This document shows, piece after piece, positions 1 through 64,000 of a DNA stretch of 64,000 bases. The position numbers and the translations under genes were made by a program. Each line of letters begins with the position of its first letter. The stretch's first letter is position 1. The notes below the pieces were generated by a model. It made no database searches. It was not told the origin of the DNA and saw only the letters and a program-made list of their open reading frames with translations. This DNA is from Actinomyces culturomici. Its GTDB lineage: Bacteria; Actinomycetota; Actinomycetes; Actinomycetales; Actinomycetaceae. The stretch spans positions 459,696 to 523,695 of the forward strand of contig NZ_LS991317.1 of NCBI RefSeq assembly GCF_900499005.1. Reading direction: 5' to 3'.

Positions 1-46
1 CCTTAGTCTCGTGGGCTCGTAGCTGTGTATACGACACGGCCCCCCC
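1..46. other. Residual Illumina Nextera adapter at contig end
   Basis: The first bases read CCTTA followed by GTCTCGTGGGCTCG and then a slightly altered copy of the Tn5 mosaic end (TGTGTATA followed by a GA..ACA-like run). From memory, this is the order of the Nextera read-2 adapter, and the five bases before it match the end of the i7 index of oligo N701. Scattered mismatches look like low-quality read ends. A C homopolymer follows. This is not genomic sequence in my reading. Confidence 0.85.
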
Positions 47-175
47 CCCACCCGGTCGGCCCCCGCGCCCGCCCATCCGGCGCTCGGACCCGTCCCCTCC
101 CCGGGCCGCGCGGCGGCCCGGGGAGGGGACGGGTCCGAGCGCCGGATGGGCGGGCGCGGGAGCCGACCGGGTGGG
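47..175. repeat. 63-bp inverted repeat next to the adapter, probable artefact
   Basis: Positions 47-109 and 113-175 are reverse complements with a single mismatch (61/161) around a 3-base centre. Such length and perfection directly beside adapter sequence suggests a snap-back or chimeric library molecule, the right arm being the true upstream DNA of the gene at 241. If it were real it would be an extreme hairpin. Between 176 and 240 I see no further feature. Confidence 0.75.
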
Positions 176-240
176 TGCGGGCGGGCGCCTGCGAAGTGGT
201 CGCACCCGGCGCGTCGGGGATGCCCCCGTAGACTGCCGCT

Positions 241-975
241 ATGACCGCGACTCTTCAGCTTCCCGTCCGTCCCCGCGTCGACGCCGTCATCCAGTGCGCG
301 ATGGCCGAGGAGGCGGCGCCCGTCCTCGCTCTCCTCTCCTCGCCGTCCTCCGCGGAGGTCCGCATCGGTGACGCCTGGGAGCAGTCCTTCGTCCTCGGGT
401 CGATCGACGGGCGCGACGTCCTCGTCGTCACCTCCGGGATCGGACTCGCGAACTCCGCGTCCGCGACGGCGCGGGCGCTCGCCCTCGTCGATGCGCCCCT
501 CGTCATCGCCGCGGGGACGACCGGCGGGCTCGCGCGCGACATCGAGGTCGGGGAGATCGGCGCGGGCATCGCGACGATCTACGGCGCGGCCGACGCGACG
601 GCCTTCGGGTACGCGATGGGGCAGGTGCCGCGCATGCCCGTCGACTACCGGTCCTCGGATGCGGTCATCGCGAAGCTCGCGGCGCTCGCGGACGGGATCG
701 AGTATCCGGTGAAGGCAGGGCGGGTCGTGTCCTCGGACTCCTTCATCACCGCGCCGCTCGCCGAACCGATGCGCGAACGCTTCCCCGACGCGATCGCCGC
801 GGACATGGAGACCTGCGCGATGGCGCAGGTCGCGTGGTCCTCCGGCGTCGACTGGGTGAGCCTGCGGGCCGTCTCGGACCTCTGCGGGCCGGCCGCCGAT
901 CAGGACTTCCACATGGACTCCGACGAGGCCGCCGCCCACTCGGCCCTCGCCGTCCGCGCGTTCCTCGCGCTCTGA
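241..975 (+). CDS. mtnN: 5'-methylthioadenosine/S-adenosylhomocysteine nucleosidase
   Basis: This 244-residue protein hydrolyses methylthioadenosine and S-adenosylhomocysteine to adenine plus the thioribose or homocysteine sugar, in methionine salvage and quorum-signal precursor turnover. The fold signatures are visible in order: AMAEEA near the N-terminus (catalytic Glu region), TSGIGLANS, AGTTGGLA, SSDSFI, ADMETCAMAQVA (the nucleoside-contacting Met-Glu) and LRAVSDL (catalytic Asp). Length is normal for the family. It lies 11 bases before a phosphatase gene in the same direction and is probably co-transcribed with it. The assignment is firm at family level; preference between substrates cannot be read from sequence. 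Confidence 0.9.
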   Translation: MTATLQLPVRPRVDAVIQCAMAEEAAPVLALLSSPSSAEVRIGDAWEQSFVLGSIDGRDVLVVTSGIGLANSASATARALALVDAPLVIAAGTTGGLARDIEVGEIGAGIATIYGAADATAFGYAMGQVPRMPVDYRSSDAVIAKLAALADGIEYPVKAGRVVSSDSFITAPLAEPMRERFPDAIAADMETCAMAQVAWSSGVDWVSLRAVSDLCGPAADQDFHMDSDEAAAHSALAVRAFLAL

Positions 976-986
976 GAGGGGCGGGC

Positions 987-1475
987 GTGACGCGAGTCCT
1001 CATGGTGTGCACCGGCAACATCTGCCGGTCGACGATGGCCCATCAACTCCTCGACGAGGCCGTCCGCGAGGCGGGCCTCGCCGACGAGATCGAGGTCGAC
1101 TCGGCGGGGGTCTCCGACGAGGAGGAGGGCAACCCCATCGACGTCCGCGCCGCGCGCGTCCTGCGCGACGCCGGGCACGGCGTCCCCGATCATCGGGCGC
1201 GCCAGGTCCGAGCGTCCGAATTGGCGGACTGGGACCTCGTCCTCGCGATGACGGCCCGGCATCTCGCGGCGCTGCGGCGCCTGCGCGACCGGGCGGGGCT
1301 GAGCGAGGGCGAGGGGCCGGAGATCCGGCTCTTCCGCGACTTCGACCCCCAGGCCGGGCCCGGGGACACGGATCTTCCCGACCCCTGGTACGGGGGCCAT
1401 CAGGACTTCCTCGACGCGCTCGAGGTCATCGAGCGGTCGACGCCGTCCGTCCTCGCCCGCGCCCGGGAGCTCTGA
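987..1475 (+). CDS. Low-molecular-weight protein tyrosine phosphatase
   Basis: A 162-residue cytoplasmic phosphatase. The catalytic loop CTGNICRS (C-x5-R-S) is at residues 8-15 and the general-acid motif DPWYG lies near residue 130, both as in LMW-PTPs and Wzb/PtpA proteins. The GTG at 987 is chosen because the P-loop must sit about eight residues from the N-terminus; a longer frame opens within mtnN but would put the loop internally. No kinase or capsule genes are adjacent, so the target is unknown. Confidence 0.88.
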   Translation: MTRVLMVCTGNICRSTMAHQLLDEAVREAGLADEIEVDSAGVSDEEEGNPIDVRAARVLRDAGHGVPDHRARQVRASELADWDLVLAMTARHLAALRRLRDRAGLSEGEGPEIRLFRDFDPQAGPGDTDLPDPWYGGHQDFLDALEVIERSTPSVLARAREL

Positions 1476-1497
1476 CCCGAGAGTCCGGACCGCTCCT

Positions 1498-1617
1498 GCA
1501 GAAACGCACACAGTTTCGCACCCGCCCCTCGAGGCGAATCCTCCTGACCAGGTCATTCGTCGGCATGGTCGTCGGTACGGGCTCCGAGAGAGTCGAAACT
1601 GTGTGCGTTCTTGCGGG
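1498..1617. repeat. REP/MITE-like element, copy 1
   Basis: Terminal inverted repeats of about 21 bp with core AACGCACACAGTTTC (1498-1518 and, inverted, 1594-1617) enclose about 75 bp. The same termini recur at 28371-28500. This copy sits between the convergent phosphatase and MFS genes. The interiors of the two copies are not obviously alike, so only the ends define the family. It is not a normal terminator because the loop is too long. Confidence 0.7.
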
Positions 1618-1656
1618 TTTTCGAAGCTTCCGTACGCATCCGATGGGTCGGGACGC

Positions 1657-3015
1657 TCAGACGAGCGCCGTCGCCCTCGTCTCCCGCAGCAGGAGGCCGG
1701 AGGCCGCCGCGATGAGGAAGGACCCGGCGAACACCCAGAAGACGACGCCGGTCGAGACGTGCGCGAGGAGGGCCGGCACCGCGAGCGGCGCCGCGATCGA
1801 GGCGAGGCGCCCGAATCCGGCGGCCCAGCCCGAGCCGGTCGCGCGGATCGCGGTCGGGTAGACCTCCGGGGTGACGGCGTAGACCGCGCCCCAGGCGCCG
1901 AGCGCGAAGAAGGAGAGGACGCATCCGGCGGCGATGATGCCGGCCGGGCTCGAGACCTCGGAGAACCAGAAGGCGCCGAGGGCCGCGCCCGCGAGGAAGA
2001 CGACGAGCGTCCGACGGCGTCCCCAGACCTCGATGAGCCAGGCGGCGACGAGGTACCCGGGGATCTGCGCGAGCGTGATGATGAGCGTGTACCCGAAGGA
2101 CTTCGGCAGGTCGATGCCGTCCTTGACGAGGAGTCCGGGCAGCCAGATGAACGCCCCGTAGTAGGCGAAGTTGAGGAAGAACCACACGCCCCACAGGCCG
2201 ATCGTCCGCGCAAGGAAGACCGGGTGGAAGAGGGCGGCGACGCCCGTATCGGCGACCGCGAGCTCGGCCTCGGCGCGCCCGGCGTCGGGGAGTGGCCCGG
2301 CGTCGGGGAGTGGCCCGTCGGACGCGGTGGCGGCTCGTCCGAGCGGGCGGCCCGCCTCGAAGACGGCGACGGCGGCCTCGGCCTCGGCCTCGCGCCCCTT
2401 CTCCTCGAGGAAGCGGACGGACTCGGGGATCGAGCGGCGGACGTAGAGGGCGTAGAGCGCGGGGAGGGCGCCGAGCGCGAGGGCCCAGCGCCAGCCGCCC
2501 GCTGAGGGGACGACGAAGTAGCCGATGAGGGCGGCGAGGAGCCAGCCGAGGGCCCAGAACGCCTCAAGGAGGACGATGATCCGCCCGCGGATCGCGGCGG
2601 GCGCGAACTCGGAGACGAGGGTCGAGGCGACGGGCAGCTCGGACCCGAGGCCGAGCCCGACGATGAAGCGGAAGAGGAGGAGGATCCCCAGCGAGGTCGA
2701 CAGGGCGGACGCCCCCGTCGCGACGCCGAAGAAGAGGAGCGAGAGGGCGAAGACCTGCTTGCGGCCGAGACGGTCGGCGATGAGTCCGCCGAAGGTCGCG
2801 CCGAGGGCCATGCCCGCCATGCCGGTCGAGGCGATGAGCCCGGACTGGCCGGGGGTCAGCTCCCACTCCTTGGCGAGGGCGGCGATGACGAAGGAGATGA
2901 GGCCGACGTCCATCGCGTCGAGGGCCCATCCGATGCCGGACCCGATGACGAGTCGGCGGTGCGCGGTGTTGAAGGGAAGGGTGTCGAGGCGCCGATTGCG
3001 CGCTGCGGTGACCAT
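1657..3015 (-). CDS. MFS transporter, sugar/organic-acid (NiaP/AAHS-like) type
   Basis: A 452-residue, 12-helix major facilitator protein. The early region has GWALDAMDVGLISF, as in the NiaP/aromatic-acid symporter group, followed by the loop signature GGLIADRLGRKQ between helices 2 and 3. The central cytoplasmic loop contains a perfect in-frame duplication (PLPDAG twice), made by an 18-bp tandem repeat around 2281-2317. The ATG at 3015 begins a basic N-terminus before helix 1. Substrate is not predictable; nicotinate, an aromatic acid or a sugar acid are possible. It is 9 bases downstream of another MFS gene and probably shares its transcript. Confidence 0.8.
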   Translation of the reverse strand: MVTAARNRRLDTLPFNTAHRRLVIGSGIGWALDAMDVGLISFVIAALAKEWELTPGQSGLIASTGMAGMALGATFGGLIADRLGRKQVFALSLLFFGVATGASALSTSLGILLLFRFIVGLGLGSELPVASTLVSEFAPAAIRGRIIVLLEAFWALGWLLAALIGYFVVPSAGGWRWALALGALPALYALYVRRSIPESVRFLEEKGREAEAEAAVAVFEAGRPLGRAATASDGPLPDAGPLPDAGRAEAELAVADTGVAALFHPVFLARTIGLWGVWFFLNFAYYGAFIWLPGLLVKDGIDLPKSFGYTLIITLAQIPGYLVAAWLIEVWGRRRTLVVFLAGAALGAFWFSEVSSPAGIIAAGCVLSFFALGAWGAVYAVTPEVYPTAIRATGSGWAAGFGRLASIAAPLAVPALLAHVSTGVVFWVFAGSFLIAAASGLLLRETRATALV

Positions 3016-3024
3016 ATGGGCACC

Positions 3025-4404
3025 TTATGGCATCGGCTCGGGCTCGCTCGATGCGGACTCGTATGGAGAGACGGCGCGCATCGCGAGGACTTCCCGGCCG
3101 GGCTCGGCGAGGAACGAGGCGACGGTGAACGCGAAGGCCGCGAGCCCGGTGACGATGAAGATCGCCTCGAAGGGCACTCGGTCGGCGAGCGGCCCGAGGA
3201 CGACCATGCCGGCGGGCATCCCGAGGACGGCGACGATGTTCGTCACGGAGAAGACACGGCCCATGAATTCGGGCTCGACGCTCGTCTGGAGGAGCGTCAT
3301 GACGGGCGCGGAGAAGAAGGGGATCGCGACGGCGACGCCGAAGGAGAGGGCGAAGGTCGCCCACAGCCCTCCGGTCCGGCCGAGCAGCGGCGTGAGGCCG
3401 AAGGCCGCGGAGACGAGACCGAAGCTCAGGCACGACCACAGGAGCATCCGCGACTGGTTCCCCTTCACGGCGACGGTCGCGATGAGTGCGCCGCCGACGA
3501 GCATGCCCGCGGAGAAGGCGGCCTCGGAGATCGAGAGCGGCCAGACGGCGTCGGAGAAGGTGCGGGCGATGAAGAGGGGGATGAGGAAGCTCGGGGCGAC
3601 GACGAGCGTGAAGATCACCGTGTAGAGGACCATGAGCCACGCGATGGTCCGGTGCCCGAGGACGTAGCGGAGCCCGTCGACGAGGTCGCGGGTGAGGGAG
3701 GTGCCGGTCGCGTCGCCGCTGCGCACGGTCGCGACGGGGATCGTGAGGACGATGCCGACGCCGATGAGGGCGGTGACGACGTCGATGCCGAAGGTGGGGA
3801 CGAGCCCGCCCCACGCGTAGACGGCGCCCGCGACGACGGGGGAGAGGAGCGCCATCGCCGAGTTGATCGTCTGGTTGATCCCGTTGACGCGCATGAGGGC
3901 GTCGGCGGGCGCGAGCTGGGGGAGGAGCGCCGCGACGGCCGGCTGCTGGAAGCCCTGCCCGATCGAGCGGGCGGCGACGGCGACGAGGATGAGCCAGAGC
4001 GACGCGTCCCCGAAGGTCATTGCGAGCGCGAGCCCCAGAGTGACGAGGGCGATCGCCGTGTCGGAGACGACGATGACGGTCCGCCGGTTCATCCGGTCGG
4101 CGAGCGCCCCGCCGAACAGGGAGACGAGCGCCTGCGGGACGAAGGCGACGAGCGAGTAGAGCATGATCACCCACCCCGCCTTGAGGACGAGGGTGAGGTG
4201 CCACATTATCGCGAACTGGACGATGCTCGAGCCGAAGAGGGAGATCGCCTGCGCCCCGAGGAACAGGCCGACGCGCCGCTTCCAATCGGGGTCGGGCGCC
4301 CCGGGGTCCGGGGTCGCCGGGTCCGGGGCCGCCGGTCCGTCCGGCGTCCGCGGGCCGTTCGGCGGTTCGTCGATCGACGAGGGCGGGGCGGGGTGCTCGC
4401 TCAT
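3025..4404 (-). CDS. MFS efflux transporter (DHA3-like)
   Basis: A 459-residue membrane protein with a cytoplasmic N-terminus rich in Pro and Asp (repeated PDP units, residues about 15-40), then a helix beginning LFLGAQAISLFGSSIVQ and the MFS loop signature GGALADRMNRR. The layout resembles DHA3-type macrolide and siderophore exporters. ATG at 4404 is the only plausible start. It is followed after 9 bases by the second MFS gene. Substrate unknown. Confidence 0.78.
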   Translation of the reverse strand: MSEHPAPPSSIDEPPNGPRTPDGPAAPDPATPDPGAPDPDWKRRVGLFLGAQAISLFGSSIVQFAIMWHLTLVLKAGWVIMLYSLVAFVPQALVSLFGGALADRMNRRTVIVVSDTAIALVTLGLALAMTFGDASLWLILVAVAARSIGQGFQQPAVAALLPQLAPADALMRVNGINQTINSAMALLSPVVAGAVYAWGGLVPTFGIDVVTALIGVGIVLTIPVATVRSGDATGTSLTRDLVDGLRYVLGHRTIAWLMVLYTVIFTLVVAPSFLIPLFIARTFSDAVWPLSISEAAFSAGMLVGGALIATVAVKGNQSRMLLWSCLSFGLVSAAFGLTPLLGRTGGLWATFALSFGVAVAIPFFSAPVMTLLQTSVEPEFMGRVFSVTNIVAVLGMPAGMVVLGPLADRVPFEAIFIVTGLAAFAFTVASFLAEPGREVLAMRAVSPYESASSEPEPMP

Positions 4405-4455
4405 GGGGTCACGGTAGCAACGCCGCCCGGGATGGGGCGCGACGCGACGTCGTTC

Positions 4456-5214
4456 TTAGCGCCGTGGGAAGAACCACGAGGAGATGCGGGTCCACACGGC
4501 GAGGGAGGAGATCGGCGCCAGGCGCGTGATCGCCTCGCCCCGCGTGTCGTCGTAGGCGAGTTCGTAGAGGCACTCGGGGACGGACAGGGTCGCGACGATG
4601 TCGCTCATCTCCCAGTCCTCATCCGCACGATCAATGCACTGGAGGACCGATACCACCCACGTGCGTTGCGCGAAGGAGAGCGTGAGGGGAGAGGGCCCGT
4701 CGGGCGCGCCGGGTGCGCCGCCGCGATCGGTGTCTGCGGCGATGCGGGCGAGGACGCTCTCGAGGCGATCGACATCGCCTCGGTCGATGAGTTCGACGAC
4801 CTCTCCCGGCAGTATGAGATGGCCGAAGTCGATGGACTCGCGGGGTCGAAGATCGAGCAGTGGCAGCGTCAACGAGGGCGTGTCGCAGGGGTCGACCTCG
4901 TGGAGGCGGAAGGCATCGCCCTCGATGAGGACGCCGGTGACGCGTTCCTCCCCGATCCACGACTCCGTCTGCCGCCCGCCACCGGCGTGCATGACGGCGC
5001 CCGCGAAACGGCGTCGTGCGGTCGAGAGGCCTTCGAGGATGGGCGCGCACTCGGGGGTTGGGCCGTCCTCGTCGAGCATTCCCGCCTTCCGCAAGGGGCG
5101 CGCGCGCCGATGCGCGGCGGGAAGCGCGCCCTGGCAGACGGCGGTGAGGATCGTGTATTCGGCCTCGTCGAGGACGAGGACCGGGGCGCTGCCCTTCCTG
5201 TCGATCGATGCCAT
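4456..5214 (-). CDS. Uncharacterised protein of a type VII secretion-like cluster
   Basis: A 252-residue soluble protein that I cannot name. The N-terminal stretch PVLVLDEAEYTILTAVCQG recalls the first strand and helix of EspG-type chaperones of ESX systems, but similarity is weak. The C-terminus ends in basic residues. The ATG at 5214 overlaps the upstream stop by one base (TGATG), indicating translational coupling, whereas the longer open frame to 5964 has no coding character. Function would follow from its neighbours: a LpqN-like protein and a glycine-zipper protein. Confidence 0.5.
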   Translation of the reverse strand: MASIDRKGSAPVLVLDEAEYTILTAVCQGALPAAHRRARPLRKAGMLDEDGPTPECAPILEGLSTARRRFAGAVMHAGGGRQTESWIGEERVTGVLIEGDAFRLHEVDPCDTPSLTLPLLDLRPRESIDFGHLILPGEVVELIDRGDVDRLESVLARIAADTDRGGAPGAPDGPSPLTLSFAQRTWVVSVLQCIDRADEDWEMSDIVATLSVPECLYELAYDDTRGEAITRLAPISSLAVWTRISSWFFPRR

Positions 5215-6272
5215 CAGATCGCCTCCGCGGTGTTGAGAATGTCGATGAAGCCCTCGTAGCGGTCGTCGAAATCGCGCGTCGGGCAGGTGAAGGTCGCGGA
5301 AAGGCCGAGTCGGGCGCCGGGGCGATCGGGGTGGGGGATGGTCCAGGTCCATTGGAGGGTCGTGAGCGAGCGCTCGTCGATGACACACAGGCCGGTGCGC
5401 ACGAGCGTCGCATCCGACAGGCCGTTCCAGCGGCCGATGTCGATGATCTGGAAGCCGGGTATCGCTTCGAGCGTTCGTGTTGTGAGCGCCGACTGCCATT
5501 CCTCGTCGAGAGTGCTCTCCGGGAGTTCTTCGACGGTGATGACGAGGGTGTCGGTCCAGCCGGGGTCCGCGTCGGCTCGCGGCAGGGCGAGGGCGAGGTC
5601 GATGGACGAGCCGAAGGGCGGTGACGGGAGTGGGAGGGGCTGAGAAGCTCGCGTCTCCTGCTCGTCGGTCGTCGTGCCGGCGGCCGATTGGATGAGGAGG
5701 GCGTCGTTCGGTGCGTCGAGCTCCAGAATGGCGCCCCGGAATCGGCGGGTGCGTGTGGCGGTCATCGAGTGATCCTCCTTGAGATCGCGTGCGTCCGATG
5801 AGGAGTGCGCGCCTTTCGCCTTCCTTGCCGTTGGGCCCGTGGTGTCGCGAGCGCGCCCAGCGCATGAGGCGGGCGCCAAGGCTCCTTCGGGTGTTGGAAT
5901 ATCGGCCGCCATCTGTGTGCGTCGGGCTGCGCGTCGGCGTTCGTGCCAGTAGGGGTCCGTCCAATTCGGCAGGCGGATCGGGAGCCAGTACACGACGAGG
6001 GCCACCAGGATGACGAGCAGTGAAACAGCGGTCAGAGTGTCAGTAAGAATCTCGGGTCCGCTGTTCTCTTCGACAATCGTGGTGACACCGACGAGGACGA
6101 GAAGGAGTGCCCAGGTTGGATGGAATGCGACGAGATCGGGCCGTCGCTTAGTAATCGACGGCCCCTCTCGGAAGGCGCGCCCGAGTCGAGTGTCGGTGAA
6201 CATGGCAAGCGCCCAGAGGATCCACGTCAATAGGGACCACACGAGGAAGACATAGGCCCAGAAAAGTCTCAT
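5214..6272 (-). CDS. Three-helix membrane domain joined to LpqN/DUF1795-like domain
   Basis: The 352-residue frame has two parts. Residues 1-100 carry three hydrophobic segments (about 3-25, 52-68, 78-97). After a low-complexity linker, residues 170-352 look like the LpqN/DcrB (DUF1795) fold, with the pattern DATLVRTGLCV followed by a strand-rich C-terminus. A strong internal ribosome site (5774-5780) stands 8 bases before an ATG at 5765, so the second domain may also be made alone (183 residues) or may be the only product. No stop separates the two. It is coupled to the downstream gene by TGATG. Confidence 0.5.
   Translation of the reverse strand: MRLFWAYVFLVWSLLTWILWALAMFTDTRLGRAFREGPSITKRRPDLVAFHPTWALLLVLVGVTTIVEENSGPEILTDTLTAVSLLVILVALVVYWLPIRLPNWTDPYWHERRRAARRTQMAADIPTPEGALAPASCAGRARDTTGPTARKAKGAHSSSDARDLKEDHSMTATRTRRFRGAILELDAPNDALLIQSAAGTTTDEQETRASQPLPLPSPPFGSSIDLALALPRADADPGWTDTLVITVEELPESTLDEEWQSALTTRTLEAIPGFQIIDIGRWNGLSDATLVRTGLCVIDERSLTTLQWTWTIPHPDRPGARLGLSATFTCPTRDFDDRYEGFIDILNTAEAI
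5774..5780 (-). promoter_or_regulatory. Strong internal Shine-Dalgarno (AAGGAGG)
   Basis: AAGGAGG lies 8 bases before the ATG at 5765 inside the reading frame that opens at 6272. It supports a second translation start producing only the LpqN-like domain. Confidence 0.6.
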
Positions 6273-6282
6273 CAGTCATCCC

Positions 6283-7422
6283 CTAATGGAACAGCTTCGA
6301 TATGAGCTTGCTCGCGCCATCGGCAAGGAGTCTGCCTCCCTCGCTTGCGGCCATTCCGCCGACGATTCCGCCGATGATACCGCCGACGGCGATGCCGACC
6401 GGCCCGCCCAGCGTGCCGATCGTCGCTCCAATCTGGGCGCCCGCCCAGGCACCCCCGTATCCAGCCGCGCCCTCGAGAAGCCCATGCGTCGCCGCTCGGG
6501 CCGCCTTCTCCCCGGTTCCCATGGAGGGGTTCGCCGAGTCCTTCTTCCACTGCTCGTACGCGGCGAGCCCTCCTTGGAGCACCGCCGCTCCCCGCCCGAC
6601 TTTCTCCAGAACGCCGCCGGCTTAGGACAGGCCCTTGCTGAGAGTGCGCGTCAAGGCCGTGGCGCGACCGGGGGCGGCCGTCCAGTTCTCCGCCTTCGTC
6701 ATGAGAACGAGCTTCTCCAGGCGCCCGAGGCTCGAAAGGCTCCGGAAGCGCCCACCGACATTGACTCCGTCGACCAGTGCGCCTGCCGGGAAGCGCGGCG
6801 CGAATCGCGACTTGGTCAGCCGCTTTAGCGTCCACGTTCCCGCGATCGCGAGCCGCTCGGCCCAGTCGGATGCGGTCGGGACATCGCGAGGCTCGCCGTG
6901 GAACCCGAGACTGTCGTCGAGCTTTCCGGCGATTCCGCGAATCGCGGTGCACGCGTCTTCGAAGTCCTCATGCGCATCGGCCTCGTCCATGCGGATGCGG
7001 TAGACGGATTCGTCAATGCTGTTGAACACCTCAACCCGGAAGGGATAAGCGTCGCTGTCCGGGTCGCTCGGAGGATGGATGTCATTGACCGTCGCGGTCA
7101 GCCCGGCGAGAGAAGCGCGAGTTCTCTCCGCCTCGAGGCGGAGCTTCACGGAGTAGAGGCGTCCTCCGAGGGCCTTGAGCGCACTGATCAGAGCATCGAC
7201 GTCGTTTCTCAGATCTTCAGCCGTCCGCATGAGCCTTCCGGCGTTGCGGACAATCGCCTCGGACGTCTCCCCGTCGGAGTCTTCGTCGATTTCCCGCCGT
7301 GTCCGCTCGACGTCCGTGCGCGCCTCATCGAAAGCGTTCCTGTACGCCTCGAGCTGAGAGGCCAGCCCCTCGGGGACCGAGGGCTCGGTGAGGATCGCGA
7401 CGTTGATCGATGTCATGGGCAC
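6283..7422 (-). pseudogene. Putative type VII-secreted glycine-zipper protein, split by TAA
   Basis: One 380-codon frame is interrupted by a TAA at 6622-6624. The first part (266 aa) is helical and LXG/WXG-like, rich in charged heptad-like segments. The second part (about 112 codons) begins AGGVLEKVG and holds a glycine zipper (AGAQIGATIGTLGG, GGIIGGIVGG) typical of membrane-inserting toxins. The two pieces are exactly in frame and no frameshift is needed, so a single AAA/AAG-to-TAA change would explain the break. A GTG at 6582 could restart the tail as a 99-residue protein. The family assignment is tentative; the interruption is seen directly. Confidence 0.6.
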
Positions 7423-7428
7423 GGTCTT

Positions 7429-7710
7429 TCAGAGGATCGGCGCCGAGCGGAGGTGCCCGACGATCCCCTCTTCGTGCGACTCGAAGTCCTCCGCGGTCAA
7501 CGTCAGGTTCGTCGAGAAGGCGCGGAGCGCCCTCGCCAGAGTCTTCGCCCGGTGGTCGAGTTCGACGAGGACTTGAGACAGAGGACCCGTGGAGCGTTCC
7601 ACGTCCACCGGCCGGGGTGCCGGGGAGCCCTCCACGGCATCGCCGGTCGCGGCCTCCCGAGGAGGGCTCAGATCTCGGCGGCGACGATCGCGTCGGCCCG
7701 GTCGCGGCAC
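7429..7710 (-). CDS. Small WXG100-like helical protein
   Basis: The C-terminal 55 residues form two helices (LSQVLVELDHRAKTLARAL; NLTLTAEDFESHE) resembling ESAT-6/WXG100 proteins, although no WXG motif is present. The 93-codon frame overlaps the kinase gene by 43 bases. More likely starts are GTG codons at 7608 or 7602, which would give 59 or 57 residues, but neither has a clear ribosome site. It directly precedes the LXG-like gene, an arrangement typical of secreted toxin clusters. Confidence 0.42.
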   Translation of the reverse strand: MPRPGRRDRRRRDLSPPREAATGDAVEGSPAPRPVDVERSTGPLSQVLVELDHRAKTLARALRAFSTNLTLTAEDFESHEEGIVGHLRSAPIL

Positions 7711-8393
7711 GCGGCGACGAGCTCGATGTTCGGCGCGTCGACCGTGCGGACCCAGTGGGCGGCGTCGGCGCGGTTGCGCCCGAAGGCCTCGTGGCGGGCG
7801 ATGAGGCGCCGGTAGACGTCCTCGACGGGGGTGTCGACGTGGACGAGCAGGTCGATGAACACGCGCGCATCGCGCCAGCCGGGAGCGTCGAGACCGAGGT
7901 AGTTCCCCTCCGTGATGACGATCCCCGTCTCCGGCAGAAGGATCGACGCGGCGACGGGCTCGTGCAGGTCGCGTCGGTAATCGGGGGCGAGGACGGGGCG
8001 ATCGGCCCTCTGGACCCGCTCGAGGAGGGCGGCGAAGCCCCAGACGTCGAAGGTGTCGGGCGCGCCCTTGCGGTCGTGCCGGTCGAGGTCGTCGAGCACC
8101 GCGTTCGACAGGTGGAAGCCGTCCATCGGGGCGAGGCCCGCGACCTCGACGTCGGCCGCGCCCTCGAGGATCTCGGCGATGAGGGCGGCGACGGTCGTCT
8201 TCCCGGTCCCGGGCGGGCCTGTGATCCCGAGGACCCGGATCTCCTCGCCGCGGGCGAGCCGGTGGAGGACGAGGTCGGCGACCTGCTGGGCGACCGAGAG
8301 CGAGGCGGAGGCGCGTTCGCCCGAGTGGGCGCGCGGCGCCTCGACCTCCGTCTCGTCGAATGCGGGGACGCCCTCGTCCTCGTCGATGCTCAT
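7668..8393 (-). CDS. P-loop nucleoside/sugar kinase, uridine kinase-like
   Basis: This 241-residue enzyme belongs to the uridine kinase/pantothenate kinase-like P-loop group. The Walker A motif GPPGTGKTT lies near residue 60, and MDGFHLSNAVLDD matches the substrate-binding DGF(H/Y) motif. A catalytic stretch ITEGNYLGLD follows, with a lid containing RRLIARHEAFGR. Relatives include the fructose-transport-associated kinase FrcK and YggC, whose substrates are poorly known. It is 13 bases downstream of a phosphoribosyltransferase gene, suggesting a shared transcript and possibly nucleoside salvage. Confidence 0.78.
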   Translation of the reverse strand: MSIDEDEGVPAFDETEVEAPRAHSGERASASLSVAQQVADLVLHRLARGEEIRVLGITGPPGTGKTTVAALIAEILEGAADVEVAGLAPMDGFHLSNAVLDDLDRHDRKGAPDTFDVWGFAALLERVQRADRPVLAPDYRRDLHEPVAASILLPETGIVITEGNYLGLDAPGWRDARVFIDLLVHVDTPVEDVYRRLIARHEAFGRNRADAAHWVRTVDAPNIELVAACRDRADAIVAAEI

Positions 8394-8406
8394 GGGAGGG
8401 AGCGGC

Positions 8407-8958
8407 TCAGGCGGTGATGACGGGGAGCGTCGACCAGGGGAAGTTGATCCACTTGTCGGTGCGGCGCCACACGTAGTCGGGTTCGATGATCGACACGGGC
8501 TTCTTGTAGATGACCGCGCAGCGGGCGTCGACCTTCACCTGGGTCTCGCCGTCGAGGGAGAGGCCGTGCTCGTCGATGAGGTCCATCACCATCTTCAGCG
8601 TCTTACCGGAATCGGCGACGTCGTCGACGACGAGGACGCGCTTGCCGTCCATCGCGGAGACGTCCATGAGCGGCGGGAGAAGGACCGGCTCCTCGAGGGT
8701 CTCGCCGACGCCCGTGTAGAACTCGACGTTCATCGTGCCGCAGGCCTTGACCTCCATCGCGTAGGAGATCGCGCCGGCGGGGATGAGGCCTCCGCGGGCG
8801 ATCGCGACGATGAGGTCGGGGATCCAGCCGGACTCGACGATCTGGGTCGTCAGCTCGCGCGAGGCGGTGCCGAAGAGCTCCCAGGTGAGGACCTCGCGCT
8901 CGGGGGCGTCCGATGCGTCCTTGCTCGTCGCCAGTCGGGTCGCGGACTGCTCGCTCAT
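8407..8958 (-). CDS. Purine-type phosphoribosyltransferase
   Basis: A 183-residue type I phosphoribosyltransferase. The PRPP-binding motif VLVVDDVADSGKT lies near residue 115 and the small loop ARGGLIPAG is at about residue 55, as in hypoxanthine, xanthine and guanine enzymes. The final region with WINFPWS resembles the xanthine-guanine (Gpt-like) proteins of actinobacteria. Substrate specificity is inferred only. Between this gene and 9098 about 140 bases hold no recognisable feature. Confidence 0.8.
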   Translation of the reverse strand: MSEQSATRLATSKDASDAPEREVLTWELFGTASRELTTQIVESGWIPDLIVAIARGGLIPAGAISYAMEVKACGTMNVEFYTGVGETLEEPVLLPPLMDVSAMDGKRVLVVDDVADSGKTLKMVMDLIDEHGLSLDGETQVKVDARCAVIYKKPVSIIEPDYVWRRTDKWINFPWSTLPVITA

Positions 8959-9098
8959 GTCACTCCTGTCGTCGTCGCCTGCGGGTGCTCCTCGGACCGG
9001 CGCTCCGATCCTCAGGTCTCCAGATTAGCCTCCGGGAGCGGGGATGCCGTCGCATTCCCGGGGCCCTCGGCCTGTCGCGCTCAAGATCCCGCTGAATC

Positions 9099-10625
9099 TC
9101 ATTCGTCTTGTGATTTCGCGAATTTCACGCAGGTCCAGGAGATCGGCGGGAGATCGAGCGTGAGATCGCAGCCCTGCCGCCTCCACGCGGAGTTCCGACG
9201 CGGTCGGACGCGATCAGGGTCGTTCATTGTGTTCGTCGCATCAGGATCGGGATCCGAGAGTGTGAGCACTTCGAGGAGTTCGAGCTTTGCGAATGAAGAG
9301 GTGTCGATTCGTGCCTCGATGTTCTCGTCGGGAGATCGGTTCACGAGGAAGAGCGCGGCTGTTCCCGAATCCGAGTCGTGGGTGGCGACGGCATCGAGGA
9401 GGGGAACTGAACCGTGAAGGGCGGTTGTCATCTTCGGGGAGTCGATGGTAACGGGGAGCGCTTCTCCTCGGGCGAGAGCCGAGGCGAGGGCGAAGGGATG
9501 GAAGGTGGTTTGACGCCATGCGGGGCCGCCCGGCTCAGTCATGATCGGCGCGATGACGTTCACGAGTTGCGCGAGTGAGGCGCTTCGGACGCGATCGGCA
9601 TGCTTGAGGAGGGAGATGATGAGGGACCCGAAGACGACGGCATCGGTCACCGTGTAAACGTCTTCCAGGAGGCGAGGGGCGATCGGCCAATTGCTGATCC
9701 CCTCGATCTTGTCGACTTGTTCGAAGCGGGTGTTGTACCAGATGTTCCATTCATCGAAGGAGATATCAATGCGCTTCGAGGACTTCTTCGCCGCGCCGAC
9801 GTGGTCGGCGGTTGCGATGACGGTTTCGATGAAGTGATCCATATTCACCGAAGAGGCGAGGAAGCTCGCTCGATCACCGTCGATCTCCTCGTAGTAGGCG
9901 TGGCACGAGATGAAATCGACGAAGTCGTAGGTGTGTTCGAGGACCGTTCGCTCCCACGTCCCGAAGGTCGGCATTGATGCGCTGGAGGAGCCGCATACGA
10001 CGAGGCGGATATCGGGATCGATGAGTTTCATCGCGTGGGCGGTCCGCGCTGCTAGACGACCGTATTCCTCGGCGCTTCGATGACCGATCTGCCAGGGGCC
10101 GTCCATTTCATTGCCCAGGCACCACATCCGGACGCCGAAGGGCTCGCTGCGGCCGTTGCGGATCCGGGCATCGGACCATTCGGTGCCGCTCCGAATATTC
10201 GCGTATTCGAGGAGGTCGAGGGCTTCGGCTGTCCCCCGGGTGCCGAGGTTGACCGCGAGCATGAGATCCGAGTCGACTCTTTCGAGCCACTGTGAGAACT
10301 CATGCAGACCGATCCGGTTCGGCTCTTTCGAATGCCAGGCGAGGTCGAGCCGCGTTGGGCGCTTCTCGATCGGGCCGACCGAGTCTTCCCAGCGGAATCC
10401 GGAGACGAAGTTGCCTCCGGGGTACCTGATCGTGGAAACGCCGAGCTCCTTCACGAGTTCGATGACATCCGTGCGGAATCCATCCTCATCTGCGAGGGGA
10501 TGGGTTGGTTCGAAGATGCCGGTGTAGATGTGGCGGCCGAGATGCTCGACGAATCCTCCGAAGAGATCACGGCTGATGCCGCCGATCGGAGTGCTGGAGT
10601 TGAGTGCGAGGCGTGCCGTGAGCAT
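9099..10625 (-). CDS. Alpha-L-arabinofuranosidase, GH51
   Basis: A 508-residue intracellular retaining glycosidase that releases terminal arabinofuranose from arabino-oligosaccharides. GH51 hallmarks: RYPGGNFVSGFRWEDSVGP in the N-terminal barrel, the acid/base Glu in CLGNEMDGPW (about residue 170) and the nucleophile Glu in SFDEWNIWY (about residue 292). There is no signal peptide. Length matches the family (about 500). It is the last gene of a three-gene operon behind two sugar permeases and has an AAGGAG ribosome site before ATG 10625. Its role is to finish digestion of imported arabinan fragments. Confidence 0.92.
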   Translation of the reverse strand: MLTARLALNSSTPIGGISRDLFGGFVEHLGRHIYTGIFEPTHPLADEDGFRTDVIELVKELGVSTIRYPGGNFVSGFRWEDSVGPIEKRPTRLDLAWHSKEPNRIGLHEFSQWLERVDSDLMLAVNLGTRGTAEALDLLEYANIRSGTEWSDARIRNGRSEPFGVRMWCLGNEMDGPWQIGHRSAEEYGRLAARTAHAMKLIDPDIRLVVCGSSSASMPTFGTWERTVLEHTYDFVDFISCHAYYEEIDGDRASFLASSVNMDHFIETVIATADHVGAAKKSSKRIDISFDEWNIWYNTRFEQVDKIEGISNWPIAPRLLEDVYTVTDAVVFGSLIISLLKHADRVRSASLAQLVNVIAPIMTEPGGPAWRQTTFHPFALASALARGEALPVTIDSPKMTTALHGSVPLLDAVATHDSDSGTAALFLVNRSPDENIEARIDTSSFAKLELLEVLTLSDPDPDATNTMNDPDRVRPRRNSAWRRQGCDLTLDLPPISWTCVKFAKSQDE

Positions 10626-10648
10626 GACTCTCCTTCGAGTTGAGGGGC

Positions 10649-11512
10649 CTACTTGAGGCCTGTGGTGGCGACCGAGGCGATGAACTGGCGTTGCACCAGC
10701 ATGAAGACCAGGGTCAGGGGAATGAGGGCGACGAAGGATCCGGCCATCATGACTCCATAGGGGATGATCCCGCCGGGGCCGGTGAGCATGGTCAAGCCCG
10801 AAGTGACGGTGGCCATGTCTTCTCGGGTCGTGAGGACGAGGGGCCAGAGGAGGTCGTTCCAGTTATTGACGAAGTTGTAAACGCCGAGCGTCAGGAGGGG
10901 GGCCACGGCGTTCGGAATGGCGATCGACGTGAAGATCTTCCATTCGTTGGCTCCGTCGATCCGTGCTGCGTCTTCGAGCTCTTTGGGGAAGGCGAGGAAG
11001 AACTGACGGAGGAAGAAGATGCCGAAGGCGTCGGCCGCCCTGGGTGCGATGAGCCCGAGATAGGAGTTGATCCAGCCGAGCTCAGAAATGATCTGGTAGA
11101 CGGGGATGAGGAGGGCCTGGAAGGGGATCATCAACGAGGCGATGATGAGGATGAGAAGAGGCTTGCGGCCCCTGAAATCGAAGCGTGCGAGGGCGTAAGC
11201 CGCAAGCGAGTCGAACACCAATGAGAAGACCGTGACTCCGCCTGCGAATGCGAAGGAGTTGGCGACGAGCCTGGCGAAAGGAAGGTCGGTGAAGATCCTC
11301 TTGAAGTTGTCGAGGGTCCACCCGTCCGGGATGAGGGTCGGCGGGAAGACGTTGATCTCGCCGTTCGCTTTGAAGGCCGTAAAAACGATGATGGCGATGG
11401 GGAGGAATACGACGAGGGTGATTGCCGTTGCCGTGGCGAGGAGGAGCGTTTTCTCAAGACGGCGGGCAACGGTGGTGCTCAGGCCCCGTGAGGTGCCGGG
11501 ATTCGGCGTCAT
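10649..11512 (-). CDS. ABC sugar permease, MalG/AraQ type
   Basis: A 287-residue inner-membrane permease with six predicted helices. The EAA loop that contacts the ATPase reads EDAARIDGANEWKIFTSIAIP near residue 190. It pairs with the MalF-type permease encoded upstream, whose stop overlaps this start by four bases (ATGA). No ATPase gene occurs in the locus; a shared MsiK-like ATPase elsewhere is expected in such actinobacterial systems. Predicted substrate is arabino-oligosaccharide, inferred from adjacent GH51 and GH93 genes. Confidence 0.88.
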   Translation of the reverse strand: MTPNPGTSRGLSTTVARRLEKTLLLATATAITLVVFLPIAIIVFTAFKANGEINVFPPTLIPDGWTLDNFKRIFTDLPFARLVANSFAFAGGVTVFSLVFDSLAAYALARFDFRGRKPLLILIIASLMIPFQALLIPVYQIISELGWINSYLGLIAPRAADAFGIFFLRQFFLAFPKELEDAARIDGANEWKIFTSIAIPNAVAPLLTLGVYNFVNNWNDLLWPLVLTTREDMATVTSGLTMLTGPGGIIPYGVMMAGSFVALIPLTLVFMLVQRQFIASVATTGLK

Positions 11513-12420
11513 GACGCTTGCCTCGCTTTCCGGGAGGAGAAGAAGAATTGTGCGACTCCGAGGAGAAGCGTCATGAGGAGGAGAAGATAGGAAAGCGCTG
11601 AAGCGGATCCGAGTTCGAGGTCGCGGAATCCGGATTCGTAGATCTGCATGACGATCGTCTGCGTCGATCGGTACGGTCCTCCTCCGGTGAGGACGTAGAT
11701 CTGATCAAAAGCTTGGAGGGCTGCGATGGTTGAGACCACGAGCACGAATCCGGTGGTGTTCCCGAGGAGGGGGAGGGTGATGTGTCGGAAGCGCTTGATC
11801 GCGTTCGCGCCGTCGACTCTCGCCGCCTCGTAGAGCGAAGTGGGGATGTCCTGGAGGCCTGCGAGGAATACCGTCATGTAGAAGGGGACGTTCTTCCAAA
11901 CGGCGATCAAGGCGACTGCCGGCATGGCGAGGCTCTCGTCTTGGAAGACGTTGCCGAATTCGATGCCGAAGCGGGAAAGCCAGTAGCTCAGAAGGCCGAG
12001 TTGAGGATCGAGCAGGTACTGCCAGGCGAAGGCGGTGACCGAGAGGGAGACGATGAAGGGGAGGAATAGCCAGGTTCGGAAGAGTCCCCTCAAAGGGAGG
12101 AGGGGATGATTGAGGAGGAGGGCGAGGGCGAGGGAGAGGATGACGGAAACGGGTGTGAAGATCGCGCAGTAGAGGGCGGTATTGATGAGTGAATCCAAGA
12201 TCTCCGGGTCTTGGAGGAGCTCGGCGTAGTTCGCGATCCCGACGAACTCAGGACGGCCGAATGCGGTGTTTGAGTGCAGTGAGGTGAGGAGGGCTTTCGT
12301 CATCGGCCAGAAGACGAAAACTCCGAGGATGCCCGCCGCAGGCAGCAGGAATGGAAGAGCGACTCCGAATTGTGATCGACCGCGCGTCGTTCGTTCTCGA
12401 TGATGTGCGCGTCCGCTCAT
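11509..12420 (-). CDS. ABC sugar permease, MalF/AraP type
   Basis: A 303-residue permease and first gene of the leftward operon. Its EAA motif is YEAARVDGANAIKRFRHITLP. The N-terminus is short and basic before the first helix (LPFLLPAAGILGVFVF). A purine-rich GAGGGGGG precedes ATG 12420. The divergent intergenic region contains two LacI-type operators, one 43 bases upstream of this start. It forms the transmembrane heterodimer with the following gene and receives substrate from the lipoprotein encoded on the other strand. Confidence 0.88.
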   Translation of the reverse strand: MSGRAHHRERTTRGRSQFGVALPFLLPAAGILGVFVFWPMTKALLTSLHSNTAFGRPEFVGIANYAELLQDPEILDSLINTALYCAIFTPVSVILSLALALLLNHPLLPLRGLFRTWLFLPFIVSLSVTAFAWQYLLDPQLGLLSYWLSRFGIEFGNVFQDESLAMPAVALIAVWKNVPFYMTVFLAGLQDIPTSLYEAARVDGANAIKRFRHITLPLLGNTTGFVLVVSTIAALQAFDQIYVLTGGGPYRSTQTIVMQIYESGFRDLELGSASALSYLLLLMTLLLGVAQFFFSSRKARQAS

Positions 12421-12462
12421 GTTCCCCCCTCTCGGGATCGACTGTGATCACTACGAATGGTG

Positions 12463-12474
12463 TACAACGTTGTA
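12463..12474. promoter_or_regulatory. LacI-family operator, permease side
   Basis: Perfect palindrome TACAACGTTGTA in the divergent promoter region, nearer the permease operon. The same sequence precedes the GH93 gene and a one-base variant lies nearer the binding-protein gene. The likely ligand is the LacI protein encoded at 15269-16276. Confidence 0.75.
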
Positions 12475-12569
12475 TCTAACACCGCGCCTCCTGTCAAGCC
12501 CCGCGACAACTGGTTATGCGACTTCTTGACATTGTGTGCGTGAGAAGCTGATACTGGTTTCGACGCAGT

Positions 12570-12581
12570 TACATCGTTGTA
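12570..12581. promoter_or_regulatory. LacI-family operator, binding-protein side
   Basis: TACATCGTTGTA, one mismatch from the perfect palindrome, 55 bases before the start of the sugar-binding lipoprotein gene and 96 bases from its twin. Two sites in one divergent region would allow looping by a tetrameric or paired repressor. Confidence 0.65.
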
Positions 12582-12636
12582 CTTGCGTGTTCATCGGTTG
12601 TTCGTTGGTGATGTCATCAGAAGTGGAGAAAACGCG

Positions 12637-13923
12637 ATGAAGATGTTTGTGAAAGTTGCGGGAGTGGGGGCTGCGTTCTCCTTCGTGCTTGCGGGATGCG
12701 CTCAAGGCGGCACCGCTCAGGAGAGCGGTGCTCAGGAGAGCGGGTCATCCGCAGGGGTCGTCTCCCTTGAGTTCTGGCACGGTTACACGGAAGCGGACGG
12801 AAAGGTGCTGGATTCGCTCGTTGAGGAGTTCAATGCGTCCCATCCGGGCGTCACCATCACGCCGGTGACGAAACCGTGGGGCACTCTCCTCGATACCGCA
12901 CTCCCGGCACTCACCGCAGGCGAAGGCCCCCACATCATGGCGCTTCCGCCGGAGAACATTCCGACCTACGCGTCCAAGGGTGCTCTCGTCCCCCTCGATG
13001 AGTGGTACTCCTCGACCGAAGGAGGGGTTTCGCGACTGAATGAGCAGGCGATCGCCACGGGCGACGCCGATGGGAAGCGCTACGGCGCGCCCCTGAGCTT
13101 CACTCCGCTCACGATGTTCTACAACAAGGCGATGTTCGATGCCGCCGGAGTCGCAGTGCCGACGACGTGGGATGAATGGGTGGATGCGGCGAAGCGCCTC
13201 ACCGTCGATGAGGATGGTGATGGGAAGCCTGAAATCTACGGACTGGCTTTGCAGGACAATGCCACGGTGGGCAACGGAGTGTGGATGTCCCTTCTCAAGA
13301 GCGGAGGAGGAGACGTTGTCGATCCTCAGGGAAAGGTCGTGGTGGATTCCCCGGAGAATCTTGCGACTCTCGAGTACTGGTCCAGGGCTGTCGTGGAAGA
13401 CAAGATCTCCCCGACCGGCCTCACGGGTGTCAATGGTGATGAGCTCTTCAAGTCCGGCAAGGTCGCGATGACTCTGGGTGGTCCTTGGCTTGCGACAGTC
13501 GCTCAAGAAGCCGGAATCGATTACGGGATTGCGACGCTTCCGGCGGGCCCTGCGGGTATCAAGGCTTCCGCGCTCGCGGTCGACATGAGCATCACGGCTC
13601 GAGCGGAGGAGAAGGAACGGGCCGCGGCCCTGGAGTTCTTCAGCTGGTTCTACGAGCGGGGCAACATGATCAAGTGGTCGCTTGCCTCCGGCTGGCCCCC
13701 TCTCACGTCCGAAGTCACTCCCGAGGATGTGGCTGAGAATCAAGTGGTTGCGGCGCTGGCGGCTCAGTCGCAGTACGGCGTAGCCCTGCTGCCCGGAGTC
13801 ATCCCTCAAGCGGATGTCCTCAAGGAGCTCGACATCGTCACCCAGAAGACGCTCGCTGGAGGAGCCCCGGCTGATCTGCTCAAGGATGCGCAGAAAGCGA
13901 TGAGCGACAAGCTGTCCGAATGA
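12637..13923 (+). CDS. Extracellular sugar-binding lipoprotein
   Basis: A 428-residue ABC solute-binding protein. The signal peptide ends in the lipobox VLAGC, so the mature protein is lipid-anchored. The body has the cluster B oligosaccharide-binding pattern: LEFWHGYTEADG, the central FYNKAMFDAAGV, and a Trp-rich C-terminal half. ATG 12637 is chosen over an upstream frame start (12577) because it follows a GGAG site by 8 bases and begins the signal peptide directly. It is transcribed away from the two permeases it serves and is followed by a strong hairpin. Confidence 0.9.
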   Translation: MKMFVKVAGVGAAFSFVLAGCAQGGTAQESGAQESGSSAGVVSLEFWHGYTEADGKVLDSLVEEFNASHPGVTITPVTKPWGTLLDTALPALTAGEGPHIMALPPENIPTYASKGALVPLDEWYSSTEGGVSRLNEQAIATGDADGKRYGAPLSFTPLTMFYNKAMFDAAGVAVPTTWDEWVDAAKRLTVDEDGDGKPEIYGLALQDNATVGNGVWMSLLKSGGGDVVDPQGKVVVDSPENLATLEYWSRAVVEDKISPTGLTGVNGDELFKSGKVAMTLGGPWLATVAQEAGIDYGIATLPAGPAGIKASALAVDMSITARAEEKERAAALEFFSWFYERGNMIKWSLASGWPPLTSEVTPEDVAENQVVAALAAQSQYGVALLPGVIPQADVLKELDIVTQKTLAGGAPADLLKDAQKAMSDKLSE

Positions 13924-13930
13924 CCAATTC

Positions 13931-13965
13931 GGGCCGGTGGATCAAGCATCGTGATCCACCGGCCC
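13931..13965 (+). terminator. Hairpin between binding-protein and GH1-like genes
   Basis: A 14-bp perfect stem (13931-13944 with 13952-13965) with a 7-base loop begins 8 bases after the lipoprotein stop codon and lacks a T-run. It probably stabilises or partly terminates the lipoprotein message, giving more binding protein than downstream enzyme. Confidence 0.65.
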
Positions 13966-13989
13966 GTCATCGTGAAGGGAGGCCGCCCC

Positions 13990-15228
13990 ATGCGGTGGTT
14001 CGAAGACGGTCGACTGCGACTTGCGATCGGCATTGAGGACACATTCGTCCCGCAGAGTTCGCCGCGTGAACGTGCGCTCGACGAATACGAGCTCATGGAT
14101 CACTACGAGAATCTGGAAGAGGATCTTCGGCTCCTCGGAGAAGCTCGTGCTGACATGGTGCGTTGGGGGATTCCCTGGCATCGGATCAATCCTGAGCCGG
14201 GCGTGTGGCACTGGGACTTCGTCGACCGCGCGATTGATCGGCTTGAAGCCCAGGGGATCGATCTCATCGCGGATCTCGTGCATTACGGAACCCCTCTGTG
14301 GTGTGAAGGGGAGTTCTCCAACCCCGACTACCCGAAGTACGTCGCGGAATACGCGTTCGAGGTGGCGCAGCGCTACAGAGGCAGGATCGCGCACTACACG
14401 CCGACGAATGAGCCTCTGCTGACGGCCATGTACTGCGGGGAGTTCGCTCATTGGCCGCCTCATCTCGAAGGTGATCCCGGATTCGTTGCCATGGTCAAGG
14501 CCGTGTCGCGGGGGATCGTCGGAATCCAGGAGGCGGTCGCCCAGGCCGACTCGGCCGCCGATTTCGTCCATGTCGAAGCTTCATTCAGGTTCACAGGAGA
14601 TCTTGCTGCGCATTCTGGGACCGTGGAATTCCTCAAACATCGACGATTCCTCATCGAAGACCTCGTGACCGGTCGAGTGGATGACGCCCATCCGCTCCTC
14701 GAATTCCTCGAGGAGAACGGCTTTTCCGACGCCGACCTGCAATGGGCCGGGGAGCACCTGGCTCTGCCCGATGTCATGGGTGTCAACTACTATCCGCAGC
14801 ACTCCACCGAGGTCTTCGAAGCGAATCGGGTTCTCGGTGGCGGCCCGGGTGAATTGCGGCCGCGGCGCAACGAATGGGAGAAGGGGCTGCGGGACGTGCT
14901 CACGCTGTTCGCTCAGCGCTATGGCAGACCCGTGTTCCTCAGTGAAACCGGCTTCACGGGAACAGTTGACGAACGCGTGGCGTGGCTCGAGCGTTCCTTC
15001 GATGAAATCGTGAGATTGCGTCGAGAGGGAATGGACATCGTCGGCTATACCTGGTGGTCGCTGACCGACATGTTCGAGTGGAGCTATCGCTACGGCGATG
15101 CTCCGAGGATGGACTACCTCCTCGAGATGGGTCTGTGGAGCCTCGAAGAGGACCGGGACAAGCGGCTGCGCCGAGTGCGCAATCGTGCGGCGGATACCTT
15201 CGCGGGCATCAGGGGCCGCGTCGGCTGA
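13990..15228 (+). CDS. Clan GH-A beta-glycosidase, GH1-like
   Basis: A 412-residue cytoplasmic (beta/alpha)8 glycosidase. The acid/base motif TNEP (GH1 usually TxNEP) and nucleophile motif SETG (GH1 normally (I/V)TENG) are both seen, as is GVNYYP. The sequence is shorter than classical GH1 (about 450), and its exact family is uncertain. Its likely task is trimming a sugar attached to or imported with arabinan oligosaccharides. The ATG at 13990 follows AGGGAGG by about 7 bases; the upstream GTG at 13951 lies in a hairpin loop and is rejected. It ends at a strong bidirectional terminator. Confidence 0.72.
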   Translation: MRWFEDGRLRLAIGIEDTFVPQSSPRERALDEYELMDHYENLEEDLRLLGEARADMVRWGIPWHRINPEPGVWHWDFVDRAIDRLEAQGIDLIADLVHYGTPLWCEGEFSNPDYPKYVAEYAFEVAQRYRGRIAHYTPTNEPLLTAMYCGEFAHWPPHLEGDPGFVAMVKAVSRGIVGIQEAVAQADSAADFVHVEASFRFTGDLAAHSGTVEFLKHRRFLIEDLVTGRVDDAHPLLEFLEENGFSDADLQWAGEHLALPDVMGVNYYPQHSTEVFEANRVLGGGPGELRPRRNEWEKGLRDVLTLFAQRYGRPVFLSETGFTGTVDERVAWLERSFDEIVRLRREGMDIVGYTWWSLTDMFEWSYRYGDAPRMDYLLEMGLWSLEEDRDKRLRRVRNRAADTFAGIRGRVG

Positions 15229-15251
15229 AAGGCGACGAGCTCTCATCTGAA

Positions 15252-15289
15252 GTCCCGCGCGAATCCGCCTAAGCGGATTCGCGCGGGAC
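15252..15289. terminator. Bidirectional terminator containing the lacI stop codon
   Basis: A perfect 17-bp stem (15252-15268 with 15273-15289) and a 4-base loop CTAA separate the convergent GH1-like and lacI genes. The TAG stop of lacI (15269-15271, minus strand) lies in the loop, so one arm encodes the repressor's last residues. Confidence 0.85.
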
Positions 15290-16276
15290 GAGCTTGAAAT
15301 CGACGAGGTGCTCGCGCGGGTTTTGAGGAGCGGACTGCCCATTCTCGATCCGCTCGAGGAGGAAGGAGAGGGTGACCTCGGCGATCTCCGCCCGGCCCGG
15401 GTCAACGCTTGACAATGAGGGCATTGAGAACTCGCCCTCGGTCACGTTGTCGAAACCGATGACGGCCACTTCGTCAGGGATCCGGCGCCGGACCTCGTTA
15501 AGGGCGCGAATGACGCCGATGCCCAGAGCGTCGTTCATCGCGAATACGGCGTCGAAGTCGATGCCCGATGAGACGAGCTCGCGCATCGCATGGGCGCCAT
15601 TGCGCGAATGCCACAGGTCGGTGTAGCCGACGAGGCGCGGATCGTAGGGGATCCCCGCTTCGTTCAGGGCCGACTTGTATCCCTTGAAACGCAGGGCGGC
15701 TGAACCGAGTTTCTCATTCGCGTGCGCGCCGATCACGGCGATGCGCCGCCGTCCCGCTGCGATGAGGTGGTGCGTCGCGGCGGCGGCGGCGTCGACGTTC
15801 CGCATCGTCACGTGGTCGACTGGGCCGTTGAATATCCGTTCGCCGAGCAGGACCATCGGGTATTCGACGCGGAGGAGCTCCTCATCATCTTGGCTCATCC
15901 CCAGGGGGGAGAAGATCAGGCCGTCTGCGAGCATCCGTTGAGGGCTGGACAGCATGGCGATCTCCTTGGAGCGATCGCCACCGGTCTGCTCGAGTTGAAC
16001 GCTATAGCCCGCCTTCGCTGCGGACTCGGTGATGTGTTCGGCGAGCTGGGCGAAATAGTTGAGTCCGATCTCCGGTACGACAAGGCTGATGACATGACTC
16101 TTGCCGGATCTCAGGCTCCTCGCCGATAAGTTGGGCCGGTATCCGAGGGTCCGAATGGCCCTCTCGACTTTCTCCCTCGTCTCGGGGCGCACGTTGGCGC
16201 TGCTATTTACAACGTTAGAGACCGTCTTGATGGACACCTGCGCGAGTGCTGCGACCTCTCGGAGGGTGACTGACAT
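15269..16276 (-). CDS. LacI-family repressor of the arabinan locus
   Basis: A 335-residue regulator. The N-terminal helix-turn-helix reads LREVAALAQVSIKTVSNVVN, with the hinge GYRPNLSARSLRSG, followed by a periplasmic-binding-protein-like effector domain (VIGFDN near the C-terminus). ATG 16276 is preferred because the HTH should begin within a few residues; an AAGGAG site precedes it. The gene diverges from the GH93 gene, and a perfect TACAACGTTGTA palindrome lies between them, so autoregulation and repression of the whole locus are expected. The effector is probably arabinose or an arabino-oligosaccharide (inference). Confidence 0.88.
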   Translation of the reverse strand: MSVTLREVAALAQVSIKTVSNVVNSSANVRPETREKVERAIRTLGYRPNLSARSLRSGKSHVISLVVPEIGLNYFAQLAEHITESAAKAGYSVQLEQTGGDRSKEIAMLSSPQRMLADGLIFSPLGMSQDDEELLRVEYPMVLLGERIFNGPVDHVTMRNVDAAAAATHHLIAAGRRRIAVIGAHANEKLGSAALRFKGYKSALNEAGIPYDPRLVGYTDLWHSRNGAHAMRELVSSGIDFDAVFAMNDALGIGVIRALNEVRRRIPDEVAVIGFDNVTEGEFSMPSLSSVDPGRAEIAEVTLSFLLERIENGQSAPQNPREHLVDFKLVPRESA

Positions 16277-16375
16277 GCTTCTCCTTCGTGTGTGCGATGT
16301 CTGCAAGATTAGCCCATTCGAACTCTCGAATAAACGGCTTGGGGAGCTGAGTGCGGAGCGGTAATATTGATTCGC

Positions 16376-16387
16376 TACAACGTTGTA
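16376..16387. promoter_or_regulatory. LacI-family operator upstream of GH93 gene
   Basis: Perfect TACAACGTTGTA, extended to CTACAACGTTGTAG, centred about 32 bases before the GH93 start codon, where it could block promoter clearance. It is identical to the site at 12463-12474. Confidence 0.78.
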
Positions 16388-16413
16388 GTTCTGATGGATC
16401 CTCAGGAGGACCT

Positions 16414-18615
16414 ATGCGATCACGTACTCGACGGGCTCTCAGCGGGGTATTCGTCGGGAGCCTCGTCCTGGCCCCGATGCTTTGCCTCGGGGGAACGGGT
16501 GCTGCCGCTGCCTCAGCAGAGGCGAACGGAGTCCTCGTCTACTCCCCGCCTGCCGGTTCGTCCTTCAATGATGAAGGCGGTGAGGCGACCGGCACGGCCT
16601 ACGCCAAAGTGCTCTCCCTCAAAGCCTCTGAGCAAGCGAAGGGCAGACTCGTCTCGACCTTTGACGATGCGCGTCTGATCCGTGACAGTGGCGATACGGG
16701 CGACCCTGTCCTCGAGACGCGCGCATGTCTCGGGGACTCGACTCTCGCATGCCATCAAGAATGGTCGATCTTCATATCCGATGACCAGGGCGGCACATGG
16801 AGGAAGGTCTCGCATATCAATCCGGCCGAGGCTTTCCCGGGGGCCTCTCTCGGCGACCCGAATCGACTGAGCCGCACAGCGCAACCCTTCCTCTTCGAGT
16901 TGGATCGGCCCGTTGCGGATCTGCCCAAGGGAACACTGCTTCTCAGCGGTCAGATCCGGTCAGAGTCGCGAAACGATCCCGCGGCAGTGTCGAAACTCGT
17001 CATCTACAAGAGCTTCGACCAAGGCCTGACATGGTCCTATCATGCGACGATAGACACGGGCGGCCCCGCGGTCTACGACCCTTCGTCATCGTCGTCGACG
17101 ACGACCGTTTGGGAGCCCTCCCTCGCGATCGATCGCTACGGGGAGCTCGTCGCCTACTTCTCAGACGAGCGGCAGAAGGCCAACGGAGTCCTTCAGGCGG
17201 TGTCCCTGAGGCGCTCGACCGATGGTGGTCGAACCTGGGGGCCGGTTCAGAACGTTGCCGCTCCTTCCGATCGGCATCATCGTCCGGGCATGATCACCGT
17301 CGATCGAATGGGGGACGGGCGCTTCATCGCGACCTACGAGGTTGTCAACGCGAAAGGGTACGCCCATTCGAATGCCTCCCCCGTATATTTCAAGATCTCT
17401 GAGGACGGTCTGAATTGGGGGGACCCGGAGGATCTGGGCACACCGGTAGAACTGGCCGACGGGCGCGGAATCGGCTCGTCGCCATTCGTCAAATGGGTGC
17501 CCAGTGGCGGTCCGGATGGAATGGTCGTCGTTGCTTCGAAGTGGGGCCTCGATTCGCGAGGGAATCTCGATCAAGGGCAGAACTTCTTCGTTAACTACAA
17601 CCTGGGCGAGGGGCCGTGGGAGCGCCTCCCCTTCGCCGTCACTTTCGACGGGGCGACATCGATCACGGGTTTCGCCCAGGGCTTGGACTACTCGCCCGAC
17701 GGGAAGACCCTCTTCCAAGCGACGAACGTCGAGAATTACAAGCAATTCTCCGGAGTGACCGAGCCCTATAACGACATCCGAGTGGGCTCCATTCATCTCG
17801 ACGCCGTAGCGCACGAAGCGGAGAACGCCGCGTTCCACAATGTTCGTCTCGTTACTCACGGTGACGCTTCGAACGGAGCCAAGATCGGCGATATCAACTA
17901 CGCGGACAGCTATGTGGAATTCAAGATCCGCGCCCCGCAAGCGGGCGAGCACGAGTTCGGCATCAGGTACGACAACGGCAGCGGGCGTGTATCGAAGCAC
18001 CGCGTGACGACGGACTCAGGCGTTTCGACATCCGTCGCGTACTCGCCGACCGTGGATTGGGGGCGCTTCGCATGGGCGAAGATCACGATTCCTCTCCGTG
18101 CGGGTGACAACACCGTTCGATTCGCTTATGAGTCGGGCTACGCGGAGATCGACCAGATTCTCGTCCGGCCGACAACGGGAGCATCCGATCCGGAGTTCCG
18201 CATCATCAATCGCTCGAGCGGCAAACTCCTTGAAGTGAAATCGGCTTCCACCGCGAACGGAGCGGCGATCGCTCAATGGGGTCCGACTGGTCATGCGGCG
18301 CAAATCTGGCGCGTGGTCTCCAACGGGGCGGCGATGACCTTCACCAACAAGAACTCGGGGAAGCTCCTGGAGATTCCGAACGCTCTCATGACGGATGGAG
18401 CCAAAGCCGTGCAGTGGGATCCGACCGGGCATCCGACTCAAGAGTGGCGAAGCGAAATCACGCAGGAAGGGTACCGGAAGCTCTACAACGCCAATTCCGG
18501 GAAGCTCTTGGAGATCGGGTCCTGTTCATCGGCCGATGGTGCTGATGCGCAGCAGTGGGGGCCGACCGGAGCCCCATGTCAAGAGTGGCGCTTCCTCAAA
18601 GAAGGGATCCAGTAG
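16414..18615 (+). CDS. Secreted GH93 exo-arabinanase with CBM35- and CBM13-like domains
   Basis: A 733-residue exported protein. Residues 1-35 are a signal peptide. Residues about 40-460 form a sialidase-like beta-propeller with the GH93 landmarks TVWEPSLAI, YFSDERQ, HRPGM and TYEVV, plus Asp-box-like SxDxGxTW repeats. GH93 enzymes release arabinobiose from alpha-1,5-arabinan ends. Residues 465-590 look like a CBM35 beta-sandwich (EAENA.., YVEFKI, GDNTVRF). Residues 592-733 are a ricin-type beta-trefoil with three SGKLLE repeats and QxW-like motifs. No sorting signal is seen, so it may be released. AGGAGG stands 4 bases before ATG 16414. Confidence 0.85.
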   Translation: MRSRTRRALSGVFVGSLVLAPMLCLGGTGAAAASAEANGVLVYSPPAGSSFNDEGGEATGTAYAKVLSLKASEQAKGRLVSTFDDARLIRDSGDTGDPVLETRACLGDSTLACHQEWSIFISDDQGGTWRKVSHINPAEAFPGASLGDPNRLSRTAQPFLFELDRPVADLPKGTLLLSGQIRSESRNDPAAVSKLVIYKSFDQGLTWSYHATIDTGGPAVYDPSSSSSTTTVWEPSLAIDRYGELVAYFSDERQKANGVLQAVSLRRSTDGGRTWGPVQNVAAPSDRHHRPGMITVDRMGDGRFIATYEVVNAKGYAHSNASPVYFKISEDGLNWGDPEDLGTPVELADGRGIGSSPFVKWVPSGGPDGMVVVASKWGLDSRGNLDQGQNFFVNYNLGEGPWERLPFAVTFDGATSITGFAQGLDYSPDGKTLFQATNVENYKQFSGVTEPYNDIRVGSIHLDAVAHEAENAAFHNVRLVTHGDASNGAKIGDINYADSYVEFKIRAPQAGEHEFGIRYDNGSGRVSKHRVTTDSGVSTSVAYSPTVDWGRFAWAKITIPLRAGDNTVRFAYESGYAEIDQILVRPTTGASDPEFRIINRSSGKLLEVKSASTANGAAIAQWGPTGHAAQIWRVVSNGAAMTFTNKNSGKLLEIPNALMTDGAKAVQWDPTGHPTQEWRSEITQEGYRKLYNANSGKLLEIGSCSSADGADAQQWGPTGAPCQEWRFLKEGIQ

Positions 18616-18623
18616 GTTCTGAT

Positions 18624-18653
18624 GGGGCGGCGGAGGCGAGTCCCCGCCGCCCC
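18624..18653. terminator. GC-rich terminator hairpin after GH93 gene
   Basis: A 10-bp stem (18624-18633 with 18644-18653) follows the GH93 stop codon by 8 bases and could serve both this gene and the convergent SprT-like gene. Nothing else is recognised up to 18743. Confidence 0.7.
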
Positions 18654-18743
18654 AGCGGCCTCCCGCCCGAAGGGAGAGGTGCAGCATTCGAGAAGGCTCG
18701 GGATCGGGCGATGCCGTCGCGGGTCCGGCGCTGGAGCCGATCA

Positions 18744-19253
18744 TCAAGACCTTTGACGCATCCTCGCCAGCTCCCTCGCGTAGGGCCCGCCGGGCTCGAC
18801 CGGCTCGCCGTCTCGCGCCCACCAAAGGATCCGCTCGGGGTCGAAAACCCTCGCGCAGACCCCGCAGGAGGTGACGCGACGGGGCGCGCGGAAGAGGCGC
18901 CTCTGAGCCCCGCACTTCGGGCAGGTCCCCACCCAGGGCTCTTCGGGACGGGGGAGCGAAGCGGGAAGCCGTGCGGAATCCGGCGCCCCGAGTGCGCGCG
19001 CCTGCTTCTTCCACACGGCATCGTGACGATGGCTCGCGCCGACCAGGGCGTGCGCGATCTCGTGAAGGATCACCCCGCGCACGGTGTCGGCGTCATAAAG
19101 CTCGGTCAAAGGGCCTGACAGGGTGATCGTCCTCGTCGAATGGATGCACGATCCCGCTCGGCGCCGCGCCGTGTCGAAACGGAAGCGCCAGTCGCCCAGG
19201 CCCGAGGCCTCCATGAGCGCGCGGGCCTGGGCGCGCGCGAGTTCGCGTTTCAT
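18744..19253 (-). CDS. SprT-like zinc metallopeptidase
   Basis: A 169-residue protein. The metal site HEIAHALVG (HExxH) lies near residue 65 with a third-ligand candidate in SHRHD. A zinc ribbon (CPKC ... CGVC) forms the C-terminal part, as in SprT/Spartan-like proteins. Bacterial SprT function is not well defined; eukaryotic relatives cut DNA-protein crosslinks. The start ATG 19253 overlaps the stop of the upstream regulator by four bases (ATGA), so translation is coupled to a frameshifted gene. Confidence 0.8.
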   Translation of the reverse strand: MKRELARAQARALMEASGLGDWRFRFDTARRRAGSCIHSTRTITLSGPLTELYDADTVRGVILHEIAHALVGASHRHDAVWKKQARALGAPDSARLPASLPRPEEPWVGTCPKCGAQRRLFRAPRRVTSCGVCARVFDPERILWWARDGEPVEPGGPYARELARMRQRS

Positions 19254-20316
19254 CCGCGATTCGACCCCGCGGGGCTTCGGCTCCTCGCAGCGCCGAGGCC
19301 GGTTGCGGATTCCCGGATGACGATCTCTCCGGGCACGTCGACCTTCCGGGCGGGCAGGGCCCTGCTGGCGCGCTCGGCGTCGATCCTTTCGAGGAGGAGC
19401 TCGACGGCCGCGCGTCCGGCGCGGGAGAAATCCTGGCGGTACGTGGTCAGGCCGGGGTTCCAGATGTCGGCGATGGGGTGATCGTCGAAGCCGACGACAC
19501 TGATGGCGTCGGGCACGGCGCGCCCCTCTTCCTCGAGACCGCGGATCAGGCCCATGGCGAGTTCGTCGTTGCCCGCGAAGATCGCGGTGATGCCGGGATG
19601 CCCGGCGAGTTCGCGGCCCAGTCGCCTGGCGGAACCCGCTTCCCAACCGCACTGCAAGGGGTCGGGTGCGACGACTCCGTGGTTCCTCAAGGAGGCCGCC
19701 CAACCGTCGGAGCGGCTCGTCCCGTCCGTGCACGTGGGGACCTGAATGTGGTGGACCGTGCCGTGCCCGAGGCTGAGGAGGTAATCGGTGAGGGCCCGGC
19801 CGCCGTCCTTCTCGCAGAGGGAGACCTGGTCGTACTCCTCGCCGGGCCGACCGCCGATCACGACGACGGGCATGGAACGGGGGAGGGAGGCGAGCGCCTT
19901 TTCGGCGATCTCGTCGTATCGCAGAACGACGATGCCGCTCGGATTGAAGTCGAGGACGGCGTCGAGCGTCTCGGGGAGCGTGGTCGAATCCGCGTCGTCG
20001 AGCTTGGAGATCATCACCGAGTGACCTCGGGTGCGCGCCTCGTCCTCGATGCCTTGAATGGTCGTCGCGGAGCCGAACAGGGTGGTGTTCGTCGAAAGGA
20101 CGGCGATGAGCTTCATCGTCGAGCCCTTGAGCCCCCGGGCGATCGAGCTCGGCCGATAGCCGAGGATCTCGATGGCGCGGGCGATCCTCTTCGACGAATC
20201 CTCGGACAGGTGCGAGGAGTTGTTGAGGTAGCGGGACACCGTTGAGACCGAAACGCCCGCGCAGGCGGCGACGTCCGAGATGACCGGTGTGCGCCGTTCT
20301 CTCTCTTGGGGCTCAT
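19250..20316 (-). pseudogene. LacI-family regulator, frameshifted at its fifth codon
   Basis: The main frame (329 codons from GTG 20239) starts inside the helix-turn-helix and would lack its first helix. Reading further upstream gives the expected VISDVAACAGVSVSTVSRY, but no start codon exists in that frame. The ATG at 20316, giving MSPKRE, is in another frame. Removing one GA unit from the run at 20298-20306 joins both into an ordinary 354-residue LacI protein. The effector domain is intact. It probably controlled the neighbouring alpha-galactoside genes. The gap could be a real mutation, a phase-variable tract or an assembly error. Confidence 0.82.
20298..20306 (-). repeat. GA dinucleotide tract causing the lacI frameshift
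   Basis: AGAGAGAGA on the coding strand between codons 4 and 7 of the regulator gene. One extra 2-bp unit explains the broken frame. A similar tract breaks the ClC gene at 49584-49593. Confidence 0.7.
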
Positions 20317-20362
20317 GGCTCGTTTCCTTCTGGCGCGCGTTCGTCGATCGGGTCGGCGATGC

Positions 20363-21186
20363 TCATTTCACCGCGCCGCCGGTGATCCCCGAGATGATCT
20401 TCCGCTGCCCGACGATGAACAGGATGAGGAGGGGGAGGGTCATGAGGAGGATGTACGAGAAGATCAGGTGCCAGTTGTTCAGGTACAGGTCCTCACTGGC
20501 GACAGTGTACAAGTTCAACGGAAGGGTGTTCATCTTGCCCGAGAGGATGAAGGGGGCGCAGAAGACGTCATTCCAGATGTACAAGACGATGAGGATCGTC
20601 GCCGAGGCGAGGGTCGGCTTCAGGAGCGGCAGGATGATCGTGAAGAAGATCCTCGCGGGGCCCGCGCCGTCGATCCGGGCGGATTCCTCAAGGGAAACGG
20701 GGATGGTCCTGATGAACCCGGTGATGAAGAAGATGACGATCGACAAATAGATGCCGACGTAGACGCAGATCATTCCGATCGCGCTCTCCGCGAGGCCGGT
20801 CATCCTCAGGAGCATCATGATCGTGATGATCGAGGGCGGGAGGATGACGCCGGAGATGAAAACCGCGTAGACGAGGGCCATTGATCTGGAGGTCCGGCGC
20901 GCGAGGATCCAGGAGGCCATCGCCCCGAAGAGGAGGGCGAGGAACGCCGAGGGAGCGGTGACGATGAGGCTGCCGATGAGGGCCGGCCCCATCCGCCCCT
21001 GGGTGATGACGGTCTGGAAGTTCTCGAGGAGATGCCACTGGGTGGGCAGGGACATCCCCGGGATGACCGCTTCGGATTGGTTCTTCCCCACGGTGACGAC
21101 CGCGACCCACAGGGGGACGCCGAGGAAGCCGATGATGACGGCGAGGACGAGAAGCGCGTGGAGGGCTCCGCCGAGGGGGGTGCCCC
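20363..21186 (-). pseudogene. ABC sugar permease (MalG type), 5' end lost to IS110
   Basis: About 270 codons of a MalG-type permease remain, from the first helix (HALLVLAVIIGFLGVPLWVAVV) through the EAA loop (EESARIDGAGPARIFFTIILP) to the natural end GITGGAVK. The natural start and short N-terminus are missing because IS110 sequence begins near 21186. The companion permease and binding-protein genes are absent from the window. With the GH36 remnant on the other side of the insertion, an alpha-galactoside transporter is likely. Confidence 0.75.
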
Positions 21187-21198
21187 CTATGTGGTGTG

Positions 21199-21518
21199 TC
21201 AAGCGGCTGTTGGCAGGTGTGTTGTCGGGTTGGGGGTGTAGAGGGCTCCGTCTCGGATCATGGCGTGGAGTGTGAGGATGCGTCGGTGGGCGAGGGCGAT
21301 GAGGGCTTGGTTGTGGCGTTTGCCTTGGGTGATCTTGCGGTCGTAGTAGGCCCTTGAGGTGGGGTCTGAGCGTAGGGATGCGAAGGCGGACAGGAACATT
21401 GCTCGTTTGAGTCGTTTGTTGCCTGCGTGGGAAACGTATTCGCCTCGGATGGAGGATCCTGATCTGCGGGTGACTGGTGTGAGGCCTGCGTAGGAGGCCA
21501 GGTGGGCTCCGGTTTCGA
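21199..21518 (-). pseudogene. IS110 transposase, C-terminal part
   Basis: The remaining C-terminal residues: TGAHLASYAGLTPVTRRSG, then GNKRLKRAMFLSAFASLR, characteristic of the Transposase_20 domain with its conserved Ser. It follows directly in frame on the N-terminal part once IS256 and one target copy are removed. Confidence 0.88.
21511..21518. repeat. Target-site duplication of IS256 (left copy)
   Basis: GGTTTCGA, repeated exactly at 22929-22936 on the other side of the element. Keeping one copy restores the IS110 reading frame. Confidence 0.92.
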
Positions 21519-22928
21519 GAGCTTGTCAATTGTTTTGTGTAAGCGGTGGTTAGAGATAGGGGGTGATGCGTTCGGGGTAGGCGGCGGCGAGTTGGGCGAG
21601 GGCTTGTTTCCAGTTGGTGGTGAGGCGGCCTTCGACGAGCCGGTTGGTCGCGCGCCGGGAGGGTTTGCTGGTGGGGGTTGTGGCGCGTTCGGCGGCTCTG
21701 CGGTCTTCGATGTTGCAGATCGCCAGCCACAGCAGCTTCACGGCCGCCGCGTCGGAGGGGAAGTGGCCCCGGTTCTTGGTGACTTTGCGCAGCTGGTAGT
21801 TCAAGGATTCGATGGCGTTGGTCGTGTACAAGACGCGCCGGAGCATGGGCGGGAAGGCGAGGAAGGGCGTGAACCGTTCCCAGGCGCGCTGCCAGGTGCT
21901 CAGGGCGTCAGGGTACTTGTCCGCCCATCCGGCGGCGAACTCGGCGAGGGCGTCCAAGGCGGCGTCCTCGTTGACCGCGGTGTAGACGGGTTTGAGGGCG
22001 GCGGCGACCTTCCTTGCGATCCTGGTAGGCGACGAACCTCATCGAGGAGCGGATCAGGTGGACGACGCAGGTCTGGACCATCGAGTCGGGCCAGGTCGCC
22101 TCCACCGCCTCAGGAAGGCCTGCCAGCCCGTCGCAGCACACGAACAGGACGTCCCTGACTCCCCGGTTGGCGAGCTCGGCGCACACGTGCGCCCAGAAGG
22201 AAGCTCCCTCTTCGGACTGGATCCAGATCCCCAGCACGTGCTTGACGCCGTCCATGTCGACCCCGACCGCCAAGTGGGCCGCCCGGTTCGACACCCTCCC
22301 CTGGTCGCGGATCTTCACGCGGATCGCATCCAGGTAGATGATCGGATAGAACTCGTCCAGGGGGCGCTGCTGCCACTCCAGGACGGCATCGCACACGGCG
22401 TCGGTAATCGTGCTGATCGTCCCGGCCGACAGCTCCACCCCCAGCGTGGACTCCAAGTGGTGGCGGATCTCGCGCACCGTCATCCCACCGGCGTACAAGC
22501 TGATAATCATGCCGTCCAGGCCGTCCATGCGCCGCTGGCCCTTACGCACCAGGCGAGGCGTGAACGTGCCGGCACGGTCGCGGGGGACCTCGATCTCGAA
22601 GCTGCCGACCTGCGAGTCGATCACCTTGGTCGAGGTGCCGTTTCGGGCGTTGCCGCGCGCTACCGGCGCAGGCTCGCCCTTCTCGTAGCCCAAGTGGTCG
22701 GTCAGCTCGGCGCGCAACCCCCGCTCAAGAGCTTCTTTCAACAATGCGGGAAGCAGGCCATCAGAACCCGTCAGCTCGATCTCGCCCGAATCAACCTTGG
22801 CGAACACCTCGTCCAAAGCCCCCGACGACACCAACTCACTCGCGACCACACGGCCCGACAAACCAGAATCAACACTCAATGCAACAGACCTTCCAAAGGA
22901 GGGCTTACACAAACCATTGAACAGGCTC
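21519..22928 (-). mobile_element. IS256-family element inside IS110
   Basis: A 1,410-bp element with imperfect terminal inverted repeats (GAGCTTGTCAATTGTTTTG on the left, GAGCCTGTTCAATGGTTTG on the right, inverted) and an 8-bp target duplication GGTTTCGA at 21511-21518 and 22929-22936. Length, TSD size and transposase all fit IS256. Confidence 0.92.
21550..22912 (-). pseudogene. IS256 transposase (Mutator type), frameshifted
   Basis: Two overlapping frames together give a 453-residue DDE transposase. The first DD residues are in IIYLDAIRVKI and FVCCDGLAG, and the Glu is in TTNAIESLNYQ. The break lies near 22008-22014, after VAYQDRK, where one extra G turns the expected AAGAAG into AAGGAAG. 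Removing it restores a continuous frame divisible by three. The element is therefore inactive unless the extra base is a sequencing error or a frameshift signal. Confidence 0.85.
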
Positions 22929-22936
22929 GGTTTCGA
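22929..22936. repeat. Target-site duplication of IS256 (right copy)
   Basis: GGTTTCGA, identical to 21511-21518; it directly adjoins the right inverted repeat of the element. Confidence 0.92.
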
Positions 22937-23825
22937 AGGTGCGCCCGAGGGTCTCGGCGATGAAGACGGCGGCGGTCCTGACCCCGATGCCGGGCATGGA
23001 GGTCAGGACCTCGTAAAGAGGGTGGGCCTCCACCAGGGCCTCAACCTTCGCGGCGACGTCCGCCCTCTGGGCGTGCAGGGCTGCGAGCTGGCGCGCCAGG
23101 TGCGGGAGCACCACGCCAGCGGCGGCGGTGCCGACGACCACCACGCTCTGGGAGTCCAGGGCGTCGATGATGGCGTTCGCCCAGGTGGTGTGGCGTCTGG
23201 CGCCGTGGGCCTCGAGCTTGGCGTCCACGCTGCCTCGTCCGGCCTTGCGCAGGGCGGCGGGGGTGGGCCAGGAGGCGATGACCTCCAGGACGGCGTCGTG
23301 CTCGAGCCAGGGCCCCAGGACCTTCTCCAGGGCGGGGTGGATCTGGGTGTACAGGCCCCGGATCCGGTTAGAGATCTGGTTGACCTGACGGGCCAGGTCC
23401 AGGTCGAAGCCCGTGAGCATACCCAAGGCCGCGGCGTCCTCGTCCGAGGAGCTGATCGCTCGCAAGGTATGGGGCATGGTGCGGGCCGCCTCGGCGATGA
23501 CCGCGGCGTCCCTCGCGTCGGTCTTGGCATTGCCCGGAGTCAGGTCGGCGATCCTGCGCATGGACAGGCCCGGCAGGTAGCCCACCGCCAAGCCCTCGTC
23601 CTGGGCGACAGCGACGGCCAGGGCGCCGATGGTGGCGGGCTGGTCCACCACCACCAGCACCCGCCCATGGGAGCCGAGACGGTCGTAAAGATCACGCAGG
23701 CGGGCCTCGTCGTTAGGGAGAGCCCGATCAAAGAGCTTCTTCCCGTCTCGGGTCAAGGCGGTCGCCCAGTGGTCGGACTTGCCCACGTCGATGCCGATGA
23801 ACACGTCGATGTCGTCGGTGACCAT
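22929..23825 (-). pseudogene. IS110 transposase, N-terminal part
   Basis: About 299 codons with the DEDD-type N-terminal domain (VFIGIDVGKSDHW; DARDAAVIAEAAR) and the helix-hairpin-helix-like SMPGIGVRTAAVF of the C-terminal domain. The frame is cut at GRTFE by IS256. ATG 23825 is chosen because it begins just before the conserved first strand. Joined across one copy of the 8-bp duplication, it continues exactly into the piece at 21199-21518. Confidence 0.88.
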
Positions 23826-24073
23826 GTCGTCATCCCGTCCGTCGTAGGGGTGGACGGCCAGCGTCCCTTGAGCTGGTCGCCCCGCACCCACGTTACGAAA
23901 GACCTCGACAGTCACGTCTTCGGGGCGTTCCCCTGATCAGCGGTCACCACCAGCCGCGCGGATGGTCGGTGACAACACCCCCGGATCATTGAGTAGACAG
24001 GGGCAAGACATCATGCCGACCACCGCTGGCCCAGCCGCCAACACTTCCCCGCCAGCGACCACCAACAAGGTAA

Positions 24074-26155
24074 CGGGCGGACCTCGGCGACGCGCAGGAG
24101 ACGGGAGGCGAAGGGGGCGACCCGGGCCGGGACATCCTGGCCGCGGTCGGCGCTCAGATCATGTCCGCCGGCGTTGACGCCTCCGAATCGCCGAGCATCC
24201 TCCCCACGCAGTCGGAGGGATGAGCGGGGACTCCGATGCTCTCCCTGCGGCGCCGGGGCATCGAAATCTTCCCGAAATTCCTGCTCCGGAAGACCCTCGC
24301 CGAAGGGTCCTCGTGCCTCATCGAGGCCGAGGACTCCGAGGCGGGGCTCTCCCTCGCCTTCCGGATCGGAGTCGAAGCCTCGGGCCTGGTCTGCCTGCGG
24401 GCGACGATCACGAGCCGCTGCGATGTCGAGCTGGAGGTGGAACGGCTGTGGCTCGGCGTGCTCGTGCCCGCAGACCACGATGAGATCCTCTCTCAAACAG
24501 GTCATCACCTGCGGGAACGCTCGATGCAAACGCATGCTTTCGTCGACGGCCTCTTCGCGAAGGAGACCTGGGTCGGCCGACCGGACTTCGACTCGACGAG
24601 CGCGCTGATCGCCGCGCGAAGCGGAGCGGGCTGGGAGACGGGCGCCCAACGCGCCGTCCACCTCGCCTGGAGCGGCAACGGGGTGCACTTCGCAGTGCGC
24701 ACCCCCGCGACGCGGGGATTCATCGGCGCAGGAGAACTCCTCCTGGGAGGCGAAGTCCGCCTGGGCCCCGAGCAGAGCTACGAGACGCCGGAGCTCTTCG
24801 CCTCCTGGGGCGAGGGGACGAACGCGCTCGCCTCCCGTTTCCACGCGCGCCTGCGTGAGCTCCACCCCGGGTTCTCCCAGCGCCCGCGGCCCGTCACCCT
24901 CAACACCTGGGAGGCCCTCTACTACGACCACGACATCGACAAGATGATGCGCCTGGCCCGCCTCGGCGCCCAGATCGGCGTCGAACGCTTCGTCGTGGAC
25001 GACGGCTGGTTCACCGGCCGACGCGACGACACGAGCGCCCTGGGCGACTGGAGCGTCGACACCGGAGTGTGGCCCGAGGGCCTGCGCCCCCTCTCCGACC
25101 TCGTCCACGCCCTCGGCATGGAGTTCGGGCTGTGGGTGGAGCCCGAGATGATCAGCCCGCGCTCCCTGCTCGCCGAGGCGCACCCCGATTGGATCCTGCG
25201 CCCGAACGCCGCCCGCCTCCCCCTCGAAGGCCGCCACCAGCAGGTGCTCGATCTGACGAACCCGGAGACATTCGACCACCTCGTCGAAACCCTGTCCGCC
25301 CTCGTCGCCGACGAGGGGATCGACTACCTGAAATGGGACCACAACCGCTTCGTCCTCGAAGCGATCTCCCCTGCGAGTGGACGGCCCGCCGTCCACTCGC
25401 AAACCGCGGCCCTCTACCGGCTCCTCGACGAGCTGAAAGAACGCCGCCCCGGGCTGGAAATCGAATCCTGCGCCTCAGACGGGGGACGCATCGACCTGGG
25501 GATCCTCGCGCGCACCGACCGGGTGTGGGCCTCGGACTGCACCGATCCTCTGGAGAGGATCGACATCCAGCGCGGCACTTCGCTCTTCGTCCCGCCCGAG
25601 ATGATCGGCGCGCACATCGCCCAATCGCCCTCGCACATGACGGGGCGCACCACCGCGCTCGCGACGCGGGCCGCAGCGGCCCTGACCGGGCACCTGGGAG
25701 TCGAGTGGAACCTCCTCGACGCCGACCCCGCCGACCTCGAACAGCTTCGCGCATGGGTGAGCCTGTACAAGGACGCGCGCCCGAACGGATGCGAACTCGT
25801 CCACGTCGATTGCGCGGATCCGGCGGTGCGCGTCACGGGACTCCTCCTCCCGGGCGGCAGGCGCTCCCTCTGGTGCTTCGCGGCCCTGACGACCTCGCAG
25901 CACTACCCCTACGAGCTCATCCGCCTCCCCGGCCTCGACCCGCGCGGGCTGTACCGCGTCCGCCCCCACGGCCGGCCCGAAATGTACGCCCGGCTCATGA
26001 ACCCGTCCGCGCTCGGGCCCCTCGAATGGTGGAACGAGGAGGGCATCCGCCTCCCCGGCGGCGTTCTCGCCCAGTGGGGGATCCGGCCCCCGCACCTCCT
26101 CCCCGGTTCGGCGGTGCTCATCGAGGTTGAAAAGCTCGGCGACGAGCAGCCGTAG
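24074..26155 (+). pseudogene. Alpha-galactosidase GH36, 5'-truncated and with TGA stop
   Basis: The 694-codon frame begins at ADLGD, which in GH36 proteins follows the conserved HWGADLG strand, so roughly the first 30-40 residues are missing, cut off by IS110. At 24221-24223 a TGA stands where family members have Trp (ILPTQSEG-W-xGTP). Downstream the enzyme is intact: RPVTLNTWEALYYDHD, VDDGWF, the nucleophile Asp in YLKWDHNR and the acid/base Asp in WASDCTDPLER. A restart at ATG 24236 would make a 639-residue protein lacking part of the N-terminal beta-sandwich. Relatives are about 720 residues and hydrolyse raffinose- or melibiose-type sugars. Confidence 0.85.
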
Positions 26156-26180
26156 GGGCGCGGGCGGCGGGGGAGTTCGG

Positions 26181-29100
26181 CTACGACGCCTGCTCGATGA
26201 GTGAGGCGACCCGCTTGAAGGACACCTTGTTCGGCGTGCCGAGCGTCTGGGCGAAGCAGGAGACCCGGAGCTCCTCGACGAGCCAGCGCGCTCGGGTGAG
26301 CTCCGCGTCGGCGCGCGCATCGTAGGGGCGGCGATCGAACTCGGCGCGCGCGGCGGCGATCCGCTCGAGGAGCCCGTGAATGCGGTCCATGTCGGCGAGG
26401 TCGCGATCGAGCGCGCCCGGCGAAGCGGAGGCCCGGTCGATGCGGATCGCGCCCGCGCGCAGGTAGCGAGCCAGATGCGGCAGCGCGTAGGCGGGAGTGC
26501 CCGACATGAAACCGGGTGCGAGCAGGGCGTCGACGGTGCGGCGGACATCGCCGACGACCTCGCGCATCGATTTCTCCGCATGAGAGGCGAGCCGGTCGGC
26601 GACCTCGGACTGGGCCTCCAATGCGCGCACCACGTGCCCGAGGAGGGCGTGGACCCTGTCCTCGTGGAGATCGCGGGCGCGCGCGACGAGCACCTCGAAG
26701 GATTCGGCGTCGCGGATCGACCCGGGTCCGCGCTCTGCGCAGAGCTCATCGACGAGGGCGAGGGCGGAGGCGAGCTGGGCGTCATCGACGAGGGCGGGCG
26801 TGTCCGGATAGGGCGAGGCGGCGAGCATGAGGGCCTGACGGCCGGTCCACCGGGTCGTGACCCTCGCCCGCGGGAGCCTCACGCGCAGGAGGAGGAGCCG
26901 GGCGAGGCCCTCGCGATGATGACGATCGGCCTCCTGGGCGTTCGCCATGACGCGCACGCCCGCCGCAGGCTCAGCCGCCGACCCCTGGGCGACGAGCGCG
27001 GGGAAGGCGCGCAGGGTCATCGACTCGCCCGGCGAATCGACCGAGCGGGGGAGCGGCGCGGCGGGGAAGACGGCGAGGGCGTCGAGGTGAAGGCCCTCGG
27101 GGGCGCTCCGCTTCTGGTCGCGCCGAGCCTTCTCGGGGCGCTCGCCGCCCCTCTTCCCGGCCGGATCGCAAGTGCGGCCCCGCCCTCGGCCCCCGGCCGT
27201 CGCGGCGTCGATCATCGCTTCGGCGACCGCCCCGCGAACGGCCTTGCGCACGGCCGCGTCGGCGGACTTGGCGAGCCTGTGCTGGAGGTGGACGAGGTCG
27301 GTGCCCGCTCCGAGCTCCTTCCCGGCGGAGTCGACGACGCTGAAGGTCATGAGGAGGTGGGCGGGCAGTCGGGCGTGCGCGTGCGCGAGGTCTGCCTCGC
27401 TGAGCTCGACGCCGCGCAGGATCCGCATCGCATCGGCGAAGGCCCTGGAGAAGGGCGGCCTCTTGGTCGACCAGTCGATCGCGGCGGCGGGTGCTCCGGC
27501 GGTCGACGAGGGCGGGGCCGGAGAAGGCCCGGAGGGTACTGAGGGGGGCGTGGAGGCCGAGCCGGGGGCCTTGCGCGTCGCGACGCCGGTCGAGGCCCCC
27601 CAGCGGGCGAGGCGGTCCATCGCCGCCGAGAGGCTCGTCGGGTCGGGCGCCTCGTCCTCAGTGGGGCGGGGGGCGGCGGAAGCGGACTCGGAGGGGTCGA
27701 GCGCGCCGGCGATCGCCCTGTCCATCCACTCGTTCGCCCGGTGAGCGACCTCGGGCGCGGGAGCGAGGAGTCGGCGCTTCGCCTTCGGCAGGGCGCGGAT
27801 CGTCTCGGTGATGAGCTCTTCGCGCATGCCGGGCACCAGCCAATCGGCCCCCTCATCGCTCACGCGGGCGAGGACTTCGATCGGGATCGTGAGGGTGACG
27901 CCGTCGCGCTCCGATCCGGGGGTGAAGGCGTAGGAGAGGCCGAGTTCGAGGTCGCCGGAGCGCCAGGTGTCGGGGAACCCGGCGGCGTCCTCGCCGATTC
28001 CGCGCGGCAGGAGGAGGCGTTCGGTGTAGGTGAGGAGCTCCGGGCGCTGCTCGCGTTCGCGTTTCCACCAGCGGTTGAAATGGGCGGCGGAGACGATGCC
28101 CTCGGGGAGGACGTCGTCGAAGAAGCGCAAGCGCGCCTCCTCGTCGGCGACGAGCCCGTGCGTGCGCGAACGGCGCTCGACCTCCCGGGCCTGCTCGAGG
28201 AGCTCGGCGTTGCGGGCCTGGAAGCGGTGCCGTTCGCGCCATTCGCCGTTGACGAGGGCGTGGCGGATGAACATGTCGCGGGCGAGTTCTCGGGCGGTGA
28301 GCCGGGTGGACATCTCGTCGGCGAGGCGCTCGGCGATCGACGGCTCCGGCATCGGTTCAGTCGTCCGACCCGCAGAAACGCACACAGTTTCCGCTTCGTC
28401 GGCGCCGCTGGCGGAAGTGTCGAAGACGTTTTCCCTGGTGGGAGCCGGTGCGTCGTCCGTGGCCGCAGGGGCGCCGCCCGAAACTGTGTGCGTTTGTGCG
28501 GAAGGAACAGGTGAAGCGGGGGAATCGGCGGTGGCCGCTCCGGTGCCGGAGGGAGAGCCCGTGGAGCCGTCGGAAGCGAGGCCCGCGGCCAGGGCCATCG
28601 CGAGGAAGTCCCTGCCGACCGAGCCGATCTGGCGTCCGCGCCGCTCGTCGTCGCCGGAGGCGCCGGACCCGACGAGGCCCTGGGCGATCCCGGCGAGGGT
28701 CCCGGCCGTCACGACGCCCGCGGAGCGCGCGGCATCGCCCTCGTCGATGACGAGATCCCCGAGGCGGCCGAGGAGGACCGGCCGGTCGGCGACGAGCGTG
28801 AGGCCGTAGAGGAGGACCTTCTCCTTCACCATGGCGGCGCCCTTGGCCGAGGACCAGAACGGCTCGGAGTAGACGCGCTTGAGGAGCGGGCCGGCGACCG
28901 GCTCGATCCACGCGGGGTCGATGCGGGCGACCGTGCGGGCGAAGAGACGCGAGGTCTCGACGAGCTCGGCGGTCATCACCCACGCCGGGTGCGAGCGGGC
29001 GAGGCCCGAGCCCGGCCAGATCGTGAAGCGGGTGCCGCGGGCGCCCTGGTACTCGCGCTTCGCCTCGTCCCAGGAGCCGAGGTTCGAGAGGAGGCCGACG

Positions 29101-31304
29101 AGCATCGAGCGGTGGATCTCGTCGGCGTCGACCGTCTTCGACCCGGCCGTGTAGGCGACGACCGCGCGGGCCGCCGCGTCTTGGACGCCCCCGTACTGGG
29201 CGGCTTCGACGACGTCGCCCGCGCTCGGCAGGTCGAGGGGCCGCACGTCGAGGTCGAGAGGGCGGGCCATCTGGCGGAGCTGGACGACGACGTCCCTCCA
29301 TTCGCGATAGCGCAGGTAGTGGAGGAATTCGGCCCGGCACATCCGGCGGAAGGCCGAGCCGGAGAGGTCGCGGCTCTGAACCTCGAGGTAGCGCCAGAGG
29401 TTGAGGTAGGTGACGAAGTCCGAGTGCGGGTCGGCGAAGCGCGCGTGCGCGACGTCGGCGGCCTGCTGGTGATCGAGGGGGCGCTCGCGGACGTCCTGGA
29501 TCGAGAGGGCCGCGACGATGACGAGGATCTCGGAGGCGCAGCCATTCGCGTCGCCCTCGAGGAGGATCCGGCCGAGTCGCGGGTCGATCGGCAGGCGCGC
29601 GAGGTCGTGACCGATGGGAGTCAGCCGGTGGCTCGTCGCGCGGCCGCGGGCGGCGGGCGCCCCGGAGCCGTCCTGCGCGGCGGGCGCCGTGGGCGCCTCC
29701 TCCGCGAGCGCGCCGATCTCGACGAGGGCGGCGACGCCGTCGCGGACGGCCCGCCGCTCCGGCGGGTCGAGGAAGGGGAAGTCGGCGACGGACCCGAGCC
29801 CGAGGGCGGCCATCTGGAGGATCACCGAGGCGAGCGAGGTCCGCAGGATCTCCGGCTCGGTGAACCGCGGCCGGGTCTCGTAGTCGCGCTGGGAGTAGAG
29901 GCGGATCGCGATGCCGTCGGCGACGCGGCCGCATCGGCCGGCCCTCTGGTTGGCGCTCGCCTGCGAGACCGGTTCGATGGGGAGGCGCTGCACCTTCGTC
30001 CGGTTCGAATAGCGCGAGATGCGCGCGAGCCCGGGGTCGACGACGTAGCGGATGCCGGGGACGGTGAGTGAGGTCTCGGCGACGTTCGTCGCGAGGACGA
30101 CGCGGCGCAGCCGGTGCGGTTCGAAGACGCGGTGCTGCTCGGCGGCCGATAGGCGCGCGAAGAGGGGGAGGATCTCGATCGCGCCGGGCAGCGCGTCCTT
30201 CGTCTCGCCGGCGCTAACGCCGCGGGGGCCGAGGTGGTCGAGGAGCGCCTGCTCGACGTCGCGGATGTCGCGCTCGCCGGGCAGGAAGACGAGGATGTCC
30301 CCCTCTCCCTCGGCGCACAGCTCGTCGACGGCGGCGCAGATCGCGGTCTCGATGTCGATCTCCTCGCCGAGCCCGTAGCCGAGGCTCGGGAGGTCCTCGT
30401 CGGGGTCCTCGAGGACGAGCTGCTCGGCTCCGAGACGATCGACGAGGGCGGGGCCCGCGTCGGACGGGTCGGAGGCTGACGCGCTCGCGTTGGACGGATC
30501 TGCGCCTCGCGGGCTTCCGCCCCGCCCGATTGGATCGTCGGCCGCGGGGGCTCCCGGCAGGGCCTGGCCGGGCTTCGAGCCTCGATCCGAAGGATCCGAG
30601 GCGAGCGGGCGGGCCGGGAGCCCCGCGGCCGAGGCGGAGTCGACGCCGGAACCGACGCCTCCCGGCGTCGACGTCGAGTAGGACGAGACGACGTCGGGCG
30701 CGAGCGGCCGGTAGCGGATCTCGACGGGGTAGGTGCGCCCCGAGACCTCGATGACGGGTGCAGGCTCGATGAGGGTGCCGCGTCCCGGCGCCCCGTCCCA
30801 CCGGCCGAAGTGCGCGGCGAAGCGCGCCGAGTCGATCGTCGCCGAGGTGATGATGAGCTTGAGGTCGGGCCGCGCCGGCAGGAGGCGCGCGAGATAGCCG
30901 AGGATGAAGTCGATGTTGAGGCTGCGCTCGTGGGCCTCGTCGATGATCAGCGTGTCGTAGCGGCGCAGGAGCGGGTCGGACTGGATCTCGGCGAGGAGGA
31001 TGCCGTCGGTCATGAGCTTGACGAGGGTCGTGGGCCCGACCTCGTCGGTGAAGCGCACCTGGTAGCCGACGACCTGGCCCTCCTCGCGGCCGACCCGCTG
31101 GCCGAGCTCCTCGGCGATGCGGTCGGCGACCGAGCGTGCGGCGATGCGGCGGGGCTGGGTGTGCCCGATCATGCCGGTGACGCCGCGCCCGAGCTGCATG
31201 CAGATCTTCGGGAGCTGCGTCGTCTTGCCCGAGCCGGTCTCGCCCGAGACGATGACGACCTGGTGGTCGCGGATGGCCGCGGCGACTCGCGCCCGAAGGG
31301 GCAG
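26181..31304 (-). CDS. hrpA: ATP-dependent RNA helicase HrpA (DEAH box), start unclear
   Basis: A very large DEAH helicase of at least 1,670 residues (E. coli HrpA is 1,300). Walker A GETGSGKTTQ lies at about 31245, followed by IDEAHERS, SATID, the helicase C motifs (TNVAETSLTVPG, QRAGRCGR) and a long C-terminal HrpA-specific region. Ala/Pro-rich insertions account for the extra length. The first ATG (31199) lies after Walker A, and upstream of it the same frame has no ATG, GTG or TTG before an in-frame stop at 31383-31385. A CTG at 31304 is the only near-start and is used here. A repeat element lies in frame at 28371-28500. Confidence 0.85.
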   Translation of the reverse strand: MPLRARVAAAIRDHQVVIVSGETGSGKTTQLPKICMQLGRGVTGMIGHTQPRRIAARSVADRIAEELGQRVGREEGQVVGYQVRFTDEVGPTTLVKLMTDGILLAEIQSDPLLRRYDTLIIDEAHERSLNIDFILGYLARLLPARPDLKLIITSATIDSARFAAHFGRWDGAPGRGTLIEPAPVIEVSGRTYPVEIRYRPLAPDVVSSYSTSTPGGVGSGVDSASAAGLPARPLASDPSDRGSKPGQALPGAPAADDPIGRGGSPRGADPSNASASASDPSDAGPALVDRLGAEQLVLEDPDEDLPSLGYGLGEEIDIETAICAAVDELCAEGEGDILVFLPGERDIRDVEQALLDHLGPRGVSAGETKDALPGAIEILPLFARLSAAEQHRVFEPHRLRRVVLATNVAETSLTVPGIRYVVDPGLARISRYSNRTKVQRLPIEPVSQASANQRAGRCGRVADGIAIRLYSQRDYETRPRFTEPEILRTSLASVILQMAALGLGSVADFPFLDPPERRAVRDGVAALVEIGALAEEAPTAPAAQDGSGAPAARGRATSHRLTPIGHDLARLPIDPRLGRILLEGDANGCASEILVIVAALSIQDVRERPLDHQQAADVAHARFADPHSDFVTYLNLWRYLEVQSRDLSGSAFRRMCRAEFLHYLRYREWRDVVVQLRQMARPLDLDVRPLDLPSAGDVVEAAQYGGVQDAAARAVVAYTAGSKTVDADEIHRSMLVGLLSNLGSWDEAKREYQGARGTRFTIWPGSGLARSHPAWVMTAELVETSRLFARTVARIDPAWIEPVAGPLLKRVYSEPFWSSAKGAAMVKEKVLLYGLTLVADRPVLLGRLGDLVIDEGDAARSAGVVTAGTLAGIAQGLVGSGASGDDERRGRQIGSVGRDFLAMALAAGLASDGSTGSPSGTGAATADSPASPVPSAQTHTVSGGAPAATDDAPAPTRENVFDTSASGADEAETVCVSAGRTTEPMPEPSIAERLADEMSTRLTARELARDMFIRHALVNGEWRERHRFQARNAELLEQAREVERRSRTHGLVADEEARLRFFDDVLPEGIVSAAHFNRWWKREREQRPELLTYTERLLLPRGIGEDAAGFPDTWRSGDLELGLSYAFTPGSERDGVTLTIPIEVLARVSDEGADWLVPGMREELITETIRALPKAKRRLLAPAPEVAHRANEWMDRAIAGALDPSESASAAPRPTEDEAPDPTSLSAAMDRLARWGASTGVATRKAPGSASTPPSVPSGPSPAPPSSTAGAPAAAIDWSTKRPPFSRAFADAMRILRGVELSEADLAHAHARLPAHLLMTFSVVDSAGKELGAGTDLVHLQHRLAKSADAAVRKAVRGAVAEAMIDAATAGGRGRGRTCDPAGKRGGERPEKARRDQKRSAPEGLHLDALAVFPAAPLPRSVDSPGESMTLRAFPALVAQGSAAEPAAGVRVMANAQEADRHHREGLARLLLLRVRLPRARVTTRWTGRQALMLAASPYPDTPALVDDAQLASALALVDELCAERGPGSIRDAESFEVLVARARDLHEDRVHALLGHVVRALEAQSEVADRLASHAEKSMREVVGDVRRTVDALLAPGFMSGTPAYALPHLARYLRAGAIRIDRASASPGALDRDLADMDRIHGLLERIAAARAEFDRRPYDARADAELTRARWLVEELRVSCFAQTLGTPNKVSFKRVASLIEQAS
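28371..28500. repeat. REP/MITE-like element, copy 2, within hrpA
   Basis: Terminal inverted repeats of 21 bp (20 matches; 28371-28391 and 28480-28500) with the same core, AACGCACACAGTTTC, as at 1498-1617. It keeps the hrpA frame open, coding for the ends QTHTVSG and ETVCVSAG plus an Ala/Asp-rich middle. Confidence 0.72.
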
Positions 31305-31308
31305 GGGG

Positions 31309-31557
31309 TCAGCCTTCGCCGGTGAGGAAGGCGAGATCGGCCGAGTGTACCCCCTCGACGAGGTCGATCGTGAGGTCGAGGGTCAGCAGGGTCCTGAGGA
31401 CGAGGCCGAGCCGGGCGTTGGGCGAGCCCGCTTCGACGGCGTTGATCCACTGGCGCGACACCCCGACCCGATCCGCGAGCTCCTGTTGTGTCCAGCCTCT
31501 ATCGAGACGGGCCTGGGCGATCGCGGCGCCGATCTCCTTAATCTTCGTCGCGAACAC
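31309..31557 (-). CDS. Xre-family HTH regulator (HipB/Y4mF-like)
   Basis: An 82-residue DNA-binding protein. The Xre helix-turn-helix is clear: TQQELADRVGVSRQWINAVEAGSP at residues about 23-46. The C-terminal strand LDLTIDLVEG resembles HipB/Y4mF antitoxins, but no HipA gene follows; the next gene in this direction is hrpA, whose coding frame overlaps its end. The start is GTG 31557. It diverges from the RhuM-PglZ-BrxL operon, with three repeated sites between, so it probably represses that operon and itself. Confidence 0.75.
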   Translation of the reverse strand: MFATKIKEIGAAIAQARLDRGWTQQELADRVGVSRQWINAVEAGSPNARLGLVLRTLLTLDLTIDLVEGVHSADLAFLTGEG

Positions 31558-31567
31558 CCATCCCCCT

Positions 31568-31639
31568 GTCGTCGATCGGTGACATGTTGCTTGATGTCAA
31601 TGATCGACGACATGGAAGGGAGTGTCAACGATCGATGAC
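31568..31639. promoter_or_regulatory. Three phased 17-bp operator-like repeats
   Basis: Copies of TGTCAMYGATCGAYGAC occur at 31568-31584 (minus strand), 31595-31611 and 31623-31639 (plus strand). Each is a near palindrome TGTC..GATC..GAC. Starts are 27 and 28 bases apart. They fill the space between the divergent HTH and RhuM genes, the last copy overlapping the RhuM start. Confidence 0.7.
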
Positions 31640-32614
31640 GTCGATCTCGCTGGGGTCGCCGCTCACTCCGATTTGCCAGATCGGATGTTGTTTTTCACCC
31701 AAGCTGAAATTGCGGAGCTCTACGGAACCTCGATTCCCAACGTCGCTCAGATCATCCGACGTGTTCTTGAAGACGGAGAAGTGACCGAGGCAACTATTAA
31801 CTCAGAGTTAATGGTTCATCGAGAAGGCGATCGGGACGTCCGTCGGCAGCTCAAGGTCTACAACCTCGACATGATTCTCGCCGTCGGCTACCGCGTCACG
31901 AGTTCGCGAGCCACGCGGTTCCGTCAATGGGCGACGAGCGTGCTGCGCGAGTATCTCGTCAAGGGCTTCGCCATGGACGATGCGAAGCTCAAAGGCGCCG
32001 ATGGTTGGGACTACTTCGACGAGTGGTTGGAGCGGATCCGGGACATCCGCGCCTCGGAGAAGCGCTTCTACCAGAAAGTCCGCGATCTCTATGCGACGGC
32101 GATCGACTACGACCCGTCGAGCGATGCCGCGAAAGCCTTCTTCGCAAAGGTCCAGAACAAGATGCTCTGGGCCGTGACCGGGCACATCGCCGCGGAGATC
32201 ATCTCCCTGCGCTCCGACCCCGCGGTCACGAACATGGGCCTCACCTCGTGGAGCGGAACCGTCGTGCGCAAGCACGACGTTACGACCGCCAAGAACTACC
32301 TCCAGACGGCTGAGATCTCAGAGCTCGACCGCATCGTCACCATGTACCTGGACTATGCAGAGGACCAGGCGAAGCGCCGACAGACGATGACGATGCACGA
32401 TTGGGAGGAGCGCCTCGACGCCTTCCTCAGCTTCAACGAGCGCGAACTCCTCACTCACTCCGGCAAGGTGCGCGCGAAGGTCGCCAAGGCGCTCGCTGAA
32501 GAACGGTACGACGCATTCGATGCCGAACGACGACACCGGCAGGCGATCGCCGCCGACGAAGACGACAGCCGAATCCTCCGCGAGCTCGAACAGAAGATGG
32601 AGAACCGCGAATGA
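31622..32614 (+). CDS. RhuM-family protein
   Basis: A 330-residue protein of the virulence RhuM family. It has the N-terminal DNA-binding-like segment FFTQAEIAELYGTSIPNVAQ, then VYNLDMILAVGYRVTSSRATRFRQWAT, the BRO/KilA-like core seen in RhuM. Biochemical role is unknown, but such genes commonly lie in restriction and BREX islands. GTG 31622 is used; ATG 31685 is an alternative since no clear ribosome site supports the first. Its stop overlaps the pglZ start by four bases (ATGA), so the proteins are made together. Confidence 0.82.
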   Translation: MSTIDDVDLAGVAAHSDLPDRMLFFTQAEIAELYGTSIPNVAQIIRRVLEDGEVTEATINSELMVHREGDRDVRRQLKVYNLDMILAVGYRVTSSRATRFRQWATSVLREYLVKGFAMDDAKLKGADGWDYFDEWLERIRDIRASEKRFYQKVRDLYATAIDYDPSSDAAKAFFAKVQNKMLWAVTGHIAAEIISLRSDPAVTNMGLTSWSGTVVRKHDVTTAKNYLQTAEISELDRIVTMYLDYAEDQAKRRQTMTMHDWEERLDAFLSFNERELLTHSGKVRAKVAKALAEERYDAFDAERRHRQAIAADEDDSRILRELEQKMENRE

Positions 32615-35097
32615 GCGACCAGATCACGCGGCACCTGCGCCAGCGCTTCGAAACGCAGCGAATCCTCTTCTGGCACGACGCCGCGGGCGACTACGCCGAC
32701 AGCGCGGAGGATCTCGTTCCCGAGGACGTCGTGCTCCTGCGCGTGCATGGTGACGAGTTCGGCATCAAGCACCGCCTGCTGACCGACCAGGAGAGCAAGT
32801 ATCTCGTCTATCGCAGCGGCGAGATCCCCACGGGGACCGGAGACTGGCTGCTCGATCAGGAGCTCGCCCACGGCGTCTTCGTCGCCGACAGGACCGCGAT
32901 CATCCAGCAGGAGCTCGGTATCGAGAACCCGCTTCTCCTCCCCGTCATTGAGGCCCACCCGAAGTTCTTCGCGGCGGCCTCCCGCAAGCAGGCCCTCGAG
33001 AAGCTCCTCGTCGACGGCGACGATCCCGCGCTCTTGCGGGCGAAGATGTGCCAGGTCCTCCTCAAGTCCCCGAGCCATCGGCTCTCCGACGTCACGCGGG
33101 AGATCCTCCTCGAGGCCGCAGACGGCGGCCAGGCGAAGATCGACGAGCTCACCGCCTACGGCCTCGACGAGTTCTTCTGGACGGGCCTGCGCGACATCTA
33201 CGGTTACCAGAGCGATGCGCCGACCGTCGACGACTTCGTCCTGTGGATCTTCGCCCGAGCGATGGACGACTTCTCCTCGGACACCCCCGACGCCTACCGG
33301 AACATCCGTAACGACTACCGGAGCCTCATCTACGACGTGCGTACGCGCGAGGCTATGAAGACGCTCGCGACGCGAGCTGCCCAAGACCTCGGCGTCGCCT
33401 CCAAGATCGAGAATCGGAGCCTTGACGACCTCAAGGACCAGACGACTTTCGAGGAGATCGAGCAGAAGATCGTTGCCGACGTTGCGGCGGCGGTCGCCGA
33501 ACGAACGATGGGTCCGCGCGACGTCGCCGCCCTCGTCCGGCATCGGCGCGACGGCCTCTGGTACGAGAAGTACGAGTCGCTCTACACCGCGCTTCAGAGC
33601 GCCTCCGAGTTGCTCGCCGCGATCGCCGCACTCCCCGACACCATCGACTCGGTCGCCGACGGACTGACGAAGTACCAGTCCAAATGGTTCCGGATCGACC
33701 AGCACTACCGCCACTTCATCGTCGCAGGGAAATCCGCCGAGTACCAGAAGCCGCTCATCGCCCTCAAGGCCGAGATCGACAAGCAGTACGCGAATCGGTA
33801 TCTCTACGCCCTTGGAAGCGCCTGGCAGACAGCCCTCGACGCCCTCGACGAGTGGAAGACGCCTGCCCTGTCGCCTCAGCGCCGCTTCTACGACGAGCAC
33901 GTCGCGCCGATCCTCAGCGGCGGTCGTTCGAAGGCCGTCGTCATCATCTCCGACGCCCTTCGCTATGAGATCGCCGAAGAGCTCGCCTCGAGGATCCGTT
34001 CCGAAGATCGCTACGACGCGGAACTCACCGCTGTCCTCGGGTCCCTCCCCAGCTACACGCAGCTCGGGATGGCCGCCCTCCTCCCGCATTCGAGCCTCGA
34101 GATCGATTCGAGCAGCATGCCCGTCTACGCGGACGGGCGCCGCACCGACGGAACGGCGAACCGGGCGAAGATCCTTCAGGCCGTCAAGGGAACCGCGATC
34201 GGCGCCCAGGACGTGATCAACATGCCGATCGAGGAGCTGCGCGAGCTCTACAAGGCCCACCAGGTCGTCTACGTCTACCACAACGCCATCGACGCGACCG
34301 GCGACGACGGGACGACCGAACAGGGGGTCTTCGAGGCCGCCGGCAAGGCGATGAATGAGATCATCCAACTCCTCAAGCGGTGGACCAACGCCAACGCGAC
34401 GAACATCCTCATCACCGCCGACCATGGATTCCTCTACCAGGACATCCCGCTCGAGCAGTCCTACTTCCTCTCCGAGAAGCCCCAGGGCGACGAAGTGAGC
34501 CACTCGACCCGTCGCTTCGTCCTCGGCAAGAAGCTGCGCCCGTCCTCGTCCTTCATGACCTTCACCGCCGCGCAGGCGGGGCTCGCCGGGGACCTCGACA
34601 TTCAGATCCCCAAGTCCATCCACCGGATTCCGCAGCCCGGGAAGGGGACGCGCTACGTCCACGGCGGTGCCTCCCTCCAGGAGATCGTCGTGCCCGTCAT
34701 CGCGGTGAACAAGAAGCGAAAGAGCGACGTCCGCACCGTCGCCGTCGACCTCATGCCGGAGACCGACAAGATCACGACGGGGCAGCTCACCGTCAAACTC
34801 GTCCAACGCGAGGCGGTGACCGATAAGATCCAGCCGCTGCGAGTGCGCCTCGGCCTCTACGTCGGCGACGTCCTCATCTCCGACCGGCCGATCCTCACCT
34901 TCGACTCGACCTCCGAGAACCAGCACGACCGGTACCAGAACGCCGTCCTCTACCTCACCCAGGACGCTGACGAGTACAACCGCCGCGCCGTCGAACTCCG
35001 GCTTGAGGAGCCGATCCCCAACACCACGCAATGGCGGACCTTCTCGACCGCGAATTACACGCTGCGGCGATCGTTCACGACCGACTTCGACTTCTAG
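32611..35097 (+). CDS. pglZ: BREX type 1 phosphatase-like protein PglZ
   Basis: An 828-residue member of the PglZ branch of the alkaline phosphatase superfamily, a core component of BREX and Pgl phage defence. Metal-binding motifs are intact: VVIISDALRYEIAEEL near residue 445 and ITADHGF near residue 600. The opening FETQRILFWHDAAGDY matches type A PglZ. The usual upstream genes brxA, brxB, brxC and pglX are missing; RhuM occupies their place. The stop lies 8 bases before the brxL start, leaving a compact operon. Confidence 0.9.
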   Translation: MSDQITRHLRQRFETQRILFWHDAAGDYADSAEDLVPEDVVLLRVHGDEFGIKHRLLTDQESKYLVYRSGEIPTGTGDWLLDQELAHGVFVADRTAIIQQELGIENPLLLPVIEAHPKFFAAASRKQALEKLLVDGDDPALLRAKMCQVLLKSPSHRLSDVTREILLEAADGGQAKIDELTAYGLDEFFWTGLRDIYGYQSDAPTVDDFVLWIFARAMDDFSSDTPDAYRNIRNDYRSLIYDVRTREAMKTLATRAAQDLGVASKIENRSLDDLKDQTTFEEIEQKIVADVAAAVAERTMGPRDVAALVRHRRDGLWYEKYESLYTALQSASELLAAIAALPDTIDSVADGLTKYQSKWFRIDQHYRHFIVAGKSAEYQKPLIALKAEIDKQYANRYLYALGSAWQTALDALDEWKTPALSPQRRFYDEHVAPILSGGRSKAVVIISDALRYEIAEELASRIRSEDRYDAELTAVLGSLPSYTQLGMAALLPHSSLEIDSSSMPVYADGRRTDGTANRAKILQAVKGTAIGAQDVINMPIEELRELYKAHQVVYVYHNAIDATGDDGTTEQGVFEAAGKAMNEIIQLLKRWTNANATNILITADHGFLYQDIPLEQSYFLSEKPQGDEVSHSTRRFVLGKKLRPSSSFMTFTAAQAGLAGDLDIQIPKSIHRIPQPGKGTRYVHGGASLQEIVVPVIAVNKKRKSDVRTVAVDLMPETDKITTGQLTVKLVQREAVTDKIQPLRVRLGLYVGDVLISDRPILTFDSTSENQHDRYQNAVLYLTQDADEYNRRAVELRLEEPIPNTTQWRTFSTANYTLRRSFTTDFDF

Positions 35098-35105
35098 GAG
35101 ACGCG

Positions 35106-37313
35106 ATGAGCACCCTCGACGACGCACTCGACACGATGAACGCCCCCGACCCGACACCGCAATCGGCCGAGACGCCCGTGAAGTCCGCCCTCGATGAGAA
35201 GATCAACGCGCAGTTCGCCGGCTCGGTCGTCCGAAAGGACCTCGTCAAGGCCGTCCGAGGCAACGCCGTTGTCCCCTCCTACGTCCTCGAATACCTCCTC
35301 GGTCAGTACGCCACCTCCGACGACGAATCGACGATTCGCGCGGGCATCGACTCCGTCCGGAAGATCCTCGCGACCCACTACGTCAACCGGAACGAGCACA
35401 TGCTCGCCAAGTCGGAGATCCGCCGGAAGGGCCGCCACCGCGTTATCGACAAGGTCACCGTCACCCTCAACGAGAAGAACGACGTTCACGAGGCCGAGTT
35501 CGAGAACCTCCAGATCAAAGGCGTCATCATCGACGACGCCACCGTCAAGAGGAACCCGAAGCTCCTCGTCGGCGGAGTCTGGTGCATCTGCGACATCGAG
35601 TACTTCCACTCAGAGGACGCGAAGGCCGTGCCGTGGATCCTCGCCTCCCTCAAGCCGATCCAGGTCGCCGGCGTCGACATCGACCAGTTCTACGAGGCGC
35701 GTTCGGCCTTCACCACCCCCGAATGGATCGACCTGCTCATGCAGTCGATCGGCCTCAACCCCGAGCAATTCACCGACCGCGGTAAGCTCATCGCCCTCAC
35801 GCGACTCATCCCCTTCGTCGAGCGGAACTACAACCTCGTCGAACTCGGGCCGAAGGGCACCGGAAAGTCCCACACCTTCAGCGAATTCTCCCCGAACGGC
35901 ATCCTCATCTCCGGCGGTGAGGTCACCGTCGCGAAGCTCTTCGTCAACAACGCGAGCGGCCGCATCGGCCTCGTCGGCTACTGGGACTGCGTCGCCTTCG
36001 ACGAGTTCGCCGCCAACAAGCGGACCGACCAGAACCTCGTCAACGTCATGAAGAACTACCTCGCCAACAAGTCCTTCTCCCGCGGCACGAGCATCTACGG
36101 CGCCGAGGCCTCCATGGCGTTCATCGGCAACACGACGCACACCGTTCCGTACATGCTGAAGAACTCCGACCTCTTCGACGAGCTCCCCAACTCCTACCGC
36201 GACCCCGCGTGGCTCGACCGCATCCACCACTACATCCCCGGCTGGGAGGTCGCGCCGATTCGCGCGGAGGTGTTCTCCTCCGGCTACGGATTCGTCGTCG
36301 ACTACCTCGCCGAGATCCTCCGCGCCAAGCGCGGCGACGACTACTCCGAGAAGTACGCCGACTACTTCACGCTCGACCCCTCGATCTCGACGCGCGACCA
36401 GGACGGGATCCGCAAGACCTTCTCCGGGCTCATGAAGCTCATCCACCCGACTGGGGTCGCCTCCGAGGAGGAGATCCGCCCCCTCCTCGAATACGCCATC
36501 GAAGGGCGCAAGCGCGTCAAGGACTCGATCCTCAGGATCGACGCGACGATGCGCGATACCCCCGTCCGATTCCGCTACGCCGACCGGGCGGGCGCGTGGC
36601 ACGAGGTCTCCTGTCTGGAGGAAACTCAGTACCCGCATCTGTACGGGCGCGACTGGTCCGTCGTCGAGGTGGACGGATACGATACCGCATCTGAAGTCGC
36701 CGCTCTCCAGGGCGGAGCTGCGCCCTCGGAAATCGGAACCGGGACGGCGGGGGAGGAGGCCGCGAGCGAAGCGCAGTCGAACGCGACGGCTGGGCCCGCG
36801 GCCGTCGAGGAAGCGGCTCTCGTCGAAGGGCATCGCGACTTCACCGCCGGGCAGAGGGGAGTCACGTACGAGGATCTCCTCCTGCCGTACCTACGCGGGG
36901 CGACGCGGATCAGGATCATCGACCCGTACATCCGACTCAGGCACCAGGGGCGCAACCTCGCCGACTTGCTCAGTCTGCTCGCCGAGGCGAAGGACGACGC
37001 CGACGAGATCGACGTCGAGCTCATCACCGTGCAGGAACCGAAGGACGAGTACAAGCGCACGCAGATCCAGATGCTGCGCGACATTCACGAGGCCGCGAGC
37101 GCCGTCGGCGTGCGCCTTGCAGTGCGCTTTGCGGATGCGATCCACGACCGGCGCATCGAGACGGATCGCGGTTGGCGCATCGATCTGGGCAAGGGACTCG
37201 ACATCTGGCAGAAGCCGAGCGACAACCCCTACGACTTCGCGCACCAGCATCAGAGGTTCCGGCTCGTCGGCTCGTCGTTCAGCGTGCACTACGTGCGAAT
37301 CGCGAAGGGCTGA
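35106..37313 (+). CDS. brxL: BREX AAA+ protein BrxL with C-terminal MITD1-like domain
   Basis: A 735-residue protein. The N-terminal BrxL domain is followed by the AAA+ core with Walker A GPKGTGKSHTF (residue 248) and Walker B CVAFDEFA (residue 294). The winged-helix-like region (IRKTFSGLMKLIHPTG) is present. After an Ala/Glu-rich linker, residues about 585-735 resemble the phospholipase-D-like C-terminal domain of MITD1: YEDLLLPYL, DPYIRLRHQGRN, IHDRRIETDRGWRI and GKGLDIW. An AGGAG site precedes ATG 35106. BrxL acts in BREX defence and is reported as a DNA-binding ring ATPase; the extra domain's task is unknown. Confidence 0.87.
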   Translation: MSTLDDALDTMNAPDPTPQSAETPVKSALDEKINAQFAGSVVRKDLVKAVRGNAVVPSYVLEYLLGQYATSDDESTIRAGIDSVRKILATHYVNRNEHMLAKSEIRRKGRHRVIDKVTVTLNEKNDVHEAEFENLQIKGVIIDDATVKRNPKLLVGGVWCICDIEYFHSEDAKAVPWILASLKPIQVAGVDIDQFYEARSAFTTPEWIDLLMQSIGLNPEQFTDRGKLIALTRLIPFVERNYNLVELGPKGTGKSHTFSEFSPNGILISGGEVTVAKLFVNNASGRIGLVGYWDCVAFDEFAANKRTDQNLVNVMKNYLANKSFSRGTSIYGAEASMAFIGNTTHTVPYMLKNSDLFDELPNSYRDPAWLDRIHHYIPGWEVAPIRAEVFSSGYGFVVDYLAEILRAKRGDDYSEKYADYFTLDPSISTRDQDGIRKTFSGLMKLIHPTGVASEEEIRPLLEYAIEGRKRVKDSILRIDATMRDTPVRFRYADRAGAWHEVSCLEETQYPHLYGRDWSVVEVDGYDTASEVAALQGGAAPSEIGTGTAGEEAASEAQSNATAGPAAVEEAALVEGHRDFTAGQRGVTYEDLLLPYLRGATRIRIIDPYIRLRHQGRNLADLLSLLAEAKDDADEIDVELITVQEPKDEYKRTQIQMLRDIHEAASAVGVRLAVRFADAIHDRRIETDRGWRIDLGKGLDIWQKPSDNPYDFAHQHQRFRLVGSSFSVHYVRIAKG

Positions 37314-37314
37314 G

Positions 37315-37371
37315 ATCCCCTCGACGGAGCAAGGTGATGCTCTCGACGCCGAAAGGTAATGCTTTCGGCGG
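37315..37371. repeat. Dispersed 57-bp repeat, copy A, with hairpin
   Basis: Sequence after brxL is about 80% identical to the reverse complement of 47776-47829, sharing ATCCCCTCGACG, AAGGTGATGCT and GTAATGCT blocks. It includes a 9-bp stem CGCCGAAAG/CTTTCGGCG (37347-37370), so it may also act as the brxL terminator. The rest of the gap to 37516 shows nothing else. Confidence 0.6.
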
Positions 37372-37516
37372 AGCAACGTCGCCTGCTTGTGCGCGATCCT
37401 GAATGCGCATCGCCCAGCCCGCGCGCGGCCCTCCCGGGTCGCGCCGCGCCGCGCATTCCGGCCGCCCGCTCGAGCCCCTCCTGCGCGTCGGTCGCCGCGC
37501 GGGCGACAATGACCCC

Positions 37517-38593
37517 ATGCACGCGCTCCTCGCCGGACTCACGACCCTCGACGTCCTCCACGCCCTCGACCACGAGCCGGACACGACGACGAAGACGACC
37601 TCGATCGACCACGCGATGACCGCCGGGGGTCCAGCGACGAACGCGGCCGTCACGATCGCGGCGCTCGAATCCCTCCGGCCCACCCGGCCCGGAGCCCCGG
37701 CCTCGTCGATCGACCTGCTCACCGCGATCGGCGAGGGGACGATCGCGAGCGTCGTCGCCGCCGACCTTGAGGAGTGCGGGGTGAGCGCGCTCGACGCGAC
37801 CGCGGCCGACTCGCCCGTGCGCGAGCCCGCGATCTCCTCGATCGTCGAGCATCCGAAGGGCCGCATGGTCGCCTCGACGAACGCGCGGATCGAGGTGGAC
37901 GCCTCGCTGGGGGAGGCGCTCCTGGGCGCCGCCCTCGAGCGCAACGGTTCGCCCGACGTCGTCCTCGTCGACGGGCACAACCCCGCCCTCGCCTCGCTCG
38001 CCCTCTCCCTCGGACTGCCCGACGCCGGCCCCGACGACGACCCCTTCGCCCGGCTCGAGGCGCGGCCCTCGTACGCGCGCGTCCTCGACGGCGGGTCGTG
38101 GAAGCCGTGGTTCGCGCCGCTCCTCCCGTTCGTCGACGTCGCCGTCGTCTCCGCGGACTTCCGCCCTCCGCTCCTCGAGCGCGCCGAGGGCGAGGGCATC
38201 GCCGACTTCCTCCGCGGCTTCGGCATCACCCGCACACTGCGCACCCGCGGCCCCGAGCCCGTCCAGTGGTGGTGGGGCGGCGCGGCGGGGGAAACCCCCG
38301 TCGACGAGGTCGAGGCCGCCTCGACCCTGGGGGCCGGAGACGTCTTCCACGGGGCGTTCGCGTGGGCGCTCGGCGTCCTGCACGAAGTGGGGCGGCCGCT
38401 TCCCGCTTCGCCCGAGTCCCTCATCCGCTTCGCCTCGCGCATCGCGGGAGTCTCGACGACGCTCTTCGGGACGCGCTCGTGGCGGGCGGATCCGCGGATC
38501 GCGGACGCCGTGGCGGAGTTTCTCGCCGATGATCAGGCGGGATTCGGCGCGTCCGACGCGGCGGAGAGGCGCCAGCGCTCGACGCATGACTGA
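37517..38593 (+). CDS. PfkB-family carbohydrate kinase
   Basis: A 358-residue ribokinase-like kinase. The N-terminal motif GGPATNAAVTIAAL and the C-terminal catalytic motif STLGAGDVFHGAFAWAL (catalytic Asp in GAGD) are both intact. Substrate is unknown. ATG 37517 gives the normal beta-strand start LLAGLTTLDVL; a longer frame begins at 37403 in non-coding DNA. The 3' end overlaps the convergent ABC transporter gene by 61 bases. Confidence 0.82.
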   Translation: MHALLAGLTTLDVLHALDHEPDTTTKTTSIDHAMTAGGPATNAAVTIAALESLRPTRPGAPASSIDLLTAIGEGTIASVVAADLEECGVSALDATAADSPVREPAISSIVEHPKGRMVASTNARIEVDASLGEALLGAALERNGSPDVVLVDGHNPALASLALSLGLPDAGPDDDPFARLEARPSYARVLDGGSWKPWFAPLLPFVDVAVVSADFRPPLLERAEGEGIADFLRGFGITRTLRTRGPEPVQWWWGGAAGETPVDEVEAASTLGAGDVFHGAFAWALGVLHEVGRPLPASPESLIRFASRIAGVSTTLFGTRSWRADPRIADAVAEFLADDQAGFGASDAAERRQRSTHD

Positions 38594-40284
38594 TCGTCCC
38601 AGAATTCCCGGTACGTTCCGCCCGCGGCGTAGAGATCATCGTGGGTGCCCAGCGCCTCGATGTGGCCATCGCGCAGCACGGCGATCCGGTCGGCACGCCG
38701 GATCGTCGACAGACGATGCGCGATGACGAGGACGGTGCGGCCTCTGGACAGGGCCTCCAAGGCGGATGTCACCGAAGCCTCGTTGATGCCGTCCAAAGCG
38801 CTCGTGACCTCGTCGAGCAGCAGCACAGGGGAATCCTTGAGGAACGCTCGGGCGAGTGCGACCCGTTGACGCTCGCCTCCCGACAAAGCCGACCCCCCTT
38901 CGCCGACAAGCGCGTTCCAGCCCTGCGGCAGGCGGTCGACGACTTCGGTGAGTCCCGCCCGATCCGCCGCGAGCGCGACCTCGGCATCGGTGGCGTCCGG
39001 GCGTCCGATCCTCACGTTCTCTTCGATCGACGAATCGAAGAGGTAGACGTCCTGGAAGACCATCGAAATGCTTCCCATGAGGTCGTGGATACGCGTGTCC
39101 CGCACGTCTGTTCCCCCGAGGCTGATCGTGCCCTCGTCAACATCCCAGAATCGCGCGATCAGCCGAAGGAGTGTCGACTTCCCAGATCCGGACGGTCCGA
39201 CGAGGGCCGTTACACATCCCTCGGTGATGTCGAGACGCATGTCGCGGATCACGGGATGCCCCTCCGAATAGGAGAAGTCGACATCCGCGAAGCGCGCGCT
39301 GAACGGCGCCCGCGGGACTCCCGCGTGCGGCGCCTCGGGCTCAGGAAGGGTCTTCGTGAAGATGATCGACGAGATGAGGTCGAGGGCGGTCCTTGCTTCA
39401 TGGAGGGGGTCGACGTAGAGGGCGAGCATTCCGACGGGTTCCGCGAAACGAACCGACATGAGCGCCAGCGCGATGAACGTCGTCGGAGACAGGTCGCCTC
39501 CGAGCAGATCGAATGCGCCGATCCCGAGAGCGAGGACGAGGGCGATCTCGACGCCTGCGTGGAATACGGCTCCCGCGGGGCCCTTCGACAGCCCGGCCGA
39601 ATCGGTCGTCTCGTGCTCGCGGTCGAGGGCGGCCTCGAGGGGCGCCCAACCGCCCGCAACGGAATCGGTGGCGCGCAGTACCGGCTGCAGGTGGACGAAC
39701 TCGATGATCCTCGAGGAGAGAACCTCCATGGCCTTCTCCTCGGCGCGGTGCTTCTCCACCGTCGTGCGCCCGAGGAGACGGAGCGCGTATGCGGCGACTG
39801 GAAGTGCGAGCAGCAGACTCGCCCCCATTTTCCAGTCGTAGATCAGCGTCGCGATGAGGAGCGAGGCCGCAGTGCCCGACATCGATGCGAGTTGCGGCAG
39901 GACGATCGAAGGCAGATGGGAGAGGAGGGAGATGCTCGTCGAGGTCGCTGTCGTGATCCGCCCGGTGGACTCCGCCTGGAACCACCCGAGCGGAAGCTCC
40001 TGCAGCCTGGCGCCGACCTTGCGGATCAGAGTCCCGCACAAGTCGAAGGCCGAGACCTTGAACGCGATGAGTGAGCCGGTGATCGAAGCGCCGACGGCAA
40101 TGCCGATGGCGACGACGAGGGCCGAGAAGCAGCGCGGATCGGGTGATCCCGTGAGGAAGCCCTCGAGGAACGGGATGAGGAGGATCAGGGCGACGCCCTG
40201 GAACACCCCACCGATGAAGTGGGCGACGAGCAGGGCCTTGAGGGGCCGCGTTGTGTCGAGGAGGGTGAAGAGTTGGCGGATCAT
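38533..40284 (-). CDS. ABC half-transporter (membrane plus ATPase), IrtB-like
   Basis: A 583-residue protein with six helices and a C-terminal ATPase: Walker A GPSGSGKST, signature LSGGERQR and Walker B VLLLDEVTSAL. It overlaps the preceding half-transporter by ATGA, so the two probably form a heterodimer. The fold is exporter-like, but the operon has ECF importer genes and an iron box, as in IrtAB- and equibactin-type siderophore import. Last gene of the five-gene operon. Confidence 0.82.
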   Translation of the reverse strand: MIRQLFTLLDTTRPLKALLVAHFIGGVFQGVALILLIPFLEGFLTGSPDPRCFSALVVAIGIAVGASITGSLIAFKVSAFDLCGTLIRKVGARLQELPLGWFQAESTGRITTATSTSISLLSHLPSIVLPQLASMSGTAASLLIATLIYDWKMGASLLLALPVAAYALRLLGRTTVEKHRAEEKAMEVLSSRIIEFVHLQPVLRATDSVAGGWAPLEAALDREHETTDSAGLSKGPAGAVFHAGVEIALVLALGIGAFDLLGGDLSPTTFIALALMSVRFAEPVGMLALYVDPLHEARTALDLISSIIFTKTLPEPEAPHAGVPRAPFSARFADVDFSYSEGHPVIRDMRLDITEGCVTALVGPSGSGKSTLLRLIARFWDVDEGTISLGGTDVRDTRIHDLMGSISMVFQDVYLFDSSIEENVRIGRPDATDAEVALAADRAGLTEVVDRLPQGWNALVGEGGSALSGGERQRVALARAFLKDSPVLLLDEVTSALDGINEASVTSALEALSRGRTVLVIAHRLSTIRRADRIAVLRDGHIEALGTHDDLYAAGGTYREFWDDQSCVERWRLSAASDAPNPA

Positions 40285-41999
40285 CGTTGGGCCTCCCACA
40301 TGTTGGCGTATACGCCCCGATTCGCGAGGAGCTCGGCGTGCGTTCCGGTTTCGACGATGCGCCCGCCGTCGAGGACGAGGATCTGGTCGGCGTCGACGAT
40401 CGTCGCGAGACGGTGGGCGATCACGATGGTCGTGCGCCCCTGCGCGAGAGTTCCGAGGGCCTCCTGGATGCGACGTTCGGAGTGCGGATCTGCCTGCGCG
40501 GTCGCCTCGTCGAGGAGCAGCACCTGGGACTTCGCGAGAAACGCTCGTGCGAGGGCGATCCTCTGGGCCTCGCCTCCGGAGAAGTGGACGCCCTCGGTGC
40601 CGACGACGGACTCGTAGCCCTGCGGCAGCTCGAGGATGCGGTCGTGGATGCGGGCGTTGCGGGCGGCCGCCATGATCTCCTGGTCCGTCGCCGAGGGCCG
40701 GCCGAGGCGGATGTTCGCCTTGACCGTGTCCGTCAGCAGGCCACCATCCTGGAGGACGATCGCCAGCCGGGAGAGCAGATCCGAAGAGGCGAGGCCCGTG
40801 ATCGGCGTGCCGGCCAGCAGGATGCGTCCTTCGTCGACATCCCAGAAGCGGGCGATGAGTTTGACGAGAGTCGACTTCCCCGAGCCGGACGGGCCGACGA
40901 CCGCCGTCACCTTACCCGCGGGGAAGCGCGCGCAGATTTCGCGCAACGCCCAGGGGGCGCTGGGCGCGTACCTGAAGGAGACGTTCTCGAAGACGACATC
41001 GGGTTCTGCCCCGGCCGGGATCTCCAGTGGAGTCTCCGCTTCGGCCAGGGGGGCCTCCTCGAGAAGAGCACCGATCCGTTCGGCGGCGTCCTTTCCCTTC
41101 TGGAGAAGATGGAATAACGGGATGACATTATTCAAGCCCGATGGAAGCGTGACTCCGACGAGGAGGAAGGGGACGATGAGAATCGGTTCGATGAGCCCCG
41201 CATCGGTGAGCAGCCAAGCGCCGCCGATGATCGGGATAAGCATGCCCGCGGGCGAGATGAGGGCGTGCATGACGGCCATGGGTCTGCCCGGTCCTCTCAT
41301 CCACTCGTACGAGGCGTTCGTGTACCGGTCGAGGGCGTCGGAGAAGCGGTGGAACAAGGTCCCCGAGAGACCGAATGCCTTGACGGTGGCGATGCCGTCG
41401 GCGAGTTCGATCGTCGACGAGGCGAGGTCCTTCTCCGCCTCATTGAAAACTTCTATCGATGAGCGAGGGCTGGCGAGCATCGAAAGGGCGAAGAGAGTGA
41501 GGAGGAGGACGAGCCAACCGACGAGGACGAGGGCGTAGGGCCACGACAGGACGAACAGAAGGGCGGATCCGAGGAGGAACGTCCCCGTCGCGTGCCCGAG
41601 ATCGGTTCCCGAGTGGGCGATGATCGTATGGATCTTCGTGACGTCTTCGGAGATCAAGGTGCGCACGCGACCGGACGACTCGACGGTTCGCCACCCCAAG
41701 GGCAGGCGCCCCAGGTGGTGGGCGATGCGCGCGCGGAGGTCGTGCCGGAATCTCGACTCGGCGATGTGGGCGTACCCGGTGGCCCCGTGGACGAGGATGT
41801 GGGAAACGGCGAATCCCAGGGCGATCGCGCCGAGCCAGAGCATTGCGGTACGCGCGGTGAGCCTCCCGTCGAGGGCCTGCCGGGAGAGTTCGGTGACCGC
41901 GATGGGCGGCAGGAGGGTGAATCCCGATGCGATGAGGCCGACGATGAATACCATCGCCATCATGCGGGAGACGGGTCGGAGAACTTCGGACAGCGTCAT
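40281..41999 (-). CDS. ABC half-transporter (membrane plus ATPase), IrtA-like
   Basis: A 572-residue half-transporter. ATPase motifs are GPSGSGKST, FSGGEAQR (a variant of LSGGQ) and VLLLDEATAQADP. ATG 41999 begins directly before the first membrane segment; the longer upstream frame overlaps the ecfT gene. It follows ecfT after 16 bases. Partner of the next gene; predicted to import a ferric siderophore (inference from regulator site and gene content). Confidence 0.82.
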   Translation of the reverse strand: MTLSEVLRPVSRMMAMVFIVGLIASGFTLLPPIAVTELSRQALDGRLTARTAMLWLGAIALGFAVSHILVHGATGYAHIAESRFRHDLRARIAHHLGRLPLGWRTVESSGRVRTLISEDVTKIHTIIAHSGTDLGHATGTFLLGSALLFVLSWPYALVLVGWLVLLLTLFALSMLASPRSSIEVFNEAEKDLASSTIELADGIATVKAFGLSGTLFHRFSDALDRYTNASYEWMRGPGRPMAVMHALISPAGMLIPIIGGAWLLTDAGLIEPILIVPFLLVGVTLPSGLNNVIPLFHLLQKGKDAAERIGALLEEAPLAEAETPLEIPAGAEPDVVFENVSFRYAPSAPWALREICARFPAGKVTAVVGPSGSGKSTLVKLIARFWDVDEGRILLAGTPITGLASSDLLSRLAIVLQDGGLLTDTVKANIRLGRPSATDQEIMAAARNARIHDRILELPQGYESVVGTEGVHFSGGEAQRIALARAFLAKSQVLLLDEATAQADPHSERRIQEALGTLAQGRTTIVIAHRLATIVDADQILVLDGGRIVETGTHAELLANRGVYANMWEAQR

Positions 42000-42015
42000 T
42001 GGAATGCGAGCTCTT

Positions 42016-42828
42016 TCATGCGAGGTCGTGCTGGATGGAGAATCCCGCGTACCAGAAAGCGTGGACGAGGAGGGCTGTTGCGGCGAGGGAGACGAGAAGG
42101 ACGGCCGTATCGCGTTTTCGCCATGAGAATTCGGTGCGTTCGGTGCGGGTCGCGTGAGCGCCGAAGGCGCGGGCGTCCATCGACATGGAGATCCTCTCTG
42201 CATGGCGTACCGCCGCCGCGACGAGGGCGGGGGTGGAGCGGAGCCAGCGAGTGATCCGGCCGAGAACGGGGAGGTCGAGGGATGCCCCCCGTAGCAGGTG
42301 CGCTTCGATGATGTGGCGTTGCTCCCGACGGAGGGCGCGGGGGAAGCCGAGGGCGGCGATGCCCGCCTGCCCGATCCGATTCGGCATTTTGAGATGGACG
42401 ACGAGGGCCCGAACCGTGTCCTCGGGATCTGAGAGGAGTCCCGCGCTGAGGAGGAGGGCGAGGATCCCGCCGACTCGTGCGGTGAAGTTCAGCGCCCCGT
42501 CCCACTGGGTGACGCTGAAGTAGGGGAGGTGATGAAGGAGGGCGGTCCGGTCATGGCCGATGTCGGTGGTTGACGCGAAGCCGAGGGTGAGGGCCGTCGT
42601 GAAGATGAGGAGTCCGAGGGCCGATGCGCTCCCGCGTCGGGGCTGAATGACGATGAGGAGCGGAATCGTCGCGAACATGACGAGTGCCCCCACCTCCCAT
42701 GTGTGGGAGGTGGCGATCGCCGCGAGTGGCGCAATGACGGCCGCCATCGGCGCGAGCGGGTCGAGGCGCAGCACTCCTGCGAGTCCGTCGCGCTGAGGAG
42801 GGGGCGGGGGGATGAAGGGGCCGCTCAT
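42016..42828 (-). CDS. ECF transporter transmembrane protein EcfT
   Basis: A 270-residue EcfT-type membrane protein with several helices and the ATPase-coupling Ala-Arg-Gly-like motifs (MSMDARAFGAHATRTE near the C-terminus; ALRREQRHIIEAHLLRGAS). It couples the fused ATPase to the S component. The ATG at 42828 overlaps the upstream ATPase stop (ATGA). Confidence 0.82.
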   Translation of the reverse strand: MSGPFIPPPPPQRDGLAGVLRLDPLAPMAAVIAPLAAIATSHTWEVGALVMFATIPLLIVIQPRRGSASALGLLIFTTALTLGFASTTDIGHDRTALLHHLPYFSVTQWDGALNFTARVGGILALLLSAGLLSDPEDTVRALVVHLKMPNRIGQAGIAALGFPRALRREQRHIIEAHLLRGASLDLPVLGRITRWLRSTPALVAAAVRHAERISMSMDARAFGAHATRTERTEFSWRKRDTAVLLVSLAATALLVHAFWYAGFSIQHDLA

Positions 42829-44561
42829 GACGCCGCCCTGTGGAGTTCGGCATCTTCCGGGAGGAGCCACGGCGGGACATTCGCGCCTCGGGCGCGCGCC
42901 CGTTCGGCGAGGATCGCCATGGGCGTGGGTCGTAGGCCCGCTGAGGTGAGGAGCTCGTTGTCGGCGAGGATCGTCCGGGCGGGTCCGTCCGCGAGGATCC
43001 GCCCGTCGGCGATCAGAACGACCCGGCGGGCGTAGGCCGCTGCGAGCGCGAGGTCGTGGGTGGCGAAGACTACTGAGCCGCTCGAATCGGCGAATGCGCG
43101 CATGTGATTCATGAGGACGTGCACATGTCGTTCGTCCTGGCCGAAGGTCGGTTCGTCGAGGAGGACGAGCTCCCGGGGGACCGTGAGTGCAGCGGCTACG
43201 GAGAGTCTGCGCTTCTGCCCGCCGGAGAGCGTGAAGGGATTGCGGTCGGCCAGAGCGGCGAGCGCGTAGTCGTCGAGCATTCGGGCGACTCGCGCGTCGA
43301 TCTCCTCCTGCGGGCGTCCGGCGAGCCGAAGGGAGTGGCTGAGTTCGTCGCGCACAGAGCCGGTGACGAACTGGTGCTCGGGGTTCTGAGTCACGAGCGT
43401 GCGGGATTCCGCGAAGCGTCCTCGTCCTCGTCCTCGTTCGGCGTGGGAGATGACGCGCCCCGATGAGGGACGCTGAAGACCGACGAGAGTGCGAAGGAGC
43501 GTGCTCTTTCCCGATCCGTTGCTTCCGATCAGCGCGATCATCTCATTGGAACGGATGTCGAGATCGATGTCGCTGAGCAGGGGGATTCCGCGATGGCTGA
43601 CGCCGAGTGCGCGCGCTTCGAGGACTGCGGGAGTGCCGTTCGACGGATCCGTGCCCGACCTGTGCGCGGCGTCCGGCTCGTCGGGCGGCGGAGCCGCGGG
43701 TTCGATCGGCGACGTCGGACCGAAGAGGTCGAGGAGAGCGCGCGTGGTCGCCTCGGGGCCGATCGGAGGAGGGGTGAGTCCGAGGCGCAGGCCGAGGTCG
43801 ACTGAGGTGGGAACCCGGATTCCCGCGCCGATGAGACGGGGGGCCCCGTCGCCGAAGACGGTGCGGGGATCGCCGTCGGCGAGGAGCCGTCCGTCCCCGT
43901 CGAGGGCGATGACTCGGTCCGCGAGGTGCGCGAGGTCGTCGAGGTTGTGCTCGACGACGAGCAGGGACGTGCCCTCGTTCTTCAACGCCGCGATCGCGAC
44001 GTGGAGGTCGTGGGCCGCCACGGGGTCGAGGTTCGCGGTCGGCTCGTCGAGGACGAGGATTCTCGGGCGCTGTGCGATGGCGCAGGCGAGGACGACGCGT
44101 TGGCGCTGGCCCCCCGAAAGCGTCCACGGGTCGCGGGGTGCGAGGTCGACGATCTTGAGGAGTCGTAGGGCGGCCTCGGCTCGCGCATCGATCTCGCTCC
44201 GAGCCAGGCAGAGATTCTCGAGGGCGTAGCAGACCTCGTCCCAGACGGTGCGGCGCACGATCTGCGAATCGGGGTCCTGCATGACGAGTCCGACGAATTG
44301 GGCGAGGGGGGCGATGTCGCTATCGGCGACTTCCGTACCGTTGACGAGGATCGAGCCCTTGTAGACAGAGGGGATGGAATGGGGAATGAGTCCGTCGATG
44401 GTGAGGCCGATTGTTGATTTTCCGCATCCGGAAGGGCCGATGAGGAGCGTCATGCCGCCTGTGCGCAGGTCCAGGGTGAGTGGGGCTTCCGGCACCCACT
44501 CGCCGCTTCCGTGATAGCGGATCTGAACGCTCGTCAGGCTGGCGAGGGGCGAGATGCTCAC
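42825..44561 (-). CDS. ECF transporter fused double ATPase
   Basis: A 578-residue protein with two complete ABC ATPase domains. Domain 1: Walker A GPSGCGKST, LSGGQRQR, ILVLDEPTANLDP. Domain 2: GSNGSGKST, LSGGQKRR, LVLLDEPTFGQDE. It corresponds to EcfA1-EcfA2 in one chain. The GTG at 44561 overlaps the S-component stop (GTGA). Confidence 0.85.
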   Translation of the reverse strand: MSISPLASLTSVQIRYHGSGEWVPEAPLTLDLRTGGMTLLIGPSGCGKSTIGLTIDGLIPHSIPSVYKGSILVNGTEVADSDIAPLAQFVGLVMQDPDSQIVRRTVWDEVCYALENLCLARSEIDARAEAALRLLKIVDLAPRDPWTLSGGQRQRVVLACAIAQRPRILVLDEPTANLDPVAAHDLHVAIAALKNEGTSLLVVEHNLDDLAHLADRVIALDGDGRLLADGDPRTVFGDGAPRLIGAGIRVPTSVDLGLRLGLTPPPIGPEATTRALLDLFGPTSPIEPAAPPPDEPDAAHRSGTDPSNGTPAVLEARALGVSHRGIPLLSDIDLDIRSNEMIALIGSNGSGKSTLLRTLVGLQRPSSGRVISHAERGRGRGRFAESRTLVTQNPEHQFVTGSVRDELSHSLRLAGRPQEEIDARVARMLDDYALAALADRNPFTLSGGQKRRLSVAAALTVPRELVLLDEPTFGQDERHVHVLMNHMRAFADSSGSVVFATHDLALAAAYARRVVLIADGRILADGPARTILADNELLTSAGLRPTPMAILAERARARGANVPPWLLPEDAELHRAAS

Positions 44562-45145
44562 CGTTGAACACCGACGCCCGCGCGTTGGAGGGTCCGGCGC
44601 AGGAGGAGGCTCAGGAAGAGGACGATGAAGCAGGAGACGACTGCGAGCAGGATTCCCGCGACGTACTGGACGGGGGTTTGAACGATCCCGTAGGCGCCGC
44701 CGTACATGGCGGCGTTGAGGCCTCCGAAGACTGTTGCGCCGATGGCGTGGGCCCACCAGGTCCACTTCTTGTAGAGGAGAAGGGCCATCGGGATCTCGAG
44801 GAAGAGCGCGCCGATGACGTTCCCGATGATGGCGGTGGGGCCGAGCGGGGTGGTGAAGGTGCAGATGATCCCCATGATCAGACCGGCGATCAGGAATGCG
44901 CCCGGTTTGGGAACGAGCAGCCCGGGGAGGAGGTAGGCGATGTACCAGGCGCCCATGGTGGCGCACATGATGAGAATGGCTTTCGGGGTCGTGGCGAAGG
45001 CCGGGGTGAGGATCGACAGTGGAACGACGATGAGTGAGCCGACGACTGCGAGGGCCGCGATGGTCATGAGATTGCGGGTGCCGAGGGCGGAGTCTCGCAG
45101 TCCGCTGCGCTTCGAGGTGTGGATTTCGGTGATCGCTTCTGGCAT
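44558..45145 (-). CDS. ECF S component, MptD/YkoE-like
   Basis: A 195-residue membrane protein with about five or six helices. The segments LLVPKPGAFLIAGLIMGIICTF and IIGNVIGALFLE resemble the substrate-binding YkoE/MptD group. It is the first gene of the operon and lies 28 bases downstream of an iron-box palindrome. YkoE proteins are linked to thiamine precursors, but the iron box and paired ABC half-transporters point to a siderophore or metal complex here. Confidence 0.75.
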   Translation of the reverse strand: MPEAITEIHTSKRSGLRDSALGTRNLMTIAALAVVGSLIVVPLSILTPAFATTPKAILIMCATMGAWYIAYLLPGLLVPKPGAFLIAGLIMGIICTFTTPLGPTAIIGNVIGALFLEIPMALLLYKKWTWWAHAIGATVFGGLNAAMYGGAYGIVQTPVQYVAGILLAVVSCFIVLFLSLLLRRTLQRAGVGVQR

Positions 45146-45173
45146 GACGACTCCGGCAGGTTCGTAGAGAAAA

Positions 45174-45191
45174 TTAGGTAGCCCTAACTAA
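45174..45191 (-). promoter_or_regulatory. DtxR/IdeR-type iron box
   Basis: TTAGGTAGCCCTAACTAA closely resembles the DtxR/IdeR operator (TTAGGTTAGSCTAACCTAA). It lies in an AT-rich promoter stretch 28 bases upstream of the S-component gene, so iron-dependent repression of the operon is expected. The rest of the gap to 45370 shows no gene. Confidence 0.8.
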
Positions 45192-45370
45192 AATGAGGGT
45201 GGCACGATGCTAATGAAGGCTGTGCGGTAAAGTCCAGCCTCGTGTGAGGGGAGACGCGAATCCGGTCGACGGAATGCCGGGGCGGAGCCGAACCCCCTCG
45301 GCCCGGTTACCGCGGGATCTGACGTCGTTCGTGCGGAACTCACGACGACGGGTGAGGAATGCCCCGCGCC

Positions 45371-46150
45371 TCAGCGCTGCGGGCGCACGACCGGGACCCA
45401 GCGGTGGGCCCACTCGAGGGAGGGCGCGTCGAGCGCCTCGACCCTCTCGCCCGCGCCGAAGCGGGCATTCGACACGATCTCGACGCGCGAGCCGTCCGGC
45501 AGGAGGTGGAAGGCCTCCTGAGTAGCGGCGACGAGGCCGAGCTCCTCGTCGACCGAGTCGTGGATGATGAGCGTCGGCTGCTCGAGCCCGTCGAGGAGCT
45601 TGTGCGCGTCGCCGAGCGACAAATCGACGAGCGTCTGCTTCGAGATCGTGAACTGGCGGCGCATCGAGCCCGAGTCGTCGGGGATCGAGGTCGCGCCGAT
45701 CTGCTCGAGGTCCCCGAGCTGGTCGTCGGAGAAGATCTGGGTCCAGTCGATCGACATCGGGCCGATCGTCGGTGAGGAGAGGACGTAGGCGAGGACCGCC
45801 GTCGGACGGGCCGTGAGGGCGACCGTCGCGCCGAAGGAGTGCGCGTGGACGAGCTGGCGCCCGAATCCCTGATCGGCGAGCCAGCCGGAGGCCGCGCGCA
45901 GATCCTCGACCTCGGCGTCGAGCGTGATGATCTCGTCGCCGGACGCCCCGTGACCCGAGTAGTCGAACTCGAGGGTCGCGTAGCCCGCCGCCCGGTAGAG
46001 GCGCCCGAGTCGGTCGAAGTGCTCCGCCGAGTGACGGTCGGCGAGGAAGGAATGGGAGAAGAGGACCGCCGCGTCGCCCGAGTCCACGGGGTTGACGAAT
46101 GTCCCCGCCAGCGTCACGCCGCGGGGGGTCGGGATCCTCGTTTCCACCAC
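45371..46150 (-). CDS. Alpha/beta hydrolase
   Basis: A cytoplasmic serine-hydrolase-like protein of about 259 residues. The nucleophile elbow reads HAHSFGAT (G-x-S-x-G variant with His-Ser) and the oxyanion strand LFSHSFLADR; DEELGLV offers the acid and a late His lies in WAHRWVP. Resembles the osmotically-inducible/acyl-transferase-like BAAT or dienelactone-type hydrolases. GTG 46150 or 46147 starts it; a longer frame upstream is non-coding. Substrate unknown. Confidence 0.72.
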   Translation of the reverse strand: MVETRIPTPRGVTLAGTFVNPVDSGDAAVLFSHSFLADRHSAEHFDRLGRLYRAAGYATLEFDYSGHGASGDEIITLDAEVEDLRAASGWLADQGFGRQLVHAHSFGATVALTARPTAVLAYVLSSPTIGPMSIDWTQIFSDDQLGDLEQIGATSIPDDSGSMRRQFTISKQTLVDLSLGDAHKLLDGLEQPTLIIHDSVDEELGLVAATQEAFHLLPDGSRVEIVSNARFGAGERVEALDAPSLEWAHRWVPVVRPQR

Positions 46151-46304
46151 GCGTTCACGGTATCCGCCCCGCCCTCGTCGTGCGAGTGCTTTCTCACTGG
46201 GTGCACGTGTGTGAACTTCCCGGTCCGGCTCGGGCGGTCGCATCCGCGACCGGTAGGCTGGACCCCTGAACGGGCGGTGCGCCGCCCCCGATGAAGGAGG
46301 GCCC

Positions 46305-46601
46305 ATGGGGACCAGGATCGGCATTCTGCTCGGCCTCGGAGCCGGATACGTCCTCGGCACTCGCGCCGGCCGCGAGCAGTACGAGAAGATCCGCGAGACC
46401 GCCACGAAGGTCCGTCGACTCCCCGTCGTCGCCAAGCCCCTCGACCGCGCCGGCGAGCGCGTTTCCGACATGGTCCGCGCTCAGGGCGAGCGCGTCACCG
46501 ACAAGGTCGCCGACGCCGTCAAGGAACGCCTCTTCGGAGCCCCCGCCACCCCGAAGGTCGTCGACGCCGAGTCCGATACGCCTTCCTCCTCTGCCCGCTG
46601 A
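46305..46601 (+). CDS. Small YtxH-like membrane-anchored protein
   Basis: A 98-residue protein with one N-terminal glycine-rich hydrophobic helix (IGILLGLGAGYVLGTRAG) followed by an amphipathic charged helix and a Ser-rich tail, the YtxH pattern. A strong AAGGAGGG site precedes ATG 46305. It lies 7 bases before the VIT-family gene. Function unknown. Confidence 0.75.
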   Translation: MGTRIGILLGLGAGYVLGTRAGREQYEKIRETATKVRRLPVVAKPLDRAGERVSDMVRAQGERVTDKVADAVKERLFGAPATPKVVDAESDTPSSSAR

Positions 46602-46608
46602 CCGGAAG

Positions 46609-47754
46609 ATGTCGACCTTCACCCCGATCGACGTCCCGAAGGATCGGCCCGAGCCGACCCGCGCTCAGATCCGCCGCTGGCGCCGCCACCTCGCCGAGGA
46701 GCGCATGGAGGCGCGCACATACCGTTCCCTCGCGGAGCGCCGCACCGGCTGGGAGCGCGAGGTCCTCCTCCAGCTCGCCGACGCCGAGCGCCGCCACGAG
46801 GAGTACTGGCTCGCCCTCCTCGGCGACCGCGCCCTGCCCGCCCCGCAGCCGCGCCTGCGCGTCCGCATCAGCGCCTGGCTCGCCCAGATGTTCGGGACGA
46901 TCTTCATCCTCGCGATGGCCCAGCGCGCCGAGCAGCGCACGACCTACGACGCCGACGAGGACGCCCCCGCTCAGATGGCCGCCGACGAGCACATCCACGG
47001 CGAGGTCATTCGCGGCCTCACCGCGCGCTCGCGCGAGGCGCTCGCCGGCACGTTCCGCGCCGCGGTCTTCGGCGCGAACGACGGACTCGTCTCGAACCTC
47101 GCCCTCGTCCTCGGCGTCGCCGCAACCGGCATGAGGCCCAGCCTCGTCCTCGCGACCGGCGTCTCCGGACTGCTTGCAGGCGCCCTCTCGATGGCGGCCG
47201 GCGAGTGGGTGTCGGTCCGCTCCCAGCGCGAGCTCCTCGACGCGTCGATCCCCGACCCGGAGGCCCATCAGGCCGTTCCCGCGCTCGACGTCGACGCGAA
47301 CGAGCTCGCCCTCGTCTTCCGTGCCCGCGGCGAGTCGCCCGAGGCGGCCGACGAGCACGCGGCCCGCGTCTTCTCGCAGATCGCCCGCCCGGCGGGCACC
47401 GAGTCCGGCGTCATCGCGGTGCGCGCGGCCCTCGAGGGCGGGATGCCCCCGGTCAACGGCGCGACCGAGCAGGTCGGGACGCCGTGGCACGCCGCGGCCT
47501 CCTCCTTCTGCTTCTTCGCGATCGGCGCGTTCTTCCCTCTCGTCCCGTACCTGCTCGGCCTCACGGGCGTCACCGCGATCGCGGTCGCGGCGGGCGTCGT
47601 CGGCGTCGCGCTCCTGTGCACGGGCGGCGTCGTCGGGATCCTGTCGGGCCAGTCGCCGGCGCCGCGCGCGCTGCGCCAGCTCCTCATCGGCTACGGGGCG
47701 GCGGGCCTCACCTACGGCCTCGGCCTCCTCTTCGGCACCTCGACCGCCGGCTGA
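46609..47754 (+). CDS. VIT1/CCC1-family transporter with ferritin-like N-terminus
   Basis: A 381-residue protein. Residues 1-150 are a helical rubrerythrin-like domain with metal-ligand patterns LAEERMEARTYRSLAE, ERRHEEYW and ADEHIHGEV. The rest is a VIT1/CCC1 membrane domain, beginning with AAVFGANDGLVSNLALVLGV and containing MAAGEWVSVRSQ. Such fusions are thought to move iron or manganese out of the cytoplasm. ATG 46609 follows a GGA-rich site. Confidence 0.85.
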   Translation: MSTFTPIDVPKDRPEPTRAQIRRWRRHLAEERMEARTYRSLAERRTGWEREVLLQLADAERRHEEYWLALLGDRALPAPQPRLRVRISAWLAQMFGTIFILAMAQRAEQRTTYDADEDAPAQMAADEHIHGEVIRGLTARSREALAGTFRAAVFGANDGLVSNLALVLGVAATGMRPSLVLATGVSGLLAGALSMAAGEWVSVRSQRELLDASIPDPEAHQAVPALDVDANELALVFRARGESPEAADEHAARVFSQIARPAGTESGVIAVRAALEGGMPPVNGATEQVGTPWHAAASSFCFFAIGAFFPLVPYLLGLTGVTAIAVAAGVVGVALLCTGGVVGILSGQSPAPRALRQLLIGYGAAGLTYGLGLLFGTSTAG

Positions 47755-47775
47755 CCCCGCCCTCTGCCCCACTCA

Positions 47776-47829
47776 CCGAGAGCATTACTTCTGCGCGTCG
47801 AAAGCATCACCTTCGCGCGTCGAGGGGAT
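47776..47829. repeat. Dispersed repeat, copy B
   Basis: Reverse complement of the repeat at 37315-37371 (about 80% identity by eye), located 21 bases after the VIT-family gene. Both copies follow the 3' end of a plus-strand gene but in opposite orientation. The rest of the gap to 47948 holds no recognised gene. Confidence 0.58.
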
Positions 47830-47948
47830 GCGGGAGGACCGTTCTTCTCCTGAAGGACGCGGCTCAAGGCGCATGATTCCGTGCCGGACGACGCGCCGCC
47901 TCGCGGCCGAGGGCGCACGACCTCGTGAAGAAGGCCAACGCCCAAGGC

Positions 47949-48458
47949 CTACAACCGGACGGGGTATGGCCTCGCCGAGGCCCCTCCTGCCCCCGTCCCG
48001 AAACGCCCGGCGAGCGCTGACCCGCACGTCGGGCACGCCCCCGACGAGGTGAGCCGGTAGTCGCTCACCTCGAACCAGTCGCGACGGATCAGCGCAGTGC
48101 CGCACGCGGTGCACCGCGTCGTCGACCCCGCGGGGTCGCGGACGTTGCCGGTGTAGACGTGGTGGAGTCCGACCTCGAGGGCGATCTCGCGCGCCCGTGT
48201 GAGCGTCGCCGCCGGGGTCGGCGGCGCGTCGAGCAGCCGGTGCGCGGGATGGAAGGCCGTGAGGTGGAGGGGGACGTCGGGGCCGAGCTCGCCGAGGATC
48301 CACTCGGCCTCCCCGCGCAGCATCTCCTCCGAATCGTTGTGCCCCGGGATGAGGAGGGTCGTGAGTTCCATCCACGTTCGCCCGCGCGCGCCGATCCGGC
48401 GGATCGTCTCGAGGACGTCGGCGAGCTCCGCGCCCGTCACCCGCCGATAGAAATCGGG
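47949..48458 (-). pseudogene. AmrS radical-SAM enzyme fragment (C-terminus)
   Basis: About 170 codons matching the C-terminal half of AmmeMemoRadiSam-system radical SAM enzymes: FYRRVTGAELADVLETI, LTTLLIPGHNDSEEM, HLTAFHPAH, VYTGNVRDP and a CxxC pair (CTAC, CPTC). The N-terminal half with the CxxxCxxC cluster site is absent; ISL3 sequence begins at 48459. The partner genes (memo, ammecr1) are not in the window. Confidence 0.82.
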
Positions 48459-48906
48459 TGCTCCTGACTCTTCCGTGGGTCATGGTCGGCCGGGGAGGGT
48501 GGGGCGGTGGCCGCCGAGGGTGAGCATGGCCAGGGCTATGAGGGCTTGTGGGGACCGGAACCCGAACGCGACGCGGGTGATGAGTCGGATCTTGGTGTTG
48601 ACGGACTTGATACGTCCGTTGGAGAGGCCGTGCTCGATCGCGGCGAGGATCCGGTCGTGGTGTTTCACGATCGAGCGTTGGAGTTTCACGAAGGCGGGGA
48701 TACGACATCGCCTGGCCCAGGAGATCCACCGGTCCAGTGCGTCGATGGCTTGCTCGTAGGGCAGCTTGAACACGACGTAGTCCTTCTTTGAGGAGGTAGG
48801 CGCGGTGCAACCGAGGGTCGGTCTGCGCGATCCAGGCGAGCTTCGCGGTCTGTCTCTCGGTGAGATCCTCGGGGTTCTTCCACAGCGCGTAGCGTGAGTT
48901 CTTCAA
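48459..48906 (-). mobile_element. ISL3-family element fragment, copy 1
   Basis: One end and the 3' part of the transposase gene remain, joined to amrS on the left and to the ClC gene on the right. About 315 bases match 63462-63780 with only a few differences. Confidence 0.8.
48480..48906 (-). pseudogene. ISL3 transposase C-terminal fragment, frameshifted
   Basis: Begins KNSRYALWKNPEDLTERQ and ends at IALAMLTLGGHRPTLPGRP, typical of the DDE_Tnp_ISL3 C-terminus (WARRCRIPAFVKL; GLSNGRIKSVN). Two bases are missing near 48776 compared with the copy at 63.7 kb, shifting the frame between LLKEGLR and VFKLPYEQ. The N-terminal part is absent. Confidence 0.85.
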
Positions 48907-48937
48907 CCTGCGGGCCGCGCCGGGGGGCGCCGGGCGG

Positions 48938-50298
48938 TCATGGGCGGTCTCCGCCGGCTGGGGAGGAGGCGCCGGGGACGAGGGCGGCGGCGTCCGGTCC
49001 GAGCGAGCGCTCGAGCAGCGCCTGGTAGATGGGTGGGACGCGCAGGGCGTCGGCGGTGAAGATCGCGAGGAGGACCACGGTGGCGACGGGCAGCAGATGG
49101 CCGAGCGATCCCGTCATCTCCGCGGTGAGCAGGATCGAGGTGAGCGGGGTGCGCACGCTGGCGGCGAGGACGCCTGCCATCCCGCAGACGGCCAGCGCGA
49201 CCCGGAGGTCCGCCGACAACCCGAGATCGTGGGCGACCAACGCATAGCCGACGCCGGTCAGTGTGCCGATCGCGAGGATCGGCATGAAGATGCCGCCGGG
49301 AATCCCCGACCCGAAGCTCACGCCGGTCAGGACGAACTTGAGAAGGAGCAGCGCGAGGACGGATCCCAGCCCGACGGAGCCGATCTGGGCCCAGTGGATG
49401 AGCTCCTCGCCCCCACCGAGAACCCGGGGGGCGAGAAGCCCGCAGGCCAGCGCGGCGAGCATGGCGATCAGGACGGGCAGCGGGCCGGGAAGCCGGGTCA
49501 TCGACTGGCAGGCCAGGAGCGATCGGTTGACCAGCGCTCCGACCAACCCGGTGAGGACCCCCAGCGGGAGAACGACCCAGAGCAGAGAGAGAGGGGGATC
49601 TCACTGGATCCGTCCCCGGGGGCGCTGAACTGGAGGAGCGGGCGCGACCCGAAGACGAGGGTGGACGCGACGTCCGCAGCCAGGGCGCCGGTGGCCGCCG
49701 AGGCGATGATCAGGGGCGAGAAGGAGCGGTGGAGGCCCTCCATGGCGAACAGCATGCCGGAGACGGGAGCGTTGAAGGCCGCGGACAGGCCGGCGGCGGC
49801 ACCGCTGGTGATGAGGTGATCGGTCTCCTCCTCGCTGGCGCCCAGCGGCCGGGCGAGCAGCTGTCCGACGGCCGCGCCCAGATGGATCGAAGGGCCTTCG
49901 CGCCCCAGCGAGAGACCGAAGAGGGATGCTCCGGTCCCGCCGACGAATCGGGCGGCCAGGACGCGGACGGGCCGCAACGGAACGCGGCCCGTCAGCCTGC
50001 CGGCGACCTGGGGGATGCCGGAACCGGACGCCGTGGGCTCCCATGCGACCAGGCGCCAGGCGACGGTGGCGACGGCGAGGGCGGCGACGAGCCAGACGAG
50101 CAGCCAGAGGGGGTGGTGGGCGATCGTCTCATCGGCCGCATGCGCGAGTCCCGTGCCGCGGGCGATCGCCGCGCGGTACGCGACGCTCACAGATCCGGCC
50201 GCCAGACCGGCCACCAGGCCGTTGCGGGCGATGCGCCATCGTCGCGAGGAGAAGAGAGAGCGGACTCGTTCCACCAGAGAGCGCCATCCGCTTGCCAT
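48938..50298 (-). pseudogene. ClC-family chloride channel/antiporter, frameshifted
   Basis: Two frames together make a 452-residue ClC protein. The first has GSGIPQV, the GREGP selectivity motif (GLSLGREGPSIHLG) and AAFNAPVSGMLFAMEG. The second has GSGIPGGIFMPILAIG and the final helices. They join in a CT/GA dinucleotide run at 49584-49593 where one extra 2-bp unit breaks the frame; removing it gives 453 codons exactly. Start ATG 50298. Could be a real mutation, a switchable tract or an assembly error. Confidence 0.83.
49584..49593 (-). repeat. GA/CT tract causing the ClC frameshift
   Basis: Five AG units on the plus strand (CTCTCTCTCT on the coding strand). One unit fewer would restore EIPLSLLWVVLPLG. 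Same kind of lesion as at 20298-20306. Confidence 0.7.
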
Positions 50299-50362
50299 GC
50301 CTCCATTGTGCACGGGGTCGGGGCCTCGTCCGGATCTCCTGGACGGTGATGACGGGAGAGGC

Positions 50363-51199
50363 TCAGCACTCGTCGTAGAGGCGGAGGAGGCGAGCGACCT
50401 CGGCGCGGACCGCGTCCGTGCCCGGGCCGATGTACCGGCGGGGATCGACCAGCCCGGGCTCCGTCGCCAGCGTCTGCCGGACGGAGCGCGTGAAGACGAC
50501 GTTGAGATGGGTGGAGACATTGATCTTCGTCATTCCCGCCCGGATCGCCGCCCTCATGCCGTCGTCGGGGACGCCCGAGGAGCCGTGGAGGACCAGGGGG
50601 ACGGGGACGGCCGAGCGGATCCGCGCGATGAGGTCCGTGTCGAGCACGGCGTCGCGGGTGGCCATCGCGTGGGAGGACCCCACCGCCACCGCCAGCAGGT
50701 CGACGCCGGTGTCGGCGACGAACCGCGCGGCGTCCTCGGGCGAGGTGCGCGCCGACGGGTCGTGGACGCCGTTCTTGCCTCCGACCTCGCCCAGCTCGGC
50801 CTCCACGGAGACGCCCGCCTCATGGGCGAGGCGCGTGATCGCCGCGGTCGTCGCGCGGTTGCGCTCGTCGGGGAGCTTCGACCCGTCGTACATGATCGAC
50901 GTGAACCCCAGGTCGATGGCCTCGCGGCACAGGTCGGCGTCCTCGGCGTGGTCCAGGTGGACGCCGACGGGCACGGAGCAGGCGTCGGCCAACTCGAGCA
51001 GCGCGCGGCCCAGCGGGCGCAGGCGCCCGCCGTGGTAGGCCACCGCGTTCTGCGACAGCTGGAGGACGACGGGCAGGCCCACGTCCTGGGCGGCGTCGGC
51101 GAATGCCTCTCCGTGGTCGAGGAGGACCACGTTGAAGGCGCCCAGTCCGCGCCCCCTCCGGGCGCATTCGCGGGCCAGTCGGGCCGTGTCAGCGAGCAT
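50363..51199 (-). CDS. Class II aldolase, tagatose-1,6-bisphosphate type
   Basis: A 278-residue zinc aldolase of the GatY/KbaY/FbaA family. Catalytic Asp and zinc His lie in GVHLDHAED; other ligands occur in AEVGEVGG-like EAELGEVGGKNG, AVGSSHAM and LHGSSGVPD. Splits tagatose- or fructose-1,6-bisphosphate into DHAP and glyceraldehyde-3-phosphate. Tagatose is favoured because the gene overlaps a LacC-like kinase by 11 bases and follows an AgaS-like gene. Last step of the proposed galactosamine pathway. Confidence 0.87.
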   Translation of the reverse strand: MLADTARLARECARRGRGLGAFNVVLLDHGEAFADAAQDVGLPVVLQLSQNAVAYHGGRLRPLGRALLELADACSVPVGVHLDHAEDADLCREAIDLGFTSIMYDGSKLPDERNRATTAAITRLAHEAGVSVEAELGEVGGKNGVHDPSARTSPEDAARFVADTGVDLLAVAVGSSHAMATRDAVLDTDLIARIRSAVPVPLVLHGSSGVPDDGMRAAIRAGMTKINVSTHLNVVFTRSVRQTLATEPGLVDPRRYIGPGTDAVRAEVARLLRLYDEC

Positions 51200-52202
51200 G
51201 GGACATCCTTTCGATGACGATCTGGGGGAGGAGGGCCGCGCGGACGGCCGGGTCGATCTCTCCGGCGACGGGGCGGACGACGGCGGCTGCGGAGGTGGCG
51301 ACCGCGTCGCGCAGCGCGTCCTCCCAGTCGAGGGCGTCCCACGCCCTGTGGGCGTCGGCCCTGACGAGGGCGTCCCCCGTCTCGGGAGCGCCGGACTCCC
51401 CGTCGGCGGACGTGGATGCGCCGGCCAGGTGCCGGGCGAGCGCGGCGACCGCCGCGTCGCCCGCGCCCGTCGGGTTGCCCTCGAGCGCTCGGGGCAGCCG
51501 GGCGCGCAGCACGCCGCCCAGCGTGTGCCTCTCCATGCCGCGCGCTCCGAGGGACACGACGACGCAGCGGGTCCCGCGCGCCAGGAGCGCGCGGGCGCCC
51601 TCGTCGATGGTCCGGGCCCCCATCGGGGCGGTCGCGGAGAGGAGCTCCTCCTCGTTGGGTTTGACCACGTCGGCGTGGGCGGCGGCGACGAGCAGGAGCG
51701 GCCCGGAGGTGTCCGCCAGGGTGCGGGCGCCGGCCTCGCGCGCGGCGGCCAGGAGGACGCTCAGGCTCTCGGCGTCCGTGCCCGGAGGCAGGGAGCCGCT
51801 GAGCGCCACGACATCGCCGGGGCGCGCGCAGTCGGCCACCAGCCGGGTGAGGTCCGCCCAGGCGCTCGCGGGAACGGGGGCGCCCGCCTCGTTGAAGACG
51901 GTAGCGTCGCCGTCGATGATCGCCACGGACCGGCGGGTCTCCCCGGGCGCCTCGATCCAAGTCGAGCGGATCCGGGGGGAGGCCTGGGCGAGCAGATCCC
52001 GGACACGCGCTCCCGTCCCCCCGCCCAGGAAGCCCGCAGCGGAGACGGGCACGCCCATCTGGTCGAGGACCCGCGCCACGTTGAGCCCCTTGCCGCCGGG
52101 GCGTTCGGCGACGTCGGCCACCCGGTGGGAACGGCCCCGCTGCCAGGCGGGCACGCGCCAGGTGAGGTCGAGTGCCGGATTCGGGGTGATGGTCCAGATC
52201 AT
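51189..52202 (-). CDS. Tagatose-6-phosphate/1-phosphofructokinase-like kinase
   Basis: A 337-residue PfkB kinase of the LacC/FruK group. It opens with TITPNPALDLTW (typical for this group) and has GGKGLNVARVLDQMG and the catalytic GNPTGAGDAAVAALA. Likely phosphorylates tagatose-6-phosphate to the bisphosphate used by the adjacent aldolase. Its start follows the AgaS-like gene by about 97 bases in which only a weak GC-rich inverted repeat is seen. Confidence 0.85.
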   Translation of the reverse strand: MIWTITPNPALDLTWRVPAWQRGRSHRVADVAERPGGKGLNVARVLDQMGVPVSAAGFLGGGTGARVRDLLAQASPRIRSTWIEAPGETRRSVAIIDGDATVFNEAGAPVPASAWADLTRLVADCARPGDVVALSGSLPPGTDAESLSVLLAAAREAGARTLADTSGPLLLVAAAHADVVKPNEEELLSATAPMGARTIDEGARALLARGTRCVVVSLGARGMERHTLGGVLRARLPRALEGNPTGAGDAAVAALARHLAGASTSADGESGAPETGDALVRADAHRAWDALDWEDALRDAVATSAAAVVRPVAGEIDPAVRAALLPQIVIERMSHAR

Positions 52203-52299
52203 GGGGGCTCCTGGAACGAGGGCGGCAGGGCGCGCCCGACTGGAGGCCCGCGGTGGCGGACCTCCGGATCGGCGGGGTGGGGGAGTGCGGGACGGCGAC

Positions 52300-53172
52300 T
52301 CAGCCGAGGATCACGGACCGGGTGAGATGCCGAGGGGCGTCGGGATCCAGGCCGCGAGCCTCGGCCCGCGCGACGGCCATGCGTTGAGCCAGGACGAGGT
52401 GGGCGAGGGGATCGCCCAGGGTCGGGACCAGCTCGGCGCCGAACGCCGCGACCTTCTCCGCGACGCCGTCGGGGGCCTCGCCGAAGATCCAGACCAGGCG
52501 CCCCGGCTGGGCGATCGCCATCGGGCCGTGCCGCCATTCCATGGCCGGATAGGCCTCGGTCCAGGACTGCGAGGCCTCGCGCAGTTTGAGGGCGGCCTCG
52601 TTGGCCAGGCCGATGGTCCATCCCGTGCCGAGGAACGTGATCTGGTCCGCCTCGATCCATGACGCGGGGATCTCGCGGGTCAGCGCGGCCTCCGCCTCGC
52701 GGGCGGCGGCCTCGACGTCGTGCCCGAGCGAGGACAGCATCCACGCCAGGGCGGTGGTGGCGAACCGGGTCTGGACGACCGACGCCTCATCGGCGAAGTC
52801 GAGGACGACCTCGGCGTCGACGAACGGCGTGGCGGGGCCGTCGCCGACGGCGGTGATCAGCAGGGCGGGCGTTCCGGCGCTGCGGAGCGCCCGCGCGAGG
52901 TCCACGATCTCGGTCGTCGTGCCCGAGCGGGACAGGAGGACGACCCTGTCGTAACGGCGGTCCGCCGGGAACTCGGTGGCCGTGAAGGCGTCGGTGGTCC
53001 CCAGCCCGGCGCGCTCGCGCGCGGCGGCGTAGGACTGGGCCATGAACCACGAGGTTCCGCATCCGACGACCGCCGCCGGCTCGCCGACAGCGGGCAGCCC
53101 CGTGGTCGGCAGGGCGGCGGCTCGACGCCAGGTCGCCGGCTGGCTGAAGATCTCGTCGAGGGTGGCAGACAT
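52300..53172 (-). CDS. SIS-domain sugar isomerase/deaminase, AgaS-like
   Basis: A 290-residue protein with two SIS domains. Sugar-phosphate motifs are VVGCGTSWF, VVLLSRSGTTTEIVD and the C-terminal YPAMEWRHGPMAI. Similar to AgaS, which converts galactosamine-6-phosphate to tagatose-6-phosphate and ammonia, and to GlmS isomerase domains. Context with LacC-like kinase and aldolase supports the AgaS role. Confidence 0.82.
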   Translation of the reverse strand: MSATLDEIFSQPATWRRAAALPTTGLPAVGEPAAVVGCGTSWFMAQSYAAARERAGLGTTDAFTATEFPADRRYDRVVLLSRSGTTTEIVDLARALRSAGTPALLITAVGDGPATPFVDAEVVLDFADEASVVQTRFATTALAWMLSSLGHDVEAAAREAEAALTREIPASWIEADQITFLGTGWTIGLANEAALKLREASQSWTEAYPAMEWRHGPMAIAQPGRLVWIFGEAPDGVAEKVAAFGAELVPTLGDPLAHLVLAQRMAVARAEARGLDPDAPRHLTRSVILG

Positions 53173-53220
53173 GGCAGAGGTCCTTCTGTTGGGTGGATCG
53201 GTGGATGGGGGCGGCGGCGG

Positions 53221-54336
53221 TCAGCGGGGATCCGCCAGACCGAGGACGCGGCGGGCGTTGCCCGCGTAGAGTCCGGGAAGAAGCGCGGGATCGAGGTCGG
53301 CGCCGGAGATCGCCCACCGGCCCTGCGGAGGGATCTCGTCGTCGGGCGAGTACTCGAAGGACTCGTCCGCCGTCTCGAGGAAGCGGAAGTAGGTCTCCAG
53401 CGAGCGGTGGTCCACGGGATAGGCGTCGGTGCCGAACAGGACGCGGTCGGGATGGTCGCGGACGAGCCGGCTGAATCGTCGGGGCTGCCGTCCCAGTTCG
53501 GCCAGCCGGCCGGCGATGTCGACGACGAGGTTCGGGGCGGCGGCCAGGAGCCGGTCGACGCGGTCGAGGTCCTCGGCGGCGCAGCCGACGTGCGCGCCGA
53601 TGACCCGCGTGCCGGGAATGGCGGCGAGCAGGGCCTCGAAGGCGTCCAGCAGGCGGTCGAAGGACGGATAGCGGGTCCGGTCGGCCCGCGACCACTCGGG
53701 CACCGAGGCGAGTTCGTCGAAGCGCTCGTTGCGCGCGTCGATCGGGTCGAAGAAGGCCTTGGGATCGGCGATGTGGACGAGGACGGGGAGGCCGAGCTCT
53801 CCGGCGAGCGTGAGGATCTCGACCACCGCCGGATCGTCGGGCATCACGAGCGTCCCGGCGCCGTCCACAACCTCGAGGCCGAGGTTCTTCCAGACCTTGA
53901 GGCCCCGGGCGCCGCGGTCGGCGGACTCGTGCAGTTGCGAGGAGAGGGTCCGCAGGCCGTCCGGCTCGGACAGCAGGTCCCAGTCGGCCTGGCAGAAGGT
54001 GAGGAAACGCCCCGGGTGCGCCAGATCGTATCGCTCCAGGTTCGCCGTGAGCTCCGCGCCCCACAGGCCGTCCAGATTGACCATGGTCTGGACGTTCGTC
54101 TGGTCCATGAGGTCGAGGAGCGCCCCGACGTCCGGCGCGCACCAATCCGGCGTGAGCCAGCGTCCGAGGTGGTTGTGGACGTCGATCGCGGGAACGCTCG
54201 CCTGCGCCACCGGAGAGCGGGAGGCCACCAGCTGGGATCGGGGGGTCCATTCGACGAGCCTGAGATCCGGCGTCTCCGGGGCGGCGGCGGGCATGGAGCG
54301 CCCCTCATGGCCGGGAGGCGTGGAAGCGACGGACAT
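53221..54336 (-). CDS. Amidohydrolase-2 family metal-dependent hydrolase
   Basis: A 371-residue TIM-barrel hydrolase. Metal ligands: HNH in AIDVHNHLG, His in LVHIADP, His in VIGAHVGC and Asp in VLFGTDAYP. Not of the NagA/AgaA deacetylase family, but a deacylase or lactonase role in the pathway is possible. ATG 54336 follows AGGAG by 6 bases; the open frame extends further upstream without a ribosome site. First gene of the leftward operon, reading away from the binding-protein gene. Confidence 0.78.
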   Translation of the reverse strand: MSVASTPPGHEGRSMPAAAPETPDLRLVEWTPRSQLVASRSPVAQASVPAIDVHNHLGRWLTPDWCAPDVGALLDLMDQTNVQTMVNLDGLWGAELTANLERYDLAHPGRFLTFCQADWDLLSEPDGLRTLSSQLHESADRGARGLKVWKNLGLEVVDGAGTLVMPDDPAVVEILTLAGELGLPVLVHIADPKAFFDPIDARNERFDELASVPEWSRADRTRYPSFDRLLDAFEALLAAIPGTRVIGAHVGCAAEDLDRVDRLLAAAPNLVVDIAGRLAELGRQPRRFSRLVRDHPDRVLFGTDAYPVDHRSLETYFRFLETADESFEYSPDDEIPPQGRWAISGADLDPALLPGLYAGNARRVLGLADPR

Positions 54337-54451
54337 CGAGACTCCTGACAGGACAGCGTGGGTGTGAGGCGGCCGGCGAGGCTCGTCCGGGAGCTGCTCG
54401 CACCGCCAAGCATGACAAGCTCTGACCCGTCCGTTCATCAAATAGATCAAA

Positions 54452-54471
54452 TCGCTCAACAAAACGAGCGA
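54452..54471. promoter_or_regulatory. Putative DeoR-regulator operator, site 1
   Basis: TCGCTC-N8-GAGCGA in the 295-base divergent region between the amidohydrolase and binding-protein operons. The same half-sites occur at 59886-59906. Nothing else in this region was recognised apart from AT-rich promoter-like sequence around 54430-54450. Confidence 0.62.
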
Positions 54472-54631
54472 TATGACCAGATTGGATGACGGCGACGTTG
54501 AGCGCCGTCACACTATGAGGGGAAGCGGGCCTCCTCGCCCCACATCACGGCCTGGTTGCGCCGGGCAGAGACGGGCTGCGGCCGGCCGGGACAGGCGAAG
54601 AATTGATGGTCCAATCAAAGGGGAGATCGTC

Positions 54632-55960
54632 ATGAACCACAGCACACGACCAGGACGCCGGTGGGCCTCCTCCATGGTCACTGCCGCCGCCCTGCTCGCG
54701 GGGACCGTGGGGCTGTCGGCCTGCTCCTCGCAGGACCAGGGCTCCGCCGCGCTGGATCCCGACGCCGACGTCACGTTGACGTGGTGGACCGGGCAGAACG
54801 ACCAGGCGGAGACGATCCTCGAGGGACTCGCCGAGGAGTTCCACCAGGACCACCCCAACGTCACCATCAAGGTCTCCTCGGGCGCGTCCTCGACCGAGGA
54901 CCTGCTCCAGAAGCTCTCCTCCTCGTTCGTCGGGGGAACCTACCCGGACATCTCCTATGCGTTCGGATCCTGGGCCAGCGAGCTGGCGGGGTCCGGGCGG
55001 ACGCTGGACATCTCCGACAAGGTCTCCAACCCGGCCGTCGGATGGGACCAGTTCTCCCAGGCCGCCACCGCCACCGCCCAGCCCACCGGCGAGGCGGTCA
55101 TCGGGTTCCCCTCGGTCGTCGACAACATCTCCTTGATCTACAACAAGACGGTCTTCGATCGGGCCGGTGTCGCCTACCCCACCGACGACTGGACCTGGGA
55201 CGACTTCAGGACGGCGGCGCAGGAGCTCACGGACCCCTCCACGACGACCTACGGCTACGCCTACTCGGTCTCGGGCTCCGAGGAGACGACGTGGCAGTTC
55301 TGGCCGCACCTGTGGCAGAACGGCGGGCAGATCCTGGACGAGGCCGGCACGACGGCCACGTTCGACTCCCCGGTCGGCGTCCAGGCTCTGACCTTCCTGC
55401 GGGACATGGCCGTCGAGGACCAGTCCGTGTACCTGGACCAGACCGACACGAAGTTCGGCCAGATCTTCGCCAGCGATCAGATCGGCATGATGACGTCCGG
55501 GCCGTGGATGCTCTACGACCTGCAGAAGGCGGGAACGAGTTACGGCGTCACCCAGCTGCCCGGAACGGACGGCCGCCACACCACCATCTCCGGCGCCGAC
55601 CTGTGGGTCCTCTTCGACCACCAGGACGCCAATCGCTCCCACTGGGCCTACGAGTTCACGAAGTGGCTGACCGACCCGGCCCAGGACGTCCGATGGAACG
55701 TCGCCTATGGCAACCTCCCGCTGCGCGAATCGGAGATCGACTCGCCCGAGTTCCAGGAGCAGGTCGCCGCCATGCCGGGCCTGGACGTCATGGCGAAGAA
55801 CAGCCAGAACGCGACGATCCCGCGTCCGACGGTCCCCGGGTACGTCAGGCTCTCGGAGGCGGTCGGAACGGCGATCTCGGAGGTCCTTCAGGGCCAGGGC
55901 GATCCCACGGAGAAGCTCCATGAGGCCGCGACGGAATCGACGGAGGCGTTGTCCCAGTGA
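54632..55960 (+). CDS. Extracellular sugar-binding lipoprotein
   Basis: A 442-residue ABC solute-binding protein. The signal peptide ends at the lipobox VGLSACSS. The mature part has LTWWTGQNDQAETILEGL and the central IYNKTVFDRAGV. An AAAGGGGAG site precedes ATG 54632; the longer open frame starts in the promoter. Its stop overlaps the first permease gene (GTGA). Substrate inferred as oligosaccharides released by the GH114 lipoprotein. Confidence 0.9.
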   Translation: MNHSTRPGRRWASSMVTAAALLAGTVGLSACSSQDQGSAALDPDADVTLTWWTGQNDQAETILEGLAEEFHQDHPNVTIKVSSGASSTEDLLQKLSSSFVGGTYPDISYAFGSWASELAGSGRTLDISDKVSNPAVGWDQFSQAATATAQPTGEAVIGFPSVVDNISLIYNKTVFDRAGVAYPTDDWTWDDFRTAAQELTDPSTTTYGYAYSVSGSEETTWQFWPHLWQNGGQILDEAGTTATFDSPVGVQALTFLRDMAVEDQSVYLDQTDTKFGQIFASDQIGMMTSGPWMLYDLQKAGTSYGVTQLPGTDGRHTTISGADLWVLFDHQDANRSHWAYEFTKWLTDPAQDVRWNVAYGNLPLRESEIDSPEFQEQVAAMPGLDVMAKNSQNATIPRPTVPGYVRLSEAVGTAISEVLQGQGDPTEKLHEAATESTEALSQ

Positions 55961-56877
55961 CCATCGCACAGCCGAAAGCGCCGAGCGATCGCGCGCTGAG
56001 CCGGCGCCATCTCGGCGAGACGCTGGCGGGCTGGGGGTTCACGGCCCCGGCCACGCTCATCGTCCTGGGGCTGTCCATCTTCCCCGCGATCTGGGCCCTC
56101 GTGCTCTCGTTCCAGAAGTGGAACGGGTTCTCCCAGGCCGAGGGCGTGGGGGTCGCGAACTACCAGGGGATGCTCACCGATGCGGAACTGAGGTCCGCCG
56201 TCGGCCACACCCTGGTGTACACGGCCCTCTTCGTCCCGGCGTCGGTCCTGCTGGGCCTGGTCCTCGCGGTGGCGCTCAACCGGAAGATCCGCTTCATCGG
56301 GATCTACCGGACGCTGATCTTCGTGCCCTTCGTCGTGTCGGCCTCGGCGACGGGCATCCTGACGACCTATCTGTTCAATCCGCAGTACGGGCTGGTCAAC
56401 AACGTCCTGAGAGCGGTCGGCCTGCCGCCGCAGGGCTGGCTGGAGAACCCGCATCAGGCGATGCTCGTCATCGCGATTATGTCGCTGTGGGGCCAGGCCG
56501 CCTTCACGACGGTCATCTACCTGGCCGCGCTCCAGGACATCCCGGCCGAGCTCACCGAGGCGGCGCGCGTGGACGGCGCCACGAAGTGGCAGGCCTTCTG
56601 GCACGTCACGTTCCCGCAGTTGGCGCCCATCACGGTGTTCGTCGCCATCTGGCAGACGATCGGGGCGATCCAGTTGTTCGACGTCGTCTACACGACGACG
56701 CGCGGCGGGCCCCTGAAGTCCACCCAGACCGTCGTCTACTACCTGTGGAAGAAGGCGTTCACCGAACTCGACTTCGGCTACGCCTCGGCGGTCGCCTACG
56801 GGCTGTTCTTCGTGACGCTGGCGCTGACCGTCGCGGTCGCGGTGTATTCCCGGAAGAAGGATGTGGGCGGGCTGTGA
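55957..56877 (+). CDS. ABC sugar permease, MalF type
   Basis: A 306-residue permease; EAA loop TEAARVDGATKWQAFWHVTFP. Starts at GTG 55957 overlapping the upstream stop, and its own stop overlaps the next start (GTGA), so translation is tightly coupled. No ATPase gene nearby. Confidence 0.88.
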   Translation: MTIAQPKAPSDRALSRRHLGETLAGWGFTAPATLIVLGLSIFPAIWALVLSFQKWNGFSQAEGVGVANYQGMLTDAELRSAVGHTLVYTALFVPASVLLGLVLAVALNRKIRFIGIYRTLIFVPFVVSASATGILTTYLFNPQYGLVNNVLRAVGLPPQGWLENPHQAMLVIAIMSLWGQAAFTTVIYLAALQDIPAELTEAARVDGATKWQAFWHVTFPQLAPITVFVAIWQTIGAIQLFDVVYTTTRGGPLKSTQTVVYYLWKKAFTELDFGYASAVAYGLFFVTLALTVAVAVYSRKKDVGGL

Positions 56878-57821
56878 CGATCACCAGGGAGGCTCCCTCA
56901 ATGGATGCCGGCAATCAGACGGCCCCCGCCGTGGACGTGCTCCGCGCCACCGGGGCGGACGGCCCGCGAGACGCCCGCCCCGGTGGCGCGGCCCCGCGGA
57001 GGAGGCGCCGCAGCACGGAGTGGCGCTGGCACCTGGTGCTGGCCCCCACGGCGCTGGTCTTCTCGATCCCGTTCGTCGACATGTTCCTGACGTCGCTGAC
57101 ACCGGAGTCGGAGCTCAACCGCTTCCCCCGCAGCTTCATCCCCTCGTCCTTCACGTTCGCCGGATACGAGAAGCTCTTCGGGACCACCGACATCCTGCAC
57201 TGGCTGGGCAACTCGTTGATCGTGTCCACGACCTCGGTGATCTCGCAGGTCGTGCTGTGCTCCCTGGCCGGCTACGGGTTCGCGCGCCTGAAGTTCCCGG
57301 GCCGCACGCTGGGGTTCCTGGGGATCATGGGAACGATCATGATCCCCACCCAGCTGCTGATGGTCCCGATGTACGTGATGTACGCGCGGGTGGGCCTGGT
57401 CGACACGCTCGGCGCGGCGATCGTGCCCTGGCTGGCGTCGTCGTTCGGGATCTTCCTCATGAGGCAGTTCTTCCTCTCGATCCCCCAGGAGATGGAGGAG
57501 GCCGCCCGGCTCGACGGCTGTTCGCGCCTGCGGACCTTCTGGCACGTGATCCTTCCTCTGGCGCGGCCCGCGCTGGCGACGCTGGCGATCTTCGCGCTGC
57601 TCGATTCGTGGAACGATCTGGTGTGGCCGCTCATCGCGATCAACGACGACTCCTGGTACACGATCCAGTTGGGGATCGCCAACTTCCAGGGAGGGCGCCG
57701 GACGGATTGGGCGCTCCTGATGTGCGCGAACGTGGTCGCCACGTTGCCGCTCATGCTGTTCTTCACCGTGGCGCAGAAACAGTTCCTGGCCACCATGACG
57801 TCCTCGGGAGTGAAGGGATGA
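56874..57821 (+). CDS. ABC sugar permease, MalG type
   Basis: A 315-residue permease with a basic, Pro/Arg-rich cytoplasmic N-terminus of about 45 residues before helix 1. EAA loop MEEAARLDGCSRLRTFWHVIL. GTG 56874 is used; ATG 56901 is an alternative. The stop overlaps the kinase start (ATGA). Confidence 0.87.
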   Translation: MTITREAPSMDAGNQTAPAVDVLRATGADGPRDARPGGAAPRRRRRSTEWRWHLVLAPTALVFSIPFVDMFLTSLTPESELNRFPRSFIPSSFTFAGYEKLFGTTDILHWLGNSLIVSTTSVISQVVLCSLAGYGFARLKFPGRTLGFLGIMGTIMIPTQLLMVPMYVMYARVGLVDTLGAAIVPWLASSFGIFLMRQFFLSIPQEMEEAARLDGCSRLRTFWHVILPLARPALATLAIFALLDSWNDLVWPLIAINDDSWYTIQLGIANFQGGRRTDWALLMCANVVATLPLMLFFTVAQKQFLATMTSSGVKG

Positions 57822-58798
57822 GGAGGGAGGTGCCGGGGATGGGGAGCGCCGAGGCGCGCCCGGTCGTCGTCGTCGGCGATGCGAATCCGGACCTCGTGGT
57901 CCGCGGGGACGTCGTCCCGCGCTTCGGCCAGGCGGAGGTGCTCGCCGACTCGGCGGATCTCGCGGTGGGAGGGTCGGCCGCGATCGTGGCGATGGGCCTG
58001 GCGCGGCTGGGCGTGCCGACCTCGTTGATCTCACGGGTCGGCGCGGATGTCTTCGGCGGCCTGGTGAGCGACGGGCTCCGGGAGCGCGGCGTCGATCTCA
58101 GGCACCTCGGCGTGGATCCCGACGTGCCGACGGGCCTGTCCGTCGTCTTGTCGAGGCTGGAGGACCGCGCCATCCTGACGGTGCCCGGGACGATCCCCCT
58201 GCTCGACCCGGCGGACGTGGAGCGCGCGCTGGAGGCGCTTCCCGAGCCGGGGCACCTGCACGTCGCCTCCTTCTTCCTGCAGCCGGCGCTGGCGAGGGGT
58301 CTTCCGCAGATTCTCGCCCGCGCGCGCGAAAAGGGGTGGACGACCAGCCTGGACACGAACTGGGACCCGTCGGAGCAGTGGGAGGGCGTCGACGCCGTGC
58401 TGGGAGGTGTCGATGTCCTGTTGCCCAACCGGAACGAGCTGCGGGCGATCGGCGGCGCGCTCGGGGGCCCCTCCCCGCGGGACGACGCCGGCATGGCGGC
58501 GTGGATCGCGGCGTTCGGCCCGACGGTGGTGGTCAAGGACGGCGCCGAGGGCGCCTGGTCCGTCGGCCCGGACGGCGTGACGGTCCGCGTGGCCGCGTTC
58601 GATGTCGAAGTGGTCGACACGACGGGGGCCGGGGACAGCTTCGACGCGGGCTATCTGGCGGCCTGCGCCCATGGGGTCCTCGATGAGCGCACGCGGCTGC
58701 GGTGGGCGGTGGGAGCCGGATCGCTGTCCACGCGCGGGACGGGCGGCAGCGATCGCCAGGCGACGCAGGAGGAACTCCTCCGGCTCCTGGCGGGCTGA
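57818..58798 (+). CDS. PfkB-family sugar kinase
   Basis: A 326-residue ribokinase-like enzyme. Motifs: VVGDANPDLVVRGD, GGSAAIVAMGLARLG and the catalytic VVDTTGAGDSFDAGYLAA. Coupled to the transporter operon, so it probably phosphorylates the imported sugar after hydrolysis; a galactosamine- or GalNAc-6-kinase role (AgaK-like) would complete the pathway. This is inference. Confidence 0.83.
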   Translation: MRREVPGMGSAEARPVVVVGDANPDLVVRGDVVPRFGQAEVLADSADLAVGGSAAIVAMGLARLGVPTSLISRVGADVFGGLVSDGLRERGVDLRHLGVDPDVPTGLSVVLSRLEDRAILTVPGTIPLLDPADVERALEALPEPGHLHVASFFLQPALARGLPQILARAREKGWTTSLDTNWDPSEQWEGVDAVLGGVDVLLPNRNELRAIGGALGGPSPRDDAGMAAWIAAFGPTVVVKDGAEGAWSVGPDGVTVRVAAFDVEVVDTTGAGDSFDAGYLAACAHGVLDERTRLRWAVGAGSLSTRGTGGSDRQATQEELLRLLAG

Positions 58799-58920
58799 CC
58801 CGACCGGTGAGGCCGGTGCCGGTTCCGGCCCGTCTCTCACCAGGCACCCGATCGGGCTTCGTGCCGACCAGGGTCGGCGGCCCTCACCCGTGCCGACGGA
58901 GCCGTTCCGCAGTCGGGATC

Positions 58921-58977
58921 GACGAGGGCGACGCCCCTGCGCGGACCCCTCGTCCCGTGAGCGGGATCGCCCTCGTC
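58921..58977. terminator. Long-armed hairpin between convergent kinase and deoR genes
   Basis: Arms GACGAGGGCGA (58921-58931) and TCGCCCTCGTC (58967-58977) with a further inner pairing. A close relative with the same arm sequence lies at 62317-62372, so these are recurring intergenic hairpins. Confidence 0.6.
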
Positions 58978-59017
58978 AATGGGCTGCGGTCGCGGGACCT
59001 GGCGGCACGGCGCCGGA

Positions 59018-59830
59018 TCACGCCCGGGCGAACTGGACGTCGACGCCGGCCGCCTGGATCGCGGCGATCTCGGCCGGATCGGCGGACTCGTCCGTCACCA
59101 GCACGTCGACCTCGTCTAGATCGGCCACCTTCGCCAGCGTGGCGCGCCCGACCTTCGATCCGTCGGCCACGACGACGACGCGTTCCGCGCGGGCCACCAT
59201 GGCGTGGTTCGTTCGGGCCTCGGTCTCGTCGTAGGTGGTGGCCCCGCCGCGCACGCTGATCCCGTCGGTGCCCAGGAAGGCCGTTCCGAAGTTGATGTTG
59301 TTGAAGGTCGCCTCCGAGATCGCTCCGACGGCCTCCAGGGAGCTGGACCGGACGGCTCCGCCCGTCATGATGACCGTGACGGTGCCATGGGTGGCCAGCT
59401 CGGTGGCCGTGGTCAGCGAGTTGGTGACGATGGCCAGCCCCGGCCGTTGGGCGAGCGCCCGGGCGACGGCGGCGGCGGTGGTGCCTCCGCCGATGGCCAC
59501 CGAGTAGCGTCCGTCGGGGATGAGCCGTGCGGCGTGCTGGGCGATGCGCATCTTCTCGTCATGGAACTGGGCGTCGCGCAGAAGGACGGAGACCTCGTTC
59601 ATGTAGTCCAGGGCGCAGGCCCCTCCGTGCGTGCGCACGATGAGGCCGCGGTCCTCGAGGGCCGTGAGGTCGCGTCGCACGGTGGCGGGGGAGACTCCCA
59701 GATCGCGGACCAGTGCGGCGAGGTGCACCTCGCCGCGGGTGTTGACGGCGTCGAGCAACCGGGACATCCGGTCGGTGCGTTTGGCGGAACCGGTGCGGGT
59801 CTGATCGACTGCTGTCTGCGACGATGTCAT
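59018..59830 (-). CDS. DeoR-family regulator (AgaR/LacR-like)
   Basis: A 270-residue regulator. The N-terminal winged HTH reads LAALVRDLGVSPATVRRDLTALEDRG, with the conserved IVRTHGGA after it. The sugar-phosphate-binding DeoRC domain follows, with VAIGGGTTAAAVARAL and VVADGSKVGR. ATG 59830 gives the standard distance to the HTH; the longer frame is antisense to the GH4 gene. It diverges from the GH4-GH114 operon, with a palindrome between, and probably represses both halves of the locus. Confidence 0.87.
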   Translation of the reverse strand: MTSSQTAVDQTRTGSAKRTDRMSRLLDAVNTRGEVHLAALVRDLGVSPATVRRDLTALEDRGLIVRTHGGACALDYMNEVSVLLRDAQFHDEKMRIAQHAARLIPDGRYSVAIGGGTTAAAVARALAQRPGLAIVTNSLTTATELATHGTVTVIMTGGAVRSSSLEAVGAISEATFNNINFGTAFLGTDGISVRGGATTYDETEARTNHAMVARAERVVVVADGSKVGRATLAKVADLDEVDVLVTDESADPAEIAAIQAAGVDVQFARA

Positions 59831-59885
59831 CGAGGTCCTCCGGAAGGCCGCCACCCCGACGGCCCGGCGCCGGGGAGCGCATTGG

Positions 59886-59906
59886 TCGCTCACCAAAGGT
59901 GAGCGA
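59886..59906. promoter_or_regulatory. Putative DeoR-regulator operator, site 2
   Basis: A palindrome with 9-bp arms TCGCTCACC and GGTGAGCGA around AAA, between the divergent deoR and GH4 starts. It shares TCGCTC/GAGCGA with the site at 54452-54471. Confidence 0.7.
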
Positions 59907-59965
59907 TTCGTGAAGAATACGAGCATAGTCTTGCACACATCGATCATCGTGTCCATGATGAGGGC

Positions 59966-61282
59966 ATGGTCACCATTGCATTCATCGGCGCGGGAAGCGT
60001 CGTCTTCACCCGCGAGCTCGCCACCGACATCCTGCGCTACCCGGAGCTGTCCGATGTGCGCTTCGCCCTGTACGACATCGATCCCGAGCGGCTGTCGGTC
60101 GCGGCTCGGACCGTCGAGCAGGTGAGCAGGCAGCTCGGCGCCGCGGCCCAGGTGGTGGCCACGCTGGACCGCCGCGAGGCGCTCGCGGGAGCGGACTTCG
60201 TCGTCGACATGATCCAGGTCGGAGGCATCGACGCCACCCTGAAGGACCTGGAGATCCCGGCCCGATTCGGTCTGCGCCAGACGATCGGCGACACGACCGG
60301 CGTGGGCGGGGTCTTCCGCGCCCTGCGCACGTTCCCGGTGCTGACCGACATCGCGCGCGACATGATGGAGATCTGCCCGGACGCCTGGTTCCTCAACTAC
60401 ACGAATCCCATGGCGATGAACGTGTGGTGGACGTCCGTGGTCGCCCCGGAGCTCAAGACCGTCGGCCTGTGCCACAGCGTGTACTGGACCGCCCACGATC
60501 TGGGCGAGCTGATCGGCGTCCCCGTCGAGGAGACCACCTATCGCGCGGCCGGCGTCAACCATCAGGCCTGGCTTCTGGAATGGAAGCGGAACGGCGAGAG
60601 CCTCTACCCGCTGCTGCGGGACAGGATCCGCGAGGACCCCGGGATGGAGCGCCGCGTGCGCGTCGAGATCTTCCGCCGCATCGGCTACTACCCGACGGAG
60701 ACCAGCGAGCACTCCTCGGAGTACCTGCCGTGGTTCCTCCGCTCCGATGAGCAGATCGAGCGCTATCGCCTGACCCCGCTGGAGTACGCGCAGATCAGCC
60801 GCGACAATGTGGCGGAGTTCGAGCAGACCGAGCGGATCCTTGACGCGGGCGGCGACCTGGAGCTCGACGACAGCGCCAGCGAGTACGCCCCCCAGATCAT
60901 CCACTCCCTGGTCACGGGGGCCGAGCGCGAGATCCACGTCAACGTCCCCAACAGGGGCCTCATCGACAACCTGCCCCAGGGCGCCGTCGTCGAGGTCCCC
61001 GCCCGCGTCGACGCGCATGGGGTCCATCCGATCGCGATGGGGTGCCTGCCGGTGCAGTGCGCCGCCCTCAACCAGCCGTATCTGTCGGTCAACCGGCTCA
61101 CAGTGGAGGCGGCGCGCACCGGGAACCCGCAGTTGATCAGGCAGGCCGTCCTGATGGACGCCAACGCGAATTCGACGCTGACGCCCCGCCAGATCTGGCA
61201 GCTGTGCAACGAGATGGTCGCCGCCCACGGCGATCTGCTCCCCGCGCCCCTGCGGGCCCAGATCTCGCCGGACAGGCTCTGA
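59966..61282 (+). CDS. GH4 glycosidase, alpha-galactosidase-like
   Basis: A 438-residue NAD- and metal-dependent glycosidase. The Rossmann start VTIAFIGAGSVVFTREL, the catalytic region FLNYTNPMAMNVW, the metal Cys in VGLCHSVYW and the His in GVNHQAWLL are all present, as in MelA-type enzymes. GH4 enzymes cleave by a redox mechanism and act on alpha-linked galacto-sugars, some with amino groups. Here it probably hydrolyses imported oligosaccharides. It has no signal peptide and is followed by the GH114 gene after 23 bases. Confidence 0.9.
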   Translation: MVTIAFIGAGSVVFTRELATDILRYPELSDVRFALYDIDPERLSVAARTVEQVSRQLGAAAQVVATLDRREALAGADFVVDMIQVGGIDATLKDLEIPARFGLRQTIGDTTGVGGVFRALRTFPVLTDIARDMMEICPDAWFLNYTNPMAMNVWWTSVVAPELKTVGLCHSVYWTAHDLGELIGVPVEETTYRAAGVNHQAWLLEWKRNGESLYPLLRDRIREDPGMERRVRVEIFRRIGYYPTETSEHSSEYLPWFLRSDEQIERYRLTPLEYAQISRDNVAEFEQTERILDAGGDLELDDSASEYAPQIIHSLVTGAEREIHVNVPNRGLIDNLPQGAVVEVPARVDAHGVHPIAMGCLPVQCAALNQPYLSVNRLTVEAARTGNPQLIRQAVLMDANANSTLTPRQIWQLCNEMVAAHGDLLPAPLRAQISPDRL

Positions 61283-61305
61283 CGGACACCCCGAGGAGGA
61301 GCGGC

Positions 61306-62193
61306 ATGGTGAGCGCACCGACATCGCGGTTCGCGGGTCTGTCCGCGGCCGCGCTCCTCCTCGGGGTCCTCGCGGCCGCATCCCTGTCCGCCTGCGGGCA
61401 GCAGCGGAGCGCCGTACCGCCGACGTCCGGGGCGACGCCCGACCTGCCGCCGGTCTCCGGCGTCTTCGACTACCAGCTGGGAGGCGCGTCCGATGCCGTC
61501 GACGTCGACGGAGAGCCGGTGCGCCCCGACGTCGTGGTCCGCGATTCGACGGCGCCTCCCCTGGAGGGCGCGTACAGCATCTGCTACCTGAACGGCTTCC
61601 AGACGCAGCCGGACGCGGCGGAGCACTGGCGGACCGAGCATCCTGACTTGCTCCTGCGGGATGAGGGCGCCACACCGGCCGCCGACCCGGACTGGCCCGA
61701 CGAATTCGTCTTGGATCCCACGACCCCCCGGCAGCGCGAGGGCATCTTGGCCGTCGTCGGCCCGTGGATCGACGCCTGCGCGTCCGCGGGATTCCAGGCC
61801 GTCGAGTTCGACAATCTGGACAGCTGGACCAGATTCGACGGGGTGGACCGCGCGGGGGCCCTCGAGCTGGCGCAGGCGTATGTGGACCGGGCGCACCGGG
61901 TGGGCCTGGCCGCGGCCCAGAAGAACACGGCGGAACTGGGCACCGACGGGCGCGACCTCATCGGGTTCGATTTCGCGATCGCGGAGTCCTGCGCGGTCTG
62001 GGGCGAGTGCGGCGGCTACGGCGACGTGTACGGCGATCACGTCCTCGACATCGAGTATCCGGAGGAGCTCGCCGATGCGGGAATGACGTTCGCAGACGTC
62101 TGCGCGTCGAGCGACCGGGCTCCGCTGACCCTCCTGCGCGACCGGGATCTGGTTCCGCCGGGCGCGGAGGGCCACGTCTTCGACTGGTGCTGA
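61306..62193 (+). CDS. GH114 endo-alpha-1,4-polygalactosaminidase-like lipoprotein
   Basis: A 295-residue surface lipoprotein. The signal ends in the lipobox SLSAC. The barrel contains ICYLNGFQTQPDAAEHWR, GFQAVEFDNLDSW (probable catalytic acid region), AAAQKNTAE and FDFAIAESCAVWGECGGY, which together are the GH114 signature. GH114 enzymes such as fungal Ega3 cut alpha-1,4-linked galactosamine polymers (galactosaminogalactan, Pel). GAGGAGGA precedes ATG 61306. It would act outside the cell to feed the ABC importer. Substrate is predicted from the family. Confidence 0.85.
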   Translation: MVSAPTSRFAGLSAAALLLGVLAAASLSACGQQRSAVPPTSGATPDLPPVSGVFDYQLGGASDAVDVDGEPVRPDVVVRDSTAPPLEGAYSICYLNGFQTQPDAAEHWRTEHPDLLLRDEGATPAADPDWPDEFVLDPTTPRQREGILAVVGPWIDACASAGFQAVEFDNLDSWTRFDGVDRAGALELAQAYVDRAHRVGLAAAQKNTAELGTDGRDLIGFDFAIAESCAVWGECGGYGDVYGDHVLDIEYPEELADAGMTFADVCASSDRAPLTLLRDRDLVPPGAEGHVFDWC

Positions 62194-62316
62194 TCGCCGG
62201 TCCGGCGCCTTCGCAAAGCCCCGGACGGCGGTCTTCGGGGTCCCGCGGACCTTCCCGGGGCCGCGTCTCCGACGGCTCCCGGCCGTCGGTTTCGTGCCCG
62301 TCGCGGAGTCCCCCTC

Positions 62317-62372
62317 GACGAGGGCGGCCCCGCGCACGGGACGGCAGGTCCGCGCGGGGCGCCGCCCTCGTC
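62317..62372. terminator. Long-armed hairpin after the GH114 gene
   Basis: Arms GACGAGGGCGGC (62317-62328) and GCCGCCCTCGTC (62361-62372), closely related to the hairpin at 58921-58977. It lies in a 339-base gap (62194-62532) in which I recognise no gene. Confidence 0.58.
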
Positions 62373-62532
62373 AACCAGAGTGGGAACCGAACTCGCGACG
62401 GAAGAGAACCGAAGTCGGCTCCAGAAGGGGCGCGGCGCCACTGGCGGTCCGAGTCGTGTGCGCCCCTCTTGCCGCCTCCCGCCCAGCGGACGCGGGCGGC
62501 GCGCCCGACGGCGAGGGTGGCACGATCGGATC

Positions 62533-62957
62533 GTGGACCGCCGTCACGAGATCGCCCGGGGACTGCGTCTCTCCCTCCCTGCGGGGCTGGGCCTGTTCCC
62601 ATTGGGCGTGGCGTTCGGGATGCTGGTCATCCAGGACGGCCTGGAGTGGTGGGTGGCGCCCGCGCTGTCGATCTCGGTGTACGCCGGATCGGTGGAGCTG
62701 CTGCTGGCGAGCTTGATCGCCACCGCGACGCCGCTGGCCACGGTCGCCCTGACCGTCCTGCTGGTGAACTTCCGGCACGTGTTCTACGCCTTCTCCTTCC
62801 CCCGCCAGGTGATCACCGGGCGATGGGCCCGCCTGTACTCGACCTATGCGCTCACCGACGAGTCCTTCGCCACCGCCGCCGCCCATCCCGACGGCTGGAC
62901 GGCGCCGCGCCTGCTCACGGTCCAGATCGCGTTCCAGTGCTATTGGGCTGAGTCCGG
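62533..62957 (+). pseudogene. AzlC-like branched-chain amino acid exporter, 3'-truncated
   Basis: About 140 codons match AzlC proteins: LPLGVAFGMLVIQDGLEWW, SVYAGSVELLLASLI, LVNFRHVFYAFSF, then the frame loses similarity after QIAFQCYW near 62957, where antisense DUF192 sequence begins. AzlC proteins are about 230 residues and normally followed by azlD, absent here. GTG 62533 is the likely start. Confidence 0.75.
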
Positions 62958-63105
62958 CTCGTTGGTCGTCCGCGGTGTCTGCGACCTGCACCTGGAACTG
63001 GTGGGTGCCGACGGTGACGGTCGCCGTCGAGGTGGCCGGCGTGCTCGGTGCGCATCCGGCCAGCAGGCCCAGCAGGGCCACTGTGGCGATGGTGCGCCCC
63101 TTCAT
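62957..63105 (-). pseudogene. DUF192 lipoprotein, 3'-truncated
   Basis: About 49 codons: signal peptide with lipobox LLGLLAGC, then VTVGTHQFQVQVADTADDQRAGL, the start of the DUF192 domain. Similarity stops at the junction with azlC. ATG 63105 starts it; it lies 10 bases after the ParB-like gene. Confidence 0.65.
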
Positions 63106-63115
63106 GGGTGTTGTC

Positions 63116-63460
63116 TTACTCGCCGGCGGCGGCCGCGCCGCCCTGGGGCAGCTCTCGGGCTCCCACGGCGGGGAAGGGCTCGCCGTGGTTGTACTTGGCT
63201 TCCAGCTCCTCGACTTTGGCCATGACGGCATCGTTGACGAACTGGCTCAGGTTCCGGTTGCCCTCGGTCGTCATCGTGTAGAGGATCGCCCCGCGCACCC
63301 GGTCTGTGTCGGCCGGGTCCTGGTAGAACGACACCTTGTGCCGCCACTTCTTCTTGCCGCTCGTCGACGGCTCCTCGGTCTTGCGCGTGACGGGCGCGGC
63401 CGCGGGCTTGGCGGCCGCCGCCGGCGTAGCGGCCGGTGTCGGCTTCGTCTCGATTGTCGG
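63116..63460 (-). pseudogene. ParB-like plasmid partition protein, 5'-truncated
   Basis: About 114 residues: an Ala/Pro/Lys-rich segment, then KKKWRHKVSFYQDPADTDRV and EGNRNLSQFVNDAVMAKVEEL, a ribbon-helix-helix centromere-binding domain of the kind found on actinobacterial plasmids. The 5' end is cut off by the ISL3 fragment at 63461. A GTG at 63334 could still make the 72-residue DNA-binding part. No parA is present. Confidence 0.7.
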
Positions 63461-63784
63461 CGCTCCTGACTCTTCCGTGGGTCATGGTCGGCCGGGGAGG
63501 GTGGGGCGGTGGCCGCCGAGGTTGAGCATGGCCAGGGCTATGAGGGCTTGTGGGGACCGGAACCCGAACGCGACGCGGGTGATGAGTGGGATCTTGGTGT
63601 TGACGGACTCGATACGTCCGTTGGAGAGGCCGTGCTCGATCGCGGCGAGGATCCGGTCGTGGTGTTTCACGATCGAGCGTTGGAGTTTCACGAAGGCGGG
63701 GATACGACATCGCCTGGCCCAGGAGATCCACCGGTCCAGTGCGTCGATGGCTTGCTCGTAGGGCAGCTTGAACACGACCCGTAG
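63461..63784 (-). mobile_element. ISL3-family element fragment, copy 2
   Basis: Same end and same transposase 3' region as 48459-48776, in the same orientation, nearly identical. The rest is cut off by an IS3-family element that begins near 63785. Confidence 0.8.
63482..63784 (-). pseudogene. ISL3 transposase C-terminal fragment
   Basis: About 100 residues, from LRVVFKLPYEQAIDALDRW to IALAMLNLGGHRPTLPGRP. Unlike the copy at 48.5 kb it has no frameshift at LRVVFK, but its upstream part is replaced by IS3 sequence. Confidence 0.85.
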
Positions 63785-64000
63785 TGTCAAGCCCTGGGTT
63801 TTGTGGAGGCTCGTTTATCTGGTTGTGGTGGTCTCGGTAAGGGGCCGGTCAGCGGTATCGAGGTCTTCGATCTCGGCCCCGGTTCGGGCGTGGTAGGCGA
63901 GCTCATGTTCGACGGGGGTGAGCATCCCGATCGCGGAGTGAGGTCGCACGGTGTTGTACCAGTGGACCCACTCGGCAGTGGCGACCTCGACGTCGTCGAT
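63785..64000 (-). mobile_element. IS3-family element, partial at window edge
   Basis: Begins with TGTCAAGCCCTGGG, a TG-starting end, and continues past the window edge. It is inserted in ISL3, which is itself inserted in the ParB-like gene. Confidence 0.75.
63815..64000 (-). CDS. IS3-family transposase OrfB, C-terminal end
   Basis: The last 61 codons of an integrase-core (rve) transposase: VEVATAEWVHWYNTVRPH, then SAIGMLTPVEHELAYHAR, ending in TTTTR. The WYNTVRPH motif is characteristic of the IS3 family. The catalytic Asp-Asp-Glu part lies outside the window. Confidence 0.85.
   Translation of the reverse strand: MDDVEVATAEWVHWYNTVRPHSAIGMLTPVEHELAYHARTGAEIEDLDTADRPLTETTTTR

Follow-up and report, generated by a model that had tools for sequence, protein, structure and literature searches.

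Galactosamine polymers form part of the biofilm matrix of Pseudomonas, as Pel, and of Aspergillus. Enzymes that cut these polymers are sought; according to the accessible part of one source, a single bacterial GH114 enzyme has been partly characterised, and folded production of others failed (PMC12054363). We wondered whether a locus in the 2.56-Mb genome of the actinobacterium Actinomyces culturomici, at positions 50363-62193 of the window (the whole 64,000-nucleotide stretch that we analysed), is a means of eating them. The sequence-only reading had proposed as much, and our own best reading is that the locus is probably a utilisation regulon for an alpha-1,4-linked polymer with a high content of deacetylated galactosamine.

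Gene content of the locus

The genes lie in four blocks: 50363-54336 on the minus strand, 54632-58798 on the plus strand, a deoR gene at 59018-59830 (minus), and GH4 and GH114 genes at 59966-62193 (plus). Every gene family that the sequence-only reading had listed was found in its place by Pfam and NCBIfam profile matches. The importer is an exception only in its extent: it had been called complete, and the locus holds a lipoprotein-like solute-binding protein of a sugar ABC importer (54632-55960, plus; PF01547/PF13416) and two permeases (55957-56877 and 56874-57821, plus; both PF00528), and no ATPase gene was found there. A MalK-like ATPase, 58% identical to MalK of a related locus, is encoded elsewhere in the genome (contig C17, 59893-61014).

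The window has further genes outside this locus. BREX-type defence genes lie at 31622-37313 on the plus strand (PglZ, 893 bits; BrxL, 996 bits), preceded by a PDC-S05 gene (432 bits). Positions 9099-18615 encode a protein whose C-terminal domain is of the arabinofuranosidase type, sugar ABC importer proteins detected by tblastn, and a large protein that carries ricin-type lectin domains and, below threshold, a BNR match; this is possibly another glycan locus.

The GH114 protein is nearest Ega3 by profile and fold

The last gene of the locus (61306-62193, plus) encodes a predicted GH114 endo-alpha-1,4-galactosaminidase that matches PF03537 at 148 bits against a cut-off of 27; its scores of 148-150 bits compare with up to 304 in other genomes. 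This low score made a GH191 identity look likely, a reading prompted by PMC12054363, the accessible part of which reports that the PF03537 model also picks up a GH191 enzyme. We set that identity, with TmGH191/Env-GH191 as closest kin, aside as the less likely one, since profile and fold place the protein nearest Ega3: its sequence profile finds Ega3 at E 1.7e-18 and the F. solani GH114 enzyme at E 5.9e-15, the sole further row up to E 1 being an alpha-amylase at E 0.037. A single-sequence PDB search gave a weak GH114 match (E 0.088), and identity to the solved enzymes is about 20%. The fold is a modified TIM barrel as in Ega3, and the Asp/Glu pair of nucleophile and acid/base is D169 and E227, aligned to that of Ega3 and invariant in 38 sequences. 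We propose endo-alpha-1,4-galactosaminidase activity for this protein. The surface location earlier ascribed to it is suggested by one feature, a lipobox-like LSAC motif read in the translation.

Such an enzyme could instead trim the bacterium's own galactosamine polymer, with the catabolic genes recycling it. Arrangements of this sort have a precedent in operons of Gram-positive bacteria, where, in the accessible part of the source, GH114 genes accompany genes for Agd3-type deacetylases (PMC7229062). We consider this very unlikely here: Pfam searches found no polymer synthase or deacetylase family among the locus genes, and the genome gave no match to PelG.

The gene set recurs with GH114 in other genera

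Among 394 genomes of the class, the window's included, PF03537 occurs in 131, and 21 have a GH4 protein that matches the window's GH4 at 480 bits or more. Ten of the 20 other GH4-bearing genomes also have GH114, and in seven of these ten the two genes lie within 10 kb of each other, against 0.03 expected; the seven represent four genera, and the genome count treats members of one genus as separate. In the other three (G083, G153 and G394) the genes are on different contigs or far apart. The gene set, for which the sequence-only reading had suggested a search of other genomes, recurs with GH114 in other genera. The link is nevertheless the exception for GH114, being present in 8 of the 131 GH114-bearing genomes, window's included. 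GH4 and an importer accompany five of the best 80 named GH114 loci, some of which lie on short contigs: those of Lentzea fradiae, L. cavernae, L. albidocapillata, L. waywayandensis and Kineosporia mesophila. The remaining 75 lack this pair in the stretch covered, which indicates that GH114 usually works elsewhere.

On a GH114 tree of 60 rows, the distribution of the 13 linked genes requires 6 changes, of which well-supported branches force at least 5 (shuffle mean, 11.9); these genes fall on two deeply separate sides, with 4 and 9 genes. A single origin of the linked genes is rejected on this count; the tree points to GH114 having joined this locus repeatedly, with gains and losses not separable. 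A metagenome-assembled record under the name Inquilinus limosus (Pseudomonadota) also contains, at 10001-10747 of locus L228, a GH114 gene of the window's class; this gene is sister to that of Kineosporia on the tree, through either transfer or a misplaced contig.

These data bear on whether the GH4 enzyme (59966-61282, plus; PF02056 and PF11975), an NAD-dependent glycosidase of the alpha-galactosidase subfamily that we propose to be an exo-alpha-galactosaminidase, belongs with GH114 at all. The locus might serve neutral alpha-galactosides, with GH4 an ordinary alpha-galactosidase, the importer taking up raffinose-like sugars and GH114 an independent neighbour. Indeed, the alpha-galactosidase model NF011657, which we take to describe the MelA type, matches the protein at 563 bits (cut-off 486), and the stretch read contains no GH114 in 13 of the 26 GH4 loci that we scored, which means that other substrates are open to GH4. 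Against this stand the at least 5 changes that the linkage needs on the tree, the spacing of just 23 bases between the GH4 and GH114 genes, and the fact that 22 of the 26 loci encode SIS or AgaS-like amino-sugar proteins; galactose, moreover, is normally catabolised by the Leloir route. A neutral substrate is accordingly unlikely, if still worth weighing, and a galactosamine polymer remains the reading that we prefer.

Amino-sugar proteins accompany GH4

The 26 GH4 loci comprise the window's, 12 with GH114 and 13 in which the stretch read shows none. Since the gene caller had missed or mis-framed some genes, we counted a gene as present on a tblastn match of at least 50 bits; the stretches are about 20 kb at most, so genes scored as absent may lie outside them. 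Seventeen loci carry a SIS protein, five an AgaS-like protein and four neither; as to kinases, 15 have a PfkB protein of the window's type, five a BadF-family protein and six neither. BadF and AgaS-like proteins co-occur in all five loci and never with SIS or PfkB, an exchange to be expected of two enzyme pairs serving one amino sugar. On TIGR02815 (cut-off 529), AgaS-like proteins from three loci (L134, L138 and L186) stay below the cut-off at 437-489 bits; an AgaZ/GatZ protein in L138 exceeds its own cut-off and has a relative of 85% identity in L139. L138 (5605-17035) and L139 show no GH114 in the stretch read; their GH4 is joined by AgaS-like, AgaZ/KbaZ and BadF-type proteins, and L138 also has an EamA transporter. 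Each looks like a compact galactosamine locus.

The window's own SIS-domain protein (52300-53172, minus; PF01380), a proposed amino-sugar-phosphate deaminase/isomerase, had been called AgaS-like. The protein is there, and the AgaS identity fails: it scores 27 bits on TIGR02815 and 75 bits on GlmD (cut-off 580), and its PDB matches are glucosamine-6-phosphate deaminases and synthases. Being far under both cut-offs, it is best described as an amino-sugar-phosphate SIS protein outside the AgaS family. The LacC/1-PFK-type hexose-phosphate kinase (51189-52202, minus; PF00294) passes the hexose kinase model TIGR03168 (237 bits, cut-off 216) and falls under the lacC cut-off (115 bits against 410). 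The class II ketose-bisphosphate aldolase (50363-51199, minus; PF01116, 273 bits) is closest to the NCBIfam models FBA (234 bits) and GatY (211 bits), near each other and both under cut-off. From their sequences, these three proteins taken by themselves do not separate galacto from gluco forms.

Might this then be a glucosamine locus, in which SIS is a GlmD-type deaminase and fructose phosphates are the substrates of the kinase and the aldolase? The affinity of SIS to GlmD-type deaminases and the FBA model as best match of the aldolase would fit. We find it scarcely probable, as AgaS-like proteins lie beside the same GH4 in five loci, AgaZ/KbaZ proteins occur in L138 and L139, and GH4 and GH114 are both galacto-type families.

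For comparison we used 12 SIS loci hand-picked from search matches (20 stretches taken) and eight SIS-ROK loci, seven of them from the window's genus. A ROK kinase is present in 16 of these 20 (8 of 12 and 8 of 8) and in none of the 26 GH4 loci. One of the hand-picked loci, L058, is cut at a contig end; it carries PfkB, and a piece of GH4 at the cut end.

The amidohydrolase and the acetylation of the substrate

An amidohydrolase had also been given a part in the pathway. The gene exists (53221-54336, minus; start ATG at 54336 or 54294); its product belongs to Amidohydro_2 (PF04909, 59 bits) and not to the Amidohydro_1/NagA type, it has no PDB match at E up to 0.01, and its assigned role found no support; our scheme has no place for it. 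Relatives 55% identical adjoin SIS in L108, L136 and L137 as well, making 4 of the 26 GH4 loci in all. Two further relatives outside such loci (L147 and L148) have unlike neighbour genes; that of L147 (4243-10871) lies among polysaccharide-type genes (Wzy_C, a DegT aminotransferase and a hexapeptide transferase).

Presence or absence of AgaA has been used to tell GalNAc users from GalN users, according to the accessible part of PMC5583593. By tblastn, NagA is in none of the 26 GH4 loci, in 5 of the 12 hand-picked SIS loci and in none of the eight SIS-ROK loci; because the latter also lack it, the contrast weakens to 0/26 against 5/20, whereas that in ROK stays. The substrate could yet be acetylated (O-glycans or a polymer rich in GalNAc) and be deacetylated by the Amidohydro_2 protein or through a gene elsewhere. 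The genome does encode a NagA-like protein away from the locus (194 bits, cut-off 226), the amidohydrolase adjoins SIS in three related loci, and the SIS-ROK loci of the genus likewise have no NagA nearby. We judge this improbable in view of the NagA counts and of an amidohydrolase that occurs in only four of the 26 GH4 loci and stands outside the known deacetylase family. Ega3, the closest solved relative of the window's GH114, is moreover specific for deacetylated regions, as the accessible part of the source has it (PMC7229062). A deacetylated galactosamine polymer fits these observations better.

Similar palindromes at both divergent promoters

The AgaR-like DeoR regulator of the sequence-only reading is present (59018-59830, minus; PF00455 and PF08220); it reaches 186 bits against a cut-off of 260 for the AgaR model and 189 bits against one of 300 for a GlpR-type model. 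The gaps at 54337-54631 and 59831-59965 hold similar operator-like palindromes built of TCGCTCA, a CAAA core and GAGCGA, found by pattern match: TCGCTCAACAAAACGAGCGA at 54452-54471, between the divergent genes, and TCGCTCACCAAAGGTGAGCGA at 59886-59906, between deoR and GH4. The pattern TCGCTCAN6-9GAGCGA matches twice in the window against 0.02 expected, and three times in the genome; read backwards it has no match in the genome. It was picked after both sites had been seen, which makes the probability optimistic but leaves its rarity across the genome unaffected. In 25 related loci, whose regulators are 36-55% identical to the window's, a looser pattern (TCGCT, 9-13 bases, AGCGA) does not occur close to the regulator; its three matches there (two in L133, one in L137) all lie kilobases from the regulator. 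A sigma-70 promoter scan returned 0 sites and is uninformative at this G+C.

A locus of apparently composite origin

Of 23 further members of the genus, seven carry SIS relatives (64-72% identity), always together with a ROK kinase and an aldolase (69-79% identity); LacC is also present in five of the seven. GH4 is in none of the 23 at E up to 1e-60. Among 34 other members, GH114 gave one weak match (G015, E 2.8e-9), of the other GH114 class, and we reject a GH114 native to the genus. A wholly native locus is likewise rejected, as SIS has kin among the 23 members and GH4, at that threshold, has none. The locus thus looks composite: a genus-native amino-sugar core, it appears, to which importer, kinase, GH4 and GH114 were added by acquisition. 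Near it, at 47785-48906 on the minus strand, a partial match to an ISL3-type transposase (34 bits, frame residues 1-48) is possibly a trace of acquisition.

A proposed route from polymer to triose phosphates

From these gene families we infer the following substrates and order of steps. The GH114 lipoprotein would cut the polymer outside the cell, and the solute-binding protein and two permeases would import the oligomers, powered by an ATPase encoded elsewhere. In the cytoplasm, the NAD-dependent GH4 enzyme would remove alpha-linked galactosamine, or perhaps galactose, from them. The PfkB-family kinase encoded beside the importer (57818-58798, plus; start at 57818 or 57839; PF00294, 149 bits) may convert galactosamine to galactosamine-6-phosphate, which the SIS protein would deaminate and isomerise to tagatose-6-phosphate; the LacC-type kinase would yield tagatose-1,6-bisphosphate, and the aldolase triose phosphates. 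The DeoR repressor would act through the two palindromes.

The core of the galactosamine-polymer idea gains independent support from the recurrence with GH114, the active-site and fold matches of GH114, the palindromes at both divergent promoters and the AgaS-like and AgaZ proteins of related loci; the complete importer, the AgaS identity and the amidohydrolase role are not supported in the form given. A bolder version we offer tentatively, as a possibility slightly short of an even chance: that GH4 is an NAD-dependent exo-alpha-1,4-galactosaminidase and PfkB a galactosamine 6-kinase, which with GH114 would complete a polymer-to-triose pathway for a deacetylated alpha-1,4-galactosamine exopolysaccharide, assembled several times by actinobacteria for grazing a Pel-like or fungal galactosaminogalactan matrix. 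Sequence alone does not decide between a Pel-type and a fungal polymer. If the proposal is true, the locus shows how bacteria may eat galactosamine polymers, and it supplies candidate genes for two unassigned activities, alpha-galactosaminidase and galactosamine kinase, and a gene signature for tracing galactosamine turnover in soil and biofilms.

Comparison with known systems

The sequence-only reading knew of no Gram-positive pathway of this layout. Galactosamine pathways have been described for streptococci, as the accessible part of PMC4694137 shows; among the literature matches listed, judged by titles and the starts of abstracts with most subscription journals outside the scope, none describes a catabolic locus of this kind. 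The proposed steps resemble the aga GalN/GalNAc pathway of E. coli and Streptococcus, as far as the accessible parts of the sources describe it, in galactosamine phosphorylation, deamination/isomerisation, a tagatose-6-phosphate kinase, a class II aldolase and a DeoR-type repressor (PMC4694137, PMC5583593). By the same sources, the window locus differs in having ABC importer parts and a PfkB kinase in place of a PTS, a SIS protein outside the AgaS family and no deacetylase, and in adding a polymer-cutting GH114 with GH4 alongside.

The window's GH4 protein passes the family model of the GH4 alpha-galactosidases (NF011657) and carries both GH4 Pfam domains; unlike them, it is placed among amino-sugar genes, and the alpha-galactosaminidase action proposed for it would, to our knowledge, be new for GH4. 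With the GH114 endo-alpha-1,4-galactosaminidases Ega3 and F. solani GH114, as presented in the accessible part of PMC12054363, the window's GH114 protein shares fold, Asp/Glu pair and profile match; it differs in being lipoprotein-like, actinobacterial and as distant in sequence as noted above, and in having its gene in a cluster for catabolism, not synthesis. The Agd3-GH114 synthesis operons, as the accessible part of PMC7229062 describes them, likewise put a GH114 gene in a Gram-positive cluster, whereas the window locus surrounds it with catabolic genes and no polymer synthesis genes are seen there.
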